This document shows, one piece after another, positions 1-64,000 of a stretch of DNA of 64,000 bases. The stretch spans positions 1-64,000 of the forward strand of contig CAMDAD010000011.1 of the NCBI GenBank assembly GCA_945888515.1, written 5' to 3'. The notes under the pieces are model-generated. The model was not told where the DNA came from, did not search any database, and was given only the letters and a program-made list of their open reading frames with translations. The position numbers and the translations under genes are program-made. Position 1 is the first letter of the stretch. Each line of letters begins with the position of its first letter. The stretch is from Akkermansia muciniphila. GTDB lineage: Bacteria > Verrucomicrobiota > Verrucomicrobiia > Verrucomicrobiales > Akkermansiaceae.

Positions 1-119
1 GGTCCATCACACAAAAACAATGCGAAGAAGTAGCAGAAGCCCTGAACAGTCGCCCGCGCAAACGCTATAAATTTTTAACTCCAAACGAAATCTACGAACA
101 AAAATTACAAAATAATTGA
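1..119 (+). mobile_element. IS30-family transposase, C-terminal end only (runs off window)
   Basis: An open frame enters from the left edge and ends at TGA 117-119. Its last 38 codons read S-I-T-Q-K-Q-C-E-E-V-A-E-A-L-N-S and then RPRKRYKFLTPNEIYEQ. The 'N-x-R-P-R-K-R...TPNE' ending is the hallmark of the extreme C terminus of IS30-type DDE transposases. The stretch is clearly AT-richer than the genes to its right, as expected for a transferred element. The 137 bases after the stop are also AT-rich and probably hold the right end of the element; a sequence near 213-233 could be the terminal inverted repeat, but the left copy lies outside the window so this cannot be tested here. Confidence 0.7.
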
Positions 120-256
120 CCCCATTGCATTAGCCGTTAAAATTCGCCATAGAACGGCATATTTATTCACGTGAAAATAAATTATGATTCATGTTTTTAT
201 AATCATGATGTTTGCAGTTGCCATAATTGCACCAAGGGGGAGCATTAGGAAGATTT

Positions 257-619
257 TCAATTTTTATTCCGAATTCGCTTGGGCTTTTTCTCCACGGCCA
301 GGGGGGCGGTGAGGTGTTCGTAGAGGGCGAAGAGGTGCTCTACGCGTTGGCGGTCGCTGGGGAAGGGGGCTTTGCGGTAGCAGCGGTCCACGGCGCGGTC
401 GAGCGCCTCGTGGGCTTTGGCTAGGGCGGGCGGCATGGTCACGGGATCATAGAGATCCGCTAAGGTGCTCGCGGGATATTGCGCCCGCGCCGACAAGACC
501 ATCCCCGCCGCTTCTTCCACTTTGGCGCTTTGCGCTTCCGTGGCGTCCATCGACCAGGTGTCTTTATTGTCGCGGGAGAAGGCGATGGCGCGGCTTTTGA
601 TTTCGTTCCAGGAGAGCAT
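257..619 (-). pseudogene. Remnant of an MmeI-like type IIL restriction-modification enzyme (internal deletion)
   Basis: A 120-residue frame looks like the two ends of a much larger protein joined together. Residues 2-16 (LSWNEIKSRAIAFSR) match the conserved start of MmeI-type fused methyltransferase-endonucleases. Residues about 35-110, with ARAQYP, LADLYDP, MPPALAKAH and ALDRAVDR, match the C-terminal domain of the same family. The intact family is usually around 900 residues or more and contains a nuclease domain, an N6-adenine methylase with an NPPY-type motif and a target-recognition domain; none of these is present. The junction lies around residues 17-30. A short lysine-rich tail follows the homologous part. 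It sits directly beside the IS30 remnant. Family identification is from memory of conserved motifs; expression and function are unlikely. Confidence 0.6.
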
Positions 620-1169
620 CGGGGTATTTCCTAGCGGGAAGCGGCTTTTTGCGCAAGCACGGAGCGCGCGATGATTCGTGAAAATCGATTTATGGGGGGC
701 GGTGTGGTTTTAGTAAAAAAAATGCGCTCGGATGGGTGCTCCGGGCGCGGGGTTGGGTGGGGTGATCTTATGCAGTCGGTGGAGAGGAGACTACGGGGGT
801 GGATTCGGCGAAATTGTGGATGATGCGTGTGGCTTACCTGCAGTAGAATAGGGACGAAAACATCTACTTTCAGAGGGTATTCCAGCCTGCCATAATCAGG
901 ACGTTGCGACATCGAAGCCCGCATAACGCTTCCGATGATCGATGCATGCATGATCTGCTCCGACCTGCGCGGAGGTCCTGTTCTGGCTCTTTTTGCAAAT
1001 TGGTTTGGTTCTCTTGAATTTCACAAAGCGCAACATGTGCTATAAAACGATTGTTCGATATAGCATATGTAGTGTCATTCGGGATTGTTGGATTGCGTTT
1101 TGAGAGGGGATTGGTAATGTGGTGTTCGCGCGTGCCGCTGGGCACCTAACCATTTTCCTTTACTCACCT
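620..1169. other. Intergenic region upstream of smc
   Basis: No convincing gene. It holds a minus-strand terminator-like hairpin at 715-748 and a 7-bp inverted repeat, TGCTATA/TATAGCA, near 1038-1065 that could lie in the smc promoter region. Short minus-strand frames here have no recognisable motifs. The last ~50 bases are an in-frame upstream extension of smc that is not conserved in the SMC family. Confidence 0.5.
715..748 (-). terminator. Rho-independent terminator (minus strand)
   Basis: GCGCTCGGA (724-732) pairs with TCCGGGCGC (740-748) around a 7-base loop with one G-U pair. On the minus strand the stem is followed directly by a run of eight T (complement of 715-722). No intact minus-strand gene was found upstream of it (749-1169), so it is an orphan, possibly left over from a deleted gene. 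Confidence 0.6.
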
Positions 1170-4100
1170 ATGTATCTCAAATCTCTCGAAATTCACGGCT
1201 TTAAGTCATTTGCCGACAAGACCATCTTCGAATTCGCCACTGGCGTGACGGGAATCGTCGGCCCGAATGGCTGCGGTAAGTCCAATGTGGTCGATGCGAT
1301 TCGCTGGGTGCTCGGCGAGACCTCGGCGAAGGCATTGCGCGGTGGCGAAATGGCGGACGTCATTTTCAATGGCACCGAAAAACGCAAGGCGCAGGGCATG
1401 GCGGAAGTGACCTTGACGATGGCGGATTGCGAGAAGTCGCTGAAGGTCGATTACAATGAGGTTTCGATCACGCGCCGGGTGTTCCGCGATGGCAAATCGG
1501 AGTATCGTATCAACAACACGCTTTGCCGGTTGAAGGACATTCATGATTTGTTCATGGATACGGGCATTGGTCGCACGGCCTACTCGATCATGGCGCAGGG
1601 GCAGATCGATCAGATTCTTTCGTCGAAACCCGAGGAGCGCCGCGCGGTGTTTGAGGAAGCTGCGGGCATTACCAAATACAAGCGGGAGAAAAAAGAAGCG
1701 CTGCGTAAGCTGGAATACACCGAGGCGAATCTCTTGCGCGTCAGCGACGTACTGGCGGAACAGGAGCGTCGCATGAATTCCCTGCGTCGTCAGGTAGCCA
1801 AGGCGCGGCGTTTCCAAGCGCTGGCGATCGATGTGAAAATTCTCGACACGCATTTGAGCCACAAAAAATACTTGGAACTGTCCGCAGAACTCGGCGAACT
1901 CAAGACATCGATCCATTCGCTTGACGTGAAGGAAACCGAGATCGAGCAGCAAATTCCCGGCAAAGAGGAGCTAGTGGCCGAAGCGCGTGCCGTGGCGCGT
2001 AGCTTTGAATCGGAACTGGCGGAACTGCGCCAACGCCTGAATGAACACCGCAATCAACTCACCTCGGCGCAGGGTCGCGTGGCCTTCAATGCGGAGCGCA
2101 AATCGGAGCTGGAAGGCCGCATCCGCCAGAATCTGGAGGACGTGGAAGACACCCGCCAGAAGCTTACGCAGCAGGAGTTTGCGTTCCAAAATTGCCATGC
2201 GGAACTGGAAAATCTGACGAAACGAATCATCGATCGTGAGATGGAAGTGCAGGCTCACGAAGAGCGCACTATGTCGGCGAAATCACGGCGCGAGAGCATC
2301 GAGGCCAACCTGCGTGAGAGCCGGGCGGAGGCGAACAAGACGCAGACCTTGGTCGCTTCTTCGCAAGCGAAAATCGAGAGCTCCGTAGCGCAGATGGAAG
2401 GCAATCGCGATCGCGCGCGCCAACTCTCTGACGAAGAGCAACGCCTGCGTTTGACCCTAGAGGAACTGCGCAGCGAGGAAACACGCGTGGTGCAAGAGCT
2501 GGACCAGCATGCCGGTGCACAACAAGCGGTGGAGGAGGAATTTCATAGTGCCGAGCGAGGCTATCAACACACGCGCGGCGATCTCGATTCCACCCGTGTG
2601 CAATCGGCCGAGACGCATAAGCTGTTTGCGCAGCGCTCCTCGCGCCTCGAGGTGGTGAGCCAGTTAGTGAAGAGTGGCGAAGGCTATGAAAAAGGCACGC
2701 GCAGCGTCTTGACTGGACTCGGCGCGCCAGAGCAGTTCGGCACCGGCGTGCACGGTGTGCTGGCTTCGTTTCTGGATGCCGATACCACCTGCGCACGTGC
2801 CATCGAGGCCGCGCTGGGATCTCATGTGCAAGCAGTGCTGGTGCAGGATGAAGCGCTGGCGTCGGCGATTGTCGATCGCCTCACCGAACAAAAACTGGGC
2901 AAGGCCGCAATCATCCCGGAGTCGTTTGTCGGCTCTCCGATCGGCACGCAAATGGAAGCTGTGCCGGAGGGTGGCATCGCCTGGGCACTGGATCGTGTCA
3001 AGGTCGATCGTCGTGTTTTAGCAGTGGCGGAAAAGTTGTTAGACAACGTCATGATCGTGCCAGACCTCGCCACGGCGATCCGTCTGCGAGCTGCCATTCC
3101 CACCGCGACTTTTGCCACGCTGCATGGGGAATTGCTCAAGCCCGAGGGCACGATTTGCGGCGGCATGTCCGGTGATGGCGCTGACTCTTTGTTAGAGCGC
3201 CAGAATGAAGTGCGCGATCTCACCATCGAAGTCGAGAAGCTCACGCAGGAAGACGAGGCCTGCCGTCAAAAGCTCGCCGAACTGGAAGTTTCGTTAGAGA
3301 AGCAGCGTGAAGCCGTGGAGGTGGCGCGTGATCGCCTGCAGCGGCAGAAGGTGGAAATTTCCACGCTGCAAGGCCAGCTTTCGTTAGCCAAGCGCGAGGT
3401 GGAATCGTTCGAGACGAAGTTGCAGAATGTCATCTGGGAGCGCGGGGAGCTGGAAAAACGCGAGCAAATTGCCGCCGATAGCCGCGCTGGTTGGGAAGAG
3501 GAGTTGCACTCCGCTCGCTTGCGCATGGAGGCTCTGGATGCCGATCAGCGCCGCTTGCAGAGCGAGTTGGATTCGTCACTGCGCGATGAGGCGGAACTGG
3601 CCGGCATTCTGAATGAAATGCGCACTACGCTCGCCGTCGATCGCCGCGCCAAGCAGGCAGCGGAAGAGCAGCAAAAGCCGATGGAGCTGCGCTTGTTGGA
3701 ATTGCGCGAGCTATCGATGCGACGCGAGGCGGAGATCGAACAATTCACCCAGCGCATCGAAGCCGCGGTCGGGGAAAATGCTCGACTGGCCGAAGAGATC
3801 GAAACGCATTCCGCCGAAGCGGAGGACTTGCAGGAAGAGCTGACGAAACGTAGTGCCGGCCGTGAGGCGATCATGCAACGCATCGATGAAGCCGAGGCGC
3901 AGCTCTCCGAAATCCGCCGCCAGCACGCGCGCTTCGCCGAGCAACGCGGGCGCGAGGAAGTCGCCGCGACGAAGATCGAACTACGCCTGGAGAGCCTGGT
4001 GCAAAACACCCACGAGCGCCATCAGGTGGAGCTTGCGGCTTTCGAGCCCGATGCCCACGCGCTGCTGCAATGCATCGCGCAACAAAAAGCACTGCAGAAG

Positions 4101-4961
4101 GAAGGCTCGCGTCGCATCGTGACGGAGGCCGAAGAAGGGGAAGAGGAACCCGATGTGGTGGTCTATAACGAAGCGGGCAATAGCCGCGCCATTTCCCAGG
4201 AAAAGGCCATCGTGCTGCCCGGTGAAATGGAAGGGGAGCCCGATTGGGAATTTGTCGAAGGAATCGTGGTGGATCTCAAACGCCGCCTCGATTCGATGGG
4301 GCCTGTCAATCTCGATGCCATCGAGGAGTTCGAGGAACTGGAAGAGCGCTTCAATTTCATGCGCTCTGAGCACGACGACCTCGTCAACGCCAAGACCGAG
4401 TTGCTGAGCATCATCGAGCGCATCAACGAAGAAACCCAACGCCGTTTCAGCGAGACCTTCGCCCAAGTGAAGGAAAATTTCAAAGAGATGTTCAAGGAGC
4501 TCTTCGGTGAGACTGGCAAGGCGGATCTTCTGTTAGTCGATGAAAGCGATCCGCTCGAAAGCGGCATCGAAGTGATCGCCAAGCCTCCTGGCAAAAAACT
4601 GCAATCCATCACTTTGCTCTCCGGTGGTGAGCGTTCGATGACGGCGGTGGCCCTGTTGTTCTCCATCTACATGATCAAGCCCAGTCCGTTCTGCGTGCTC
4701 GACGAGTTGGACGCACCGCTCGATGAATCGAACATCAATCGCTTCGTCAAAGTGTTGGATCGTTTCATCGACAACAGCCAGTTCATCATCGTCACCCACA
4801 GCAAGCGCACCATGGCGCGCGCCGATGTGATGTATGGCGTGACCATGGAGGAATTCGGGGTGTCGAAACCCGTAGGCATGCGACTCACGCAGGCCGATGG
4901 CGACAACAAAAAAGAAGCTAAAACGGCCGCGCAAAAAGCAGCGCTGCGGCTCGATGCGTAA
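1170..4961 (+). CDS. smc: Chromosome segregation protein SMC
   Basis: A 1263-residue SMC ATPase, the core of the bacterial condensin that compacts and segregates the chromosome. The N-terminal head begins MYLKSLEIHGFKSF, with Walker A GPNGCGKSN at residues 31-39. Long coiled coils run roughly 170-510 and 680-1090 and flank a hinge domain at about 520-670 (GVHGVLASF to GGMSGDG). The C-terminal head has the ABC signature LLSGGER near 1149 and Walker B CVLDELDAPLDE near 1173. The ATG at 1170 was chosen because it begins the conserved first strand; the frame stays open back to 1119, but those residues are not SMC-like. The length is slightly above the usual ~1150-1200 because of long coils and an acidic insert near residues 985-1035. 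The partners scpA and scpB are not in this window. Confidence 0.97.
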   Translation: MYLKSLEIHGFKSFADKTIFEFATGVTGIVGPNGCGKSNVVDAIRWVLGETSAKALRGGEMADVIFNGTEKRKAQGMAEVTLTMADCEKSLKVDYNEVSITRRVFRDGKSEYRINNTLCRLKDIHDLFMDTGIGRTAYSIMAQGQIDQILSSKPEERRAVFEEAAGITKYKREKKEALRKLEYTEANLLRVSDVLAEQERRMNSLRRQVAKARRFQALAIDVKILDTHLSHKKYLELSAELGELKTSIHSLDVKETEIEQQIPGKEELVAEARAVARSFESELAELRQRLNEHRNQLTSAQGRVAFNAERKSELEGRIRQNLEDVEDTRQKLTQQEFAFQNCHAELENLTKRIIDREMEVQAHEERTMSAKSRRESIEANLRESRAEANKTQTLVASSQAKIESSVAQMEGNRDRARQLSDEEQRLRLTLEELRSEETRVVQELDQHAGAQQAVEEEFHSAERGYQHTRGDLDSTRVQSAETHKLFAQRSSRLEVVSQLVKSGEGYEKGTRSVLTGLGAPEQFGTGVHGVLASFLDADTTCARAIEAALGSHVQAVLVQDEALASAIVDRLTEQKLGKAAIIPESFVGSPIGTQMEAVPEGGIAWALDRVKVDRRVLAVAEKLLDNVMIVPDLATAIRLRAAIPTATFATLHGELLKPEGTICGGMSGDGADSLLERQNEVRDLTIEVEKLTQEDEACRQKLAELEVSLEKQREAVEVARDRLQRQKVEISTLQGQLSLAKREVESFETKLQNVIWERGELEKREQIAADSRAGWEEELHSARLRMEALDADQRRLQSELDSSLRDEAELAGILNEMRTTLAVDRRAKQAAEEQQKPMELRLLELRELSMRREAEIEQFTQRIEAAVGENARLAEEIETHSAEAEDLQEELTKRSAGREAIMQRIDEAEAQLSEIRRQHARFAEQRGREEVAATKIELRLESLVQNTHERHQVELAAFEPDAHALLQCIAQQKALQKEGSRRIVTEAEEGEEEPDVVVYNEAGNSRAISQEKAIVLPGEMEGEPDWEFVEGIVVDLKRRLDSMGPVNLDAIEEFEELEERFNFMRSEHDDLVNAKTELLSIIERINEETQRRFSETFAQVKENFKEMFKELFGETGKADLLLVDESDPLESGIEVIAKPPGKKLQSITLLSGGERSMTAVALLFSIYMIKPSPFCVLDELDAPLDESNINRFVKVLDRFIDNSQFIIVTHSKRTMARADVMYGVTMEEFGVSKPVGMRLTQADGDNKKEAKTAAQKAALRLDA

Positions 4962-5324
4962 GCTTTTGAGAGTATCAGGGAGAGCCGTCGTCTCGGGGGC
5001 TCTTCTTACTTCATGTCACGCTGGAAAATATCACAGCCACATCCCACAGAGTGAGCGTCAAGAGCCAGTGTGCAGTTTTGGGTTGATGGCGATTCGACTT
5101 TTTCCGGTTAGGCTGAGCGATCTGTGTATTTCAGTTGTGTGTTGAACCATTTCAATCGATTCAAAAAGCTCTCATTTCCTGTCCAATTCTTGCGGGAAAT
5201 GCTCCATGGCGTTGCCAATGAACTCGTGTGTTTATAGTGAGACGCGCAGTGTCTATTTCATGATCGCCTGCTATCTCACCACTGCCGCCGCTTTGCTATT
5301 TTTCAAAAATCCACACCTAGCCGA
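4962..5324. other. Intergenic region between smc and panC (convergent)
   Basis: The 3' ends of smc (plus) and panC (minus) face each other across 363 bases. A hairpin close behind smc (4981-5005) may terminate it. I see nothing else: no conserved frame and no RNA gene. Confidence 0.5.
4981..5005 (+). terminator. Possible terminator after smc
   Basis: AGAGCC (4982-4987) pairs with GGCTCT (4999-5004) around an 11-base loop and is followed by a T-rich stretch, TCTTACTT. The stem is short and the T tract broken, so this is a weak call supported mainly by its place 20 bases behind the smc stop. Confidence 0.4.
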
Positions 5325-6170
5325 TCACGGCATCAGCTCCACGTGATCGATCAGACGCACGCTGTGATAAAAACACGCCAGCGCTAAAATGGCGGGTCTT
5401 CGAATGGTGGCGACTGGCTCCAGCGTTTCGGCATCAACTAAGGAAAGGTAATCGATTTTCAGCAGTGGCGATTTCTCCAGATGAAAGCGCGCCGCGGCGA
5501 GGATGGGTTCGGCCTGGCGTTCGCCGAGTGACAGTAGGTCACGCGCCGCCACTAGCGAGCGACGGATGATCGGCGCATCAGCGCGCTGTTCGGGGCTGAG
5601 GCGTTCGTTGCGTGAGGACATCGCCAGGCCATCGGCTTCGCGGATGGTGGCATGGCCGATGATCTCAATCGGCACGTTCAAATCGCGCACCATGCGGCGG
5701 ATGATCGCCAGTTGTTGGAAATCCTTTTTGCCGAACACCGTACTCTGCGCGCGGAATAGTAGAAACAGTTTCATCACCACCGTGCAGACACCGGAAAAAT
5801 GCCCCGGCCGTGAAGCGCCACAGAGGTGGTTCGACAAGCGGTTTTCCGAAACCACAATGCTGTGATCCGCAGCATACATCTGCGAGGCATCCGGCGTGAA
5901 GACCAGATCGGCGCCCGCTTCTTCACAGGCGGCGAGGTCTTTTTCGAGCGGGCGAGGGTATTTCTCCAGGTCCTCCTTGCGATCAAACTGGATCGGGTTG
6001 ACAAAAATCGCCACCGCCACCGTGCCATGCGCCCCTACTTTTTGTCTCGCCGCGCGGATGAGAGAAAGGTGCCCTTCGTGCAGCGCGCCCATGGTCGGCA
6101 CGAGGCACAGCGGACGCGGCACGGCATCGATTTTTTCCAACAACGCGGCGGTATCAGCGGCAACAATCAC
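5325..6170 (-). CDS. panC: Pantothenate synthetase
   Basis: Joins pantoate and beta-alanine using ATP, through a pantoyl-adenylate, to make pantothenate (vitamin B5) for coenzyme A in the cytosol. The 281-residue length is normal. Family signatures are intact: VPTMGALHEGH at residues 24-34 (HIGH-like nucleotide motif), FVNPIQF at 56-62, CGASRPGHFSGV near 118-128, FGKKDFQQL at 146-154 and the KMSKS-like MSSRN at 184-188. The start is a GTG at 6170; an in-frame TAG lies 12 bases further upstream, so no other start is possible. It follows the UvrA gene on the same strand after 44 bases and may be read through from it, although the functions are unrelated. panB and panD are not nearby. Confidence 0.95.
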   Translation of the reverse strand: MIVAADTAALLEKIDAVPRPLCLVPTMGALHEGHLSLIRAARQKVGAHGTVAVAIFVNPIQFDRKEDLEKYPRPLEKDLAACEEAGADLVFTPDASQMYAADHSIVVSENRLSNHLCGASRPGHFSGVCTVVMKLFLLFRAQSTVFGKKDFQQLAIIRRMVRDLNVPIEIIGHATIREADGLAMSSRNERLSPEQRADAPIIRRSLVAARDLLSLGERQAEPILAAARFHLEKSPLLKIDYLSLVDAETLEPVATIRRPAILALACFYHSVRLIDHVELMP

Positions 6171-6214
6171 GTCGACAGGCTAGGCAGTTGGAGCCCATTC
6201 CTACGAGAGAAAAA

Positions 6215-9200
6215 TCACCCAAGTTGTTTTGCAAGGAAAGCAGCGGTGCGCGATTCTTTGACCTTTGCCACCAATTCGGGAGCGCCCTGCGCCACCACCG
6301 TGCCGCCCGCAGCGCCGGCCTCGGGGCCGATGTCGATCACCCAGTCGGCCTCAGCCGCCACCGCCATGTGATGCTCGATCACCACCACCGTGTGCCCTTC
6401 ATCGACGAGGCGATGCAGCACATCGATCAAGCGCCGCACGTCCTCCAGATGCAAGCCCACAGTCGGCTCCTCGATCAAATACAGGTTCCCCTTGCTTTGT
6501 TTCAGTTGCGCCATGCGTTTGCGCAGCGATCTGCCACGGGAAATCTCGCTGACCAGCTTGATGCGCTGCGCCTCACCACCTGATAGAGTAGGCGACGCCT
6601 GCCCTAAGGTCAGATAGCCCAGTCCCGTCTCGTTCAGCAAACGCAGTGGTTCGGAGAGGCGCGTGTGGGTTTCAAAAAACTGCGCGGCTTGCTCGATGGA
6701 CATCGCCAGCACATCGGCGATGGAACAATCTCGATAGAGCACGTCGAGGGTCGCGGCATTGTAGCGCTTGCCTTGGCACACATCGCAAGGCACCCATGCC
6801 GATGGGAGAAAATCCATCTCCAGCTTGATCCGGCCATTCCCCTTGCATTCCTCGCAGCGTCCGCCATCGGTATTGAACGAGAAACGGGAGGCATCGAAGC
6901 CGCGCGCGCGCGCCTCTGGCACTTGCGCGTAGACCTTGCGAATTTCATCGAAGATGCCCACGTAGGTCGCGGGGCAGGAGCGAGATGTTTTGCCGATGGG
7001 CGACTGATCGACCTCGGATACCAACTCGATCACCTCGAAGCCCTTGGCCTTGCCGAAGCTCATCGCCGTGGTTGATTTTTTCCCCTGCGCACGCGCCGCG
7101 GGTGCTAGGCATCCATGCAGGAACGACGACTTGCCCGAACCAGAAACTCCCGTCAACACCGTCAGACAAGCCACCGGAATCTTCACATCAATGTTCTGCA
7201 AATTGTTCGCATGACAGCCTAACAATTGCAACCACTCGCGTTTGCCTGAAACATCGCGACGACTTCCTCGCAGTGGATGTTTCATCTCGATCGCCATGGC
7301 GCGAAGTGTGGGAGAAAGCTGGTTCGCCGCGAGCTTGCGCGGGCCACGCCCGTGGCGGGGCGGCTTGCCCTCATAGACTACCTGCCCGCCCAATCGCCCC
7401 GCTGCCGGGCCGAGGTCGATCAACCAATCCGCGGCGGCGATGGTGTCCTCATCATGCTCCACCACCACCAACGAGTTACCGCGATCACGCAACGCGATCA
7501 AGGTCTCTAACAATGCGGCGTTGTCGCGCGGATGCAGGCCTATGGTCGGTTCATCGAGCACATAAAGCACCCCGCGAAGGTTCGAGCCGAGCTGTGCCGC
7601 GAGGCGGATGCGCTGGCTTTCTCCGCCGGAGAGCGTGCGTGCCGAGCGATCGAGCTGCAGGTAACCGAGCCCCACCTTGCTCAAAAATTGCAGGCGCTGG
7701 TGAATTTCCGGAATGATGTCGCGCGCGATCAATTGCTGACGGTTCTCACCAAATTTCAGTCGCTCAAAATGTCGTGCCGCATGTGTGATGGGAAGTCGCG
7801 CCAGTGCACCGATTTCCACATCCGCCACTTGCACGCGTGAGGAATCGCGGTGCAGACGCGCGCCTTCACACACTGGGCAAGTGATCAGTTCGTCCGCCTC
7901 CATTCGCTCTAACGAACGCTCCTCATCGACCTCGGCGGCGAGGAGGGAATCGAAACGCGAGACATCAAGACAGCGTCGTTTTTTTGGAACCATTCCGTAG
8001 CCGCGGCATTCGAGACACCAGCCGTGCGGTGAGTTGAAGGAAAAATGGCGCGGATCCAGCTCCTCATAGGATGTCCCGCACACGGCACAGGCCTGCTGGG
8101 ATGACAATACCTGAAAGGTATGAGCGCTCGTCAGCAGCCGCACCGTGCCTTTGCCGATGCGCAGCGCCTCTTCGAGCTGCGCGCCCATGGACTTGGTGGC
8201 GGTGGTGAAATGCGCGATCATCACATCGATGTCGTGCTCCTTGAAGCGTTCGAGCGGGCGGAATGACTCGGCCTCGATGAGTTGTTTATCCACCAGCATT
8301 GTCTGATAGCCGTGCTGTAGCGCCCAGGTGGCGACCTCAGTGTGATAGCCCTTGCGCCCGCGAATCAGGGGCGCGAACAAGCGAATGGGGCCCTTTTTCA
8401 AGTGACGCCGCAGCGTTTGCTCCATCGCACTGAGCGATTGTTTTTCCACCGGCTGTCCGCAACAATAGCGCGTGCCGAGCTTGGCATAGAGCAGGCGGAT
8501 GAAGTTCCAAACTTCGGTGATCGTGGCCACGGTCGATTTTCCACCACCTTGGGAAATGCGCTGTTCGATCGCCACTGTGGGCGGCAGTCCGCTGAGATGA
8601 TCGAGGTCAGGCTTCTCTAACTGATCGGCAAATTGCCGCGCGTAGGCCGACATCGAGTCGAGGAAACGGCGTTGTCCCTCGGCAAACAAGATGTCGAACG
8701 CCAGCGTCGATTTCCCAGAGCCACTGAGCCCAGAGACGACGACAAATTGATCGCGCGGAATCGTTAGCGAAATATTTTTCAGGTTGTGGTGGCGCGCGCC
8801 GTGCAGAGTGATCTGTGCGGGGGCTTTCACGACGGATGGCGCAGTGGTTTTGGCGGCCTTCGCTTTTTTGCCGCTGAGTTTCTCCTTCAGATAACGAGCG
8901 GTCTCGCTACCGCTTTTTGCGATCTCCTCCGGAGTCCCCGCACCGATGATTTTCCCGCCATCCGCACCCGCACCAGGGCCCAGATCGATTACCCAATCTG
9001 CCGCTGCCATGACATCGAGATGATGCTCGATCACTAACACGCTGTTGCCGGCATCGACGAGTTGCTGGAAGACATTGAGCAAGGTGGCGACATCGGAAAA
9101 GTGCAAGCCTGTGGTCGGTTCATCGAGAATCAACAAACGTCCACTCTCGGTCTTCGTGCCGAGCAGTGAGGACAGCTTCAAGCGCTGCGACTCACCGCCG

Positions 9201-11725
9201 CTGAGTGTATTGAGCGGTTGACCGAGCCGCAGGTAGCCGAGGCCCACACGCTCTAAGGGCCGTAAGAGCTCGATGGCTTTTTGCGCGAGGCGTTTGATTT
9301 TTTTGCTGTCATCCTCGCACATCGCGGCGAGCGATTGGATCGCACCCGCGACGGTCAATTCGAGCCAGTCGGCGATGTTTTTTTCGCTCAGGGTGAATTC
9401 CAGTGCTGAAGGGCGATAGCGCCTACCGCTACAGTCCGGACAGGTCACCTGAATGTCGCTAAGGAACTGCATTTCCACATTCTCATAGCCCGCGCCTGCG
9501 CAGCGATCGCAGCGACCTTGACCGGAGTTGAAGGAAAAATACCCGGGCTGCAATCCGGCAGACTTCGCTTGCTCGGTCTCGCACAGCAACTGACGAATCA
9601 AGTCAAAGGCACCGCAGTGCACCGCGGGAGTCGAGCGCGGCGTGCGCGCGAGGGCGGATTGATCCACCAATAACACCTCTCTCACATGCTGCGATCCTGT
9701 AAGGCTTTGAATCGTCGCCGCCTCGCGTTCATCGCCGGGATCTTGACCGAGCTTGCGCGCCAGATTGGCAAAGAGGACATCGTGCGCGAGCGTGGATTTT
9801 CCCGAACCGGAAACGCCGCTGAGGCAGACAAAAATTCCTAACGGAATTTCTACATCGAGCTTTCTGATGTTATGTCGAGAGGCACCGCAGATGATGAGTT
9901 TTTTTTGACTCACCTTCCGACGTTTTTTCGGCAAAGGGATGCTTTTGCGTCCATCCAGCCAGGGAATCGTGCCGGTCGTTTGTTTGGGATTGATGGCGAT
10001 GCCCTGATAGACCAGCGAACCTCCCTGCTCGCCCGCTGCGGGGCCGAGGTCGATGATTTCATCTGCCGCCACCATCACCGCTTCCTCGTGTTCGACCACC
10101 ACCAGAGTATTGCCCTTATCGCGCAGCCGATGCATCACGCCGACGAGTTGCTGGATATCGCGTGCATGCAGTCCCACGGTCGGCTCATCGAGCACGAACA
10201 AGGTATTCGTTAGTGATGCACCAAGGCAAGTGGTGAGATTGACCCGCTCCATTTCCCCTCCCGAAAGCGTGCGTGTCTGGCGATCGAGTGTGAGATAGCC
10301 CAGTCCGACATCCACGAGGTATAGCAGTCGCGAGTGGATTTCCGTGCGGACCAGTTCCAGCGAGTTGTCGGTAGTCGTGAGCGCGCCAAACCACGTCACT
10401 AGATCGCAGATCGGCATGTGCCAGATTTCCGGCAATGATTTCCCCTGCACGCGGAAACACAGTGCCTCGGCCCGCAGGCGTTTGCCGCGGCAGACGTGAC
10501 ATTCGGTGTAGGAGCGATAGCGCGAGAGGAAGACTCGCACGTGCATCTTATAGGCCTTCGTTTCCAGCCAATCAAAAAATCCTTTGATGCCATACCATCG
10601 CCCATCGCGCCAAGCGTCGTCGGGATCGCCGCCTTCGCCGTAGTTCACCCACTCACGCTGATCTTCCGTGAGATCCTCCCAGGCCGTGTTCACATTGATT
10701 CCCTGCACCGTACAACAGCGCAGCAAATCGCGCTGGCATTCCTCGCCGCGCTCGCCCTGAAACGGCTTCACCGCTCCCCCGCGAATGCTCAGGCTCGGGT
10801 CCGGCACGGCCTTGGTGAGATCGATGCCAATCACGCGACCAAAGCCACGGCATTTTGGACAGGCGCCGCGCGGGCTATTGAAGGAAAACAATCCGGCCGA
10901 TGGTTCGCAGAGCTGGAACCCCGTCGCCGGATTGATCCAGTCATTGGTGAACTGGCGCAGCGTTTCCGCCGCCGCATCCGTGCCACACACCGCGAAGCTG
11001 CCCCGGCCATGATGCGCCGCCGCTTCCAGTGCCTCGAGCAAGCGCGCGCGTTGTGATGTTTTCACCGATAGGCGATCCTGCACGATCCACAACTGCGCCG
11101 GCAATGTCGCATGCGGACAGGCCTGCGGCTCATCGGTGCGATAGACCGCGCCGTAGATCACCACGCGCAGGAATCCCTGTTGCATTAGCAAAGGGAAAAA
11201 ATCACCGGGTGTAGCACTCTCCGGCACGCGTGCGGAAAATAGCAGCAGGATATGTTGATTCAGTCGCTCGGCCAGCAACCAAGCGAGCGCGGACTCCGGG
11301 CTATCGGGCTTGATTTCCTCACCAGTCTGTGGGTCGTAGCCTTGACTGGCTCTGCCGAAATAGACTTTGAGATAGTCATTGATCTCCGTCAGCGTGCCGA
11401 CCGTCGAGCGCGTGGTGCGCACGTGATTTTTCTGCTCGATCGCGATCGCCGGCAAGATGCCATCGATCTCATCCACCTCCGGCTTATCCATGCGATCGAA
11501 AAACTGCCGCACATAAGGCGAAAATGTTTCTACGTAACGCCGCTGCCCTTCCGCATAGAGCGTGTGGAATGCGAGCGACGACTTGCCGGATCCGGAGGGT
11601 CCCGTGACCACCGTGAGCTTGCCGTGGGCGATGGTGAGATCGAGGCTCTTGAGATTGTGTTGTCGTGCTCCCCGGATGCGTATGACCGCGTCTTTTTCCC
11701 CCTGCTGCCCTGATTGTTTCGCCAC
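6215..11725 (-). CDS. uvrA: Double-length UvrA (excinuclease ABC subunit A), two tandem UvrA units
   Basis: UvrA is the damage-recognition ATPase of nucleotide excision repair and loads UvrB. This protein has 1836 residues, twice the usual ~940, and carries four ATPase cassettes. Unit 1 has Walker A GPSGSGKSS (42-50) and, in its second cassette, GVSGSGKST. Unit 2 starts near residue 975 with GLSGSGKST and ends with GVSGSGKSS. Four Cys-x2-Cys zinc-finger regions are visible, for example CDRCAGAGY...CPDCSG and CEECKGNGR...CDVCQG. Walker B is LDEPT in the first three cassettes but IEEPT in the fourth, an Asp-to-Glu change. The first cassette's signature reads LSGGEMER where LSGGEAQR is usual. 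Start codon is GTG at 11725. Chlamydiae are known to have such a duplicated UvrA, so this fits a PVC host. panC follows after 44 bases. Confidence 0.93.
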   Translation of the reverse strand: MAKQSGQQGEKDAVIRIRGARQHNLKSLDLTIAHGKLTVVTGPSGSGKSSLAFHTLYAEGQRRYVETFSPYVRQFFDRMDKPEVDEIDGILPAIAIEQKNHVRTTRSTVGTLTEINDYLKVYFGRASQGYDPQTGEEIKPDSPESALAWLLAERLNQHILLLFSARVPESATPGDFFPLLMQQGFLRVVIYGAVYRTDEPQACPHATLPAQLWIVQDRLSVKTSQRARLLEALEAAAHHGRGSFAVCGTDAAAETLRQFTNDWINPATGFQLCEPSAGLFSFNSPRGACPKCRGFGRVIGIDLTKAVPDPSLSIRGGAVKPFQGERGEECQRDLLRCCTVQGINVNTAWEDLTEDQREWVNYGEGGDPDDAWRDGRWYGIKGFFDWLETKAYKMHVRVFLSRYRSYTECHVCRGKRLRAEALCFRVQGKSLPEIWHMPICDLVTWFGALTTTDNSLELVRTEIHSRLLYLVDVGLGYLTLDRQTRTLSGGEMERVNLTTCLGASLTNTLFVLDEPTVGLHARDIQQLVGVMHRLRDKGNTLVVVEHEEAVMVAADEIIDLGPAAGEQGGSLVYQGIAINPKQTTGTIPWLDGRKSIPLPKKRRKVSQKKLIICGASRHNIRKLDVEIPLGIFVCLSGVSGSGKSTLAHDVLFANLARKLGQDPGDEREAATIQSLTGSQHVREVLLVDQSALARTPRSTPAVHCGAFDLIRQLLCETEQAKSAGLQPGYFSFNSGQGRCDRCAGAGYENVEMQFLSDIQVTCPDCSGRRYRPSALEFTLSEKNIADWLELTVAGAIQSLAAMCEDDSKKIKRLAQKAIELLRPLERVGLGYLRLGQPLNTLSGGESQRLKLSSLLGTKTESGRLLILDEPTTGLHFSDVATLLNVFQQLVDAGNSVLVIEHHLDVMAAADWVIDLGPGAGADGGKIIGAGTPEEIAKSGSETARYLKEKLSGKKAKAAKTTAPSVVKAPAQITLHGARHHNLKNISLTIPRDQFVVVSGLSGSGKSTLAFDILFAEGQRRFLDSMSAYARQFADQLEKPDLDHLSGLPPTVAIEQRISQGGGKSTVATITEVWNFIRLLYAKLGTRYCCGQPVEKQSLSAMEQTLRRHLKKGPIRLFAPLIRGRKGYHTEVATWALQHGYQTMLVDKQLIEAESFRPLERFKEHDIDVMIAHFTTATKSMGAQLEEALRIGKGTVRLLTSAHTFQVLSSQQACAVCGTSYEELDPRHFSFNSPHGWCLECRGYGMVPKKRRCLDVSRFDSLLAAEVDEERSLERMEADELITCPVCEGARLHRDSSRVQVADVEIGALARLPITHAARHFERLKFGENRQQLIARDIIPEIHQRLQFLSKVGLGYLQLDRSARTLSGGESQRIRLAAQLGSNLRGVLYVLDEPTIGLHPRDNAALLETLIALRDRGNSLVVVEHDEDTIAAADWLIDLGPAAGRLGGQVVYEGKPPRHGRGPRKLAANQLSPTLRAMAIEMKHPLRGSRRDVSGKREWLQLLGCHANNLQNIDVKIPVACLTVLTGVSGSGKSSFLHGCLAPAARAQGKKSTTAMSFGKAKGFEVIELVSEVDQSPIGKTSRSCPATYVGIFDEIRKVYAQVPEARARGFDASRFSFNTDGGRCEECKGNGRIKLEMDFLPSAWVPCDVCQGKRYNAATLDVLYRDCSIADVLAMSIEQAAQFFETHTRLSEPLRLLNETGLGYLTLGQASPTLSGGEAQRIKLVSEISRGRSLRKRMAQLKQSKGNLYLIEEPTVGLHLEDVRRLIDVLHRLVDEGHTVVVIEHHMAVAAEADWVIDIGPEAGAAGGTVVAQGAPELVAKVKESRTAAFLAKQLG

Positions 11726-11808
11726 GGCGCGAACCTAGTGGCGAATGGAAAATTTTCCAGCGGAAAGATGCGGAGGGAGGGAAACATAAGACGCCAAGCA
11801 ACAAGTGC

Positions 11809-12042
11809 TTATGACTTGGCATGGTCACGCAACAGTCCGCGGATGGACAGATCCTCATCGAGCTCAGGCCAGTGAAGTCCCATCGGTGAAAGCTCCACAT
11901 TCGAAAGCGCCTCATGAGAGGCGGTCGATAGTCTGGGGTATTGTGCGCAAGGAAAGGAAAATGTCAGTCCACTCTGCATGCAAACCACAATCTCACCCTG
12001 CGAGTGGGTCGCTGACACTGGTATATCAAGTAAAGTATTCAT
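11809..12042 (-). CDS. DUF2442 domain protein (partner of DUF4160)
   Basis: A 77-residue protein with the DUF2442 pattern: a short beta-rich core (EIVVCMQSGLTFSFP), YPRL, then GLHWPELDEDLSIRGLL, which is the family's diagnostic C terminus. The ATG at 12042 gives the normal family length; the frame could extend to 12105, but that part is not conserved and overlaps the preceding gene more. It overlaps the 3' end of a DUF4160 gene by 17 bases. DUF4160 and DUF2442 genes commonly sit together, and the pair has been suggested to act as a toxin-antitoxin-like or regulatory module; their biochemical roles are not established. Here the upstream partner is broken, leaving this gene alone. Confidence 0.8.
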   Translation of the reverse strand: MNTLLDIPVSATHSQGEIVVCMQSGLTFSFPCAQYPRLSTASHEALSNVELSPMGLHWPELDEDLSIRGLLRDHAKS

Positions 12043-12259
12043 GCCATTTCTGTATGATAAGTTGTTGATGCTCAATCGCAAGCTCTTCCGCCTTGGAAAG
12101 TTCACTCGTCTTCATTCCGATCGACTCCCGCAAAACCACTTCCCCTTCCACCACAAAAACGGCCTCACCATCACCGCGCTTTACATGCACGTGGATTGGT
12201 GTGTGATCGTTGCTGTAGAAAAAGAATCAAAATCCGTCTTTGATGAATACTGTCAGTAT
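12026..12259 (-). pseudogene. DUF4160 gene, broken by a stop codon and lacking a usual start
   Basis: The frame reads I-L-T-V-F-I-K-D-G-F-stop-F-F-F-Y-S-N-D and continues with HTPIHVHVKRGDGEAV, VLRESIG, SELSKAEELA and IIQKWHEYF, a clear DUF4160 protein of normal length (~77 residues). Codon 11 is TGA (12229-12227), where homologs often have an arginine or aromatic residue; CGA to TGA is a single transition. The first codon, where homologs have ATG, is ATA. No other ATG, GTG or TTG precedes the conserved core in this frame. The 3' end overlaps the DUF2442 start by 17 bases, preserving the usual pair architecture. Sequencing error at two separate places seems less likely than decay. Confidence 0.75.
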
Positions 12260-12415
12260 GCTGACTTATTCTTCTGCAAACTGTAAGATCGAATTGCTGC
12301 GGAATCAAGTAATGATTCCGACCAATACTGTGCAACAGTTCTCAAGTGAAGCATAGCCCATCGCGCGCCCTTTTTCCCGCTTGCCAAAACGCATCGCTAG
12401 GGCAGTATAAACAAT

Positions 12416-13483
12416 ATGAAGAGACAGTCTTTGGCCACGTCTCTGAATCGACGCCGGTTTCTCGGCGCTCTGCCGCTGTGCGGCACGCTGTTGCAACGTG
12501 CAGTTGCGGCGCCGGAGGAGGCGGTGGTTTCGTTTTTTGTCGTGGGCGATACCCATTACTGCGCGCGGGAGGATCATCCGGATCTGATGCAGGAAACATC
12601 GCTCAAGACCAATCAGGGCCTGCTGCGTTGGCTCAATCAAATACCGGGAACGGCCTATCCGGCCGAGCTCGGCGGAGGGACCGTGCCAGTGCCGCATGGG
12701 GTCATTCACGCCGGTGATATCATCGACAATGGCGATAAAGGTCCGGGTAAAAAAACGATGGTCGCCACCGAGTGCGCCGCGTTTGTGAGAGACTGGGGGC
12801 TGAATGGTGGGGAAGGCATTCTGCGCTGGCCAGTGTGTGAAATTCACGGCAATCACGATGGCCCGCAGGGGGACACGCAGATGATTCGCGAGATCATCGC
12901 CCGCAACCAGCGCCGCAAGGGCATCGTCAATCGATCGGAAAACGGACTGCATTACTCGTGGGACTGGGCCGGTGTGCATTTTGTCGCGCTGGGTATCGTC
13001 GCCGGAGATGCGCCGCAGGTCACTCGCAAGCGCCGCTACGCACCGATGGGCAGTCTGCCCTTTCTCGAGCAGGATTTGAAAAAACACGTGGGAGATAGTG
13101 GACGGCCTGTGGTGCTGGTCCACCACGTGGACGTGCATCGTTACTCAGTCGCCATCGAGGACGAAAAGGTGAAACACAGCGAATGGGACTACGGTGACGC
13201 GCAGGCATTTTATAAAATCATCGCACCCTATCGCATCGCCGCCTGCCTCTGTGGCCACACGCACGTGAGGCGGACCATGCGCTGGGATGGCACGGGCAAT
13301 GTGAAAACGACCAAGGGTGTGCCGTTTCTCAATACCGATAACGGGGCTCACTTCCACTCGCAGGCGCAAGCCGTTCTACACGTGACCATCAGCGGCAAGG
13401 AAATGATCGTGCGCGAATTCGCCACCACCGATGCATGGACCACAGGAGTATGGACGCCGGAGCAGTGGTGCTATGCGATCTGA
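12416..13483 (+). CDS. Tat-exported metallophosphoesterase
   Basis: A 355-residue calcineurin-like phosphoesterase that hydrolyses phosphate esters at a two-metal centre. The N terminus carries a twin-arginine signal (NRRRFLGALP at residues 11-20), so the protein is probably exported folded with its metals. Metal-site motifs follow in the family order: GDTH (44-47), GDIIDNGD (100-107), GNHD (145-148), VHHVDVH near 239 and CGHTHVRR near 281-288. Substrate cannot be told; relatives include purple acid phosphatase-like and cyclic-nucleotide phosphodiesterase-like enzymes. It stands alone, reading away from the DUF4160/DUF2442 pair, with an IS66 scar just downstream. The start was chosen because it begins the Tat leader. 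Confidence 0.85.
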   Translation: MKRQSLATSLNRRRFLGALPLCGTLLQRAVAAPEEAVVSFFVVGDTHYCAREDHPDLMQETSLKTNQGLLRWLNQIPGTAYPAELGGGTVPVPHGVIHAGDIIDNGDKGPGKKTMVATECAAFVRDWGLNGGEGILRWPVCEIHGNHDGPQGDTQMIREIIARNQRRKGIVNRSENGLHYSWDWAGVHFVALGIVAGDAPQVTRKRRYAPMGSLPFLEQDLKKHVGDSGRPVVLVHHVDVHRYSVAIEDEKVKHSEWDYGDAQAFYKIIAPYRIAACLCGHTHVRRTMRWDGTGNVKTTKGVPFLNTDNGAHFHSQAQAVLHVTISGKEMIVREFATTDAWTTGVWTPEQWCYAI

Positions 13484-13517
13484 CTCAGTTATTGATCTCT
13501 AACAACATCCGCTCACG

Positions 13518-13840
13518 AATCTCCTCGGCACGAGGTTCCGCGAGTCCGACTACCTCAAGATCGATGAGACACCCGTTCGTTTCCTCGAACCCGGCAGTGG
13601 CACCACCTGCAAAGACCCAGCACCGACCAGAAGAGCGTTTCGATCAAATCCGCACTGCCTTCCTTGTTGGTGTGGGAGAGGTTGTTGCGTGAGGGTGGTG
13701 TGACCCAAGGCGAGACAGGGCTGCTGCCTTGAGTCGCAGCCAGTCGCAAAGGTCATAGGAGTGGATGGCATGGGAAAACAGCCCCATGTTTGACCGCTGC
13801 CTCGCACTATTGTGGGATGGCTGCGAAAAAATTTCACTTT
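13518..13840 (+). pseudogene. Degenerate IS66-family transposase fragment
   Basis: From 13518 one frame reads NLLGTRFRESDYLKIDETPV and then RFLEPGSGTT, which matches the catalytic-core start of IS66 TnpC transposases (S/A-D-Y-L-x-x-D-E-T-P-V-x-Y-L-x-P). The similarity then breaks up through frame changes and stops. A further piece near 13791-13840 (L-T-A-A-x-H-Y-C-G-M-A-A-K-K-F) faintly resembles the IS66 'AxCWAHARRKF' block. No terminal repeats or tnpA/tnpB are visible. It fills most of the 445-base gap between the phosphoesterase and the lipoprotein gene. Confidence 0.55.
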
Positions 13841-13928
13841 TTTTGAGGGGGGTGGATGTTCGTGGGGTAGTAGCTCATGAAGTCGCTGAGCTAGGTGACC
13901 TCACACAAACAACACTACGAACACGAAC

Positions 13929-14168
13929 ATGAAACACTACAACATCATTGGCCTACTGGGCATGCTTGCTCTTTTGTCATCCTGCACCAACTCGGGACTG
14001 GCAAGCGCGCCCCAATCCTCTAACGGGAAACCACTGCTGACCCGTTCCTCCCACGCATCCATGCCCACTTCCTACAAAGGTGAGGGCACGCATGTGGGGC
14101 GAAAATACTACCATCCTCCCGGATCCAAAATGGGGACTCAGTGGGTGGATTTTTATGAGCAACCCTAA
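13929..14168 (+). CDS. Small lipoprotein of unknown function
   Basis: A 79-residue protein with a clear lipoprotein signal: MKHYNIIGLLGMLALLSSC, with the lipobox L-S-S-C at residues 16-19. The mature part is short, polar and Gly/Ser/His-rich, with no known domain. It ends 41 bases before the small membrane protein of the sigma-factor cassette and could be its first gene. No function is assigned. Confidence 0.7.
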   Translation: MKHYNIIGLLGMLALLSSCTNSGLASAPQSSNGKPLLTRSSHASMPTSYKGEGTHVGRKYYHPPGSKMGTQWVDFYEQP

Positions 14169-14209
14169 TCGGAACATGCTATAGTTCCCCGACTCACAGC
14201 TCCACCGCC

Positions 14210-14536
14210 ATGATCCAGACCGACGAAGAACTTGATGAGGAAATCGATGCATTGCTGGCCGATTGGCAGGAATCCATCGAGACGCCTCAGGATTTCAAAC
14301 GCGAAGTCTGGCGGCGCGTGGAGTTGTCCGGTCCCTGCCGACACGGTATCCTCGAGCGCTTGGCTTGGTGGATCCTGCGTCCGATGCGTGAGCTGGTATT
14401 GTTGACGTTGGTGGTGTTAGTCGCCTTGATCTGGGGTCTTACCCATCCACCGGAGCCGGAGTATTCCGCTCATGATGCCTATCTGCTTTCGATCAGTCCT
14501 TTCGACCCCCATCACTACGAGGCATTGTCGCGATGA
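14210..14536 (+). CDS. Small single-pass membrane protein, candidate anti-sigma factor
   Basis: A 108-residue protein with an acidic N-terminal half (ETPQDFKREVWRRVE, residues 24-38), one membrane helix at about residues 62-83 (LVLLTLVVLVALIWGL) and a short outside tail. Its last codon overlaps the next gene's start by four bases (ATGA), showing translational coupling. Size, topology and position directly before a periplasmic helical sensor and an ECF sigma gene match CnrY, the membrane anti-sigma factor of the CnrYXH system. Sequence similarity to CnrY itself is not obvious, so the role is inferred from context. It could alternatively be an unrelated scaffold protein. Confidence 0.65.
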   Translation: MIQTDEELDEEIDALLADWQESIETPQDFKREVWRRVELSGPCRHGILERLAWWILRPMRELVLLTLVVLVALIWGLTHPPEPEYSAHDAYLLSISPFDPHHYEALSR

Positions 14537-15009
14537 GTTCCGTCAAAAAACTTTTTGCCTACCTGATCCTGTTGTGCCTGGCGGCCTTCGTCACGCACTG
14601 GGCGGTGCAGAATCATTTTCGTTCGCAACAAGATCCGCACGAGACCGGACTGGAATGGATGCGCGCCGAATATGACCTAGATGATGAGACTTTTTCCCGT
14701 GTGAAACTCCTGCATCAGATCTACTTCGCTGAGTGCGAGGCCATGACTAGCAAGATTGGCAAGGTCGATCGCATTCTACTTTCTCCACCGCGGCGTGGCA
14801 AGGTATCCGAGGAAACCAAACGCAGCGCGATTCAGTTGGATGAAGCTCTGTGCGCGGATTATGAGGCGGTGACACTCAGGCATCTGCAGGAAGTGGCAAC
14901 ACTGATGACACCCGAGCACGCCGAGCGATTTCTCACCGATTTCACTACCAATGTGCAACGGCAACGCATGGAACATCAGCGCGCATTGTCGGAGAGAGCA
15001 AAACAATGA
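14533..15009 (+). CDS. Periplasmic CnrX/Spy-like helical sensor
   Basis: A 158-residue protein with an N-terminal membrane anchor (residues 7-22) and a mainly helical periplasmic part of the heavy-metal-resistance/Spy-CpxP type: H-E-T-G-L-E-W near 36, a central helix with FAECEAM, and LRHLQEVATLMTPEHAERFL near 113-132, where 'L-x-P-E-H/Q-x-x-x-F/L' is typical. In CnrX the metal ligands include HxxxH and HxxxM pairs; here each pair keeps only the first histidine, so metal sensing is uncertain. It overlaps both neighbours by four bases (ATGA at 14533 and 15006). By position it would be the signal-receiving subunit controlling the adjacent sigma factor. Confidence 0.65.
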   Translation: MSSVKKLFAYLILLCLAAFVTHWAVQNHFRSQQDPHETGLEWMRAEYDLDDETFSRVKLLHQIYFAECEAMTSKIGKVDRILLSPPRRGKVSEETKRSAIQLDEALCADYEAVTLRHLQEVATLMTPEHAERFLTDFTTNVQRQRMEHQRALSERAKQ

Positions 15010-15584
15010 CAGAGGAGCGCGACGAACGCGCCGTATCTTTGATGCGGGCGTTATCCGAGGGTCGGGATGAGGCCCTCAATGCGTTGATGACGGACTGGTC
15101 CGCCCTGCTGATTGCCTACTTGACCAAGGTCACTGGATCCGCCTCTACGGACGAGGATCTAGCGCAGGAGACCTTTGTGCGCATCTACCGTCACAAACTC
15201 GACTATCGCCCGCATCAGAGATTTTCCACATGGCTGTATACGATCGCGACGAATCTCGCGAGAAATTATCATCGCTGGAAACAACGGCATCCGGAGGATT
15301 CCGTGGAACCGGAAACTCTATCGGGTCTGGCTGCGGCTGCCACCACCGATGATCCGCACCAAAGTGCCAGTCGTAGCGAAACGATGCGCGCCTTGGCACA
15401 GGCACTGAAAAAACTTCCCGACACGTATCGCGAGGCTCTGTTGCTTTCGTCCAGCCAAGGTCTCAGTTACAGCCAGATTGCCCGCGTGCAGAATTCTACG
15501 GAAAAAGCCGTGGAGTTGCGGATTTATCGGGCTCGTCAGATCCTCCGCGAGCTGATGGCAACGTATCACGATGCATCGAAATGA
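15006..15584 (+). CDS. ECF RNA polymerase sigma factor
   Basis: A 192-residue group IV sigma-70 factor. Region 2 spans about residues 15-90, with DEDLAQETFVRIY (core binding) and FSTWLYTIATNLARNYHRW (-10 recognition). Region 4 spans about 130-188, with LKKLPDTYREALLL, GLSYSQIA and STEKAVELRIYRAR (helix-turn-helix for the -35 element). It starts in the last codons of the sensor gene (ATGA overlap), so the three proteins are probably made together. The likely logic is that a membrane anti-sigma factor holds this protein until the periplasmic sensor signals. Targets cannot be predicted. It converges on the SMP-30-like gene with only three bases between stop codons. Confidence 0.9.
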   Translation: MTEERDERAVSLMRALSEGRDEALNALMTDWSALLIAYLTKVTGSASTDEDLAQETFVRIYRHKLDYRPHQRFSTWLYTIATNLARNYHRWKQRHPEDSVEPETLSGLAAAATTDDPHQSASRSETMRALAQALKKLPDTYREALLLSSSQGLSYSQIARVQNSTEKAVELRIYRARQILRELMATYHDASK

Positions 15585-15587
15585 AAT

Positions 15588-16439
15588 TCACCCCCGAAAC
15601 GCATGCGACGCGCGGCCTTTCACACCTAGGCCTTTGATCACAAATAAGCGCCCAGCGTGTTCTTCTGTGACCGACTTATGAATCCCAGTGGTCACATACA
15701 GATCTGTTAGATCGGGTCCGCCGAATGCGCAGGCGGTGGTCTCTAGGCAGGGAAGTTCGATGCGTCGCAACTCACTGCCGCTAATGGGATCGTAGCACAC
15801 CACGCAGGCACCGTGACAAAAGGCGACCCACAGATGATCCTCTTCATCGATGCACATGCCATCGGGTGAGGCCTCGATCGCGGTTGTGGAAACCACCGCG
15901 CGCGGGTTCATCATTCGACCCTCGGCATAGTCGAAGGCGAGGATTTCGCGACGAGGGGTGTCGATGTAGTAAACCGTTTTGCCATCACCCGACCAGACGA
16001 TGCCATTCGAATTCGTCACTGGACCGAATGCCTCCGCGACGGACAAATCTGTGCCTAACCGATAGAGTCGCGCATCACCGGTTTGTTTGACCAAGCTGAT
16101 GGTGCCTGCGAAAAACGCCCCATCCGGAGAGCATTTGCCATCATTGAATCGGTTGTTAGGCTTGTGGGCTTCGGGATCGGCGATGGGAGTGATCTTACCG
16201 TTTTCCGTATCGAGAAAAAAGAATCCGTGATCGCCAGCGCAGAGCAGTCCACCGTCTTGACGCGGTACTACGGTGCCGACGCGTTGTCCCACATTCCATT
16301 GTGTTTCCTCTCCCGAGCTAGGATGAAAACGGATTACCAAGTGCTTTTCGATATCGACATAAAAAAGCGAATCCTTCCACCAAATCGGTCCTTCTCCCCA
16401 CTGAGCGCGATACGTTCCTATGATAGCAATTGTATGCAT
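15588..16439 (-). CDS. SMP-30/gluconolactonase-like beta-propeller hydrolase
   Basis: A 283-residue six-bladed propeller of the SMP-30/LRE family, whose members open sugar lactones with one divalent metal. The expected metal ligands are present: Glu in WGEGPIWW (residue ~16), Asn in NNRFNDGKCSPDG (~94-106), Asn in TNSNGIVWS (~142-150) and Asp in SPDGMCIDEE (~191-200). There is no signal peptide, so it is cytosolic. It lies 60 bases behind queG on the same strand and may be read with aroK-queG, though it has no evident tie to them. Gluconolactonase is the best general guess; other lactones are equally possible. Confidence 0.85.
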   Translation of the reverse strand: MHTIAIIGTYRAQWGEGPIWWKDSLFYVDIEKHLVIRFHPSSGEETQWNVGQRVGTVVPRQDGGLLCAGDHGFFFLDTENGKITPIADPEAHKPNNRFNDGKCSPDGAFFAGTISLVKQTGDARLYRLGTDLSVAEAFGPVTNSNGIVWSGDGKTVYYIDTPRREILAFDYAEGRMMNPRAVVSTTAIEASPDGMCIDEEDHLWVAFCHGACVVCYDPISGSELRRIELPCLETTACAFGGPDLTDLYVTTGIHKSVTEEHAGRLFVIKGLGVKGRASHAFRG

Positions 16440-16499
16440 GAAATAGCCTAGGAAAAAGGCAACAAAAACACAAGAGGGATGTTCGAATAGGAATCTTTG

Positions 16500-17555
16500 T
16501 TAGCCGATCTGAGATTCCGACAATGGGCTGCGTCTTTGGATTTCTTCGATGGCCCATGAGGCGTGTTCGGCGATGAGAGGATCTTCGTGCTCTGCGGCGC
16601 GCTGCAAGGCGGGCAGATCGTCCGGCGTGCCGGTGTTGCCCAAGGCGACGCAGACATTGCGCAGGAAACGAGGGCGTTTGATGCGTTTGATGGGGGATTT
16701 GGCAAAGACGCGGCGGAACGTTTCGTCATCGAAGCTCAGGAAATCGCGCAGGGAGTGGCGGAAAATTTCCTCGCGCGCATGGAATTGTATCTCGTTAGAA
16801 ATCTGGGCGAAACGATTCCAAGGACAGGCGGTAAGGCAGTCATCGCAGCCATAAATGCGGTGACCAATGGCGCGGCGGAATTCGATCGGGATGGATTCTT
16901 TGTTCTCAATGGTGAGGTAGGAAATGCAGCGTCGGGCATCGACACGGTGCGGACTGACGATCGCCTGCGTGGGACAGGCATCGATACAGCGGGTGCACTT
17001 GCCACAGTGATCGCCGAAGGGCTCATCGGCGGGAATCGTGAGTGTGGTAAGAATTTCTGCGAGGAACAACCAGGTGCCGAATTGGCGATGAATCTGCAAG
17101 GTGCTTTTGCCATTCCAGCCGAGCCCGGCATCGGTAGCGAAATCGCGCTCCAGCACTGGTCCAGTATCGACATAGTAGCGCTGCGTGCCGCCCAGCGTTT
17201 GCAGATAGGCATCGAGTTTTTTGAGTCGCTCGCCGATGCCGTCATGGTAGTCGTCATTCCACGCGTAGCGGGCGATTCGGTAGTCGTCATGCCCGGGTGA
17301 TTCTCCTGGAAAATAATTCAGGCCGAGACAAATGACGGTGGCGCAGCCCGGCAACACTTCACGGGGATCGCAGCGCCGGTCCTGATGGCGCTCCATCCAC
17401 GCCATATCACCGTGCTGCCCTTGTGCGATCCATTCCAGATAGGCATCGGCGTGCGTGGCGCGGCGGGCCTTGGCAAAACGGCATAGGTCAAAGCCGCAGC
17501 CCAATGCCTGCGCGCGGATTTCTGCGGCCAGTGCGGTGTCCTGCAAAGTCTGCAT
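16500..17555 (-). CDS. queG: Epoxyqueuosine reductase QueG
   Basis: Reduces epoxyqueuosine to queuosine at the wobble base of GUN tRNAs, using cobalamin and two [4Fe-4S] clusters. Cluster cysteines are CGKCTRCIDACP (C184, C187, C190, C194), C210 in CISYLTIENK, and YGCDDCLTACPW (C237, C240, C244). The probable catalytic Asp is D138 in VLERDFA. The C terminus (about 275-345) is HEAT-like, typical of the long QueG form. I start at ATG 17555 because it overlaps the aroK stop as TGATG; a GTG three bases upstream is possible. No other queuosine genes are in the window. Confidence 0.95.
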   Translation of the reverse strand: MQTLQDTALAAEIRAQALGCGFDLCRFAKARRATHADAYLEWIAQGQHGDMAWMERHQDRRCDPREVLPGCATVICLGLNYFPGESPGHDDYRIARYAWNDDYHDGIGERLKKLDAYLQTLGGTQRYYVDTGPVLERDFATDAGLGWNGKSTLQIHRQFGTWLFLAEILTTLTIPADEPFGDHCGKCTRCIDACPTQAIVSPHRVDARRCISYLTIENKESIPIEFRRAIGHRIYGCDDCLTACPWNRFAQISNEIQFHAREEIFRHSLRDFLSFDDETFRRVFAKSPIKRIKRPRFLRNVCVALGNTGTPDDLPALQRAAEHEDPLIAEHASWAIEEIQRRSPLSESQIG

Positions 17556-18106
17556 CACTCGTGTTGGGCAAAAAAATACCGTGCGCTCTCCACGATGCCA
17601 GCGGAAATTTCCGTGCGATTGAGCCCCGCGACATCAATGATCAGGTGAGCGCACTCACGGTAAATCGGCTCGCGTTGTTGCAGCAGGCCCTCGATGACCG
17701 CACGCGGATTTTCCGTTTGCAAAATCGGACGATCGCGATTTTTACGGGTGCGGTGGAAGATGGTATCGGCATTCGCCCTTAGCCAGACGACATAACCGAG
17801 CTGGCGCAGGATGGTGCGGTTTTCCTCGCGCAAGACCGCGCCGCCGCCGGTGGAGACGATGGTGGACTGAATGTTTTTGTCTAACAACTCCCGAAGTTCT
17901 GCCGTTTCGCGATCGCGAAATCCTTCTTCGCCCTCGTGCGCAAAAATTTCCGTGATGCGGCAGTGAGCGCGGGTTTCGATGGCGGTATCGGTATCGATCC
18001 AATGGAATCCTAGCATGCGCTTGAGCTCGCGACCGATGGTCGATTTGCCACAGCCCATGAAGCCGATGAGGATGATGTTGTTGACCTGCGTCCCCTTGTG
18101 ATTCAT
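17555..18106 (-). CDS. aroK: Shikimate kinase
   Basis: Phosphorylates shikimate at the 3-hydroxyl with ATP, the fifth step of the chorismate pathway. The protein has 183 residues, with P-loop GFMGCGKST at 15-23, the DTD shikimate-binding pair at 38-40 in WIDTDTAIE, the GGGAVLRE loop near 84-91 and the RDRPIL lid region near 120. Start ATG 18106 gives normal family length; the frame extends to 18145 but the added residues are not conserved. Its stop overlaps the queG start (TGATG), so the two are translationally coupled. Another enzyme of the same pathway, aroB, is at 35274-36368. The gene is divergent from the acyltransferase, with about 110 bases between starts. Confidence 0.95.
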   Translation of the reverse strand: MNHKGTQVNNIILIGFMGCGKSTIGRELKRMLGFHWIDTDTAIETRAHCRITEIFAHEGEEGFRDRETAELRELLDKNIQSTIVSTGGGAVLREENRTILRQLGYVVWLRANADTIFHRTRKNRDRPILQTENPRAVIEGLLQQREPIYRECAHLIIDVAGLNRTEISAGIVESARYFFAQHE

Positions 18107-18219
18107 GGAAATACAGTGACAGGAAAGAGCGTGGGGTAAAATCAAAAGTGCGTCGGTATGGCAAATCGTTTGTGGCAGCGCGGCAGCACCATGCAGACAT
18201 GGCTTGTCAGGAAAGTAAA

Positions 18220-19278
18220 ATGCGGCACACTGCGGGCGTGAGCGAAGTGCGGAAACACATGCCCCAACTCGATGGCCTGCGCGCGGTGGCGATGACGGGA
18301 GTGATGTATCATCACTGGCTGCCAGCCTCGTGGCGCTATCATTTTCCCACCGAGGCGGGCTTGTTTTTGTTTTTTGTGTTGAGTGGATTTCTCATGGCCC
18401 AAGGCCTATTGCGTGAACGCGAGAGCCTGCCGTTTTGGACCATACTCCGCCGATTTCACCTGAAACGTTTTGTGCGGATTTATCCCGCATATTACACGGC
18501 GCTGTTGATCGCAGTGGCCTTCGGGAGCACCGAAATCTGGCAAGCCCCCGCGTGGTGGTTGTTGAACGCGCAAAATTTTCTTATCCTTCACCTCGGCTAC
18601 TGGCCGCCGGGCATTTCGCATTTCTGGACGCTGGCGGTGGAGCAGCAGTATTACCTGGTCTGGCCGCTGGTGCTGTTGCTGGTGCCACGTCGTGGCATGG
18701 TGCCGGTGTTTCTATGGTTAGCCATGATCTCGCCGATCACGCGTTTTAGTTCGCAGTCGGGTGGATGGCTCTCGATGGATCTGATCCCTTGGGGCGTGCT
18801 GGATGACTTTGCGCTCGGTTCCTTGCTCGCGGTGTTGATGCATCGCGGCGTGGTGTTTCCCCATCGGATCATGGATGTGGTCGGGCTAGTGGCACTCGCG
18901 GCCTATGCGTTTCTCTATATTTCCTGGGAGATGAATCATCCGGTGCCGCACTGGTGCCACATGCAGCAGACCTTTCTGGCAGTCTCGCTGATGGCATTGA
19001 TTTCTCGTGCGGCGCAGGGTCGCTGCGGCGTAGCCTCGTTTTTTTTGCAGCATCCGTGGCTGGTGCAATTGGGACAATGGTCGTATGGCATCTATCTGTT
19101 TCACAACCTCGCGCCGTTTTTTGTGGGTAAAGTGTTTTGGTTCCTCTGGGACCCACGCCTCAACCCCACCCTAGCGATCTGGCTACGACTGCCGTGTTTT
19201 ATCCTGGTCACAGCTCTGCTCACCTGGATCTGTCGCAAGTGGATCGAAACGCGTTTCCTCAAAATTTCGATCCGTTGA
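18220..19278 (+). CDS. Membrane acyltransferase (acyltransferase-3 / OafA-like)
   Basis: A 352-residue integral membrane enzyme with about ten hydrophobic helices. The family start motif is clear, PQLDGLRAVAMTGVMYHHW (residues 14-32), including the Arg and the His of the active site; RFHLKRFVRIYPAYY (~77-91) and FWTLAVEQQYYLVWPL (~129-144) are also typical. Such proteins transfer acetyl or other acyl groups to sugars of exopolysaccharide, O-antigen or peptidoglycan. The ATG at 18220 is preceded five bases upstream by AGGAAA, a good ribosome site; the open frame reaches 18148 but lacks support there. Not linked to a visible polysaccharide cluster. Confidence 0.85.
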   Translation: MRHTAGVSEVRKHMPQLDGLRAVAMTGVMYHHWLPASWRYHFPTEAGLFLFFVLSGFLMAQGLLRERESLPFWTILRRFHLKRFVRIYPAYYTALLIAVAFGSTEIWQAPAWWLLNAQNFLILHLGYWPPGISHFWTLAVEQQYYLVWPLVLLLVPRRGMVPVFLWLAMISPITRFSSQSGGWLSMDLIPWGVLDDFALGSLLAVLMHRGVVFPHRIMDVVGLVALAAYAFLYISWEMNHPVPHWCHMQQTFLAVSLMALISRAAQGRCGVASFFLQHPWLVQLGQWSYGIYLFHNLAPFFVGKVFWFLWDPRLNPTLAIWLRLPCFILVTALLTWICRKWIETRFLKISIR

Positions 19279-19428
19279 TAAGGGATTCAGACGCAACAAC
19301 TTACCCTTGTCCGGTGGTGGACTTTACGATTCCCGATTCATTGGTTTTGACTCCCATCGACACTATCGTCTTGATTCCCTGCAGGGATCGATGACAGTGT
19401 GCGGAAGAAACAATTTATTTTGTATGGT

Positions 19429-20457
19429 ATGAAAGCACTTGTTAAAGCCAAAGCAGAGCCGGGGATCTGGCTGCAGTATGTTCCGGAACCGGAAATCGGG
19501 CCGATGGATGCACTCATCCGCATCAAAAAAACGTCGATCTGCGGCACCGATGTGCACATTTACAAATGGGATGCTTGGGCGCAGCGAACCATCCCGGTGC
19601 CGATGCCGGTGGGGCATGAGTTTTGCGGGGTGGTGGAGTCTGTGGGCTCGGGCGTGACTGATTTGAGACCGGGCGATTTGGTATCGGGTGAGGGGCACAT
19701 CGTTTGTGGCCGATGCCGAAATTGCCTCGGTGGTCGGCAGCATTTGTGCCCTAACACGCTGGGTGTGGGCGTCAACCGACAGGGAGCCTTTGCGCAATTT
19801 CTTTCCATCCCCGCGCGCAACGTCTATAAGGTCGATCCGAGCATTCCCGAGGACGTCGTTTCCACCTTCGATCCCTTGGGCAACGCGGTGCACACGGCGT
19901 TATCGTGGAATCTGGTGGCGGAAGATGTGCTCATCACGGGAGCGGGTCCCATCGGTTGCATGGCAGCCGCGGTGTGTCGCTTCGCTGGGGCACGTCATGT
20001 GATTGTGACCGATATCAACCCCTGGCGTCTCGAGTTGGCAAAAAAACTGGGCGCCACGCGCACGGTGAATGTGGCGATGGAAACACTGGAAGATGTGAAA
20101 AAGGAGCTTGGCATGAAGGAGGGCTTCGATGTGGCACTGGAAATGTCTGGTCATCCCTCCGGCCTCCGTGACATCCTTGATCATACTTCCAATGGTGCCA
20201 AAGTTTCGTTGCTGGGAATTTTTCCTGAGCGTGTCGCGATTGATTGGGACAAAGTGATTTTCAAGGGCTTGGTGCTGAAGGGAATCTACGGACGCGAAAT
20301 GTTCGAAACGTGGTATAAAATGAGTAGCATGATCCGCGCGGGACTTGATATTTCTCCAGTGATCACGCACCGATATCACTATACGGAATTTGAGCAAGCA
20401 TTCCAAACCATGATGTCTGGTCAGTCGGGTAAAGTTGTGCTGGATTGGTCGGAGTAA
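19429..20457 (+). CDS. tdh: L-threonine 3-dehydrogenase
   Basis: Oxidises L-threonine to 2-amino-3-ketobutyrate with NAD+, feeding glycine and acetyl-CoA formation. The 342 residues align with the E. coli enzyme almost without gaps: catalytic zinc site C38 ([10 protein letters not shown]), H63 and E64 (GHEF), structural zinc cysteines C93, C96, C99 and C107, Rossmann motif [10 protein letters not shown], and the C-terminal [11 protein letters not shown]...SGQSGKV. The ATG at 19429 starts the conserved [10 protein letters not shown]; ten upstream in-frame residues back to 19399 are not conserved. The partner kbl (2-amino-3-ketobutyrate ligase) is not adjacent, so the gene stands alone. Confidence 0.96.
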
Positions 20458-20809
20458 GGCTCTCTCACTTCGCTCCTGTCGTCCCTCGCAGTTTACCTCT
20501 TACTGTCGTTTTTTCCTGTCAAGTTTATCCCGACGGCGATTGGGTTAGGCAATTCATCCGCAACCGCGATTCGTGCCTTTTTTGCCACTGAGATCAATGC
20601 ATTGTTATGATAGGAAACAGAGAACCTTAGATCGTCTCGATTGCTCTTTTCCGCTCTCTTTGGCAGATCTAACATAAACGAGGGTCGCTCTGAGTCCTCG
20701 GACTTGTTAGATCGAATCCATTTTACGCCATGGATTACGCTATTACCCACAAGGAACTTGATTCGCCAGTCTCGCATCGTTTTCTGGCGAGATGACTCAA
20801 GCGAGTGAG
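20458..20809. other. Intergenic region between tdh and the AsmA-like gene (convergent)
   Basis: About 350 bases between two gene ends. Apart from the inverted repeat at 20666-20713 I see nothing: the minus-strand open frame running through it has no recognisable motif and overlaps the AsmA-like gene in another frame. Confidence 0.5.
20666..20713. repeat. 9-bp perfect inverted repeat
   Basis: GATCTAACA (20666-20674) is the exact reverse complement of TGTTAGATC (20705-20713), with a small internal hairpin AGTC-CTCG-GACT between them. It lies between the ends of two convergent genes and could fold as a transcript-end structure, although no T run follows on either strand. Confidence 0.5.
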
Positions 20810-23548
20810 CTACTCCGGCACAACCAAGGCTTTGCGTGGGGGACTGAGAAGCAGAGCTTCTTTTTCTTTCTCGGGCGGAGACGTAAAAACAACGTGCTCC
20901 CAAACTGGTTTGTTGATAGGACCAGTACCATGAAACTGGAACAGACCTTTGATGATGGGTTGCAGGGGGAGTGTGATGATGCCCAACAAACCACGAGCGT
21001 TGAGACGCATGGTCATGTCGATGGTTTTTTGATCAAGGTTGACAATCCCATTGCCGGTGAACTTCAAGTTGCTTGTATACGTCATGAAGTCATTGGTTTG
21101 CAGTATGCCCTTGCGAATGGTAAAGTTGCAAAAGGCATTTTTCGCGCGTTCAAATCCTGCGCGGCGATCACCGAGAACTCCAGAGATGACTCCGGAGAGC
21201 GGGCCGAACACCGGCACGGCAAAAAGCTCTCCGCTCTCCAGCGCGCACAATCCTTCACCATCTAACGTTTTGTTGTTGCCGCTGACGCCGCTGAGTTCGA
21301 TGCGTCCTGTGAGTGTGCCATAGCCTTTTTCTTGGAATTGGTAAGTCTCGGAAATATCACGTAGTTTCAGTCGATTCCAACGTAGATCAGCTTGGTAATT
21401 TTTTTCTCCACTGAGTTTGACGCGAACCGCTCCGGCAAAAGTACCACTAAAGATGCCACCGCTCAGACGATTGAGCGCGACTTGTTGGCTGTCAATTTGC
21501 AACTCAGATGAGACATCAGAGAGCGTCACTGGCTTGTTGAGAAAGTCCCAGGTGACAGCTTTTGCTTGCACCAATGAGATGTTCAATAAGGTTCGATTTT
21601 GATTTCTGAGGTCAATGCGACCATCGGCAGTCAGGCTCGGTGGAGCGTGGAAGCGATACTCCGTGAGGGAATCTGCGATGGAAGTCGCAAACATGCGAAG
21701 AAGCGGAACAGGATGGACATTCCCACGCAGTTTATCAATGCCCAGCATACCGGAGCTTCGATCATACATGATGCTGTTCGCCTGCACCGGCCCGTGCGTG
21801 CCGCCTTGATACACACGATGCAATTCATACTGGCTGTAGTCGAAATCCACAGCGATATCGGAAAATCGCAAAGAGTCGTGCGAGAGTTGCATCGTAGTGC
21901 TGCAGCTATGCACAGGCACATTGCGGTAGCTGATGTGATCGACTTTTGCCGTGCCCTCGACGGCCCAATTCGTTAGGTCTTTTCGATCGATACGCCCCTT
22001 GAGTTTGACCGAGTAGCGACTGGATTTGTTACTGGAGAAATCGCCCAGAATGGTTTCGAGCGGTTGGTTCGGGAAAAATGCCTTACCCAACTCCGGGGGA
22101 AAACTTGTTTCCATGTCATAGTGAATTTGAGTGCCTTCGGATCTCAGATTGCCGCTGAGAGTGCCACTAGGATGAGCGATAGCGATGTCTTTCAATTCCA
22201 GCCATTGCAATTGGTACGTATGATTTTTTGTAAGTGAGGCTTCTATGGATGCAGTGATTTTCGGTTGCCCCTGTGCTTCCACGGCTGCCACTGCCTTTGC
22301 GACAGATGAGTCGCGATACAGTGGGCGGACTATACTCAAAGGCACATCTCCGTTGAGGCGCAGGTGTATGTTTTGGTTCTTGTGCAACAGGTGTCCGCGC
22401 AATTCCCCGCTTTCATGCTTGAGGCTGATGTTGCGGAAAAAGAAATCCTGATCCCGATAAGAAAATTCCGTCGTCATGGACGATAGCGGACTACCGCGGA
22501 AGAGTAAGTTTTGCGTTGACATGCGCCCGTGCATGCTTAGCTGCAAGGGTTGATCGATTGGTAGTCCAAACTGCCCGCGTAAATGCAACTGCGGCGATTC
22601 CGCGAGTGAAAAGTCATCGAACAAGCGTTTGCCGGTCAGGTCGTAGATCCACTGGGGCACGTCGAGGCTGGAGTCCACTTCAAAATTTCCTTTGCGTGCG
22701 GCGAGCTCGTAATCGAGGGTCATGTCGATTTTTCCCCGTTTATCATGAGCCTTGAGCTCATGAATAGAGATGAGTGAATGGATGACATTTCCGGATGCCT
22801 GCAGGTTCTGAAGCTGGATTTGATCACGACTGGCACTGGAGCAGAAAAAGTGGAACTGTCCCTTCAGTGCCGACCATTTCGTGGCGTCTGCCTCGATTTT
22901 CAGAGTGAGTTCGGGCGGGTGCTTGGGATCGAGCTGCCAGTGATTGAGCTCTTTGACGAATTCCCGCAAAAATTTTCGGTGCAGCCCACTGGTCTCCTTT
23001 CCCTCTTGGGAGCCCGGCGTGGGGCGAAATCCAAGAATGACGGCATCGACTGTCAGCTGAATTCCATCGATCAGCCCCGTGCCTTGTTTGATCTCGAATT
23101 TTCGGCCCCGCGACATCAGAATGGTGCCGTTAAGATTGTTGATGTTGAGCACATCTCCTTCGGGTTGCTCTGGATCCATGGGCAAGCGGAGTTCGGCATT
23201 CAGCAGATCAATGTGTGTCAGGCGGATGATACCACGCATCGCCTTTGTTTTATCGAGATCGAAAACCAATCGCTCAAGATAGGCGAGTCGTTTGTCGCGT
23301 GATTCATCCGCAAATACCTCCACTCCAGTCGCCTCGATACCGCGCAGCGGAATGTAGCGCAGTTTTTTGATGGTGATTTCGATGCCTTGTTTCGCCAGCT
23401 CCTGCTCCAAAGTCGCTCGCCAAGCCTGAGGCATTCCCGTAGCGTTCAAATACCACAGCGTGCTGCATATGATGGCAAAAAAAACGAGCACCAGCGCATA
23501 GAGGATGGTGCGGAGATTGCGAAAAAATGTTAGACGACGAAATCCCAC
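20810..23548 (-). CDS. AsmA-like membrane-anchored protein
   Basis: A 912-residue protein with one N-terminal membrane helix (about residues 14-34, ILYALVLVFFAIICSTLWYL) and a long beta-rich body, the layout of AsmA/TamB/YhdP proteins that span the periplasm and help move lipids or fold outer-membrane proteins. The first ~70 residues (KLRYIPLRGIEATGVEVF) resemble the AsmA start. The C-terminal third has the AsmA-like repeat features GTLTGRIELSGVSGN, DFMTYTSNLKFTGNGIV and GIITLPLQPIIKGLFQFHGTGP near 860-880. It ends convergent with tdh. The amidase gene lies 66 bases upstream on the same strand, so both envelope genes may be co-transcribed. The role is inferred from family architecture only. 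Confidence 0.75.
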   Translation of the reverse strand: MGFRRLTFFRNLRTILYALVLVFFAIICSTLWYLNATGMPQAWRATLEQELAKQGIEITIKKLRYIPLRGIEATGVEVFADESRDKRLAYLERLVFDLDKTKAMRGIIRLTHIDLLNAELRLPMDPEQPEGDVLNINNLNGTILMSRGRKFEIKQGTGLIDGIQLTVDAVILGFRPTPGSQEGKETSGLHRKFLREFVKELNHWQLDPKHPPELTLKIEADATKWSALKGQFHFFCSSASRDQIQLQNLQASGNVIHSLISIHELKAHDKRGKIDMTLDYELAARKGNFEVDSSLDVPQWIYDLTGKRLFDDFSLAESPQLHLRGQFGLPIDQPLQLSMHGRMSTQNLLFRGSPLSSMTTEFSYRDQDFFFRNISLKHESGELRGHLLHKNQNIHLRLNGDVPLSIVRPLYRDSSVAKAVAAVEAQGQPKITASIEASLTKNHTYQLQWLELKDIAIAHPSGTLSGNLRSEGTQIHYDMETSFPPELGKAFFPNQPLETILGDFSSNKSSRYSVKLKGRIDRKDLTNWAVEGTAKVDHISYRNVPVHSCSTTMQLSHDSLRFSDIAVDFDYSQYELHRVYQGGTHGPVQANSIMYDRSSGMLGIDKLRGNVHPVPLLRMFATSIADSLTEYRFHAPPSLTADGRIDLRNQNRTLLNISLVQAKAVTWDFLNKPVTLSDVSSELQIDSQQVALNRLSGGIFSGTFAGAVRVKLSGEKNYQADLRWNRLKLRDISETYQFQEKGYGTLTGRIELSGVSGNNKTLDGEGLCALESGELFAVPVFGPLSGVISGVLGDRRAGFERAKNAFCNFTIRKGILQTNDFMTYTSNLKFTGNGIVNLDQKTIDMTMRLNARGLLGIITLPLQPIIKGLFQFHGTGPINKPVWEHVVFTSPPEKEKEALLLSPPRKALVVPE

Positions 23549-23614
23549 GGCAGCAACACAATGGTAAGCGAATTTCCCACAAAACCAAGGCTAGAATTGT
23601 GCGATGGCCGAAAT

Positions 23615-24646
23615 TTATGGCTTCCGCACTGAGGTTGCGGTGGGTTTGCGGTAGCTGACGGCTTTTTGGTAGAGCGTGACCGCGTCACTGATGCCGCGTG
23701 CCACGGCGGTGATGTATTTCGGATTGGCGATCAAGCGGGCTTCGTAGGGATGGCTCATGAAGCCGCCCTCGACCAAAATGGCAGGGTGTTTTACCCCGGT
23801 GAGGACGCTGTAGCGCGCGCGCTTGATGCCGCGGTCAAAGGTGTTTTCCTTGCCGATGTTCCGGATGACTTGGCCATGAACGGCGGTGGCAAGAGCGACG
23901 TTGGCGGAGTCGTTGAGGTTGCCATTGCGCGCTTGGTAGTCGCTCGACTTGACACCCGAACCGTAGTGGGCGACTCCTTGGGGCGAGAGCGTGAAGGTTT
24001 CGATACCGCGGGCGGAGCGACCGCCGGAGTTAAAGTGGATGCTTATAAAGATGGCCGGTTCCTTCAGCGCGTTGGCGAGGTCCACGCGCTCTTGGAGGCT
24101 GAGAAAGATGTCGCTTGAGCGAGTCATTACCACTTTGAAACCCTTCGCGGTGAGTAGCGTTTTGAGTTCCTGTGCCACGCGCAGATTGTAGGCTTTTTCT
24201 GTGGCGTAGGCATTCACGGCGCCGGAGTCTTTGCCACCGTGGCCAGCGTCCAGCACCACTGTTCGGAAACCACCTGCATTGGGAATGTAGCTGGGGCGCA
24301 GAACGGGGTCGATGAGTTTGGTCAGGTCGATTCGTGAAATCACAATCTTACCTGCGGTTTCGATGACGGGATAGGTGCAGACGAACTTGACACCATTGAG
24401 CGTCACTTCCTGATCACCGACCTTAAGTTTGAAGATCAGGTTTTTGCCCTCTAGTGTCAGGTTGTTTCCCTCGCGCTTCATCGTGGGAAAATGGTAGAAT
24501 GCCTTGAGGCTTTCCAGGGATACGTAATCTCTTCCATCGCTCTGGACGACGTCCCACCGCACCTGCCCGTGCAAGCAAAACACCATCGACAACGCCAGCA
24601 GCAGCTGGCGCATCAAATGGATCCTCATTGTCGAGAGAGTTCGCAT
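23615..24646 (-). CDS. N-acetylmuramoyl-L-alanine amidase (Amidase_3)
   Basis: Cleaves the bond between MurNAc and the peptide stem during cell-wall turnover and daughter-cell separation. It has a signal peptide (hydrophobic stretch about residues 13-26), then a copper-amine-oxidase-N-like domain (about 30-110), then the zinc amidase: LDAGHGGKDSGA with H136, E150 in TEKAYNL, ISIHFNS with H204, and catalytic Glu in LVEGGFMSHP near residue 300. Total 343 residues. Several ATGs occur in the first 12 codons; the longest is given, but the one at codon 12 (MRQLLLALS) would make a more typical signal peptide. Upstream partner of the AsmA-like gene. Confidence 0.9.
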   Translation of the reverse strand: MRTLSTMRIHLMRQLLLALSMVFCLHGQVRWDVVQSDGRDYVSLESLKAFYHFPTMKREGNNLTLEGKNLIFKLKVGDQEVTLNGVKFVCTYPVIETAGKIVISRIDLTKLIDPVLRPSYIPNAGGFRTVVLDAGHGGKDSGAVNAYATEKAYNLRVAQELKTLLTAKGFKVVMTRSSDIFLSLQERVDLANALKEPAIFISIHFNSGGRSARGIETFTLSPQGVAHYGSGVKSSDYQARNGNLNDSANVALATAVHGQVIRNIGKENTFDRGIKRARYSVLTGVKHPAILVEGGFMSHPYEARLIANPKYITAVARGISDAVTLYQKAVSYRKPTATSVRKP

Positions 24647-24979
24647 CGCAAGTTTTCAGCAAGTTATCCAGCTCACTCATACTTGGCAATCAGAAATTCT
24701 CCCGTTGCGGCAGGGCGACCAAACGAGGAAAATGGGTTGGTGTGTTTGTCTAATCATAATCATTGATTGATCTCAGCGGAAAACTGTAGTCTCAGTGGCG
24801 CGCTAGCTTGAATCACAGTATACAACCGATTCCTTCGTTGCATCGCCGCGACCCCGCGAAGCAACTCCATCTCCTTCATCCGCTGGCACGGTATGCGCTG
24901 ATGTAGGCCAAAGTCGTGCTTTTCCCTCCGTGTTTTCTTGCCAACCAGCCGGTTCTGTAGTGGATTGTTGCTGTTGTCC
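24647..24979. other. Divergent intergenic region
   Basis: The region between the amidase and the ABC transporter ATPase starts; it must hold promoters for both. A minus-strand open frame ends at 24760 with a basic, coding-like peptide (MKEMELLRGVAAMQRR...), but it runs back through the transporter gene and I cannot match it to any family, so it is not called. Confidence 0.4.
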
Positions 24980-26032
24980 ATGGAATCGATACGAGTGGAA
25001 AAGGTGGTGAAGGCTTTTGGGGAGACGCGTGCGCTGAATGGCGTAACGTTGGAGATCCGCCCCGGCGAGTTGTTTTTTTTGTTAGGAGCTTCGGGTTGCG
25101 GAAAATCGACTCTGCTTCGCTGCATTGCTGGGCTTGAAACGCCTACTGACGGTTCCATCTTTTTCGGCGATCGCGACGTCACCACTATGGCTCCGCATAA
25201 GCGAGAGGCGGCGATGGTGTTTCAAAGTTACGCACTGTGGCCACATCTGAGCGTGGCAAAAAATATTTCCTTCGGGCTGGAGGAACGCAGGATGCCGAAG
25301 GAGGAAATCAAACGTCGTGTCGAGGAGGCGCTGGCGATGGTGAAACTGGACGGATTTGGCGCGCGCTCGATCGATGCCATGTCTGGAGGCCAGCAGCAAC
25401 GCGTGGCTCTGGCGCGTGCCTTGGTGGTCCGGCCAAAGTGCCTGTTGCTCGATGAGCCGCTGTCCAATCTCGATGCCCAGTTACGGATTGAAATGCGTCG
25501 TGAAATTCGACGTATCGTAAAAGAATTCGGATTGACTGCGATCTATGTGACGCACGATCAGGAAGAGGCGCTAGCTATGGCAGACCGCATGGCAATCCTC
25601 TCGCGTGGGGTCGTGGAGCAGCTTGGCACGCCCGAGGAAGTGTATCGCGATCCGCGAACCAGTGGTGTGGCGGCGTTTATTGGCGAGACGAATTTGTGTG
25701 ATGGGGTGATCGAAAAAGATGCGCACGGCTGGGCGGTGCGCTTGGGGCAGCTTCGTTTGGCGGCACGCATCACCCATGCTGATTGGCAGCCTAGCGATGG
25801 TCAAATCGCTAAGGTTTCGATGCGACCGGAAGCTCTGCGCATCGATCCCGCAGGACTTATAGCCGCAAAGGTATGGGAAAAAGTGTATCTGGGGCAGAGC
25901 ATCCAATACTGGGTGGAGACCGCATTCGGGCGCTTGCAGGTAGTGGAGCAGAACCCGCATCGCATTTATGCTCCGGGAGATGCGCTGACGCTGGCCATTG
26001 ATGCAGCGGATGTCATTTTGTTAGAAAAATAA
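24980..26032 (+). CDS. Iron(III)-type ABC importer, ATP-binding subunit
   Basis: A 350-residue ATPase of the FbpC/PotA/MalK class. Walker A GASGCGKST is at residues 36-44, Q-loop VFQSYALWPHLSV starts at 80, signature SGGQQQRVALARAL is at 135-148, Walker B LLLDEP at 155-160, and the H-loop VTHDQEEAL near 191. A C-terminal TOBE-like domain (about 245-345) is present. The ATG at 24980 begins the conserved MESIRVEKVVKAF; an upstream in-frame ATG at 24938 is not supported. The binding protein follows after eight bases and the permease overlaps that, making a complete three-gene importer operon. Confidence 0.92.
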   Translation: MESIRVEKVVKAFGETRALNGVTLEIRPGELFFLLGASGCGKSTLLRCIAGLETPTDGSIFFGDRDVTTMAPHKREAAMVFQSYALWPHLSVAKNISFGLEERRMPKEEIKRRVEEALAMVKLDGFGARSIDAMSGGQQQRVALARALVVRPKCLLLDEPLSNLDAQLRIEMRREIRRIVKEFGLTAIYVTHDQEEALAMADRMAILSRGVVEQLGTPEEVYRDPRTSGVAAFIGETNLCDGVIEKDAHGWAVRLGQLRLAARITHADWQPSDGQIAKVSMRPEALRIDPAGLIAAKVWEKVYLGQSIQYWVETAFGRLQVVEQNPHRIYAPGDALTLAIDAADVILLEK

Positions 26033-26040
26033 AAACGATC

Positions 26041-27546
26041 ATGATCAAGCGCATGGGAATCATCGTAGGCTTGTTGGTAGCGATCGTGCTACTTCCGGTG
26101 CTATTGCGCAAAGAGTCCGCCACGGCAGCGCCTGCTTCTGCGGATGATCGACTGGTCATTATCACGCCGCACAACGAATCGATACGCAACGAATTTGGCG
26201 AGGCCTTTGCACGGTGGTGGAAGAAGCGCAGCGGACGTTCTGTTTATGTTGATTGGCGCACACCGGGAGGTACGGCGGAGATTCGTAAGGTGCTCGATTC
26301 TGGCTATGCCGCTGCCGATGAGCGCGGTGCCGAGGGCATCGGGATCGATCTCTTTTTCGGCGGAGGCGACTACGAATTCAAAACTCAGCACAAGCCTAAA
26401 AAAGGTGAGAGTCGATTGGTTCGGTTAGAGGTCTTTGATCAACATCCGGAATGGTTTGGGGACTCTGGTATCGTGCAGTATTTTTCTGGTGAGCAGTATT
26501 TTAACGATGAACGAACATGGGTCGCAGCGTGTTTGTCGCAATTCGGAATTTGTTACAACGAGGATGCGTTGCGGCGACTTGGTTTGCCCGTGCCTCAGGG
26601 ATGGGAGGATCTGGGTGATCCGCGATACGCCGGCTATCTCGCACTGGCGGACCCCAGCAAGAGCGGTTCTGTGGCGCGCGCTTTTGAATTGCTCATTCAA
26701 CAGCAAATGCAGATCGCTACAGAGATCGATCCCGTCAGTGAGAATTCTACCATTGCCCGCAATGTCGGTTGGGAGAGGGGGTGGCAGCTCATCATGCGCT
26801 TGTGTGCGAATGCCCGCTATTTCACCGACAGCGCCTCGAAGATCCCGCAGGACGTCGGGCAGGGGGACTCGGTGGCGGGCATGTGCGTGGATTTTTACGG
26901 ACGATCGTTTAGCGATGAATTGAAGCGCCATGATGGCACATCGCGCTTGCGGTGGATCGCCCCGTTGGGCGGCTGTTCTCTTAGTGGCGATCCGATTGCT
27001 GTGATGCGCGGCGCGCCGAACCCTGCGGTGGCGCAGGCATTTGTGGAATTTGTCCTGGCTGATCAGGGGCAGATCTTATGGAATGCCAAGCCTGGCGCAT
27101 CCGACGGGCCGATGTCAAAGGCTCTGCGACGCATGCCAGTTCGTCGTGACATCTACACAACGCAAAATCGTATGCGGTTCAGTGATGGTGAAATCAATCC
27201 TTATGAAGCCACGGGAAATTTTGTCTACAAACCAGAACTGACAGGTAAGGCGTTTGGCACGATCCGTGCCTTGGTGAGAATTGTGGGAATTGATTCACAC
27301 GAGGAAATGAAAAGCGCGTGGAAAGTCTTGCGCGAGGCGAATTTTCCCGAGGAAGCGATGAAGGTGTTTTTTGATGTTTCGGCTTTGGACTATCAACGCA
27401 TGAAGGATGGCGACCCATTGCTTGGGTCTGCCGATGCGCTAGATTCCGCCGCCCGCGCCTCGGAGCTCGGAGCGCATTTTCGTGCCCAATACCAAAGGGC
27501 CGAAGCCATGGCTCGTGAGGTGATAGTGAAAGGAGGAACTCCATGA
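26041..27546 (+). CDS. ABC importer extracellular solute-binding protein
   Basis: A 501-residue protein with an N-terminal membrane anchor or signal (residues 5-22, GIIVGLLVAIVLLPVLL) and a periplasmic-binding-protein fold of the FbpA/AfuA type: VIITPHNESIRNEFGEAF near 46-63, VYVDWRTPGGTAEI, FGICYNEDALRRLGLPVP, WEDLGDPRY and LADPSKSGS near 210-220. The length is well above the ~340 of typical FbpA because of an insert after residue ~100 (FFGGGDYEF) and a C-terminal extension of about 100 residues. It lies between ATPase and permease; the stop overlaps the permease ATG (ATGA). Iron is the likeliest substrate by family, but phosphonate-, thiamine- or sugar-phosphate-binding relatives exist. Confidence 0.85.
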   Translation: MIKRMGIIVGLLVAIVLLPVLLRKESATAAPASADDRLVIITPHNESIRNEFGEAFARWWKKRSGRSVYVDWRTPGGTAEIRKVLDSGYAAADERGAEGIGIDLFFGGGDYEFKTQHKPKKGESRLVRLEVFDQHPEWFGDSGIVQYFSGEQYFNDERTWVAACLSQFGICYNEDALRRLGLPVPQGWEDLGDPRYAGYLALADPSKSGSVARAFELLIQQQMQIATEIDPVSENSTIARNVGWERGWQLIMRLCANARYFTDSASKIPQDVGQGDSVAGMCVDFYGRSFSDELKRHDGTSRLRWIAPLGGCSLSGDPIAVMRGAPNPAVAQAFVEFVLADQGQILWNAKPGASDGPMSKALRRMPVRRDIYTTQNRMRFSDGEINPYEATGNFVYKPELTGKAFGTIRALVRIVGIDSHEEMKSAWKVLREANFPEEAMKVFFDVSALDYQRMKDGDPLLGSADALDSAARASELGAHFRAQYQRAEAMAREVIVKGGTP

Positions 27547-29237
27547 GAAAAGGCTACGCATGGACCATCATGGTTGCGGTCTTCGTTTTGTTTTCGGTCT
27601 TTTTCATCTATCCGGCTTTCACTATCGTAGGGGAAGCCTTTGGAAAAAAAGGCGGCGGCTTTACGTTTGCCTACATCACCGCGGTATTTCGCGATCCGGT
27701 GTATCTGGAGGGATTGTGGAATGCGTTTGCGCTCGGCATCGTCAGCACGGCAGCGACTTTGTTGATTGCTTTTCCGTTGGCCTTGTTTTCCCACCGTTAT
27801 GATTTTGTCGGGAAAAAATGGCTGAGTGTGCTGGTATTGGTGCCGCTGATTCTCCCACCCTTCGTAGGTGCCGTGGGAGTCAAGGAAATGTTAGGAGTTG
27901 ATGGCGCGCTGAACGCTTTTCTGATCGATCTGGGCTGGATGGAAGCCGCGCGACCCTATGACTGGCTTGCGAACGGGCGCTTCACGGGCATCGTAATGAT
28001 GAATGCGTTGCATCTCTATCCGATTCTCTACATGAACATCGCGGCGGCTTTATCGAACCTCGATCCAGCGATGGAGCAAGCCGCACAGAATCTCGGTTGC
28101 CCACCGTGGCGTCGGTTTTGGAAAATCACCTTTCCGCTCACGCTACCCGGCGTGTTTGCCGGAGCCTCTATCGTCTTTATCTGGGCCTTCACCGAATTAG
28201 GAGTACCTCTCGTGTTCGACTACGCCCGCGTCGCACCGGTGCAGGTCTATGACGGCATCAAGGACCTAGGCGGCAATCCCTTGCCCTATGCGATCGTCGC
28301 GATCATGCTGGTTATTTCGGCTTTGGTCTTTGCCGTATCGAAGTTGGTGCTCGGTCGCTCGCCGCTGGGCACGGCACCGCGTCCGAAAGGTCGGAGCCAT
28401 CAGGTTGTGTTATCGGGTGCAAAATCATGGCTACTGTGCGGCGTTTTTTTGGTTGTATTTCTTTTTGCCTCCGTGCCCCACCTGGGAGTGATATTCCTAT
28501 CGGTTTCTACTGATTGGTATCAAACCATCTTGCCTAGCGAGTTGACCATGCGTCACTACGACGAGGCGCTCGGAAATTCCTTGGTCGTGCCCTCGATTCA
28601 GAACAGCTTGTTTTATGCATCGATGGCGACCGTGATCGATTTGTTGCTAGGCATCTCGATTGCCTGGGTGGTGGTTCGGAGTAAAATCCAAGGTCGAGCC
28701 CTGCTCGATTCGTTGGTGATGCTTCCCTTGGCCGTTCCGGGCTTGGTGATGGCGTTCGGCTACCTGGCGCTCTCGCAGCCTGGCAAGCCGTTTGCGTTTA
28801 TGATCGGTGCCGATGGCAATCCAGCGTTGTTGTTGATCGTGGCGTATGCGTTTCGTCGGCTACCTTACGTTGTTCGCTCCGCCGTGGCGGGCCTGCAGCA
28901 GAGCAATCCTGTGCTGGAGGAGGCGGCTCGCTCCATGGGTGCCACGCCAGTGAGGACCTTGCGGAAAATCGCATTGCCCTTGATCGGAGCAAACCTCGCT
29001 GCCGGAGCGATTCTTGCCTTCGCCTTTGCCATGCTGGAAGTGAGCGATAGCCTCATTCTGGCGCAGCAAACCGAGCATTATCCCATCACTAAAGCGATCT
29101 ATACTTTGCTGAGCACCTTGGGCAATGGCGTTCAACTGGCGGCCGCTCTCGGCTTCTGGGCGATGGTGTTTCTCTCGGTGGCCATCATCGGTGCGGCGGT
29201 GATCGGCGGAAAGCGCGGTGGCTTGTTCAAGGTCTGA
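27543..29237 (+). CDS. ABC importer permease with two fused MetI-type domains (FbpB-like)
   Basis: A 564-residue inner-membrane permease with about 12 helices in two repeated halves. Each half has the EAA loop that docks the ATPase: EQAAQNLGCPPWRRFWKI followed by FPLTLPG in the first, and EEAARSMGATPVRTLRKIAL in the second. Fusion of both halves is normal for FbpB/AfuB iron(III) permeases. Translation is coupled to the binding protein by a 4-base overlap at 27543. The operon ends here; no obvious terminator follows in the next 240 bases. Confidence 0.92.
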   Translation: MRKGYAWTIMVAVFVLFSVFFIYPAFTIVGEAFGKKGGGFTFAYITAVFRDPVYLEGLWNAFALGIVSTAATLLIAFPLALFSHRYDFVGKKWLSVLVLVPLILPPFVGAVGVKEMLGVDGALNAFLIDLGWMEAARPYDWLANGRFTGIVMMNALHLYPILYMNIAAALSNLDPAMEQAAQNLGCPPWRRFWKITFPLTLPGVFAGASIVFIWAFTELGVPLVFDYARVAPVQVYDGIKDLGGNPLPYAIVAIMLVISALVFAVSKLVLGRSPLGTAPRPKGRSHQVVLSGAKSWLLCGVFLVVFLFASVPHLGVIFLSVSTDWYQTILPSELTMRHYDEALGNSLVVPSIQNSLFYASMATVIDLLLGISIAWVVVRSKIQGRALLDSLVMLPLAVPGLVMAFGYLALSQPGKPFAFMIGADGNPALLLIVAYAFRRLPYVVRSAVAGLQQSNPVLEEAARSMGATPVRTLRKIALPLIGANLAAGAILAFAFAMLEVSDSLILAQQTEHYPITKAIYTLLSTLGNGVQLAAALGFWAMVFLSVAIIGAAVIGGKRGGLFKV

Positions 29238-29480
29238 TGGATTGTTCTTGCTGATTTATTATGCCAAGCAGACGCGGGTCATTTTGATAGTCTCGCAGAA
29301 AATCCGAGTCGATTGCTAATAGGTTCTGTGGTGGTGATTTGCTCGCTCTGGGCTGTGCAGCGTGACTGTCTGCTGAAGCGTGAAATTTTTCGAATTGGTT
29401 CTTCATAGTTGGGAATTTCTATGCTATGGAACTTGTCCCGCAGGGAACTTTCAGTGGTTGTTGCGGGCTATGTTGCAGTT

Positions 29481-29837
29481 ATGAGTGATCAAGTAAAAGG
29501 AATCGAGCTAGCTAAGGCCTGTGCTAAGGCAGCTGATGAAATGCAGGCGGAGAACATTCAGGTATGGGATGTGAGAGGTGAGTCAACGATCACGGATTTT
29601 GTCGTCCTCTGTTCTGGATCCTCCATGCCGCACCTCCGCGCCATCATGCGTGATGTCGCTGGCCATGTGATCGATTGGCACAACGTGCGTCCTATCCTGT
29701 CCGAGGGCAATGCGGACAGTCGCTGGGTGGTTCTCGATTACATCGATGTCATGGTGCACATTCTTCATACGGAAATGCGTGAGTATTATAACCTCGAGTC
29801 CCTGTGGGCCAAGGCGAAGGCGGTCGAGTGGAAGTGA
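29481..29837 (+). CDS. rsfS: Ribosomal silencing factor RsfS
   Basis: A 118-residue RsfS/Iojap protein. It binds ribosomal protein uL14 and blocks joining of the subunits when nutrients are short. Typical features: A-K-A-A-D-E-M at the start, then VWDVRGESTITDFVVLCSGSS, the core beta-strand and turn of the family, and SRWVVLDYIDVMVHI (LDYIDVMVHIL is close to the diagnostic LDYGDVVVHIF). ATG 29481 (MSDQVKGIE) fits family length; the frame is open to 29409 but that part is not conserved. It is usually next to nadD, which is absent here. It converges on pdxH. Confidence 0.92.
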   Translation: MSDQVKGIELAKACAKAADEMQAENIQVWDVRGESTITDFVVLCSGSSMPHLRAIMRDVAGHVIDWHNVRPILSEGNADSRWVVLDYIDVMVHILHTEMREYYNLESLWAKAKAVEWK

Positions 29838-29873
29838 TGAGTCAGCAGTGATCCGCGATCAGTGCTTTGGAGA

Positions 29874-30509
29874 CTAGGGACTCAGTCGTTCGATACTCCA
29901 GTTTTCTTCGCCTTTGGTGTAGAGAAAGCGATCGTGAATGCGGGCGGGGCCGCCTTGCCAAAATTCGATCGTTTCTGGCACCACGCGGAAGCCGCCCCAG
30001 AAGGAGGGTAGGGGAATTTCGCCATGTTTGAATTTTTCGCCAATCTCGTGCAGTTTTTGCATGAGTAACTTCCGCGAGCTGATGACCGAACTTTGCTGCG
30101 ATACCCACGCGCCGAGCTGTGATTCGCGAGGGCGTGAGGTGAAATACTTGAGCGATTCGGCGGTGGAGATTTTTTCCGCGCGTCCTTGGATGATGACTTG
30201 TCGCTCCAGTGTGATCCACGGGAACAACAGGCAGACCTGTGGATTTTGTTCGATCTGCCTGGCCTTGCGGCTTTCGTAGTTGGTGAAAAATACGAAGCCC
30301 TCTGGATCGAAATATTTCAGCAATACGGTTCGTTGCAAAGGCATACCGCGCTCATCGACGGTAGCGAGCGTCATAGCGTTTGGTTCATGCACTTGCAACT
30401 CGATAGCTTGCTGGAGCCAGCGGGTGAACTGCTGGAGGGGGCAGTCATCTAGGTCATTGCGATGCAGTCCTACGGCAGAATATTCTTTGCGAAAGTCAGA
30501 AAGATCCAT
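29874..30509 (-). CDS. pdxH: Pyridoxamine/pyridoxine 5'-phosphate oxidase
   Basis: An FMN enzyme that oxidises pyridoxine or pyridoxamine phosphate to pyridoxal 5'-phosphate. It has 211 residues, the normal size. Conserved blocks are AMTLATVDERGMPLQRTVLLK (FMN-binding start), FFTNYESRKARQI, SRPRESQLGAWVSQQS near 124-139, PSFWGGFRVVPETIEFWQG near 168-186, and the closing RIHDRF...W...RLSP. Single gene on the minus strand, downstream of dapL by about 85 bases and possibly read with it; dapL itself needs PLP, a loose functional link. Confidence 0.95.
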   Translation of the reverse strand: MDLSDFRKEYSAVGLHRNDLDDCPLQQFTRWLQQAIELQVHEPNAMTLATVDERGMPLQRTVLLKYFDPEGFVFFTNYESRKARQIEQNPQVCLLFPWITLERQVIIQGRAEKISTAESLKYFTSRPRESQLGAWVSQQSSVISSRKLLMQKLHEIGEKFKHGEIPLPSFWGGFRVVPETIEFWQGGPARIHDRFLYTKGEENWSIERLSP

Positions 30510-30593
30510 GGTCTAGCGTGATCATAGCACGGGTTTGATCCGTGTCGAACGGGAATCACTCGATGTCTTCGCAGAGGCAGTGTCGTCTCTCAC

Positions 30594-31826
30594 TCATGCC
30601 AGTAGCGCCCCGATGCGACGGCAGACTTCCTCGACATTTTCGCGCGAGTTAAAAGCGGAAATCCGGAACCAGCCCTCGCCCGCTGCGCCGAAGCCAGAAC
30701 CGGGAGTGATGACGACTTGGGCATCGTGCAGCATGGCATCGAACATTTCCCAAGATGTCTTGCCAGCGGGGCAACCGACCCAGACGTAGGGAGCGTTTTG
30801 CCCGCCAAAAACCGTGAGTCCGGCTTTTTGGCAAGCATCGCGAAGCAGAGTAGCATTGCCCATGTAGTGTTTGATCAAGGCGGCGACTTGCTCTTTTCCT
30901 TCGGGGCTGAAAAGCGCAGCGGCGGCCTTTTGCACGGGGTAGCTGGCTCCGTTGAATTTGGTGCTGTGGCGGCGCGACCACAATTGATGCAGTGGCACTT
31001 TGTTGCCATCGGTGGTGGAGCCCATCAAGGTTTTCGGGATTACCGTATAGGCGCAGCGCACGCCGGTGAAGCCGCCGTGTTTCGAAAAAGAACGAAACTC
31101 CATAGCACACTCATGGGCTCCGGGGATTTCGTAAATAGAGCGAGGCACATTTGAATCCTGTACGAAGGCCTCGTAGGCGGAGTCGAATAAAATGATCGTA
31201 TCATTTGCTAATGCGTAGTTGACCCATGCGGTGAGTTGCTCGCGTGTGGCAACAGCTCCGGTGGGGTTGTTTGGGAAGCAGAGATAGACGAGATCGACCC
31301 TCTCCGCAGGAGGTGCAGCCACGAAGCCATTCGCGGCATCGCAACGCAAATAGACCAAACCCGCGTAGGCACCTTTTTCATCGGCATCGCCGGTATTGCC
31401 AGCCATGACGTTGGTATCGACATACACAGGATAGACGGGATCGGTGATGGCAATGCGATTGCCTTTGCCAAAAATATCGAGAATGTTTCCGGTGTCGCAC
31501 TTCGAACCATCTGAGATGAAAATTTCTTCGGCGCTGATGTTGAGGCCTGCGTATTGGTGTTCAGCTACGGCTTCGCGCAGAAAGGCATAGCCTTGCTCTG
31601 GGCCGTAGCCTTTGAAGCTACTGCGGTGTGCCAGCTCATCCACGCCTTCGTGCATGGCCTTGATGGCGGCAGGTGGCAATGCTTCGGTGACGTCGCCGAT
31701 GCCGCAACGGATCAAACGCGCCGCTTTCTCAGGGTTTTGCTGTTGAAATGCTGTCACGCGACGACCGATTTCAGGAAACAGATAACCCGCCTTCAGTTTG
31801 AGGAAATTTTCATTGATGAGCGCCAT
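30594..31826 (-). CDS. dapL: LL-diaminopimelate aminotransferase
   Basis: Converts tetrahydrodipicolinate directly to LL-diaminopimelate with glutamate as amino donor, the short lysine/cell-wall route known from plants, chlamydiae and other PVC bacteria. The 410 residues match the family length. Features: [20 protein letters not shown] at the start, [52 protein letters not shown], and the PLP lysine in [18 protein letters not shown] 31826 (MALINEN) is chosen; the frame runs to 31928 with non-conserved residues. Presence of this enzyme supports a verrucomicrobial or related host. Confidence 0.96.
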
Positions 31827-32097
31827 GGCGGTGCAGGCATAGAGAAGGATGCCATCGCTGACAAGTGAGAAATGCGTTCCCGCGCGATGATCGAGCAAAT
31901 CATCGTAGGATCGCCCATACGCGATCAAAGCCTACACCTGCCGAAGAGGAGAGAGCTCATTTTTTACACTGGTGAAACAATGTGAACAGTCGTGCGGAGT
32001 GTGCCTCAAGGTCTCACTTGCATGGCCACGCAAAATCGATTCTGTAAAATGATTCAAGGCATTCAGTTGAAGTAGCTAGTTGTGGCTTACTTTTCTG

Positions 32098-32230
32098 TTA
32101 GTTTTGTGGTTTGAGGTAGGATTTCCCCGATTCCCGGGCATTGGAGGTTCTGAGTTTCCGGCGGGGCGCTTCGGGTAGATCGAAGACGGTGAAGCCTTCG
32201 GGGAAGTTTCTCATCAGCAGGTAGCGCGGA
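32098..32230 (-). pseudogene. IS256-family transposase remnant with internal deletion
   Basis: A minus-strand frame ending in TAA (32100-32098) reads LMRNFPEGFTVFDLPEAPR, RKLRTSN and then RESGKSYLKPQN. 'PEGxTVFxLPExHRRRLRTSN' is the start of the conserved C-terminal part of IS256/mutator transposases, and the last residues resemble the very end of such proteins (E-S-G-K-x-Y-L). About 50 residues that normally lie between (E-R-x-N-x-E-I-R-R-R-T and F-P-N) are missing. Only the tail of the gene remains. Confidence 0.5.
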
Positions 32231-32357
32231 GAAAGCTTTAGGGATCATGGGATGAGACCGGTATCTCACTCATTCGGTGCGTGGTTTTTTTGAATGGGAC
32301 GATTTCCTAGAGTCTTGCCGCCGAGCGAACGTGCTTCGCATCGGAGGTGCGGCATGT

Positions 32358-32392
32358 AAAAAAATACCTCGCATGAGCTAGTCATGCGAGGT
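32358..32392 (-). terminator. Rho-independent terminator of the protease-like operon
   Basis: A perfect 11-bp stem, ACCTCGCATGA (32366-32376) with TCATGCGAGGT (32382-32392), and a 5-base loop. On the minus strand it is followed after one base by seven T. It lies 20 bases behind the stop at 32412, closing transcription of the two genes above it. Confidence 0.9.
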
Positions 32393-32411
32393 GTTTTGAG
32401 GGACCATGTGA

Positions 32412-33164
32412 TTATTTGACCTGGGAAGCGCTTTCGACGATGTCGGCAGCGGGAAGCAGGACCGATGAGCCGGTGAGATTGGCTTCTCCCGAATTTTTTG
32501 AACTGAGGCGGTTGATGCCGATGCCGAGGAATTTTCCTGCTTCATTGAAGACAGGCATGCCGGTGGCTGGCGTGGTGATTTTGCCGAACGTGCGTGGCTT
32601 TTTGATCACGGATATCACTTCGCTGGTGACGACCATGGGCTCGCGGTTCAAGTCCTTGCCCATGCGACCGAGGACGATGACATCATCGAGCATGCCGATG
32701 GGAGCGGAGTTTTTTGCGTCGATGGGTTTGAAGTGATCAGCCTTCTTCTCAGGCTTCAGAAAGATTAGATCGAGGTCGGTATCTTTGAGGGCTACTTTGG
32801 CATCGGTTTCGGTGCCATCGGGCATGATGATTTTGACTTCCTTGATGTCCGACTTGGCGCTGATGGTGACGGGACCGTTCTGCGTATTGACGGTGCGGCC
32901 GTCCATGGCGTTCGCGAGGTCGAGCGTGCTGAGAGGTGCTACGATTAGACCTTCCTTGCTGAGAACGGTGCCGATGATTTCGACCTTTTTTTCCTCCTTT
33001 TGTGTGGGGTTACTGCCCGCGGTAAGTTCGATGTTTACGACGGCGCTGATGAAAAGCGTGGAGTCCTTATGAGCGGCGCTGAGGGCGTTGGCTTTTTCTT
33101 TGAGGGGACCCGAAGCTGCGGCGAGGGGTAGTGTGAGTGCGGCGAGTATGCTGATGGTTTTCAT
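32412..33164 (-). CDS. Secreted HtrA-like pseudoprotease
   Basis: A 250-residue exported protein (signal peptide MKTISILAALTLPLAAASG) with the trypsin-like fold of its neighbour but without a working catalytic triad. Aligning by eye, the neighbour's GYILTNHHVA corresponds to GLIVAPLSTL here, so His is replaced by Ser (residue 79); the Asp is kept (DLIFLK, D132); and GNSGGPLVN corresponds to PATGMPVFN, so the nucleophile Ser is replaced by Thr (201). There is no PDZ domain. It lies 24 bases behind the HtrA-like gene and ends at a strong terminator, so the two form an operon. A regulatory or decoy role beside the active protease is a reasonable inference; a structural role is also possible. Confidence 0.75.
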   Translation of the reverse strand: MKTISILAALTLPLAAASGPLKEKANALSAAHKDSTLFISAVVNIELTAGSNPTQKEEKKVEIIGTVLSKEGLIVAPLSTLDLANAMDGRTVNTQNGPVTISAKSDIKEVKIIMPDGTETDAKVALKDTDLDLIFLKPEKKADHFKPIDAKNSAPIGMLDDVIVLGRMGKDLNREPMVVTSEVISVIKKPRTFGKITTPATGMPVFNEAGKFLGIGINRLSSKNSGEANLTGSSVLLPAADIVESASQVK

Positions 33165-33188
33165 GATGTTAGTGGTGAGTGGGTGAGA

Positions 33189-35207
33189 TTACCAGGTGGG
33201 TTCCAGTTCGATCAGACGGGTGGTGATACCGCGACGAATGAAGAGAGTGATGTGGCTGGGTTTTTGCTTGTTGATTTCCTGCATCAAGGACTTGAGAGTT
33301 TCAATCGAATCAACAGGCTTGCCATTGATCGAGCGGAGGATATCACGATGTTGCAAACCTCCGAGCGCTGCCCAGCCCGCATTGGTGACCCCAGTGATGA
33401 GAACTCCCTTTTCCGACTCATCGGATTTATCGCGCAAGCGGTCTTCCTTACCGACATCGCGCGCGTTGAACTCGAGTGTTTCACATTTGTATTCCTGGAG
33501 TTCTGAGGTGCTTGCGGGGGCGCGCTCTAGCGGCACTTTGATGCTCAGGGATTCGTTATTGCGACGCAAAGACAGTGTAATTTCACTACTGATACTCATT
33601 TGACGAATGGCTTCTGCGAGCACATCCGCATGTTCTGGGCGTGTGGCGTTAATTTCCTCTCCATCGAGTTTCAATAGCAAATCGCCCTCTTTGAGACCGG
33701 CTTTTTCGGCATGGCTGTTAGGATAAACGCCTGTCACGCGCATGCCTTTTTGTCCAGGGATGCCGAGGGCTTCGGCTAGGTCGGAGGAGATGACCTGTGT
33801 GGAAACGCCGAGCCAGGCTTTGCGCGCCAGTGCGGCAGGGTCTTCGTCTGGCTCGATACCAATTTTAATGACTGTGAGGTAGCTTTTTCCATCGATTTCA
33901 TAAGCGACCAGAGTGGCAACAGGCTCCTTGGCATCCTTGGTGATTTTTGCCGTAACTTCCTGCAAGTCATCGATGTTGTGAATCGGGGTGTCATTGACTT
34001 TTAGAATCAGGCTGCCAGCGGAGGGCGCGGGCTTGGCTGCGGCGGTCGGTCCGCCAGCGCGTATGCTTTTAATGACGATCGCATTGGCATCCGCACGGCT
34101 CATTTCCTTGGCTTGTAACTTCGTCATGTTACGGGCGGTGATGCCCCAGGAGAGAAATTCCTTTTCTCGTGGTTGCATGGGTTCGCGTTCCTCGGTCAAA
34201 ACATTCCACGTCATTGGTGCGCCATTGCGCGTGCCTTTGATGGTGAGTGTGGAGCCGACGGGAGACTCGAGGATGATACGGTTGAAAATCGGCATATCCT
34301 CCGGAGCGCGTGCGGCGGGGATTTTCCTGTCATTGATAGATGCAATGATATCACCTGCGACCATACCAGCCTTAGCAGCAGGGGAAGCGGCGAGGGTGCC
34401 AGAGACGAGAATGCCGTTGCTGTCATGATTGGTCTTGAGCAGGGGTTGGACGGAGAGGCCGATGGTGCTGCGTTTGATTTTACCGTCCTTGATCAGAGCT
34501 TCTGCAATGTTTTTTGCCAGATTGGCAGGGATGGCACCGCCGAGCGAGCCGATACCGACTTCGTTCACGCCGATGATTTCGCCTGTGAGGTTGACGAGGG
34601 GCCCGCCGGAGTTGCCGGGAAAAATCACGGCATCATGACCGATCCAGCGAACCAATTCACCCACGACTTCGCCATCGAGTGAGAGTCCGCCACTGCCGCC
34701 GGGAGCAATCATTTCCGTGTTGGCGACTACACCTTTCGTCACGGATTGCGATAGACCGGCTGGGCTGCCCATGGCGAGCACGACGTCGCCCACTTTGATC
34801 GCGTCCGAGTTACCGAAGCGCGCGACGGGCAAGGTGGCTTTCGGATCGCGGAGATCTGAGCGGTCGATCTTCAAAATGGCGAGGTCAGAGAGAGGATCGG
34901 TTCCGATCAAACTGGCACGGCACTCCTGACGGTCTGCAAGGCGAATCGTCATCCGCGTGGCACGGCCCGCCACGTGGTGGTTGGTAAGTATGTAGCCATC
35001 GGGATGGATGATGGTTCCTGAGCCAGAGCCACGATTTTTCTGCATGCGACCGTCACTGCCGCTTTCGGATACCACATGAATGCGAACTAGGGCAGGATAA
35101 ACGGCATCGAGGGCGGGTTGAATGTCGGAGTCAGTGTCCGCCTTGGTAATCGCCAAACTGATGAAGTAACATAAAATGAGATGATAGAGATGTTTCATGA
35201 ATGGCAT
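33189..35207 (-). CDS. HtrA/Deg-type serine protease with multiple PDZ domains
   Basis: A 672-residue exported protease and probable chaperone for damaged envelope proteins. Signal peptide residues 1-23; trypsin-like domain about 30-230 with triad H78 (TNHHV), D108 (DLAILK) and S200 (GNSGGP). Behind it are PDZ-like domains: about 235-335 (AAKAGMVAGDIIASIND), a divergent one at about 360-440 (GSLILKVNDTPIHNIDDL), about 460-555 (HAEKAGLKEGDLLLKLDG), and about 580-668 (GWAALGGLQHRDILRSING). Ordinary DegP/DegQ have two PDZ domains, so this is a long form. ATG 35207 is used; ATG 35198 is possible. The catalytically dead relative follows after 24 bases. Confidence 0.9.
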   Translation of the reverse strand: MPFMKHLYHLILCYFISLAITKADTDSDIQPALDAVYPALVRIHVVSESGSDGRMQKNRGSGSGTIIHPDGYILTNHHVAGRATRMTIRLADRQECRASLIGTDPLSDLAILKIDRSDLRDPKATLPVARFGNSDAIKVGDVVLAMGSPAGLSQSVTKGVVANTEMIAPGGSGGLSLDGEVVGELVRWIGHDAVIFPGNSGGPLVNLTGEIIGVNEVGIGSLGGAIPANLAKNIAEALIKDGKIKRSTIGLSVQPLLKTNHDSNGILVSGTLAASPAAKAGMVAGDIIASINDRKIPAARAPEDMPIFNRIILESPVGSTLTIKGTRNGAPMTWNVLTEEREPMQPREKEFLSWGITARNMTKLQAKEMSRADANAIVIKSIRAGGPTAAAKPAPSAGSLILKVNDTPIHNIDDLQEVTAKITKDAKEPVATLVAYEIDGKSYLTVIKIGIEPDEDPAALARKAWLGVSTQVISSDLAEALGIPGQKGMRVTGVYPNSHAEKAGLKEGDLLLKLDGEEINATRPEHADVLAEAIRQMSISSEITLSLRRNNESLSIKVPLERAPASTSELQEYKCETLEFNARDVGKEDRLRDKSDESEKGVLITGVTNAGWAALGGLQHRDILRSINGKPVDSIETLKSLMQEINKQKPSHITLFIRRGITTRLIELEPTW

Positions 35208-35273
35208 GGTGAGGTGGCAGAGACGCTAGGGCAGCGACAGAGTGGGTTGCTTTTGTTTGGTTACTTTTGATGC

Positions 35274-36368
35274 TTATTGGCGCAGATGCTCGATGGCTTC
35301 GCGCAGATCATCGATCGTCAGAGAGGCATCTAGGAAGGCTTGCCCAGCACGACGGAGCAAGACGAAGCGGATAGCGCCATGGGAAAACTTTTTATCGCGA
35401 GAGAGTTTTTCGAGAATGACAGAAGTAGGGATGGTGTCTTCCAAGCGCAGTGGTAGGTGGAATTTTTCTAACAGCCCGAGAATGCGTTGCCCATCCGTAG
35501 GGCTCAGTCCTGCATGTTTTTCTGATAGATAAAGCGCCGCGCGGATTCCCAGCGAAATGGCTTCACCGTGGAGGATTTCGCCATACGGCCGACTGGCCTC
35601 GATGCCATGACCGATGGTGTGACCGAAGTTCAGCAAGGCGCGGATGCCGAGAGTTTCATGTTCATCCGCCTCTACGATGCGCGCCTTGATGGCAATGTTG
35701 CGGGCGATGAGGTCCGCGGGCATCTCGCGCGTTTCAGGATCGATTTCAGCGAGGTCGGCGATCATGTTAGCATCGCGGATGGCGGCATGTTTGATCGCTT
35801 CGGCGAATCCTTCATGATATTCGCGGGAGGGTAAGGTGCGGAGCGTGTGAGGATCGATGAGAACGACACGAGGTTGGTGAAAACAGCCGACGAGATTTTT
35901 TCCCTCGCTGATATTGACACCCGTCTTGCCGCCAACGGAGGAATCGACCAAGGAGACGATCGTGGTGGGGATTTGCACAAAGGGAATGCCGCGGTAGAAA
36001 ATGGATGCGACAAAGCCCGCTAGATCGCCGACCACGCCGCCTCCAAGTGCAACGACGATCGACTTCCGGTCATGTCCTGCGGCAGCGAGGGCGCTGCAGA
36101 GTTGCTCAGCAACGCCTAGCGACTTTGAGGCCTCGCCAGCGGGAAAAACATGCAAGCTAGAAAGCAGTCCGGCGGCCTCTAACGAGCATTGGAGAGCGGC
36201 GGCGTGAATCGAGGCGACGATCGAATCAGAAATGATCGCTACTTTCCCCGTGAGGCCCGTGGCGAGGATGTGTTCACCAACTCGGGCGAGCAAACCATTC
36301 TCGATGAGTACCTCATAGGAGCGTTCGGCGAGATCAACAGAAACTTTGTGCACGTGGCGAGCATGCAA
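35274..36368 (-). CDS. aroB: 3-Dehydroquinate synthase
   Basis: Cyclises DAHP to 3-dehydroquinate, step two of the shikimate pathway, using NAD and a divalent metal. It has 364 residues. Conserved features are FPAGEASKSL (near 76-85), VVALGGGVVGDLAGFVAS (NAD-binding glycine loop), FVQIPTTIVSLVDSSVGGKTGVN, the metal ligand Glu in YHEGFAEAIKHA, and the metal histidines in LNFGHTIGHGIE and ILHGEAISLG. It is upstream of the HtrA-like gene on the same strand by 66 bases, which may only be chance neighbourhood. aroK lies about 17 kb away. Confidence 0.96.
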   Translation of the reverse strand: MHARHVHKVSVDLAERSYEVLIENGLLARVGEHILATGLTGKVAIISDSIVASIHAAALQCSLEAAGLLSSLHVFPAGEASKSLGVAEQLCSALAAAGHDRKSIVVALGGGVVGDLAGFVASIFYRGIPFVQIPTTIVSLVDSSVGGKTGVNISEGKNLVGCFHQPRVVLIDPHTLRTLPSREYHEGFAEAIKHAAIRDANMIADLAEIDPETREMPADLIARNIAIKARIVEADEHETLGIRALLNFGHTIGHGIEASRPYGEILHGEAISLGIRAALYLSEKHAGLSPTDGQRILGLLEKFHLPLRLEDTIPTSVILEKLSRDKKFSHGAIRFVLLRRAGQAFLDASLTIDDLREAIEHLRQ

Positions 36369-36415
36369 GAAATCGCGAATGCTGAAAAGAATTGTTTTTT
36401 TGCGCGCGACGTCAA

Positions 36416-37561
36416 ATGATGGCTGCGATGAGCGTATCCCTAGCGTCCCTCGCAGCCGTCGAGCAAGTATTTGAATCCAACTTTGCCAAGCAATGGGAAT
36501 TGGGTGCCTCGGTCAGCATTTTTTGGCGTGGGGCGGAGGTCTTGCATTTGACAAGAGGATTCGCTGATCGTGAAAAAAAGCGCCTATGGGACGATCATAC
36601 ATTGGTGCCGGTGTATTCTGCGACAAAGGCACCCGCGGCTGCGACATTACTTCTGGCGCTGCAGCGGCATGGGCTGGACGAGCGCACGCCCGTGCGCGAA
36701 GTCTGGCCGCAATTTCCGCTGGCGCAGGCCGATTTCGCGGAGTTGCTCTCGCATCAATGCGGGCTGGCGGCACTCGATCAGGCATGCAGCGTGTGGGATC
36801 ACGCGAGCGTGGTGCGCGCGATCGAAGCGCAGCTACCTGCGTGGCTTCCGGGGCATGGCCTGGGATATCATCCACGCACATTCGGCGCGCTCTTGGACGA
36901 ATGCGTGAGGCGTATGACGGGGCAGACGCTCGGCGAATACTGGCGCGGAGAAATTGCTGAGCCAATGGGGTGGGATTTTTGGATTGGTCTGCCCGCGAGC
37001 CAGTGGTCACGCGTGGCCGAGTTAGTGCCAGGTCGGGCGGAAAAAGGCGACATCGAACAGGGATTTTACAAACAATTTATGACGGCGGGCACTATGACAA
37101 GGCGTGCTTTTCAGTCGCCCGCCGGATTGCATGCGGTACAAGAAATGAACGACCCGCGTGCGTGGGCGACGGGTTTTCCTGCGATGGGCGGGGTGGCGTC
37201 GGCACGATCACTCGCGCAGTTCTATCAAGCTGCGATGGGCTACATCGATAGCCCGCTGACACCCGCAGTACAGCATGCATTGCAACATAAACAGGTTCAG
37301 GGGGAGGATCTGGTGCTGTTGCAGCCGATGTCATTTACCTGCGGCTGTCAGCAGGATCCGGTGTCGGAGCAGGGGCAGAAGATGCGCACGCTTTATGGTC
37401 CGGATCAGCGAGCTTTCGGACACCCCGGGGCGGGGGGCAGCCATGCTTTCGGCGATCCCTCATCGGGCTTGAGTTTCGCTTATGTGATGAATCAAATGGC
37501 ACTGAGTGTCATGCCAGGGCCGCGAAGTATGGACATGGTCGATGCGCTGTTTACGAGCTAG
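36416..37561 (+). CDS. Serine hydrolase, beta-lactamase family (class C-like)
   Basis: A 381-residue beta-lactamase-fold protein of the esterase/DD-peptidase group. The catalytic S-x-x-K is SATK (S68, K71) in YSATKAPAA, and the second motif Tyr is Y151 in GLGYHPRTFGALL. A GHPGAGGSHAFGDP block near residues 337-350, in the position of the KTG/HTG motif, closes the site. There is no clear signal peptide, unlike true beta-lactamases, so a cytosolic esterase or lipase-like role is more likely; antibiotic hydrolysis is not indicated. Tandem ATGs at 36416 and 36419, and one at 36428, are all possible starts; no clear ribosome site decides among them. It starts about 50 bases from the divergent aroB and ends three bases before the convergent DUF4340 gene. 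Confidence 0.82.
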   Translation: MMAAMSVSLASLAAVEQVFESNFAKQWELGASVSIFWRGAEVLHLTRGFADREKKRLWDDHTLVPVYSATKAPAAATLLLALQRHGLDERTPVREVWPQFPLAQADFAELLSHQCGLAALDQACSVWDHASVVRAIEAQLPAWLPGHGLGYHPRTFGALLDECVRRMTGQTLGEYWRGEIAEPMGWDFWIGLPASQWSRVAELVPGRAEKGDIEQGFYKQFMTAGTMTRRAFQSPAGLHAVQEMNDPRAWATGFPAMGGVASARSLAQFYQAAMGYIDSPLTPAVQHALQHKQVQGEDLVLLQPMSFTCGCQQDPVSEQGQKMRTLYGPDQRAFGHPGAGGSHAFGDPSSGLSFAYVMNQMALSVMPGPRSMDMVDALFTS

Positions 37562-37564
37562 TGT

Positions 37565-39520
37565 TCAGTCGCTTTCGGTGAAGAGATCCAAGGCTAGCAG
37601 GAGTGCCGTATTTCTCTCTAACAGAAATAAATCGCTCTCGCCCGTGAGGCGTCCGTAAAAATAACGACTCTTTCCTTCCTTGGCTACGGGCGTGATCTCC
37701 AAGGTCCTCATATTGAGTCCCCCTTGCTCGCCAAATTCATTCAGCAGCCGCGAGACCAAAAGAATTTTCATTGCCGGTGCTTGCAGTGCGTCCAGGGCCT
37801 CGCGGTCATCGGGATTGAGCCACGTGGTGACGCGTAGATCGCCCAGTGTTTCTAACAATTTATTGGCGCGGGCGTTGTTCAGAGCGCCGGTGGCATCGGT
37901 GCCATCTTTGGCGGCTTGCCAGCTTTCCGTGCGATAGTCGTAGTTGAGTTTCACGACGGATTGCTGCATCAGCGTGCGTTCGAGATTAACGAAGTCGATG
38001 GGCGCGATAGTCAGCAAGCGAGTATCTTTCCATTGTTTCATGCGCAGAGGAAGCCTTGAGAGAAAATCCTCCGGAAGTTTAAAGATGGTATTCATAGTAT
38101 CAGGATGATTCCAGTGCGCAGTGAAGATACCGTCTTTTGTTTTTCCGATTTTCAGGATCATGACCGAGTCATTTTGAAACAAAAATTTTAGTGTGAGCAG
38201 TGGTTTTTTTAGTCCGTAGGTTTCCAAATCCTTTTCTTCTTCCGTTAGAAAAGCGCTATCGGTGAGAAAGCCTGCCACCTTCGCTTCTGTCATAGTTTTC
38301 AAAAACTGATAGAGCGTGATCTCGTTCAGTGTCGTGATTTGTTTTTCATCGAGGTGCAAATGCCATTCGCCGCGTGGTGGGCGGGACAAGAGGATTTCCG
38401 GTGATTGTGCTGGTTGGAAATGGATGGCTTGCAGTTTGGTGTGATCGAAATTGGTGAGGTTTTGCGAGCGGAGCTCGTTGTAATTTTTCAGCGGGAGTTC
38501 GGAAAGGGAAATGAGATCCGGGTAGGGTCGAAGTGGCAACTCGAAGACAGTGACCGGACGATCGGATACGGTGGCATAGACCGTGGTGGCTTTGTCATCG
38601 GCGGGCGGATACACCTTTAGGGTGGTGGGTATGGTTTGTCCGCTGCATTGGAGCGAGATCTCTAAGTAACTGCCATCGCTGGTGATGGGCAAAGTGACTT
38701 GATTGCGATCGAGCACGCGCAGCGCACGCAATGAGAAAAGCCCGGTCTCGATGAGTTTTTTGACTTCGCTGGTCTCCGTAGCGAGCTTTTGTGGCTTGGT
38801 GATGCGCCAGGGAATGCGATCTCCTTTTCCTTCTAACACAAATTCTGCGGCGGCGGATTTGACCTGGATTCTTTCCAGTTGTGATGGTGCAAACAGGAAA
38901 GGTTGGTGATCGCGGAAGTAGCGGAAACCGTCTTTGAAAATCGGCCGAATGTCTCCCGTGCAGGCGTAGATGTGCGTCTTGCGGCTTTTGTCGCGAGGTT
39001 GCAAAAACACGGTGTGCACGGGTTCCTGAGTATCTGGATCCTTACTCATCCAAGCGGTGCGGCGGCCGATCACATACTTCGCGCGCGCCTTGCCCTCTTT
39101 GTCGCCGAGGCGCACGCTGATCATGCCATCCGTGAGACCAGCTTGAGTGTTGTCGATTTTTTCGTTAGGAATCACATCCGCCGCGCGAGTGGCAAGGGTG
39201 AAGTCGATCAGTGTTTTCGCCCAACGAGGATCCATGCGATCCTCTACCGGCGAGGTCATCATCCAAGTGCCGGAAGCGCGGGAAAAGGTCGCTTTGGCAT
39301 CATTCGAGTTCAGGGAGATTTCCGTAATGTCCCCTGCAGCGAATCCGGTGTAAAGTCGCTCCCCGATCGGTGTGGGAGGCACGCCGAACAATTCGTTCAG
39401 GTTTCCTTTTGCCCAAAGCCAGCCAGCCAAGATCAATAAGATCGCGGCGACGGAGCAGGGGAAAAGGGTGGCGGTGATGGATCTCACGGGATGGCAAGTG
39501 GACTCAGGCGCGTCGTGCAT
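37565..39520 (-). CDS. DUF4340 protein associated with a Gld-type ABC system
   Basis: A 651-residue membrane-anchored protein with one N-terminal helix (about residues 19-37, SVAAILLILAGWLWA) and a long extracytoplasmic region. The DUF4340 repeat is recognisable from GDITEISLNSNDAKATF, W-M-M-T-S-P-V-E-D-R-M-D and the LGDKEGKARAKYVIGRRT stretch near 136-153; a second such unit begins near 365 (LQAIHFQPAQSPEILLSRP). In many bacteria DUF4340 genes lie directly behind a GldG-like gene and an ABC-2 permease, as here, and the first bases overlap the GldG-like gene by 17. Function is unknown; association with an envelope transporter is the best that can be said. Confidence 0.8.
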   Translation of the reverse strand: MHDAPESTCHPVRSITATLFPCSVAAILLILAGWLWAKGNLNELFGVPPTPIGERLYTGFAAGDITEISLNSNDAKATFSRASGTWMMTSPVEDRMDPRWAKTLIDFTLATRAADVIPNEKIDNTQAGLTDGMISVRLGDKEGKARAKYVIGRRTAWMSKDPDTQEPVHTVFLQPRDKSRKTHIYACTGDIRPIFKDGFRYFRDHQPFLFAPSQLERIQVKSAAAEFVLEGKGDRIPWRITKPQKLATETSEVKKLIETGLFSLRALRVLDRNQVTLPITSDGSYLEISLQCSGQTIPTTLKVYPPADDKATTVYATVSDRPVTVFELPLRPYPDLISLSELPLKNYNELRSQNLTNFDHTKLQAIHFQPAQSPEILLSRPPRGEWHLHLDEKQITTLNEITLYQFLKTMTEAKVAGFLTDSAFLTEEEKDLETYGLKKPLLTLKFLFQNDSVMILKIGKTKDGIFTAHWNHPDTMNTIFKLPEDFLSRLPLRMKQWKDTRLLTIAPIDFVNLERTLMQQSVVKLNYDYRTESWQAAKDGTDATGALNNARANKLLETLGDLRVTTWLNPDDREALDALQAPAMKILLVSRLLNEFGEQGGLNMRTLEITPVAKEGKSRYFYGRLTGESDLFLLERNTALLLALDLFTESD

Positions 39521-41045
39521 TCCATAGGAACAGACTCAGTAGCAGGATGGCGGCGGGAAAGAAAAACAGATTGATGCGATTGATCAGCGTGGCCTCGCTG
39601 GCGAGCAAGGGTAGTTTGTAAGTTCCCAATTTACGCGGACCTGTGCCAGACATTTCCTCACGTCCCACCAACCAATTCGCGGAAGCGTTGAAAAAATCGA
39701 CATTCTCCGTGCGCAGTGCCCCGGGGTCGAGAAAGTTTGCGTTCGAGATCACAACCATGCGGGAAGCTTTGGCTGCGAAGCGGTCATCCGAAGCCGCTCC
39801 GCGAATCACCGCTGCGGCCATGGTCAGCGGCCCCATACGGTCCTCGATTTCGCTAAAGCTGGGCTCCTTCATCGTGGCGTTCGTCTCGCCCCAGTAGGCG
39901 GCGGAGGATTCCAGAAGCTTGAACGGCGAGATCCGGCGGTTGATCAAATCCTCCGCTCCCTCGCGCACCTCTAGTGAGGAACTCATGCCATCGAAGCTTG
40001 TGCTTTTGCCCCAAAAATCACGCGTAAACTCAAATCCCGGAGTAAAGGCGGCATCCACTCGATAGACGATGTTTTTGCCCTTGGTAGTGACGATTTGATC
40101 GCGACGCGGCGTGACACCGTGTTCCCGAAGGAAGGCACGCAAGAGATCGGGCGTCTGCTGGGCGCGAAGGATGATCATGATGTTGCTCGCTGGGCGGTTC
40201 CAGTATTCTGTCAGTATCGAAATTTCCTCTTTGGTGAAATCATAGCGTGGGGCAGCGATGATTAAGCCTGCTGCATCGTCCGGAATTTTTTCCAGGTCGC
40301 CTATTTTGATGGGCACAGGCAGTATGTTTTGCGAGAGCAGGGAATCGCGCATCACGGTCCAGCTGTTGTTATTCAACTCCGTCTGGAAATCGCTTTTGTC
40401 GGCGAGGAAATAGACGAGGCGCGGTTTGCCCTCGAGCGCGCTGAGTAGGCCGGTCGTGAGCATGTCCTCGCCTTGGAAGGAGTTCATGCGGCGCGCGGTT
40501 TTCCCATCGTTATTTTCATACAATACCATCTGCTCTTGAGTGACGAAGCGGATGTGAGCGGAGTCTTCTTTTCCAGCTTGCACGCTGTTGTCATCGCGGG
40601 CATCGATGATGACAAGGTCGTCGCGATTGATAACGCCGGCGTTCGCGGCGAGATTATAGGTTTCGGCGACTTGTAGGGCGCGATCGACATCACGCACGGG
40701 ATCGAATCGTTCAATGACAATTTTCTGGTTCGAGAGCCGCGCGTATTCATCGGCCAAAATGCGGACTCGTTCGGTAATGGGAGTGGAGCGGCGGAAGGCT
40801 ACGATGAACTTCACAGGTGTCTTGCGCGATTGCAGCGACTCCGCTTGCAGCAAGCCCTTGGTCCATTGCGATAGGCTATAATCTTCTCCGCGGCTGAGAT
40901 CACGTTTCACGAAATAATGGTTGCTCAGAAAATTCACAGCGATGGTGATGACAAGCAACGAGGCGATTTGTAGAATCGACAGGGTGCCGATACTCCAGCG
41001 ATTCAGGGAGCGTGGCGGTGTAGAAGCGGCGAGTGGGTCTGACAT
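39504..41045 (-). CDS. GldG-like ABC transport auxiliary protein
   Basis: A 513-residue protein with a helix at each end (about residues 22-42 and 491-510) and a large exposed middle part of the GldG/ABC_transp_aux type. Typical pieces are LSRGEDYSLSQWTKGLL near 50-66, VKFIVAFRRSTPITERVRIL, RIEVERFDPVRD-like text near 107-116, and the closing hydrophobic LINRINLFFFPAAILLLSL. In Bacteroidetes GldF, GldG and the ATPase GldA support gliding, but homologs occur in non-gliding bacteria as a general envelope ABC system. It follows the permease by 18 bases and overlaps the DUF4340 gene by 17. Confidence 0.85.
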   Translation of the reverse strand: MSDPLAASTPPRSLNRWSIGTLSILQIASLLVITIAVNFLSNHYFVKRDLSRGEDYSLSQWTKGLLQAESLQSRKTPVKFIVAFRRSTPITERVRILADEYARLSNQKIVIERFDPVRDVDRALQVAETYNLAANAGVINRDDLVIIDARDDNSVQAGKEDSAHIRFVTQEQMVLYENNDGKTARRMNSFQGEDMLTTGLLSALEGKPRLVYFLADKSDFQTELNNNSWTVMRDSLLSQNILPVPIKIGDLEKIPDDAAGLIIAAPRYDFTKEEISILTEYWNRPASNIMIILRAQQTPDLLRAFLREHGVTPRRDQIVTTKGKNIVYRVDAAFTPGFEFTRDFWGKSTSFDGMSSSLEVREGAEDLINRRISPFKLLESSAAYWGETNATMKEPSFSEIEDRMGPLTMAAAVIRGAASDDRFAAKASRMVVISNANFLDPGALRTENVDFFNASANWLVGREEMSGTGPRKLGTYKLPLLASEATLINRINLFFFPAAILLLSLFLWNARRA

Positions 41046-41063
41046 GTTACAGAGTGAGAAAAA

Positions 41064-41816
41064 TTAACGACGCCAGCGACGAAAATCGAGCACATGGAAG
41101 GTCAGGTAAATGGTCAGCAAAGCGAGGCTTAGATAGAACACGGCCACCCGCGAATCCAGCAATCCGCTGCAAAAATAGTGCATGTGCTGTTTCGTAGAAA
41201 TGAATTGGAAGACACTTGCCCCGGCGAAATTTTCTCCCCAGATGGTGGTGACAAAACCGAGGAAATACTGCAGCACTAAAATACCGAGTGTGAGGATCGC
41301 TGCAACGATTGAATTGGACGTAAGCGACGAGGCAAGGCAACCGATCGCGAGAAAATAGGTGCCCATGAGCATTAGGATCGAATAGGTGCCCAGCATTGCG
41401 CCTGTGTTCCATGCGGGGGGAAGATCCGTGATCCATGGGTAGAGTTGGAATTGAATGTAACTGGGAACCCACAGCAAGCTGTAAAAACTCAATACGGCCA
41501 GATACTTGGAGAGGACCACTTGCCAGGTTTTTACCGGAGCGGTCAGTAGTGTTTCCAGGGTGCCCGAGCGCTGTTCATCTGCAAAAAGTTTCATCGTCAG
41601 CAGCGGGAAGATGAATAAAAAATAAAACCAGAACAATGGCGTATGCATCGCGATATAAACGAGGCTATGAGTCATGGGTGTATCGCTAAACGCCTTCATG
41701 GCTGTTGACAACGCGACGCCATTCATCACGACGACAAACGCCATGACCATCCAGCCCAGAGGGTTGAGCAGGAAGCCGCGCAATTCTTTGCGGTAGAGAA
41801 TGAAAAAGACACGCAT
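41064..41816 (-). CDS. ABC-2 type permease (GldF-like)
   Basis: A 250-residue inner-membrane protein with six helices, beginning MRVFFILYRKELRGFLLNPLG-like, the standard start of ABC-2/GldF permeases. The block FADEQRSGTLETLLTAPVKTW (about residues 79-99) is the conserved coupling region of this family. First gene of a three-gene operon with the GldG-like and DUF4340 genes. The ATPase that should energise it (GldA-like) is not next to it: upstream is an unrelated methyltransferase gene, so the ATPase must be encoded elsewhere. Confidence 0.88.
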   Translation of the reverse strand: MRVFFILYRKELRGFLLNPLGWMVMAFVVVMNGVALSTAMKAFSDTPMTHSLVYIAMHTPLFWFYFLFIFPLLTMKLFADEQRSGTLETLLTAPVKTWQVVLSKYLAVLSFYSLLWVPSYIQFQLYPWITDLPPAWNTGAMLGTYSILMLMGTYFLAIGCLASSLTSNSIVAAILTLGILVLQYFLGFVTTIWGENFAGASVFQFISTKQHMHYFCSGLLDSRVAVFYLSLALLTIYLTFHVLDFRRWRR

Positions 41817-41931
41817 GTGCGAAGGAACCTAAAGGAACGAAACGCGTCTGACAAGCTTTCATCGTGGTCTTTCGGGTCAGTGGCCCGAGGTGAACTTCAG
41901 GATACGTGATTGGTTTGTTAGTTAGAATCCT

Positions 41932-42840
41932 TCACCGCGCCAGAGCTTGCAGATGTGCGTTGTTTGTGCCGCAGCAACCGCCTAGGATGGGGACTTTGTG
42001 CCGATGATGCAGTTCCATCATGGACGCTGCCCATGAATCGATGGGGTCCGCCACGGTGAAGGTGGCACCATCGAGTTGGGTAACATCACGCGAAGAACCA
42101 TTGGCCTGGATACCGATGAGGCGTGTGAGTTCACCAGGACGATAGGCCGCGAGAAGAAATTTTGGGTGGGTGCAGTTTACCAGATAGCCGATGGGACGTG
42201 ATTCGGGAGAAAGGCAGTGGTCGATCTTTTTCATGGCTTCTGGCAGTGTTGTTCCATCTAGGACAGAGCCATCGGTGCCTGTGCATAAGCTGAGGAGGAA
42301 GGGCTTGCCCGTGCGGGCCATGGCCTTGGCGATGCCGATTGCCTCGGCGACGGAAGGTAGCGTTTGTGCGAGCAGGAAATCAATGGCTGTGGCTGCCAAG
42401 GCTTCGATTTGTGGTTGATGAAAAATCTCAGATTCTTCTGCGGTGGGTGCCCATTCGGGTTTGTAGCAATCATGGCGAGGCCCGATCAAGGCGCCGATGG
42501 CAACCGGTGGCTGATCGTCGGGGCATTCCTCGCGGCGCTCGTGGAGAAAAGCGACGGCATCCTCTAAAATGGTTGCCGGCATGCCGGCTCCTGCGAGTCG
42601 TGACGGATCAAGGCGCCAGGTCGGGGCAGTCAGTAGAATCGGCAACTTGCTGGCGCGCGCGATCGACAGATATTCGCGATAAATCAGGATCATCGTCTCG
42701 CGTGCGGATGCAGGACCGTAAATCAGGGGAGTATGAAAGAGGGTGGGGTGAAGTTTCAAACCCGGGACGCGACTCATACGTTCTGCAACCGCACACTCGG
42801 CAAGCAGGCGAGGATATTCCGCGAGAAGTGATGTGAGCAT
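41932..42840 (-). CDS. Homocysteine S-methyltransferase-like protein
   Basis: A 302-residue member of the zinc-dependent Hcy-methyltransferase family, which moves a methyl group to homocysteine or a similar thiol. The C-terminal zinc cysteines are visible in LVNCTHP (first Cys) and LGGCCGTN (last pair). IYREYLSIARASKLPILL and TPTWR near the start resemble the bacterial subgroup without the usual DGGxGT opening. I start at ATG 42840 because the conserved part begins just behind it; the frame is open up to 43035, but those 65 residues (rich in Leu/Val/Tyr) have no family match. The true methyl donor (S-methylmethionine, S-adenosylmethionine or other) is not predictable. It is divergent from the large repeat protein gene. 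Confidence 0.75.
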   Translation of the reverse strand: MLTSLLAEYPRLLAECAVAERMSRVPGLKLHPTLFHTPLIYGPASARETMILIYREYLSIARASKLPILLTAPTWRLDPSRLAGAGMPATILEDAVAFLHERREECPDDQPPVAIGALIGPRHDCYKPEWAPTAEESEIFHQPQIEALAATAIDFLLAQTLPSVAEAIGIAKAMARTGKPFLLSLCTGTDGSVLDGTTLPEAMKKIDHCLSPESRPIGYLVNCTHPKFLLAAYRPGELTRLIGIQANGSSRDVTQLDGATFTVADPIDSWAASMMELHHRHKVPILGGCCGTNNAHLQALAR

Positions 42841-43080
42841 GAGCGCAAGATGAACCGTCAGAGCTTCGGGGGCAAGACAGGATTGGCTTAGCTTCGGGAT
42901 GACGAGAAGCGTTCCTAGTAAACATTCGCTAACAGGTTGCTTGGGTGCATATAGACCATATGGGTAGCTATATTCTAATACTACTGTAGCGATGACATAA
43001 ACCAGATTCAAGTCTAGCCTACTCAATCCTAGCAACCATATCGAATGAGTTGCCAGTAACCCAACACAATCATTCCCATC

Positions 43081-46000
43081 ATGAAATATCGAAGACCAAT
43101 TCTGCCGATACTAGGCACTTATCTCGCTGCTCTCGGCTGCTCTGCCCACGCAATCGATATCGTAAAGGATAATAACTCCAACGCCCTCAACCTCGGCACC
43201 AGCTGGGTCGGTGGGACCGGTCCCTCCGCTTCCGATGTCGGTCTCTGGAACAACACCGTGAGCGCCACCAACGCCGTCGGTAGCCCGACCATCAACGCGC
43301 TGGGCGCCGACCTTTCCTGGCAGGGTATCCGCATCGCCAACGTCGGCGGCACCGCCAACACCAGTTCCGCCACCACTGGCGTTCAAATCACCAACGCCTC
43401 TTCCGCCAACACGCTTACCCTCGGCACCGCAGGCATCGACATGTCCACCGCCACTCAGTCGCTTCTGATCCAGTCAAAAATCGCACTGTCGGGGAACCAG
43501 AGCTGGAACGTAACCAACGCCAATACCAACACCAATCCCTTAGGCACTTCAGGCGGCGTCTTGAACGCCGGACTTGGCGAGGATCTTGTGTTCGCCGCGC
43601 AAGCAACCACCACCCCCATGAACCTCGGCGGATTCACCCTCGGCACATCCGGCACCGGAGTGATCGCGGTGACCAACGGCTACGCCATCAGCAACGGCAC
43701 GCTCAATTTCGCCAATTCGAACACCTGGCTCCAGTCCGGCAGCGGGCGCCAGACCTCGCTCGCCAGCAACCTCTCTGTCACCGTAGCCGCCAACTCGAAC
43801 CTCCGCCTCCGCGCGAACTCGGGCGGCGTCAATTCCGCCGCTCCGATCAGCGTCTCCGGCTCCGGCTCGAAACTCCAGATGGAGATCAACAACAGCGGAG
43901 CTTCGATGATCCAGAGCGGCAACCTGACCTTCGGCAACGGCTCCACCCTCGAACATCTCGTCAACCAAAGCGGCGCGTTCACCGTCTCTTCCCCGACCAT
44001 CTCGACCTCCGGCACGATCACCTGGCTGGTCAACGGCACCAATGTGGGCAGCACCAGCGGCGTCGCCTTCTCCGGCGGCCTCACCGGCAACGGCACCATT
44101 GCCCACCGCAACACGGCCACCGGAACGAACGGACAAGTCCGCCTTTCGGGCGACAACTCGCTCTTCACGGGATCGATCACCCTCGACGGTTCTTCCGGCA
44201 ACCGCAGCCTGCGCCTTGCCTCCGCTACCGCCGGCAGTTCTTCCGCCACCTGGGCCGTCAACGCCGCCAACATCCTCCAGGTCGACGGTGTCGCCGTGAA
44301 CCTCGGCACCCTCAACGGCGCGGGCAGCGTCACCAACTCCCACGCCAGCAGCACCGCCGCCATTTCCGTCGGCGCGGGCACTTTCAGCGGCGTGATCTCG
44401 AACGGCACGCCCGCCAACGGCATGACCCTCACCAAGACGGGCGCTGGCACCCTCGCCCTCACCGGCGCGAACACCTACAGCGGCCCCACCAACATACAAG
44501 CCGGCACCCTCACCACCACCTCCGCCCAGATCGGCGCGGGTGCGGTGACGGTCTCCGATACCGCCACCTTCGGCGTCACTCAGATCGGTGGCAACGCTAC
44601 CTTCAACGCCTCCACCCTCACCCTCGGCAGCGCGGGCGGCGCAACTCTCGTCCTCACCCCGGCCGCCTCGTCCAGCGTCGCCCTCGTCACGACATCCGCC
44701 CTCGACATCAACGGCACCAATACCCTGCGTGTCGCCGGCACCCCTGTCGTCGGCACCACGCTGATCGACTACACCACCCTCGGCGGCAGCAGCGGCTTCG
44801 CCGGCCTGAACCTCGTGATGCCCTTCCGCATCAACGGCTTCCTCACTGACAACGGCTCGGCCATCGTGCTCAGCACGGTCCAGGACGAAACTCCGAAATG
44901 GCGCAACGGCAGCGGCGTCTGGGACATCAACACCAGCAGCAACTGGAAAACCAGCGCCACCTCCACCACCACCAACTACCTCCAAGGCGGAGCCGGCGCG
45001 ACCGACTCGGTCATCTTCGACGACACTGCCAGCGGCTTAGGTCCCATCACCGTGACCCTTAACTCTACGGTCACTCCGGTCGCCGTCACCGTCGCCGGCA
45101 CCAAGGACTACATCATCACCGGCTCCGGCACCATCGCTGGCACCACCGGCATCGCTAAGAGCGGCGGTGCCGCGCTCACCCTCGCCACGGCCAACAGCTT
45201 CAGCGGCGGTGTCCAACTCACCGAAGGCACCCTCAACGTCAACCACGCTTCCGCCCTCGGCAGCGGCACCCTGACCCTCGCCGACGGCATCGTCTTGAAC
45301 AACACTAGTGGCGCTGCCATCACCGTGTCGCCTGCGGTTGCTTCGGTCTGGAATGGTAGCTTTAGCTTCACGGGATCGAACGACCTGAATCTCGGCGGTG
45401 CGGTCACCGCCACCACCTCGACGACCGTTACTGTTGCTGCGGGTACCCTCGCCGTCGGCGGCATCGCTGGGCCAGGTTTCGGCCTGACCAAGCTAGGTGC
45501 CGGCACCTTGGTGATCGGTGCCAGCAGCTACAACGGCAGCACCTTCGTCGATGCAGGAACCCTCCGCGCCAGCGCTGCCGCCGCCTTCAACTCAACCTCC
45601 GTAACCCTTGCTGATGTCGCTGGCGTGAACCTCGACCTCAACGGTTTCAACCAGACCATCAGCACCCTCGGCGGTGGTGGCACGACTGGTGGCAACGTTC
45701 TCCTCGGAGGCGCCACTCTGACCACTTCGTCCTCCGGCACGATTGGAGCTCTTTCCGGGGCCGGTGCTTTGGTCAAGAACAGCGTTTCTACATTCACCAT
45801 CGCAGGCAATACTAGCGGCTACACAGGCACTACGACGATTAGCGGTGGCGTGCTGGATGCGGGAAATGTCGGCGACTTTCTCGGTTCTTCCGGTGTCCTG
45901 ACGATGTCCAACGGCTCGGTGCTCCAAGGCTCCGGCACCATCACCCGCACCATCGGCAACGGCAACGCCATCGTTGCCGGCAACGGCGGCTTTGCCGCCC

Positions 46001-47049
46001 GCGGTGGCCCGCTCGATGTCGATCTGGATAATCCCGCCACCGCAGGTGCCTCCTTCTTCGACTTCAACGGCAGCGGCAACGCCTTCGGTGGCGGCTTCGT
46101 CCTCGGCTCCACCACCGCCAACAACGTTGTGCGCGTCCTCAACTCGATCGGGATCAACAACAACGGCGGCAGCCGAACGGTCACGGTGCCAGTCGGCGCC
46201 GGCGGCGATTCCGCCGAACTCGCGGGCGCGGTCACTCCGGGCACTGCGAGCGGCGTGTCCGGCCTCCTCAAAAACGGCGGCGGCCTGCTGACTCTCAGCG
46301 GAGCCAACACCTACATCGGCAACACGACGGTCAACGAGGGATCGCTTACCCTTGCCGCAACTGGACAACTGAGGTTCAAGCCTACAACGAACGGCAATAG
46401 CAACAAGATCTTCGATGCATCGCCCGACACCATCCCTCCTGCACTCAATCCAGTGGTATTGAATGGAGCTTTTGAAATTGATCTCAGTACGACTTCGGTC
46501 GCCACTGGTAACTCGTGGACTTTGGTCGACCTCGCTTCCGTCAATGCCACCTTCGGTGCCGACTTCGATGTGCTGGAATTTACCGATAACGACCTCGACA
46601 ACGTCTGGACCAAGGTCGATGCCTCTGGCCACAACTGGAGTTTCAGCGAAGCCACTGGTGTGCTGACGGTTGTACCCGCCGGCTATATCACTTGGATCAC
46701 GGGAACTTTTGCAAACGGCACCGTTCCTCTTGCGCAACAAGGAAAATCCGCAGATCCAGATGGAGACGGCATCAGCAACCTACTCGAATACGCAATAGCT
46801 GGTCTAGATCCTACCGTATCCAATGGTTCGATGGGTAGCTTTACCGACAATGTGCTGTCCTACTCCAAGCGACTGCCTCTTGACTCCAGCCTGAGCTATA
46901 AGATCGAACAATCGATCGACCTCGGCGTGACACCATGGGCAGAAGTGCCTGCCGGCATCGACTATATCAATAACGGCACTACGATTTCGTATGATCTCCC
47001 GGCGAATATGCAGCGTAATTTCATTCGTCTGCAAGTGACCACTCCTTGA
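43081..47049 (+). CDS. Giant exported protein with autotransporter-associated beta-strand repeats
   Basis: A 1322-residue secreted protein. Signal peptide residues 1-25 (LPILGTYLAALGCSAHA). The body is Thr/Asn/Gly/Ser-rich beta-helix sequence with repeats of the type L-x-K-x-G-x-G-T-L-x-L-x-G-x-N-T-Y-x-G-x-T-x-I-x-x-G-T-L at about residues 450-480, 691-720, 801-830, 897-928 and 1061-1090. A DxNxxxNW unit (WDINTSSNWKTS) is near 614. The end has the calcium-loop-like PDGDGISNLLEYAIAG near 1225 and a final beta module also seen in the cytochrome protein downstream. Such proteins are abundant in Verrucomicrobia and thought to be surface or secreted structural or adhesive proteins; no enzyme domain is visible. 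Coding strand is extremely C-rich between about 43200 and 46300. Confidence 0.85.
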   Translation: MKYRRPILPILGTYLAALGCSAHAIDIVKDNNSNALNLGTSWVGGTGPSASDVGLWNNTVSATNAVGSPTINALGADLSWQGIRIANVGGTANTSSATTGVQITNASSANTLTLGTAGIDMSTATQSLLIQSKIALSGNQSWNVTNANTNTNPLGTSGGVLNAGLGEDLVFAAQATTTPMNLGGFTLGTSGTGVIAVTNGYAISNGTLNFANSNTWLQSGSGRQTSLASNLSVTVAANSNLRLRANSGGVNSAAPISVSGSGSKLQMEINNSGASMIQSGNLTFGNGSTLEHLVNQSGAFTVSSPTISTSGTITWLVNGTNVGSTSGVAFSGGLTGNGTIAHRNTATGTNGQVRLSGDNSLFTGSITLDGSSGNRSLRLASATAGSSSATWAVNAANILQVDGVAVNLGTLNGAGSVTNSHASSTAAISVGAGTFSGVISNGTPANGMTLTKTGAGTLALTGANTYSGPTNIQAGTLTTTSAQIGAGAVTVSDTATFGVTQIGGNATFNASTLTLGSAGGATLVLTPAASSSVALVTTSALDINGTNTLRVAGTPVVGTTLIDYTTLGGSSGFAGLNLVMPFRINGFLTDNGSAIVLSTVQDETPKWRNGSGVWDINTSSNWKTSATSTTTNYLQGGAGATDSVIFDDTASGLGPITVTLNSTVTPVAVTVAGTKDYIITGSGTIAGTTGIAKSGGAALTLATANSFSGGVQLTEGTLNVNHASALGSGTLTLADGIVLNNTSGAAITVSPAVASVWNGSFSFTGSNDLNLGGAVTATTSTTVTVAAGTLAVGGIAGPGFGLTKLGAGTLVIGASSYNGSTFVDAGTLRASAAAAFNSTSVTLADVAGVNLDLNGFNQTISTLGGGGTTGGNVLLGGATLTTSSSGTIGALSGAGALVKNSVSTFTIAGNTSGYTGTTTISGGVLDAGNVGDFLGSSGVLTMSNGSVLQGSGTITRTIGNGNAIVAGNGGFAARGGPLDVDLDNPATAGASFFDFNGSGNAFGGGFVLGSTTANNVVRVLNSIGINNNGGSRTVTVPVGAGGDSAELAGAVTPGTASGVSGLLKNGGGLLTLSGANTYIGNTTVNEGSLTLAATGQLRFKPTTNGNSNKIFDASPDTIPPALNPVVLNGAFEIDLSTTSVATGNSWTLVDLASVNATFGADFDVLEFTDNDLDNVWTKVDASGHNWSFSEATGVLTVVPAGYITWITGTFANGTVPLAQQGKSADPDGDGISNLLEYAIAGLDPTVSNGSMGSFTDNVLSYSKRLPLDSSLSYKIEQSIDLGVTPWAEVPAGIDYINNGTTISYDLPANMQRNFIRLQVTTP

Positions 47050-47083
47050 CCATCCGTGGTTCTCTGAACTAGTTTCATTCATC

Positions 47084-47108
47084 AGGGCGGTTCTCCATGA
47101 GCCGTCCT
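47084..47108 (+). terminator. Possible weak terminator or attenuator
   Basis: AGGGCGG (47084-47090) pairs with CCGTCCT (47102-47108) with one G-U pair around an 11-base loop. Only a poor T tract follows, so partial read-through into the next genes is likely. It lies 35 bases behind the repeat-protein stop. Confidence 0.35.
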
Positions 47109-47125
47109 GTGTTTCACGCAGATTC

Positions 47126-48340
47126 TTGATTATGTTCGTCCGTATTTTTAGTATACTCATCTGCTTATTCGCATTCGCAGCAGTTCCATTGTCTGCGGCC
47201 ACTACTCTCGACCCGATGGTCGCTCTCTTTCACAAATGGCAGATGAAAGATGCGGCTGTTATGGTCGAAAAAGCGGCTGAGGGTGGGCACAAACATGTCC
47301 AGTTCTGCATTGCGCTGCAAGCGCAGTTGGATCTGCAGCACCGGGTCAAAGTGATCGGACTCTATCGAGAAAATCGCGACCCTGCTGCCGGAGGAAATGT
47401 CTTCTACCCATCGGACTCGGAAGTCATCAGTGAGCTTAAAAATTATTATACCACATGTTTTTCCAAGGCTGTCGAAAAAAAACTCGCCATCTCGGTGCTC
47501 CTTCATCTCAACGCACACGGCGAGATTCAAGAGTGGCGCAATCATTACGATTTCGATCCGCTCCTGCCGATCTCTGGCATGACCTACGAGGAAAGCGTGC
47601 TGTTGCCCATCGTCGAGAGCCTCGAGGCCACGGTTCCCGCCGACTGGCCGGTCGAACTCTCGTTGCAAGGCGAGATGGGAACCACCGTCTTCAAGTACCC
47701 TGACTCCTGGCGTATCCTGATCGAGCGCCTCCGCTCCCGCGGTAAACTTTCCAGGGCCCGCTTCGGTCTCAGCTTCAATTATCAGGGCGTCGCCGGCAGC
47801 GCCAACGTCGCCGAGACCGATCCCGCAGCGCTCAAGAAACTCTGGGACGCCTGCGACTTCATCGGCGTCTCGATGTATCAGCGCGTCAGCATGCCGCCGC
47901 GGTCGGAGGACTTCGACCTTGCGGTGGGCCTCTTTGCCGGCGAGTTCATCGGCCTCGGCTGCCCGCTCCCTAGCGCCAAGCCGATCCACTTCGTCGAAGT
48001 GGGAATCGGCGGTGGCGGGCTCTCGGATACTGACTGGAAACCGCGCATTCCTGCCACCAACGCCGCCGACGCTGCTCGCGCGCCTTACCTGGGAAGCCCC
48101 AGCGCGACCGAGGTTGACCCATGGTCCGATCCCGCCCTTAAATCCCTTCGCAACGGCTACCACCGCGCCCTTTGCTATTACCTCGCCGACACCCGCCAGC
48201 GGCATCCCGTCCAGCGCGCCTTTTTGTGGAGCTTCGGCTCCTGGGATCCGCAAGGCCTCGGCGAAGCCCGCTTCGCCGACAACGATATCATCCGCTTTAT
48301 CAGCGAGCATAACCGCAAAGTTCCCGGACCCGGATCGTAG
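47126..48340 (+). CDS. Exported TIM-barrel-like protein, possible clan GH-A glycoside hydrolase
   Basis: A 404-residue exported protein (signal peptide about residues 3-24, FVRIFSILICLFAFAAVPLSA). The pattern suggests a (beta/alpha)8 glycosidase: successive strand-like blocks KHVQFCIALQAQL, LAISVLLHLNAHGE, VELSLQGEMGTT with E183, RARFGLSFNYQG, CDFIGVSMYQR, KPIHFVEVGIGGG with E291, and AFLWSFGSWDP. A Glu after strand 4 and another on strand 7 are the acid/base and nucleophile of clan GH-A; 'DFIGVSMY' and 'KPIxxxEVG' resemble GH113-like mannanases. I cannot assign a family with certainty. It begins a run of three closely spaced genes (38 and 36 bases apart) for exported proteins. Confidence 0.6.
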   Translation: MIMFVRIFSILICLFAFAAVPLSAATTLDPMVALFHKWQMKDAAVMVEKAAEGGHKHVQFCIALQAQLDLQHRVKVIGLYRENRDPAAGGNVFYPSDSEVISELKNYYTTCFSKAVEKKLAISVLLHLNAHGEIQEWRNHYDFDPLLPISGMTYEESVLLPIVESLEATVPADWPVELSLQGEMGTTVFKYPDSWRILIERLRSRGKLSRARFGLSFNYQGVAGSANVAETDPAALKKLWDACDFIGVSMYQRVSMPPRSEDFDLAVGLFAGEFIGLGCPLPSAKPIHFVEVGIGGGGLSDTDWKPRIPATNAADAARAPYLGSPSATEVDPWSDPALKSLRNGYHRALCYYLADTRQRHPVQRAFLWSFGSWDPQGLGEARFADNDIIRFISEHNRKVPGPGS

Positions 48341-48378
48341 TCCCGGACCGGAAATCCAAACCCATCGAAACTCATCCG

Positions 48379-51300
48379 ATGATTGCAAACCCGAGCCATC
48401 GTCTCTGCCTCTGCTTCTCCGTCGTCCTCTCCATTGGACCGGTCCTTGCGGTGGACGGCGTCATTCCGAACCTCGCCTACACCCCCGCCGAGCAGTTCAC
48501 CGCCATCAGCCCGCAGTTGAGCTCGCTCCACCTAAACCAGCCCTCGGTTTACAACGGTTACGTCATCTTCGCCGGAAACGCGGTCCACGAGGTCTGGGAC
48601 ATCGCCAATCCTTACGCCCCGGTCAAACGGGCCACCTTCCAGAGCAACTTCCGCTCCGGCGAGGCGGAGTCCCACCAGGTCACATACGCCCGCAAGCCCG
48701 ACGGCACCGCCTACATGGCCAGCATTTCGGGGAAGGGGATCGATATCTGGAATGTCACCAACACCACGGAGCCGGCATTCGTGAGCCAGCTTCAATTACC
48801 TAACATCAACTATGGTGATGTCACCGGCGGCATCTGGGGCATCGCTTGGCATGGCAATCACCTCTACGCCGGCGCCACCACCTATGGGCTCTATGTGATC
48901 GATGTAACCAATCCCGCCGCCCCTGTTCACGTCGCCACGCTGCCACGCACCGCTCTTGGGGGCGTCCCGGCCGGCCCGCTTTTCCCTGTTGGCTCTACCC
49001 TCGTCGTCACCTCACCGAAAAGCTTCCGCGGCATCGCCACGGTGGACATTTCCAACCCACTCCAACCCCGCCTGCTCGATTCGGTCATCCCCGCCAGCGG
49101 CGACTCTTACATCGGCGGCTTTTACAACGGCTTCGCCACCCTCATCACCCCCTTCCGCACCTACGACGTCACCACCGATCCCACGAACATCTCCCTGCTC
49201 GGTAGCACCAACACCCCTTACGGCGAATACACCAGCTTCGCCAACCAAAAGATGTTCTTCGGTGGGATCCGCGGCGGCACCCATGGGGTTTACAAGTATG
49301 ACATCTCCAATCCTGCCGCCCCCGTGCTCGAAGGCCGCTTCGTCGGCCGCGACACCCGCTGGGACGACCAGTTCACCTGTCCCATCGGCAATCTCCTCGC
49401 TGTCGCCGACGACCAACAGGTCGACGGGCAATTTGTCGGCGGACTGATCGTCGTTCACGACACCCAGCCTGATACCACTGGCCCCACCGTCCTCAAGGTG
49501 TTCCCGCAGGATGGTAGCACCGGCCAGCCCCTCAGCGGCGTGGTGTCTGTTTCCCTCAGTGAGTGGCCGGAACTTGCCACCGTCGATCCCTCTTCATTCA
49601 TCCTCCGCCCAGTCGGCGGTGCTCCGCTCGCCGGCATCTGGTCCACCAACCACACGATCCTCAGTTTCGGCTCGAACTCCCCGCTGCTCCCGCTCACCCA
49701 GTATGAGATCGTCCTACCCGCCGGCGGTATTCGCGATCTCGTCGGAAACCCGATCGCTAGTGAGTTCCGCTCCACCTTCCGCACCGGCATCGATGGCATC
49801 TCCGGCTTCCCTGGAAATGCGGCTATCGCTCCCGTCCCGCCAACCGAACTCGGCCAGGCGACCACCTTCTCGCTCGCCATCGAACCCGCCGCCTCCACCG
49901 TTTATCATTGGGACTTCGGTAATGGAAACTTCGCCACCGGCCCGCTCGTCAACTACACCTACGCCGCTCCCGGCCGCTATCCGGTCCGCCTCGACGTCAT
50001 CCCTAGCGGCCCGCGCGTCGATTCCTACGAGGCGGAAAGCGCCAACCTCACCGGAGGCGTCGTCACCAGCAGCTCGAATCTAGGATACTCCGGCACCGCT
50101 TTCGCCGACTTCCCTGGCGGGACCGGCACCAGCGTCGCCGTCACTTGGAACCTCAATCTCACCGAGGCCGCATGGGTCCATCTCGATTTTCGCTACGCCA
50201 ATGGCGGCGCAACCGCCCGCCCGCTCCACCTCCTCGTCAACGGCGGTAGCCCCATCCCGCTCACCTTCGCCACCACACTCGCCTGGAACCAATACCGCAC
50301 CCAAGCCGCGCCCAAGGCCTTCTATCTCCCTGCAGGGGCCAATACCATCGTCCTCCGTGCCACAAACGGCGCCGCAGGCGGTAACATCGACCGCCTCGAC
50401 CTCGTCCATCTCGAGCCCGCTGAAGCCGAAGACGCCGACCTCAGCGCCGGTATCTCCGTCCGCAACTGGTATCCCGGATTCACAGGCAGTGGATTCGCCG
50501 ACTACGAAGCCACCGGCCCCACCGTCCGCATCCGCTGGACGCTCGACCTCGCCGCTCCACTCACCATTCCGCTGAACTTTCGCTACGCTAATGGCAGCAA
50601 CGCTAACCGCGCGCTGAACCTCGTCATCGACGGAAGCCCCCCCCAGTCCCTTCCGTTTCCCGCCACCGGAGCTTGGGGAAGCTTTGCCACTCAGTCCTCG
50701 CCCGTCGTCAGCCTTGCGGCGGGCTCGCATACCATCGACCTCGTCTGCGACGCCGGATCCAGCGGTGGAAACATCGACTCCCTCCTGCTTCCCGCGCGCG
50801 CCACACCGCCCGCCAGCGTAAGCTTCACCCACATCGTCCACCGCCCGCTCACTTCCGATATTCCCTCTAACAGCTCGCCGCTCGCCCTCGACGCTACCCG
50901 CACCACCCTGTGGGTCGCCAATCCCGACACCGATACCGTCACTCGCATCCGCGCCTCCGATTTAGTGAAACTCGGCGAGCACCCAGTCGGCGACCAGCCC
51001 GAAAACCTCGCCGTCGCCCCCGATGGCAAAATCTGGGTCGCCAACCACGGCTCTGCCACCCTAAGCGTGCTTAATGCCGATGGCACTCCGCACGCCACCC
51101 ATCCTCTGCCCCACGCCTCGCGACCCTACGGCCTCGTCTTTTCCAAAGCAGGCACCAGTGCCTATCTCGCTCTCCAGGCCGCCGGAAAAATCGTCCGCAT
51201 CGATCTCGCCACCGGCAGCATCGTCGCCACGATTTCACTCCCTCCCGCCGAAGGTCGCGCCGCAAATCCGCGCGCCCTCGCCCTCGACGCCACCGGCAGC

Positions 51301-53421
51301 CGCCTCTTCGTCACCCGATTCATCTCGCCCGACGCCGGCGGCCTCGTCCACGAGATCGATACTGCCACCTTCACTCCGACCCGTATCTACCACATCAGCG
51401 CCGACCTCGGACCCGACACCTCTATCTCCTCCCGCGGTATACCGAATTACCTCACGGGCATCGGCATCTCTCCCGACGGTACTCGCGCATGGATCCCTTC
51501 GAAAAAGGACAACATCCTCCGCGGTAATCTCCGCGATGGCAACGGCCTAACCCACGACCAATCCGTCCGCTCCATCACCTCCGTCATCGACCTCGCCGGC
51601 TCCACCGACCTTCCCGCCGAGCGCCGCGACTACGACAACCTCGACCGCGCCCACGCCGTCGCCTTCTCACCACTTGGCGACCTCGCCTTCGTCACCCAGC
51701 CCGGCAACAACCTTGTCGAAGTCGTCGATGCTTACACCCGCTCGACCATTACCCAGCTCAACGTCGGGAAGACCCCCACCGGAGTGTTGCTCGATCCAGT
51801 CCATAAGCGGCTCTTCGTCCTCAATTTCCTCGACCGCAGCCTCTCCGCCTTCGACGTCGATGACCTCGTCAACGGCAGCGGAGTCATCGCCCCTGAAATT
51901 GCCCCAGCCGCCAACCTCATCGCTGCCGAGTCCCTCGCACCTCGGGTCCTCATCGGCAAGCAACTCTTCTACGACGCCACCTCCAGCCGCCTCAACAAGG
52001 AAGGATACATGAGTTGCGCCTCCTGCCACCTCGACGGCTCGCACGACGGTCGCACCTGGGACTTCACCGGATTCGGCGAGGGCTTTCGCAATACCATCGA
52101 CCTCCGCGGCCGCGCCGGCACCGCCCACGGCCGCCTCCACTGGACCGGAAACTTCGACGAAGTCCATGACTTCGAAAACCAGATCCGCAACTTCGGAGCT
52201 GGTACCGGCCTTATGGCAAACGCCGACTTTACGACTGGTAACCGTCTCCAAGCGCTCGGCGATCCCAAAGCTGGCCTCAGCGCCGATCTTGACGCCATCG
52301 CCGCCTATGTCGCCTCCCTCGACACCATTCCCGCCAGCCCGCACCGCCATTCGAACGGCTCGCTCACCGAGGACGCCGTCGCCGGTCGCGCCATCTATCA
52401 ATCCCTCAACTGCGCCACCTGCCACAGCGGAGAAGCCTATACCGACAGCCCCACCGCCACCCTTCACGACGTCGGCACCCTGAAATCCTCCTCCGGTCAG
52501 CGCCTCGGAGCCGCCCTCTCCGGCATCGACACGCCCACACTGCGCGGCATCTGGGACACCGCCCCCTATTTCCACGACGGCTCCGCGCCCGACCTTAACG
52601 CCGTCCTCGCCACCGGCCCGCACCACAACGTCACCGGCTCGCTAAACTCCACGCAAACCACCCAGCTCATCGCATGGCTCCAGCAGCTCGACAACACTGA
52701 TCCCGCTGCCACCGTCCTCCCCGCCACGATCGCATTTGCCGCCCTGCCCCCGAAAAACCCGGTCGATCCACCCTTGCATCTCAGCGCCACCGCCAGTTCC
52801 GGCCTTCCCGTCGTGTTCGAAAGTTCCGCACCCACCGTCGCCACCATCACCGGCGACCTCCTCGCCATCCATGGCCCCGGCAGCTCTACCATCACCGCCC
52901 GCCAACCTGGCAACGTCCTCCACCCTGCCGCCCTGCCCGTCGCGCAAACTCTCTTTGTCACCACGCTCGAGCCGCTCTTCGCCAGCTACCTCACCGCTCA
53001 TTTCACAAGCGAACAACTCGCCGATCCGTTGGTTTCCGGACCCCACGCTGACCTAGACAACGACGGTGTCCCGAATTTGCTCGAATACGCTCTTGGCTCC
53101 ACCGATCCCACCGACCGCACCTCTGCCTTCCCTGTCCTCGCATCGCCGCACCTCCCAGTGCCCGGCCAGAAACTCCGTATCACCTACCTCCGCCGCAGCG
53201 GCGGCACCGAGACCAGCGGCATATACATCAGCGGCGACATCACCTACCAGCCCCTCGCCAGCCCCGATTTAACAAACTGGAACATAACCCCCGTCTCCGT
53301 GCTGAATCCATCCAACCTCCCCGCTGCCCCTGAGGGCTTCGAGTGGACCAGCTACGCCATTCTTGATTCCCCCGAGACTGCCCTGAAAGGCTTCATCAGA
53401 CTAAATGTCGAAGCTGAATAG
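48379..53421 (+). CDS. Giant exported diheme cytochrome c with beta-propellers, PKD and carbohydrate-binding-like modules
   Basis: A 1680-residue exported protein. In order: signal peptide (1-24); LVIVD-type beta-propeller (about 35-370, e.g. VHEVWDIANPYAPVKRATF); Ig-like Big_5 domain (about 370-475); PKD domain (about 490-545, VYHWDFGNGNF...YTYAAPGRYPV); two CBM6-like modules (about 550-680, starting SYEAESANLTGG, and about 680-805, starting AEAEDADLSAG), each with a DFRYANG or NFRYANG strand; a YVTN-type propeller (about 820-1170); a diheme domain with CASCH at 1213-1217 and CATCH at 1345-1349, followed by TPTLRGIWDTAPYFHDGS, the MauG/cytochrome c peroxidase signature; a Big_2-like stretch near 1440-1530; and a C-terminal module with DLDNDGVPNLLEYALGS near 1557. 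Function inferred: a surface redox enzyme targeted to polysaccharide. Confidence 0.8.
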   Translation: MIANPSHRLCLCFSVVLSIGPVLAVDGVIPNLAYTPAEQFTAISPQLSSLHLNQPSVYNGYVIFAGNAVHEVWDIANPYAPVKRATFQSNFRSGEAESHQVTYARKPDGTAYMASISGKGIDIWNVTNTTEPAFVSQLQLPNINYGDVTGGIWGIAWHGNHLYAGATTYGLYVIDVTNPAAPVHVATLPRTALGGVPAGPLFPVGSTLVVTSPKSFRGIATVDISNPLQPRLLDSVIPASGDSYIGGFYNGFATLITPFRTYDVTTDPTNISLLGSTNTPYGEYTSFANQKMFFGGIRGGTHGVYKYDISNPAAPVLEGRFVGRDTRWDDQFTCPIGNLLAVADDQQVDGQFVGGLIVVHDTQPDTTGPTVLKVFPQDGSTGQPLSGVVSVSLSEWPELATVDPSSFILRPVGGAPLAGIWSTNHTILSFGSNSPLLPLTQYEIVLPAGGIRDLVGNPIASEFRSTFRTGIDGISGFPGNAAIAPVPPTELGQATTFSLAIEPAASTVYHWDFGNGNFATGPLVNYTYAAPGRYPVRLDVIPSGPRVDSYEAESANLTGGVVTSSSNLGYSGTAFADFPGGTGTSVAVTWNLNLTEAAWVHLDFRYANGGATARPLHLLVNGGSPIPLTFATTLAWNQYRTQAAPKAFYLPAGANTIVLRATNGAAGGNIDRLDLVHLEPAEAEDADLSAGISVRNWYPGFTGSGFADYEATGPTVRIRWTLDLAAPLTIPLNFRYANGSNANRALNLVIDGSPPQSLPFPATGAWGSFATQSSPVVSLAAGSHTIDLVCDAGSSGGNIDSLLLPARATPPASVSFTHIVHRPLTSDIPSNSSPLALDATRTTLWVANPDTDTVTRIRASDLVKLGEHPVGDQPENLAVAPDGKIWVANHGSATLSVLNADGTPHATHPLPHASRPYGLVFSKAGTSAYLALQAAGKIVRIDLATGSIVATISLPPAEGRAANPRALALDATGSRLFVTRFISPDAGGLVHEIDTATFTPTRIYHISADLGPDTSISSRGIPNYLTGIGISPDGTRAWIPSKKDNILRGNLRDGNGLTHDQSVRSITSVIDLAGSTDLPAERRDYDNLDRAHAVAFSPLGDLAFVTQPGNNLVEVVDAYTRSTITQLNVGKTPTGVLLDPVHKRLFVLNFLDRSLSAFDVDDLVNGSGVIAPEIAPAANLIAAESLAPRVLIGKQLFYDATSSRLNKEGYMSCASCHLDGSHDGRTWDFTGFGEGFRNTIDLRGRAGTAHGRLHWTGNFDEVHDFENQIRNFGAGTGLMANADFTTGNRLQALGDPKAGLSADLDAIAAYVASLDTIPASPHRHSNGSLTEDAVAGRAIYQSLNCATCHSGEAYTDSPTATLHDVGTLKSSSGQRLGAALSGIDTPTLRGIWDTAPYFHDGSAPDLNAVLATGPHHNVTGSLNSTQTTQLIAWLQQLDNTDPAATVLPATIAFAALPPKNPVDPPLHLSATASSGLPVVFESSAPTVATITGDLLAIHGPGSSTITARQPGNVLHPAALPVAQTLFVTTLEPLFASYLTAHFTSEQLADPLVSGPHADLDNDGVPNLLEYALGSTDPTDRTSAFPVLASPHLPVPGQKLRITYLRRSGGTETSGIYISGDITYQPLASPDLTNWNITPVSVLNPSNLPAAPEGFEWTSYAILDSPETALKGFIRLNVEAE

Positions 53422-53457
53422 TCTTCGTTGCTCCATACCGTAAACACTTCCTTCATA

Positions 53458-55173
53458 ATGCAAATCAACCAAATCACCGTCAGCGCCATACTGCTCCTAG
53501 CGCCCATCCGCGCGCAGGAATCCCTCCTCACGGACGCCTCGCAGTGGTCCCGCATTGAGAAAGCGATGCCTGCCCAAGCCACCGCCAAACCTCTCAAGCC
53601 ACGTAAGCTACTTATCTTCAACCGCAATGTCGAATACGATGGTCACCGTGCATCCATTCTTGCTGGCAGTGAAGCCTTCCGTCAGTTTGGCAAAAAAACC
53701 GGAGCATTTGAAGCGATCATCAGCGAAGACCCTGCGATGTTTGATCGCGACAAACTTGCGCAATTCGATGCTGTTTTTCTCAACAATAACATTGGATCTT
53801 GTGTCTCTGAAAATGAGCGCCGTAAAAACCTCCTCGAATTCGTTACCAGCGGTGGCGGCTTGATGGGAGTTCATGGCACCTCTATCGCCTTCACCAAATG
53901 GCAATGGCCGCCGCTAGAAGACTGGTACGAATTTGGCCACATGCTCGGAGCGCGTGGAGCTAGACATCGCGGTGGATATGTGAAAGAACCGATCGTGATG
54001 GCGCTCGATGACCCAGCGCATCCCCTCGTTGATATCTTCGCCAAAGAAAGCTACCCATGGGTCGATGAGATTTTCCGGTTTCATGCACCTTATTCACGAA
54101 AAAACGTGCGCGTTTTATTAAAAATCGACACTCAAAAAACCGACCTCTCCACCTACCTGCCGGATGACAAGGACAAGTGCCTCCGCTCCGACCACGACTA
54201 CGCCCTCGCTTGGATCCGCAACTATGGCAAAGGCCGCGTCTTCTACTCCGCTCTCGCCCACAGCCCACATGTCTTCGAAGATCCGAAAATGCTACGCTTC
54301 TATCTCGACGGTGTCCAGTTTGTCCTCGGCGATCTAGCAGCCCCCACCACACCCAGCGCTTTTCTAACACCCGCCGTTAGCGCCCAGGAAAAGCTCGGCT
54401 GGCGCATCGGCATCGAGGCATACACCTTTCACAAATTCACCTTCTTCGAAGCCATCGAAAAGACCGCTGAGCTGGGACTTCCTTACATCGGTGGACTCAG
54501 CTTCATGCAGCAGGTCAGCAAGGAGATTCCGAAGAACTTTGACCAAAATCTCTCCGACGACGAGCTGCTCCAGATCCGTATGAAACTCGAGTCCGCCGGA
54601 ATCCGCATGCCCGTCTATTATGCGCAGACCATCCCGTCCGACGAAAACGCTTGCCGTAAGCTCTTTGAATTTGGAAACAAAATGGGTATCGAAACCTTTA
54701 TCTGCGAACCCAAAGCCGAGCAACTCGAGCTCCTTGACAAGCTCGCCAACGAATACGAAATCAATATTGGCCTCCACAACCACGGTCCTGACATTTCCCC
54801 TCACCTCTGGCGTCCTGAGATGGTGTTGGCCTTATGCAAAGACCGCAGCAAACGTATCGGCGCCGCGCCCGACCTCGGCTATTGGCTGCGCCACGGCATC
54901 GATCCTGTCGAAGCCGTTCGCCTCCTGAAAGACCGCATCCTCACCGTCCAGATGCACGACCTCCATGAAGCTGGCAAAAACGGCCACGACGTCCCCTGGG
55001 GCAGCGGAACCGGAAAGTCCCGCGAGTTTTTCCAAGAACTCCAACGTCATAACATCAAGCCCACGATGATCGGCATCGAGTATTCCTACGACTGGTTCGA
55101 ATCCATGCCCAAGCTCGCCAAGAGTATCGAATTTTTCAACACGACCACCTTGGAACTCTCCGCCAAACCCTAA
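53458..55173 (+). CDS. Exported ThuA domain - sugar isomerase/epimerase fusion
   Basis: A 571-residue protein from ATG 53458, with signal peptide MQINQITVSAILLLAPIRAQ. The first half (about 45-285) is a ThuA/trehalose-utilisation domain of the glutamine-amidotransferase fold: KLLIFNRNVEYDGHRASI, FDAVFLNNNIG, SGGGLMGVHGTSIAF, GHMLGARGARHRGGY and GKGRVFYSALAHSPHVF. The second half (about 310-565) is an AP-endonuclease-2/xylose-isomerase-like TIM barrel with RIGIEAYTFHKFTFFEAIEK, IGLHNHGPD, APDLGYWLRHGIDPVE, VQMHDLHE and IGIEYSYDW; the Glu, His, Asp and His metal ligands are visible. The two domains are often separate exported genes in Planctomycetes and Verrucomicrobia. Substrate is probably a sugar or keto-sugar; not determinable. 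Last gene of the run. Confidence 0.85.
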   Translation: MQINQITVSAILLLAPIRAQESLLTDASQWSRIEKAMPAQATAKPLKPRKLLIFNRNVEYDGHRASILAGSEAFRQFGKKTGAFEAIISEDPAMFDRDKLAQFDAVFLNNNIGSCVSENERRKNLLEFVTSGGGLMGVHGTSIAFTKWQWPPLEDWYEFGHMLGARGARHRGGYVKEPIVMALDDPAHPLVDIFAKESYPWVDEIFRFHAPYSRKNVRVLLKIDTQKTDLSTYLPDDKDKCLRSDHDYALAWIRNYGKGRVFYSALAHSPHVFEDPKMLRFYLDGVQFVLGDLAAPTTPSAFLTPAVSAQEKLGWRIGIEAYTFHKFTFFEAIEKTAELGLPYIGGLSFMQQVSKEIPKNFDQNLSDDELLQIRMKLESAGIRMPVYYAQTIPSDENACRKLFEFGNKMGIETFICEPKAEQLELLDKLANEYEINIGLHNHGPDISPHLWRPEMVLALCKDRSKRIGAAPDLGYWLRHGIDPVEAVRLLKDRILTVQMHDLHEAGKNGHDVPWGSGTGKSREFFQELQRHNIKPTMIGIEYSYDWFESMPKLAKSIEFFNTTTLELSAKP

Positions 55174-55184
55174 CGGATCCATCG

Positions 55185-55211
55185 ATGAACCGCCGCGCAT
55201 TCCTCGCGTAG
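55185..55211 (+). pseudogene. Stub of a Tat leader (MNRRAFLA-stop)
   Basis: Eleven bases behind the ThuA-fusion stop an ATG opens the frame M-N-R-R-A-F-L-A and meets TAG. M-N-R-R-x-F-L is the usual start of twin-arginine signal peptides on exported verrucomicrobial and planctomycete enzymes (for example Gfo/Idh-type oxidoreductases that often follow ThuA or isomerase genes). It probably marks the place where another gene of the operon once began. The remaining bases to 55267 show no continuation. Confidence 0.35.
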
Positions 55212-55267
55212 ACCGCATTCATCGAGGAACAAGCTCGCGTAATCGCGAAAAACTAAAGCTACGTTTC

Positions 55268-55888
55268 CTAGCCTTCGACAAGTCCACGCTGCAACGCGAT
55301 ACTTGCTGCGTGAGTACGGTCTTTGGCACCCAACTTCTGCATGATATGCGAGATGTGGAGTTTTACTGTGTTCTCGCTAATCGAAAGATGATTGGCAATT
55401 TCCTTGTTTGAATTTCCGCGGACTAACTCTGCTATGACCTCAATCTCACGCGGAGTGAGTTCAGGGTGATTGAGGCGCGCCACGAGTTTAGCCGTAATAT
55501 TCGGGGCAAAAGCTGACTTGCCATTTGCTGCGCCTATGACTGCTTGGATCAATTCCGGACGCCGCGTCGATTTTGGTATGTAGCCAACTGCTCCTGATCG
55601 AGCGGCTTGGAATATAATCTCTTCTGATTCAAAAGCGGAGATTACTAGCACACGAGCATCGGGAAAAGAACGACGCAGTGCTTGGATCAACTCGCCACCA
55701 GTTGCATCAGGCAAACGCCAATCCATAAGAACGAGATCGGGCTCATGCTTGCGATAAAGTTCAATCACTTCAGCGCCGCATTCTGCCTCGGCAACAACTT
55801 CGATCTCAGGTTCAATATTGAGCGAAGAGGCGAGACCAAGCCGCACGACAAAATGGTCATCAACTAGGAGAATTCGGATTGTTTTCAT
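55268..55888 (-). CDS. NarL/FixJ-type response regulator
   Basis: A 206-residue two-component regulator. Receiver domain residues 1-120: acidic pair DD at 10-11 (LLVDDH), phospho-acceptor D56 (LVLMDWRLP), and the conserved Lys at 106 (GYIPKS). The LuxR-type DNA-binding domain is at about 142-205 with LTPREIEVIAELVRGNSNKE and ISENTVKLHISHIMQKL. Start ATG 55888 overlaps the kinase stop as ATGA; a longer start at 55897 exists. Partner of the histidine kinase directly upstream. The target may be the exported-protein genes facing it at 43081-55173 or the GH16 gene, but no binding site could be identified. Confidence 0.93.
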   Translation of the reverse strand: MKTIRILLVDDHFVVRLGLASSLNIEPEIEVVAEAECGAEVIELYRKHEPDLVLMDWRLPDATGGELIQALRRSFPDARVLVISAFESEEIIFQAARSGAVGYIPKSTRRPELIQAVIGAANGKSAFAPNITAKLVARLNHPELTPREIEVIAELVRGNSNKEIANHLSISENTVKLHISHIMQKLGAKDRTHAASIALQRGLVEG

Positions 55889-58014
55889 AGATGGCATGAG
55901 GATTTGGGGAGACTAAGTCGAATGAGAGTTCCCGACGTCTCAGGAGTGGGAGGAGAAATGATTTGTAGAGAAGCATTCAGACGCAGCGCGCGCTCGCGCA
56001 TGCCTAACAAACCGAAGTGACCTTCCGTGGAAGCTTGTTCCATCGCTGCTGGGGGCATCCCTTTGCCGTTATCTAAAATCGCAAGTATCCAAGCTTCGTC
56101 ATCCTCATTCCAAGATATGAAAATCTCTGAACAATCTGCATGCTTGAACGCATTGGTCACTGCTACATTTGCAATGCGTATCAATTGCAGTGAAATCATC
56201 CGTGGCAAAATCTCCTTGTTTTCTCCAATACGAAAACACAGACGGCATGCTGCATTATCCGGCCATGATTGGCTAAGCGTCTCTTGCAACTCTGCTCCGA
56301 ATGAATTACCAGCACAATGTTGAGGGTCACGCAAATCCCAGATGGCTTGACGAGCTTCGGCACGGCTGTGGTCTGCCATACGGGCCGCCCTTTCTAACAA
56401 ACCACCAACAGGAGCATCGCTTGGTATCATGGTCGCAGCTGCGTCTAACTGCATCGTTAGTCCCGCAAAATGTTGCTCAAAGGAATCATGCCAATCACGT
56501 GCAATGCGTAATCTTTCAGCATCCACTGCTTCCCGCGAGGCGGTGGCGCGGATCAACTCAGACTGTTGTTTTACCTTACGCCGAAGCGCAACTACCCAAG
56601 CAGCTGCCAATATAACAATACAAACGATGGCCGAGAGTAGCGTTACCAAGCGATGAAATGTCCAGAATGGAGCAGGCGCTAGAAGTTGCAGATCATGGGA
56701 CTGACGCAATAGAAGATGCAGCGCGTCTTTAGCGGAATCAAAGTCCAAAATCGGCGAAGGTCGATTGAGTAAAATTCCATCTAACGAAATGACTGCACCT
56801 CGCTGCTGCACGGCGGCATCAATCAGATTTGAGCTGCCTTTCAAATGAGCGAAGACCACAGTGCCGCCTACTTGGAGAACCCACAGTATTTCGTTAGGTC
56901 CGCGAAGCACTTCCACAATAGTGGCCTGCATACGTGACAAACGCCCATGCATCATCACCGCTTTCAGATCCTGACCCGCCAGATTTACTGGCTCCGTGGT
57001 TGGGGTGGGTGAGGAAGCGGGCTTCCACATGGCATCGCATAGTTCGCCGACACCATGAAAGGAAGACGGGCGCCCCGCGCAGATGACAGACTGGTTGAGC
57101 ATCGGAAGAATGGGTTCGGTGCAATGAATCCATGCGGAACTAGTTCCCGTTTGTAAGAAAAAACCTTCATCTGGGTGCAACCAAGTGACTAATCCGCGGA
57201 CCACGACCCTTGCATGTAGTCCCTCGCTTTCCTTGATCCACGGCAACTCATCAATTCTGACGCTCCGCGCCTCAAAGCATTTTTCTTTTTCCTCGGGAGC
57301 GAGGGCAATTTGTTGCACAGAGGGCACAAGAAAAATTCTTCGCATCACCAAGGGATTGATTGATACGGGTGAATCGGCAAAAACACCGTGCAATCGCACT
57401 CGTAATCCGCGCAAATGGTTCGGTAGTTGGTTGGGTCGAGATAGCCCCGGAAGATAGACAGGCACCGATGGATTTTCCTGCAGTGTTACCTTCGCACGAT
57501 CTCCCTCGATCTCCACTTCGCTCACATGCGCATCCATGCACATCCAGCGTGCTCCCTGCACTTCCCTAGCTTTACCCGCATCTGGTAAATGTATGGGTGT
57601 AGGCAAAACGGAGCGTCCGATTCGTTCGATGATTGGACTCGTATCAAAGTTGATGCCGCGTATGTTTCTGCCATTGTAACCTGGATCGAGAAATCCTGAA
57701 ACCAAAACCTCATCACCAGTCATGGCATCGGAATGGTCTGTGATATGCAAATAGATGGCCCCTGTGGCATCTTGCAAAAAAGCCATGCGGTGGGCTGGTT
57801 CATGGTAGGTGAGCACCCCCCGCACTGTCACCGCCATTCCGGATTTGGCGGCCTCGTCAGGCATGGCAAGTAGTTCGGCAATCGTAAGACAGCGAGAAGA
57901 GGGCGAGGCCTCAACTCCCATGGTGAGAATCAGGGCGAAAGATCCGATCAAGATGCCTTGGACGATCTTTCGGATATCGCCGAGTATTCGTGATTGTTTT
58001 GGCTCATGTCTCAT
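55885..58014 (-). CDS. Sensor histidine kinase with two OB-like extracytoplasmic domains
   Basis: A 709-residue NarX-class membrane kinase. N-terminal hydrophobic segment/signal (about 18-36); exported sensor part with two similar beta-rich units: about 58-125 (VTVRGVLTYHEPAHRMAFLQD) and about 250-315 (VVVRGLVTWLHPDEGFFLQTG), the 'RGxVTxxxPxxxxFLQ' OB-like type often seen in Verrucomicrobia and Acidobacteria; membrane helix at about 452-474; HisKA_3 dimer domain with the phospho-His in ARDWHDSFEQH near 505; HATPase domain with VTNAFKHA, LDNGKGMPP and GHFGLLGMRERAL. Operon with the response regulator (ATGA overlap). The ligand is unknown; the nearby GH16 and carbohydrate-module genes make a saccharide plausible. 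Confidence 0.9.
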   Translation of the reverse strand: MRHEPKQSRILGDIRKIVQGILIGSFALILTMGVEASPSSRCLTIAELLAMPDEAAKSGMAVTVRGVLTYHEPAHRMAFLQDATGAIYLHITDHSDAMTGDEVLVSGFLDPGYNGRNIRGINFDTSPIIERIGRSVLPTPIHLPDAGKAREVQGARWMCMDAHVSEVEIEGDRAKVTLQENPSVPVYLPGLSRPNQLPNHLRGLRVRLHGVFADSPVSINPLVMRRIFLVPSVQQIALAPEEKEKCFEARSVRIDELPWIKESEGLHARVVVRGLVTWLHPDEGFFLQTGTSSAWIHCTEPILPMLNQSVICAGRPSSFHGVGELCDAMWKPASSPTPTTEPVNLAGQDLKAVMMHGRLSRMQATIVEVLRGPNEILWVLQVGGTVVFAHLKGSSNLIDAAVQQRGAVISLDGILLNRPSPILDFDSAKDALHLLLRQSHDLQLLAPAPFWTFHRLVTLLSAIVCIVILAAAWVVALRRKVKQQSELIRATASREAVDAERLRIARDWHDSFEQHFAGLTMQLDAAATMIPSDAPVGGLLERAARMADHSRAEARQAIWDLRDPQHCAGNSFGAELQETLSQSWPDNAACRLCFRIGENKEILPRMISLQLIRIANVAVTNAFKHADCSEIFISWNEDDEAWILAILDNGKGMPPAAMEQASTEGHFGLLGMRERALRLNASLQIISPPTPETSGTLIRLSLPKSSCHL

Positions 58015-58192
58015 CCAATGGTTGGTGAGACTCTAGTGAATCGTCGTTGATACGCAATCGAAAAGAGAGTTGTTACAACAGTCGATCTGCTCTGAGTATC
58101 TGTTGAATCGCGCGATCGAGCTGCACCGCATTCGAGGAGTCTATTTCTTTACACGATGCGAGTTGCGGAATCGCTTCAAGCGCGATTCCGTG

Positions 58193-59437
58193 TCACTTCC
58201 GTTGGTAAACGCGAACGTAGTCGATCTCCATGAAAGTGCCGTGGATGGCATCGGTAATTTTCCCGCCCCAGGGAATGATGGCGAGGCTGAGCCAGATGGG
58301 AGCAGGGCTGTGACAGAAGGTGTTTTTTTCACGACGAATTTCTTTTCCGTTGAAATAAAATACCAATTCTTTTTCAGACCATTCGAGACCGTAGGTCTGG
58401 AAGTCGTGCGCAAAGTTATATTGGCCGGTGTTGCGATCGAATTGGGTGATGGTCACCCATCGATCGCCGTTGTGGTATTCGATGTGATAGTGTTCCATGG
58501 TGCCACGCCACGTTTTTTTGTCCGGCCAGCCTTGGACAAACTGTAGGCATCCGATCTCACGTTCGCCGGCGAGCGTAAACTCGAGCGACTTGATTCCATC
58601 GGTCTGAGTGATCCAGCGCTTGGAGATGTCGCCATCCGCTACACGCGAGGGGCTGTTGTCCTTGGCCGCATAAGAGCCGCTGGCGCTGATACGAGTGCCT
58701 CTTTCCCTAGCGAAATTGACGAGGCCCGGCTTGTCTTTGTCGGCGGTTTTTGAATTGGCAAGCGGGTATCCCTGCGGTGAAACGGGAAAGAGGCGAAATT
58801 CACCGATATGAAAATGACTGGCGTTTTTCGAGGTAAGACGAATGCGTTGTGTTTTAATGGGTATCTCTAGGGGTAGATTTACCACGGGACTGATGCCGTA
58901 TGGGAAGCTTTGCGAGGAACTGGGGTGAGTTTTTTTTCCGTTCACCACCGTGATGTCCGACCAATTGTGGATGTTGGTGTTGATCTCATTCGGGTAGTGG
59001 CCTTCGTTGATATCGATTTCGAACGCTTTTTTTCCTTCCGCTACTTTGCCTTGAGTCATCAACCAGAACGAGTTATTCGTGCCCTCGGCGGCGGCGTAGC
59101 GGTAGCGGCATTCGAAGTAGCCATACTGGAAGTGTTGTTTCGTCCAGACATTGCCAGAGGTCCAGTCGTTGCCCCCACGCGATTCCTTGCGGTTGATGAG
59201 TTTCAATGTGCCGTCCTTGACCACGGCGTTCTCACGCCAGCGACTGCTGAGAATGTGAGTGCTGCTGGAGTTCTGCGATTGCCATTTTTCCTCGAGCTGG
59301 GCATCGGGGTAATCGAATTCATCGCGCCAACTCAGTTGCCATTTTTCCGCGCCACCGGGGAGTAGCGAGGAAGCCTGTTGGGCCATGAGGTTACTGCTGA
59401 GGGCGATGGCGAAAGGAATGAGACGTTGGATGAGCAT
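58193..59437 (-). CDS. Exported GH16 glycoside hydrolase interrupted by a discoidin-like insert
   Basis: A 414-residue secreted enzyme (signal residues 1-20). GH16 enzymes cut beta-1,3- or beta-1,4-glucans and galactans such as laminarin, agar or carrageenan by a retaining mechanism. The catalytic motif E-x-D-x-x-E is present as EIDINE (E140, D142, E145). The first part of the fold (FDYPDAQLEEKW to IHNWSD) covers residues 38-161, and the last strands (DFQTYGLEWSEKELVFYFNG to VRVYQ) resume at about 344. The ~170 residues between are not GH16: they look like discoidin/F5-8-type C sequence (IRLTSKNASHFHIGEF, PSRVADGDISKRWITQ, REIGCLQFVQGW), which often binds sugars. Divergent from lysS, 178 bases from the kinase start. 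Confidence 0.85.
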   Translation of the reverse strand: MLIQRLIPFAIALSSNLMAQQASSLLPGGAEKWQLSWRDEFDYPDAQLEEKWQSQNSSSTHILSSRWRENAVVKDGTLKLINRKESRGGNDWTSGNVWTKQHFQYGYFECRYRYAAAEGTNNSFWLMTQGKVAEGKKAFEIDINEGHYPNEINTNIHNWSDITVVNGKKTHPSSSQSFPYGISPVVNLPLEIPIKTQRIRLTSKNASHFHIGEFRLFPVSPQGYPLANSKTADKDKPGLVNFARERGTRISASGSYAAKDNSPSRVADGDISKRWITQTDGIKSLEFTLAGEREIGCLQFVQGWPDKKTWRGTMEHYHIEYHNGDRWVTITQFDRNTGQYNFAHDFQTYGLEWSEKELVFYFNGKEIRREKNTFCHSPAPIWLSLAIIPWGGKITDAIHGTFMEIDYVRVYQRK

Positions 59438-59608
59438 GAGAGATGACTGTGCGTAAGATTACGTCCTGACGAAAGAAAATTTGCCGAGAAATGGTCAGGC
59501 GGGTGGATTTTGTCGTCAGGGGGCGAGTTAGCTCGTCGTGGAAAAATCCGGCATCCGTGCATTTTGCTGTTTCCCAAACGTCCTTCCTCGCGTAAGTCAT
59601 TTGCCGTC

Positions 59609-61078
59609 ATGTCTGAAGATGCCACACACCATTCCACCGAAGCAGAATTGATCGCCGTGCGCCGTGCTAAGCTGGCGAAGCTGCGCGAACTCGGTGTCGA
59701 TCCGTTCGGGGCTCGCTTCGAGGTCACCACGACGCCTGCGGCATTGCAGTCGGATTTCGCCGAGGGCGTGAAGGTCAAGGTGGCGGGACGCATCACTGGC
59801 CTGCGTGATATGGGCAAGTCAGTCTTTTTCCATCTCGGTGATGTCTTGGGGGCTATACAAGGTTATGTCGGACTCAAAACGTTGTCCGAGCAGGACGTGG
59901 CGATTTGGCAATGCCTCGATCGCGGCGACTGGATCGGCATCGAAGGAGAAACATTCCTGACGCGCACAGGCGAGCCGACCATCAAGGTCGAGTCGTTCAC
60001 CGTGCTCTCAAAGTCACTGCGCCCGATGCCGGATAAATGGCACGGCGTGGCGGATCGGGAAATCAAGTACCGCAAGCGCCACCTCGACCTGATGGGCAAT
60101 CCGCAGAGTGCGGATGTGTTTGTGAAACGCATTTTGATGGTGGCGGAAATTCGTCGTTTTTTCCAAGAGCGTGGCTTCCTGGAAGTCGAGACGCCGATGC
60201 TGCAGGATGTCGCGGGTGGTGCGGCAGCGCGTCCGTTTGAAACCTATCACAATGCGCTGGGCATGCCGCTTACGCTGCGCATCGCGCCCGAACTTTTTCT
60301 CAAGCGTCTGCTGGTCGGCGGCTTCACGAAAATTTTCGAACTGAATCGCAACTTCCGCAACGAAGGGATTTCGCGCAGGCACAATCCCGAGTTCACGATG
60401 CTTGAGGCGTATTGGGCGTTTTCTGATTTCGAGGAAATGGCGAATCTAGTGGAAGAGCTGACCTGCACGCTGGCTGAGAAGTTTTGCGGCGGCTTGCAGA
60501 TCGAGCACAAGGACGAGGAAGGAAATCCCATCCGCACCATCAATCTGGCGCGTCCGTGGAAACGCGCGGGCTATCACGACCTGATCAAGCAGGCCGCTGG
60601 CGACGACTTTTTCGACATCACCCCGGAGCAGCGCCGCGCGCGCTGTGCGGAAAAAGGTGTGGAGATTTCCGCTCACATGGAAGACTACGAAGTGGTGCAG
60701 CAGGTATTCGAAAAACTGGTGGAGGAAAAAACGTTTGATCCGTGTTTTGTGACACGTGTTGCCTCCGAGTTGGTGCCCTTGGCGAAAGTGACACCCGGCG
60801 GGAAAACGGTTGAGGTGTATGAGCTCATCATCAATGGTCAGGAAATTTCACCCGGCTACTCGGAACTGAATGATCCCGATGTGCAGCGGGATCGCTTGGA
60901 GCACCAGTCCGGTGGCGAGGAGCAAAAAGTGGACTACGATTTCATCGAGACGCTGGAGCACGGAATGCCGCCCGCGGGTGGTATTGGTATCGGCATCGAT
61001 CGACTGATCATGATGCTCACCGGCGCGCCGACCATTCGCGATGTGGTTCTATTCCCACAGCTTAAGAAAAAAGACTGA
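59609..61078 (+). CDS. lysS: Lysyl-tRNA synthetase (class II)
   Basis: Charges tRNA-Lys. It has 489 residues from ATG 59609 ([20 protein letters not shown]), the usual length. An OB-fold anticodon-binding domain lies at about 50-150 ([20 protein letters not shown]). The class II core has motif 1 around [20 protein letters not shown], motif 2 in [20 protein letters not shown], and motif 3 in [15 protein letters not shown] followed by [13 protein letters not shown]. In-frame codons extend to 59510 but are not conserved. The stop is two bases before the next gene's ATG, so the phosphatase-like gene is probably co-transcribed. No T-box or other leader is visible upstream. Confidence 0.97.
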
Positions 61079-61080
61079 CG

Positions 61081-61956
61081 ATGATGGGCCGAATGTTCCG
61101 CACGCTTTCTGTGATTGTCAGTCTGCTGGCTATGGCTGATGCGGCGGAACTCCAGCTATCTTTTGCGTCTTATAACATCCGCTACCCGGCGCACGAAGAC
61201 ACCGATTGGCGGTCGTGGCCGAAGCGCTTGCATCGACTGGTTGCCACTGTGCGACGCATGAATCCCGATGTGATGGGAGTGCAGGAAGCGATGCACGCGC
61301 AGGTAGCGGACATGCGCTTGTCCTTGCCGGACTATGATTTTTACGGCTACGGCCGCGATGATGGCAAGACGCGTGGCGAGTATTCCGGGGTCTTTTACCG
61401 GCGCGATCGTTTCATCAGGGATCCTGACGATGCGGGCCAATTCTGGCTGTCCGCTACGCCCGAGGTGCCTGGCTCGAAAACCTGGGGCAATGAGATTCCC
61501 CGGATCACCACGTGGATCCATTTGCGCGATCGTGCGACGCAGCGGGGATTTACGGTCTATAACGCGCATTGGGATCATCGGCACCAGGGCTCGCGCGTGG
61601 AGGCGGCGTTTCTCATCGCAAAACGCATCGATGCCCGCAAGCACACTGCTGATCCCGTGGTGTTGTTAGGGGATTTCAATGCGACCGAGGGAAACAATGC
61701 CGTCGATTATTTGGCGGGAAGGACAAACAAATGGCCTAACGCTTTGTTCGATCCGTATCATAGCTTGCATGGAGATGTGCAGGCACGGCGGACTCTGCAT
61801 TTTTGGCAAAATAACAAGGATGGCTGGGCGAAAGTCGATCACATCCTCGTCTCGAAACCCGCACGGGCGCTGCGGGCTGAAATTGTGTATGCGGCGGCAG
61901 GGGAAAAGCCGGCGTCGGATCATTATCCTGTGACTACCACGATCCTTTGGCCCTGA
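61081..61956 (+). CDS. Exported endonuclease/exonuclease/phosphatase-family hydrolase
   Basis: A 291-residue EEP-superfamily (DNase I-like) protein with a signal peptide (about residues 1-21, MFRTLSVIVSLLAMADAAE). Active-site motifs: SYNIRYP (Asn), MGVQEAM (metal Glu), YSGVFYRRDRF, VYNAHWDH (His), LLGDFNATEGN (Asp/Asn), VDHILVS (Asp) and ASDHYPV (final His). Relatives act on DNA, RNA, inositol phosphates or sphingomyelin; being exported, it likely scavenges phosphate from an outside substrate. Two bases behind lysS and convergent with the small membrane protein. Specific substrate unknown. Confidence 0.88.
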   Translation: MMGRMFRTLSVIVSLLAMADAAELQLSFASYNIRYPAHEDTDWRSWPKRLHRLVATVRRMNPDVMGVQEAMHAQVADMRLSLPDYDFYGYGRDDGKTRGEYSGVFYRRDRFIRDPDDAGQFWLSATPEVPGSKTWGNEIPRITTWIHLRDRATQRGFTVYNAHWDHRHQGSRVEAAFLIAKRIDARKHTADPVVLLGDFNATEGNNAVDYLAGRTNKWPNALFDPYHSLHGDVQARRTLHFWQNNKDGWAKVDHILVSKPARALRAEIVYAAAGEKPASDHYPVTTTILWP

Positions 61957-61962
61957 GCTAGA

Positions 61963-62310
61963 TCACCGAAGCGAGGTGATGTCATCCAGCAACATCTGCT
62001 GCTCTTCCGCACGTTTTTTGACTGCCTTGGCTTGCAACAGAATCATGAAGACACCAGCAAAAAATAGCACTTGGCCGAATGTGGGGAACAGGGCGAACAC
62101 ATACATCATGTAGTTCGAACCGCTGGACAGAGTCGTTAGTCTACCCATGGCCAGCATACTGAGAGCGACAACTATGATCGTGAAGATCGGCGATGCGATC
62201 ATGAACCAGCCAGCGGTTTTGCTAATCCGCAACGCGATGATTCCCAGAACCAGTTGCGCGATGGGCAGCAATAGCGAAAAAATCCCGAACATTCCAAATC
62301 CGTATGACAT
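61963..62310 (-). CDS. Small membrane protein of unknown function
   Basis: A 115-residue protein with three or four membrane helices (about 5-25, 32-54, 65-88) and a charged C-terminal tail (KAVKKRAEEQQMLLDD). No domain recognised. It starts MSYGFGMFGIFSLLLPIAQLV; the end is six bases from the convergent phosphatase-like gene. Coding status is supported by amphipathic helix pattern and a clean start, not by homology. Confidence 0.6.
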   Translation of the reverse strand: MSYGFGMFGIFSLLLPIAQLVLGIIALRISKTAGWFMIASPIFTIIVVALSMLAMGRLTTLSSGSNYMMYVFALFPTFGQVLFFAGVFMILLQAKAVKKRAEEQQMLLDDITSLR

Positions 62311-62406
62311 GTGCGCATCTTAGCGAAAAAATAGACGATGACAAGGACCCTATGCCTGTCAAAACGCATTGACGCCAGAGCCTTGTGCGGGCATGCTGTT
62401 GTTGAA

Positions 62407-62538
62407 GTGAAGACATCATTTTTTAGCTGCCTGATCTCGGGCTTTGTCGGTTGGACGCTTCATGCGCGTATCGACTCAGTCACCGCGCAGGAAAACACAC
62501 CAATGCCAACTAAACTGAAAAATCGCAAAAAACGCTGA
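62407..62538 (+). CDS. Possible 43-residue membrane peptide
   Basis: A GTG at 62407 opens a short frame (V-K-T-S-F-F-S-C-L-I-S-G-F-V-G-W) with one hydrophobic segment and a basic tail ending KLKNRKKR. Its TGA overlaps the ATG of the methyltransferase gene as TGATG, an arrangement typical of coupled genes. The frame is open upstream to 62338. No homology recognised; it may be only a leader region. Confidence 0.35.
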   Translation: MKTSFFSCLISGFVGWTLHARIDSVTAQENTPMPTKLKNRKKR

Positions 62539-63131
62539 TGAGTGAAGTCGATTGGGAATCGCGGTATGTTGCGGCGGACACGCCTTGGGATAAGGGTTTA
62601 CCGCATCCCATCCTCGCGCATTGGTTAGGTCAGATCGAGGTGGATGGGGCCATTGTCGTGCCTGGTTGCGGGCGGGGATGGGACCTGCGCGCGTGGGCGG
62701 AGGCCTACCCGGATCACAAAGTGATCGGCATCGATCTCGCGCCATCTGCCGTGGCCTCTGCGCGTGAGAACTGTCTGGGTTTGGCCAACGTGTCGGTGAA
62801 AGAAGCGGACTTTTTCTCGTTAGAGCAATGGTATGATGGTGAGAAAGTGGGCTTGCTCTGGGAGCACACATGTTTCTGTGCGATCCCTCCGACTTTACGC
62901 GATGCTTATGTGGAAACGGTGGCGAAACTACTCCCAAGCGGTGCGCATTTAGTGGGGGTGTTTTTTACCGATCTCGAAGACCCGCACACCGGCCCACCGT
63001 GGAATACGACCATGGCGGAAATCGAGCGGAGGTTTGCCCCGCATTTTGTCATCGAGGCCTTCGATGGCAAGCATCAGACCTTTCCGGGGCGGGAAGGGGA
63101 AGAGCGCACGCTGGTGATGAGGCGCGTGTGA
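62538..63131 (+). CDS. SAM-dependent methyltransferase, thiopurine S-methyltransferase (TPMT) family
   Basis: A 197-residue class I methyltransferase. TPMT-family marks are VDWESRYVAADTPWDKGLPHP at the start, VVPGCGRGWDLRAWA for SAM binding (motif I with the unusual P-G-C-G-R-G), VIGIDLAPSAV, and LLWEHTCFCAI near 109-119. Bacterial members methylate thiols, halides, selenium or tellurium compounds; the plant-like HOL branch makes methyl halides and thiocyanate. The substrate here is not predictable. A small upstream frame overlaps its start (TGATG). It ends five bases before a minus-strand terminator. Confidence 0.88.
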   Translation: MSEVDWESRYVAADTPWDKGLPHPILAHWLGQIEVDGAIVVPGCGRGWDLRAWAEAYPDHKVIGIDLAPSAVASARENCLGLANVSVKEADFFSLEQWYDGEKVGLLWEHTCFCAIPPTLRDAYVETVAKLLPSGAHLVGVFFTDLEDPHTGPPWNTTMAEIERRFAPHFVIEAFDGKHQTFPGREGEERTLVMRRV

Positions 63132-63135
63132 TGGG

Positions 63136-63172
63136 CAAAAAAATCGCGGAGAAGGCAAGCCCTCTCCGCGAT
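63136..63172 (-). terminator. Rho-independent terminator of the SGNH-esterase gene
   Basis: A perfect 10-bp stem ATCGCGGAGA (63143-63152) with TCTCCGCGAT (63163-63172) and a 10-base loop; on the minus strand it runs into seven T (complement of 63137-63143). It lies 17 bases behind the stop at 63189 and also sits close behind the convergent methyltransferase gene. Confidence 0.9.
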
Positions 63173-63188
63173 GCAAAATGACGAGTGA

Positions 63189-64000
63189 TTACTTCGCTTT
63201 GATCAATTTCACCATGGCTTCGCCGAGGCCGAGACCGACGTTCATATACGTCTTGCCGTTGCCGTTGTAGTGACCATTCGAGGCACCGCCCATGCTGAGT
63301 GGATTGGTGTAAACGGTGGCGACGTTGCCTTTGAAGTCGGGATACTTGCCGCTCGCGTCATCGACAGCCATCTGGGCTTCAAAGATTTTACCATCGTTTC
63401 CTGCGGCGTTTTCTTTGCTGGTCTGACCAAGCGTGCCGAGCACGAAGGGTGCGTTCGGAGCATTGAATTCTTTGCGCAGGGCTTTGATGAGGTTGACGAG
63501 ATTTTTTCCGTAGTTGGAAGCGTGTGCTTCGTTGTAGCGGTCCTTGTCACCCTGCCACCAGATGAAGCCTGCGACTTCGTATTTGGTTGCTTCCGGGTAG
63601 TAGGTGGCAAGTTCTGCTAGGACTTTTTTCGCATTGGCGATATCGTCGTCATACTGCTTGCCGGCATACCAATTGATAGGATTGCCTTTTTTGTCCAGCC
63701 ACTCGGCGGGTGGCTCGGTGGCCAGACCTTTGGCGGGATCCGCATCCCACATGTCGGGCTTGTCTTTGTAGCCAGCCACGACTTTGGTGGTTTTCTTGCC
63801 CGTTTTGTCGGTGAAATCGTAGGTGAAACGCTCGCTTCCTGGGGGAAGCAAGTCCCAGCCGAGGCTGCGATTGCCGATGGAGCTTTTTAGGATCATGACG
63901 GGCTCATCGATCGCGTTGCCGAGTTGGTGGCCGATTCCGATTTCGATACCGATTTTGTTGCCGCTGATCGTCAGCCAGTCATTGCGATAGACATTCATAT
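63189..64000 (-). CDS. Sialate O-acetylesterase/SGNH-like hydrolase, N-terminus outside window
   Basis: The last ~270 residues of a carbohydrate-esterase-type SGNH hydrolase (DUF303/SASA family), which remove acetyl groups from sugars. Visible are GHQLGNAIDEPVMILKSSIGN (central block), VAGFIWWQGDKDR (the family's W-x-Q-G-x-x-D/N block), the LVNLIKALRKEF stretch and the final catalytic-His region GGASNGHYNGNGKTYMNVG. The opening block with the nucleophile Ser (G-Q-S-N-M) is missing because the gene continues past base 64000; the ATG at 63998 is internal. Family members usually carry signal peptides. Ends in a strong terminator at 63136-63172. Confidence 0.8.
   Translation of the reverse strand, partial: MNVYRNDWLTISGNKIGIEIGIGHQLGNAIDEPVMILKSSIGNRSLGWDLLPPGSERFTYDFTDKTGKKTTKVVAGYKDKPDMWDADPAKGLATEPPAEWLDKKGNPINWYAGKQYDDDIANAKKVLAELATYYPEATKYEVAGFIWWQGDKDRYNEAHASNYGKNLVNLIKALRKEFNAPNAPFVLGTLGQTSKENAAGNDGKIFEAQMAVDDASGKYPDFKGNVATVYTNPLSMGGASNGHYNGNGKTYMNVGLGLGEAMVKLIKAK

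Follow-up and report, generated by a model that had tools for sequence, protein, structure and literature searches.

CnrYXH, familiar above all from Cupriavidus, is a textbook example of a sigma system that senses metals, and 3 overlapping genes in the window (i.e. the whole stretch of 64,000 nucleotides analyzed here) raise the question of whether Akkermansia muciniphila carries a switch of the same type and, if so, which signal it reads. A sequence-only reading had described a cassette of 108, 158, and 192 residues whose genes overlap by 4 bases, and this description is exact: the open reading frames lie at 14210–14536, 14533–15009, and 15006–15584 (108, 158, and 192 codons), with a 4-base (ATGA) overlap at both junctions. 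Their order, i.e. adjoining genes for an anti-sigma-type protein, a sensor, and an ECF sigma factor, is that of cnrY-cnrX-cnrH on pMOL28, again as first noted. The features of the locus are listed below.

13845–13872, + strand: promoter predicted for the cassette's own ECF sigma factor (GAGGGG at 13845–13850 on the −35 side, 13 bases, then GGGGTAGTA at 13864–13872 on the −10 side)
13878–13903, + strand: predicted hairpin in the 5′ UTR; a CA-rich and G-poor leader comes after it (hairpins in 20 related leaders)
13929–14168, + strand: 79-residue lipoprotein, gene 1 of the operon and proposed output (lipobox LSSC; homologs in f4, another family of the same order)
14210–14536, + strand: putative 108-residue single-pass anti-sigma in the CnrY position (family motif, modeled helices, weak NCBIfam matches in relatives)
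14533–15009, + strand: predicted 158-residue membrane-anchored, CnrX-like periplasmic sensor (profile, fold, and alignment; H61, C68, C107, and H117 present, C72 and C110 lost)
15006–15584, + strand: 192-residue ECF sigma factor in the CnrH position (Pfam and NCBIfam domains, CnrH match, tree)

Gene order and the upstream lipoprotein

Flanks were compared across 41 related loci, the window included, and the sigma gene could be called in 39. An anti-sigma-type gene lies immediately 5′ of the sensor gene in all 41, with a 4-base overlap between sensor start and anti-sigma stop in most of them, and the sigma gene begins no more than 75 bases past the sensor stop in 39 of 39; the sensor/sigma overlap is again 4 bases in most loci of the lipoprotein type. 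Because this order recurs across the related loci, the three-gene arrangement is not due to chance.

The lipoprotein gene that had been noticed ahead of the cassette is present, ending 41 bases before it. The idea of a mere neighbor does not hold, however, and the gene is rather a fourth, conserved part of the unit that has a predicted promoter of its own. Its product carries the lipobox LSSC, with the predicted lipidation site at Cys19, and the conserved motif R-x-Y-[YF]-H-P-P-G-x-K-x-G-x-x-W, and lacks the Cys or His clusters seen in typical metal stores. Homologs head the cassettes of f4, and in this sister family the lipoprotein gene and the predicted promoter travel with the cassette, which makes the predicted unit larger than 3 genes. 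As judged from these comparisons, the window cassette is a CnrYXH-type anti-sigma/sensor/ECF-sigma unit, with 4 genes once the lipoprotein is counted.

The CnrYXH system of Cupriavidus metallidurans pMOL28 (and NccYXH) has the same gene order, sizes, and overlapping starts, and likewise combines a membrane anti-sigma, a membrane-anchored helical sensor that is homologous by profile and fold, and an ECF sigma factor. In contrast, the window operon is headed by a lipoprotein gene and is without downstream efflux-pump genes, and 4 of the 5 CnrX ligands, Met123 included, are absent from its sensor or changed. The Cys-type cassettes of Verrucomicrobiota (L003–L017 apart from L015, plus L060 and L062–L079) also have homologous sensor, anti-sigma, and sigma proteins, several with a small exported-protein gene ahead. 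They differ in three ways: the product of this head gene, where one is found, is a Cys-rich protein resembling metallothionein (as in several sister-group loci); the sensor has C68/C72/C110; and several of the cassettes have cus/cop genes as neighbors.

Small exported proteins very rich in Cys head several Cys-type cassettes; they are encoded at 759–1136 of L010 and ahead of the anti-sigma gene in L060, L062, L078, and L079. Genomes of f4 also hold stand-alone paralogs of the lipoprotein (L171–L176) that have no ECF promoter, 5 of 6 of which adjoin a divergent gene with the conserved motif TPQEQAAGW(K/R)LLFDGRST. A short inverted repeat, GGAAC-N8-GTTCC, lies at 14171–14188 between the lipoprotein and anti-sigma genes; it is absent from G042, a member of the same genus with the same type of cassette.

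Kinship of the three regulatory proteins

The 192-residue protein is beyond doubt an ECF sigma factor, as the sequence-only reading held, given its Pfam and NCBIfam domain matches (Sigma70_r2, 6e-15; r4_2, 2.7e-12; TIGR02937, 2.2e-25). It matches the CnrH structure 4cxf at 4.1e-13, and in a tree with 10 further ECFs from the window genome it is closer to CnrH than to the other ECFs tested, its clade being sister to the CnrH/NccH/Sphingomonad clade with modest support (83/86). All lipoprotein-type cassettes form a single clade in this tree (99/97). The pair formed by the window and G042 falls within the f4 members (99/98), a position that suggests a transfer of the cassette into the window genus, or its loss elsewhere.

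The AlphaFold2 model of the sensor (mean pLDDT 90.7) starts with a membrane helix, which is followed by a helical domain of periplasmic type. The proposed kinship of the sensor with the heavy-metal-resistance family is upheld by way of its relatives, which it reaches at 1e-10 in a sequence search. Specifically, a profile of these relatives matches NccX (7.8e-13) and CnrX (1.1e-9) in the PDB when the CnrX-like member L015 is included. With this one relative, which has the full CnrX ligand set, and the window pair both left out, the profile still matches NccX (1e-5) and CnrX (4e-5 to 5e-4). The HMM search suggested by the earlier reading succeeds for the relatives, with Metal_resist (PF13801) in 14 of 16, and gives no significant Pfam or NCBIfam match for the window sensor on its own or for the 108-residue protein. 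As a single sequence, the window sensor has a weak NccX match in the PDB (E 0.29). Because a profile built from the window subtype by itself fails to find CnrX in the PDB, the sequence link to CnrX is transitive.

At the level of fold, a Foldseek search with the window sensor model returns CnrX or NccX at all ranks from 1 to 15 (probability 1.00), with TM about 0.7 on CnrX chains, yet E of 0.017–0.18; a DALI-like Z (VIA) of 8.7 is tied with unrelated helical bundles and not distinctive. Periplasmic helical hairpins of the Spy/CpxP/LTXXQ and ZraP types share the broad fold and Pfam neighborhood of the sensor, and Pfam LTXXQ (Spy/CpxP-type) also matches 12 of the 16 relatives. These proteins are soluble and periplasmic, and their operons are not known to include a sigma/anti-sigma pair. 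From profiles and predicted fold, the window sensor is best classed as a member of the CnrX/Metal_resist family, and it falls outside CnrX proper because the CnrX ligand set was looked for and is not there. L015 itself, from the same family, holds a CnrYXH-like cassette (reverse complement, 1214–2491) with that full ligand set, and its sigma factor groups with CnrH.

In CnrY, 2 helices grip sigma4 and sigma2 of CnrH (PMC7406223). The model of the 108-residue protein (pLDDT 78.6) has helices at 5–19, 27–39, and (45–55), a membrane helix at 60–78, and a short tail, i.e. the CnrY class II layout of 2 short N-terminal helices followed by 1 membrane helix (PMC7406223). Its family shares the motif DxLL...F(R)xxVWxRI...(TM)...AYxxSISPF, and 11 of 35 relatives have weak NCBIfam anti-sigma matches. 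Alignment of this family with CnrY by hhalign gives 51% with L015 in both alignments and about 2% with L015 left out of the CnrY set, and a PDB search with the family finds no CnrY match. As a counterpart of CnrY, the protein has the expected position and modeled helix layout, but the sequence comparisons do not establish direct homology to CnrY; we regard it as a putative anti-sigma that would bind the sigma factor.

Predicted promoter and distribution of the cassette

The motif GAGGGR-N13-GGGGTAGYA lies 5′ of the lipoprotein gene (13845–13872), and its exact form is unique both within the window and across the 3.36 Mb genome. The same motif with the same spacing is found 364–405 bases 5′ of the anti-sigma gene in 16 of the 41 related loci. 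Across 1.25 Mb of scanned strand there are 16 exact copies, all ahead of cassettes and nowhere else, and 13 of the 14 relatives with the exact motif have just one copy, at the cassette. With up to 2 mismatches allowed, the genome has 19 sites compared with 24 in a reversed control, and we therefore propose no additional target. CnrH itself transcribes the operon that encodes it (PMC4803752). Because the exact motif is usually single per genome and stands in front of gene 1, the simplest reading is a putatively autoregulated sigma factor with one main target, its own operon.

The 5′ UTR hairpin recurs in 20 related leaders with a mean MFE z-score of −4.1, the window copy reaching only −1.0. RNAalifold finds no consensus structure among related leaders because the stems differ in sequence, and an Rfam search gives no match.

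An operon of this kind could also answer to its own product: the co-expressed or mis-sorted lipoprotein would then be the signal, in an envelope-stress or feedback switch whose Metal_resist/Spy-like ancestry reflects fold only. The lipoprotein gene does lie inside the putative autoregulated operon, no other gene beyond the regulators has an exact copy of the promoter, and the LTXXQ matches of the relatives fit as well. However, several sister cassettes carry the unrelated Cys-rich protein at their head, which argues that this type of sensor needs no such lipoprotein, and the conserved His/Cys ladder described below points to ligand chemistry, so we consider lipoprotein feedback improbable.

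Sampled across Verrucomicrobiota, 43 of 240 genomes have a match to the sensor profile, and the sensor search was positive in 15 of 195 genomes of the family and 82 of 289 of the order. A single copy of the sensor cassette is present in the window genome. Any sensor of this kind is present in 3 of 10 genomes of the genus, and the window type in only 2; besides the window, these are G042, with the same type (92% identity), and G067, with the Cys-rich type. The next closest relatives of the window sensor are 34–40% identical and belong to f4, and a sigma-based scan of the genome collection returns G042 as the only close relative. Some f4 genomes hold a lipoprotein-type cassette plus other sensor copies, and this coexistence suggests that the copies read different cues.

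Our literature search, which mostly did not reach subscription papers, returned no description of CnrX-like/ECF systems in Verrucomicrobia. The comparison across genomes shows a CnrX-related sensor family that is widespread in Verrucomicrobiota, with a His/Cys set replacing the CnrX ligands and an output gene built into the regulatory operon, and it supplies a candidate promoter signature for a group of ECF factors without description in the literature searched.

Ligand positions, selection, and the candidate signal

CnrX proper, a Ni/Co sensor, has the ligand set H42/H46/E63/H119/M123, of which Met123 is required for signaling (PMC7689651). In an alignment with CnrX and Sphingomonad homologs, gap-free between the window sensor and CnrX from residue 35 through the ligand positions, these residues correspond to L40, R44, H61, H117, and V121. 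Partial retention of the metal-ligand pattern had been noted before and can now be stated more sharply: only 1 of the 5 ligands is kept, i.e. H119 (H117 in the window), and E63 is replaced by H61. The CnrX-like sensors of Sphingomonad plasmids, which have the same Y-X-H order with a CnrX homolog and an ECF sigma factor, keep all 5, whereas the Verrucomicrobiota family uses His and Cys positions instead. In the wider family, H61, C68, C72, C110, and H117 are near-invariant. The window lineage has T72 and Y110 in place of C72 and C110 (2 other relatives, L007 and L012, have Ser at 110), while H61, C68, C107, and H117 are invariant among 19 lipoprotein-type sensors. One scaffold hence presents testable ligand changes, from His/Met to His/Cys and then to the loss of 2 Cys.

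The sensor hairpin consists of helices 51–83 and 93–122, in which residues whose numbers sum to about 178 should face each other; by this register, H61-H117, C68-C110, and C72-C107 would make 3 stacked cross-helix pairs. Because H42/H46/M123 are absent and C72/C110 are lost, metal binding by the window sensor may be weak or gone.

Compared with G042, dN/dS (NG86) is 0.19 for the lipoprotein gene, 0.11 for the anti-sigma gene, 0.07 for the sensor gene, and 0.08 for the sigma gene. The sensor gene is under strong purifying selection despite the loss of C72/C110, and because its dN/dS is low it is not decaying. That the sensor site has been lost from a decaying copy, leaving a cassette that is no longer a working switch, would fit the missing C72 and C110 and the scarcity of such sensors in the genus; set against intact frames, a conserved promoter motif, and dN/dS of 0.07–0.19 between 2 species, it is very improbable.

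Several Cys-type relatives adjoin genes for CusA/CusB, CopA multicopper oxidase, or copper or other heavy-metal P-type ATPases, with a gene for a YHS-domain protein nearby in one checked case. The CnrX homologs of Sphingomonad plasmids adjoin copper-resistance genes (copC/copD and/or multicopper oxidase). Because relatives adjoin copper genes, a metal of the copper group heads our guesses for the ancestral signal, and the metal of the ancestral sensor was probably of this group. Among the neighbors compared, no metal-transport gene or gene of evident metal function is conserved beside lipoprotein-type cassettes.

This lack of metal genes nearby is one of several points that favor a thiol/redox or other nonmetal switch, in which a periplasmic C68/C107 disulfide would form or break and metal binding would have been given up in the lineage. 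The others are that C68 and C107 are invariant among the 19 lipoprotein-type sensors and C72/C110 dispensable in the window lineage, that the CnrX ligands H42/H46/M123 are missing, and that C72 and C110 were lost without relaxed selection. Yet H61 and H117, at the positions of E63 and H119 of CnrX, are likewise invariant, C68 would lie opposite 110 and not 107, so that a disulfide joining C68 to C107 would call for a displacement of roughly one turn, and the relatives resemble copper-group systems. We hold a thiol/redox switch to be a minority possibility, though a substantial one. In the same range, i.e. rather unlikely, we would place the broader proposal of a CnrX-derived sensor that reads a nonmetal periplasmic cue (thiol redox or lipoprotein status) and commands a one-promoter regulon, with a small lipoprotein of an undescribed family as sole output.

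The best reading is a self-contained, autoregulated periplasmic-signal switch derived from a thiol-type metal sensor ancestor, with the lipoprotein as main output. Taken as a whole, i.e. as a four-gene, self-inducing CnrYXH-type switch with a periplasmic signal that is most likely a copper-group metal and with a lipoprotein output, it is the account toward which we lean, with some reserve. Against it stand the weak matches of the window sensor and its subtype when taken alone, the changed and lost ligand residues, the lack of conserved metal-transport genes beside lipoprotein-type cassettes, and a lipoprotein that does not look like a metal store and whose relatives also stand alone without the promoter. 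The switch mechanism is likely; for the cue, a metal is no more than the best single guess, and a signal from thiols or the envelope is a serious rival.

Under this preferred switch, the 2 N-terminal helices of the 108-residue protein would at rest hold the ECF sigma factor at the inner membrane, and the 158-residue sensor, with its helical hairpin predicted to lie in the periplasm, would stabilize the anti-sigma/sigma complex. A signal in the periplasm, most likely a copper-group or related metal ion with a preference for thiols, would act around H61/C68/C107/H117, the complex would loosen, and the sigma factor would be released. Once free, it would read one main promoter (13845–13872) and transcribe the lipoprotein gene and the 3 regulators. 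Because this one main promoter would drive the lipoprotein along with 3 regulators, we infer that the lipoprotein is the output. After export and lipidation at Cys19, its probable role would be to bind or buffer the inducer, or else to shield the envelope.

Elsewhere in the window, three regions were noted by eye. A gene at 6215–11725 (− strand) encodes a double-length UvrA-like protein of 1836 residues, whose 2 UvrA-like halves were recognized from repeated ABC signature motifs. At 24938–29237 (+ strand), an ABC transporter set (ATPase, binding protein, and permease) resembles a ferric-iron uptake system. Finally, 43081–53421 (+ strand) encodes 2 very long predicted exported proteins, one of 1322 residues with autotransporter-like repeats and one of 1680 residues with CxxCH heme motifs.
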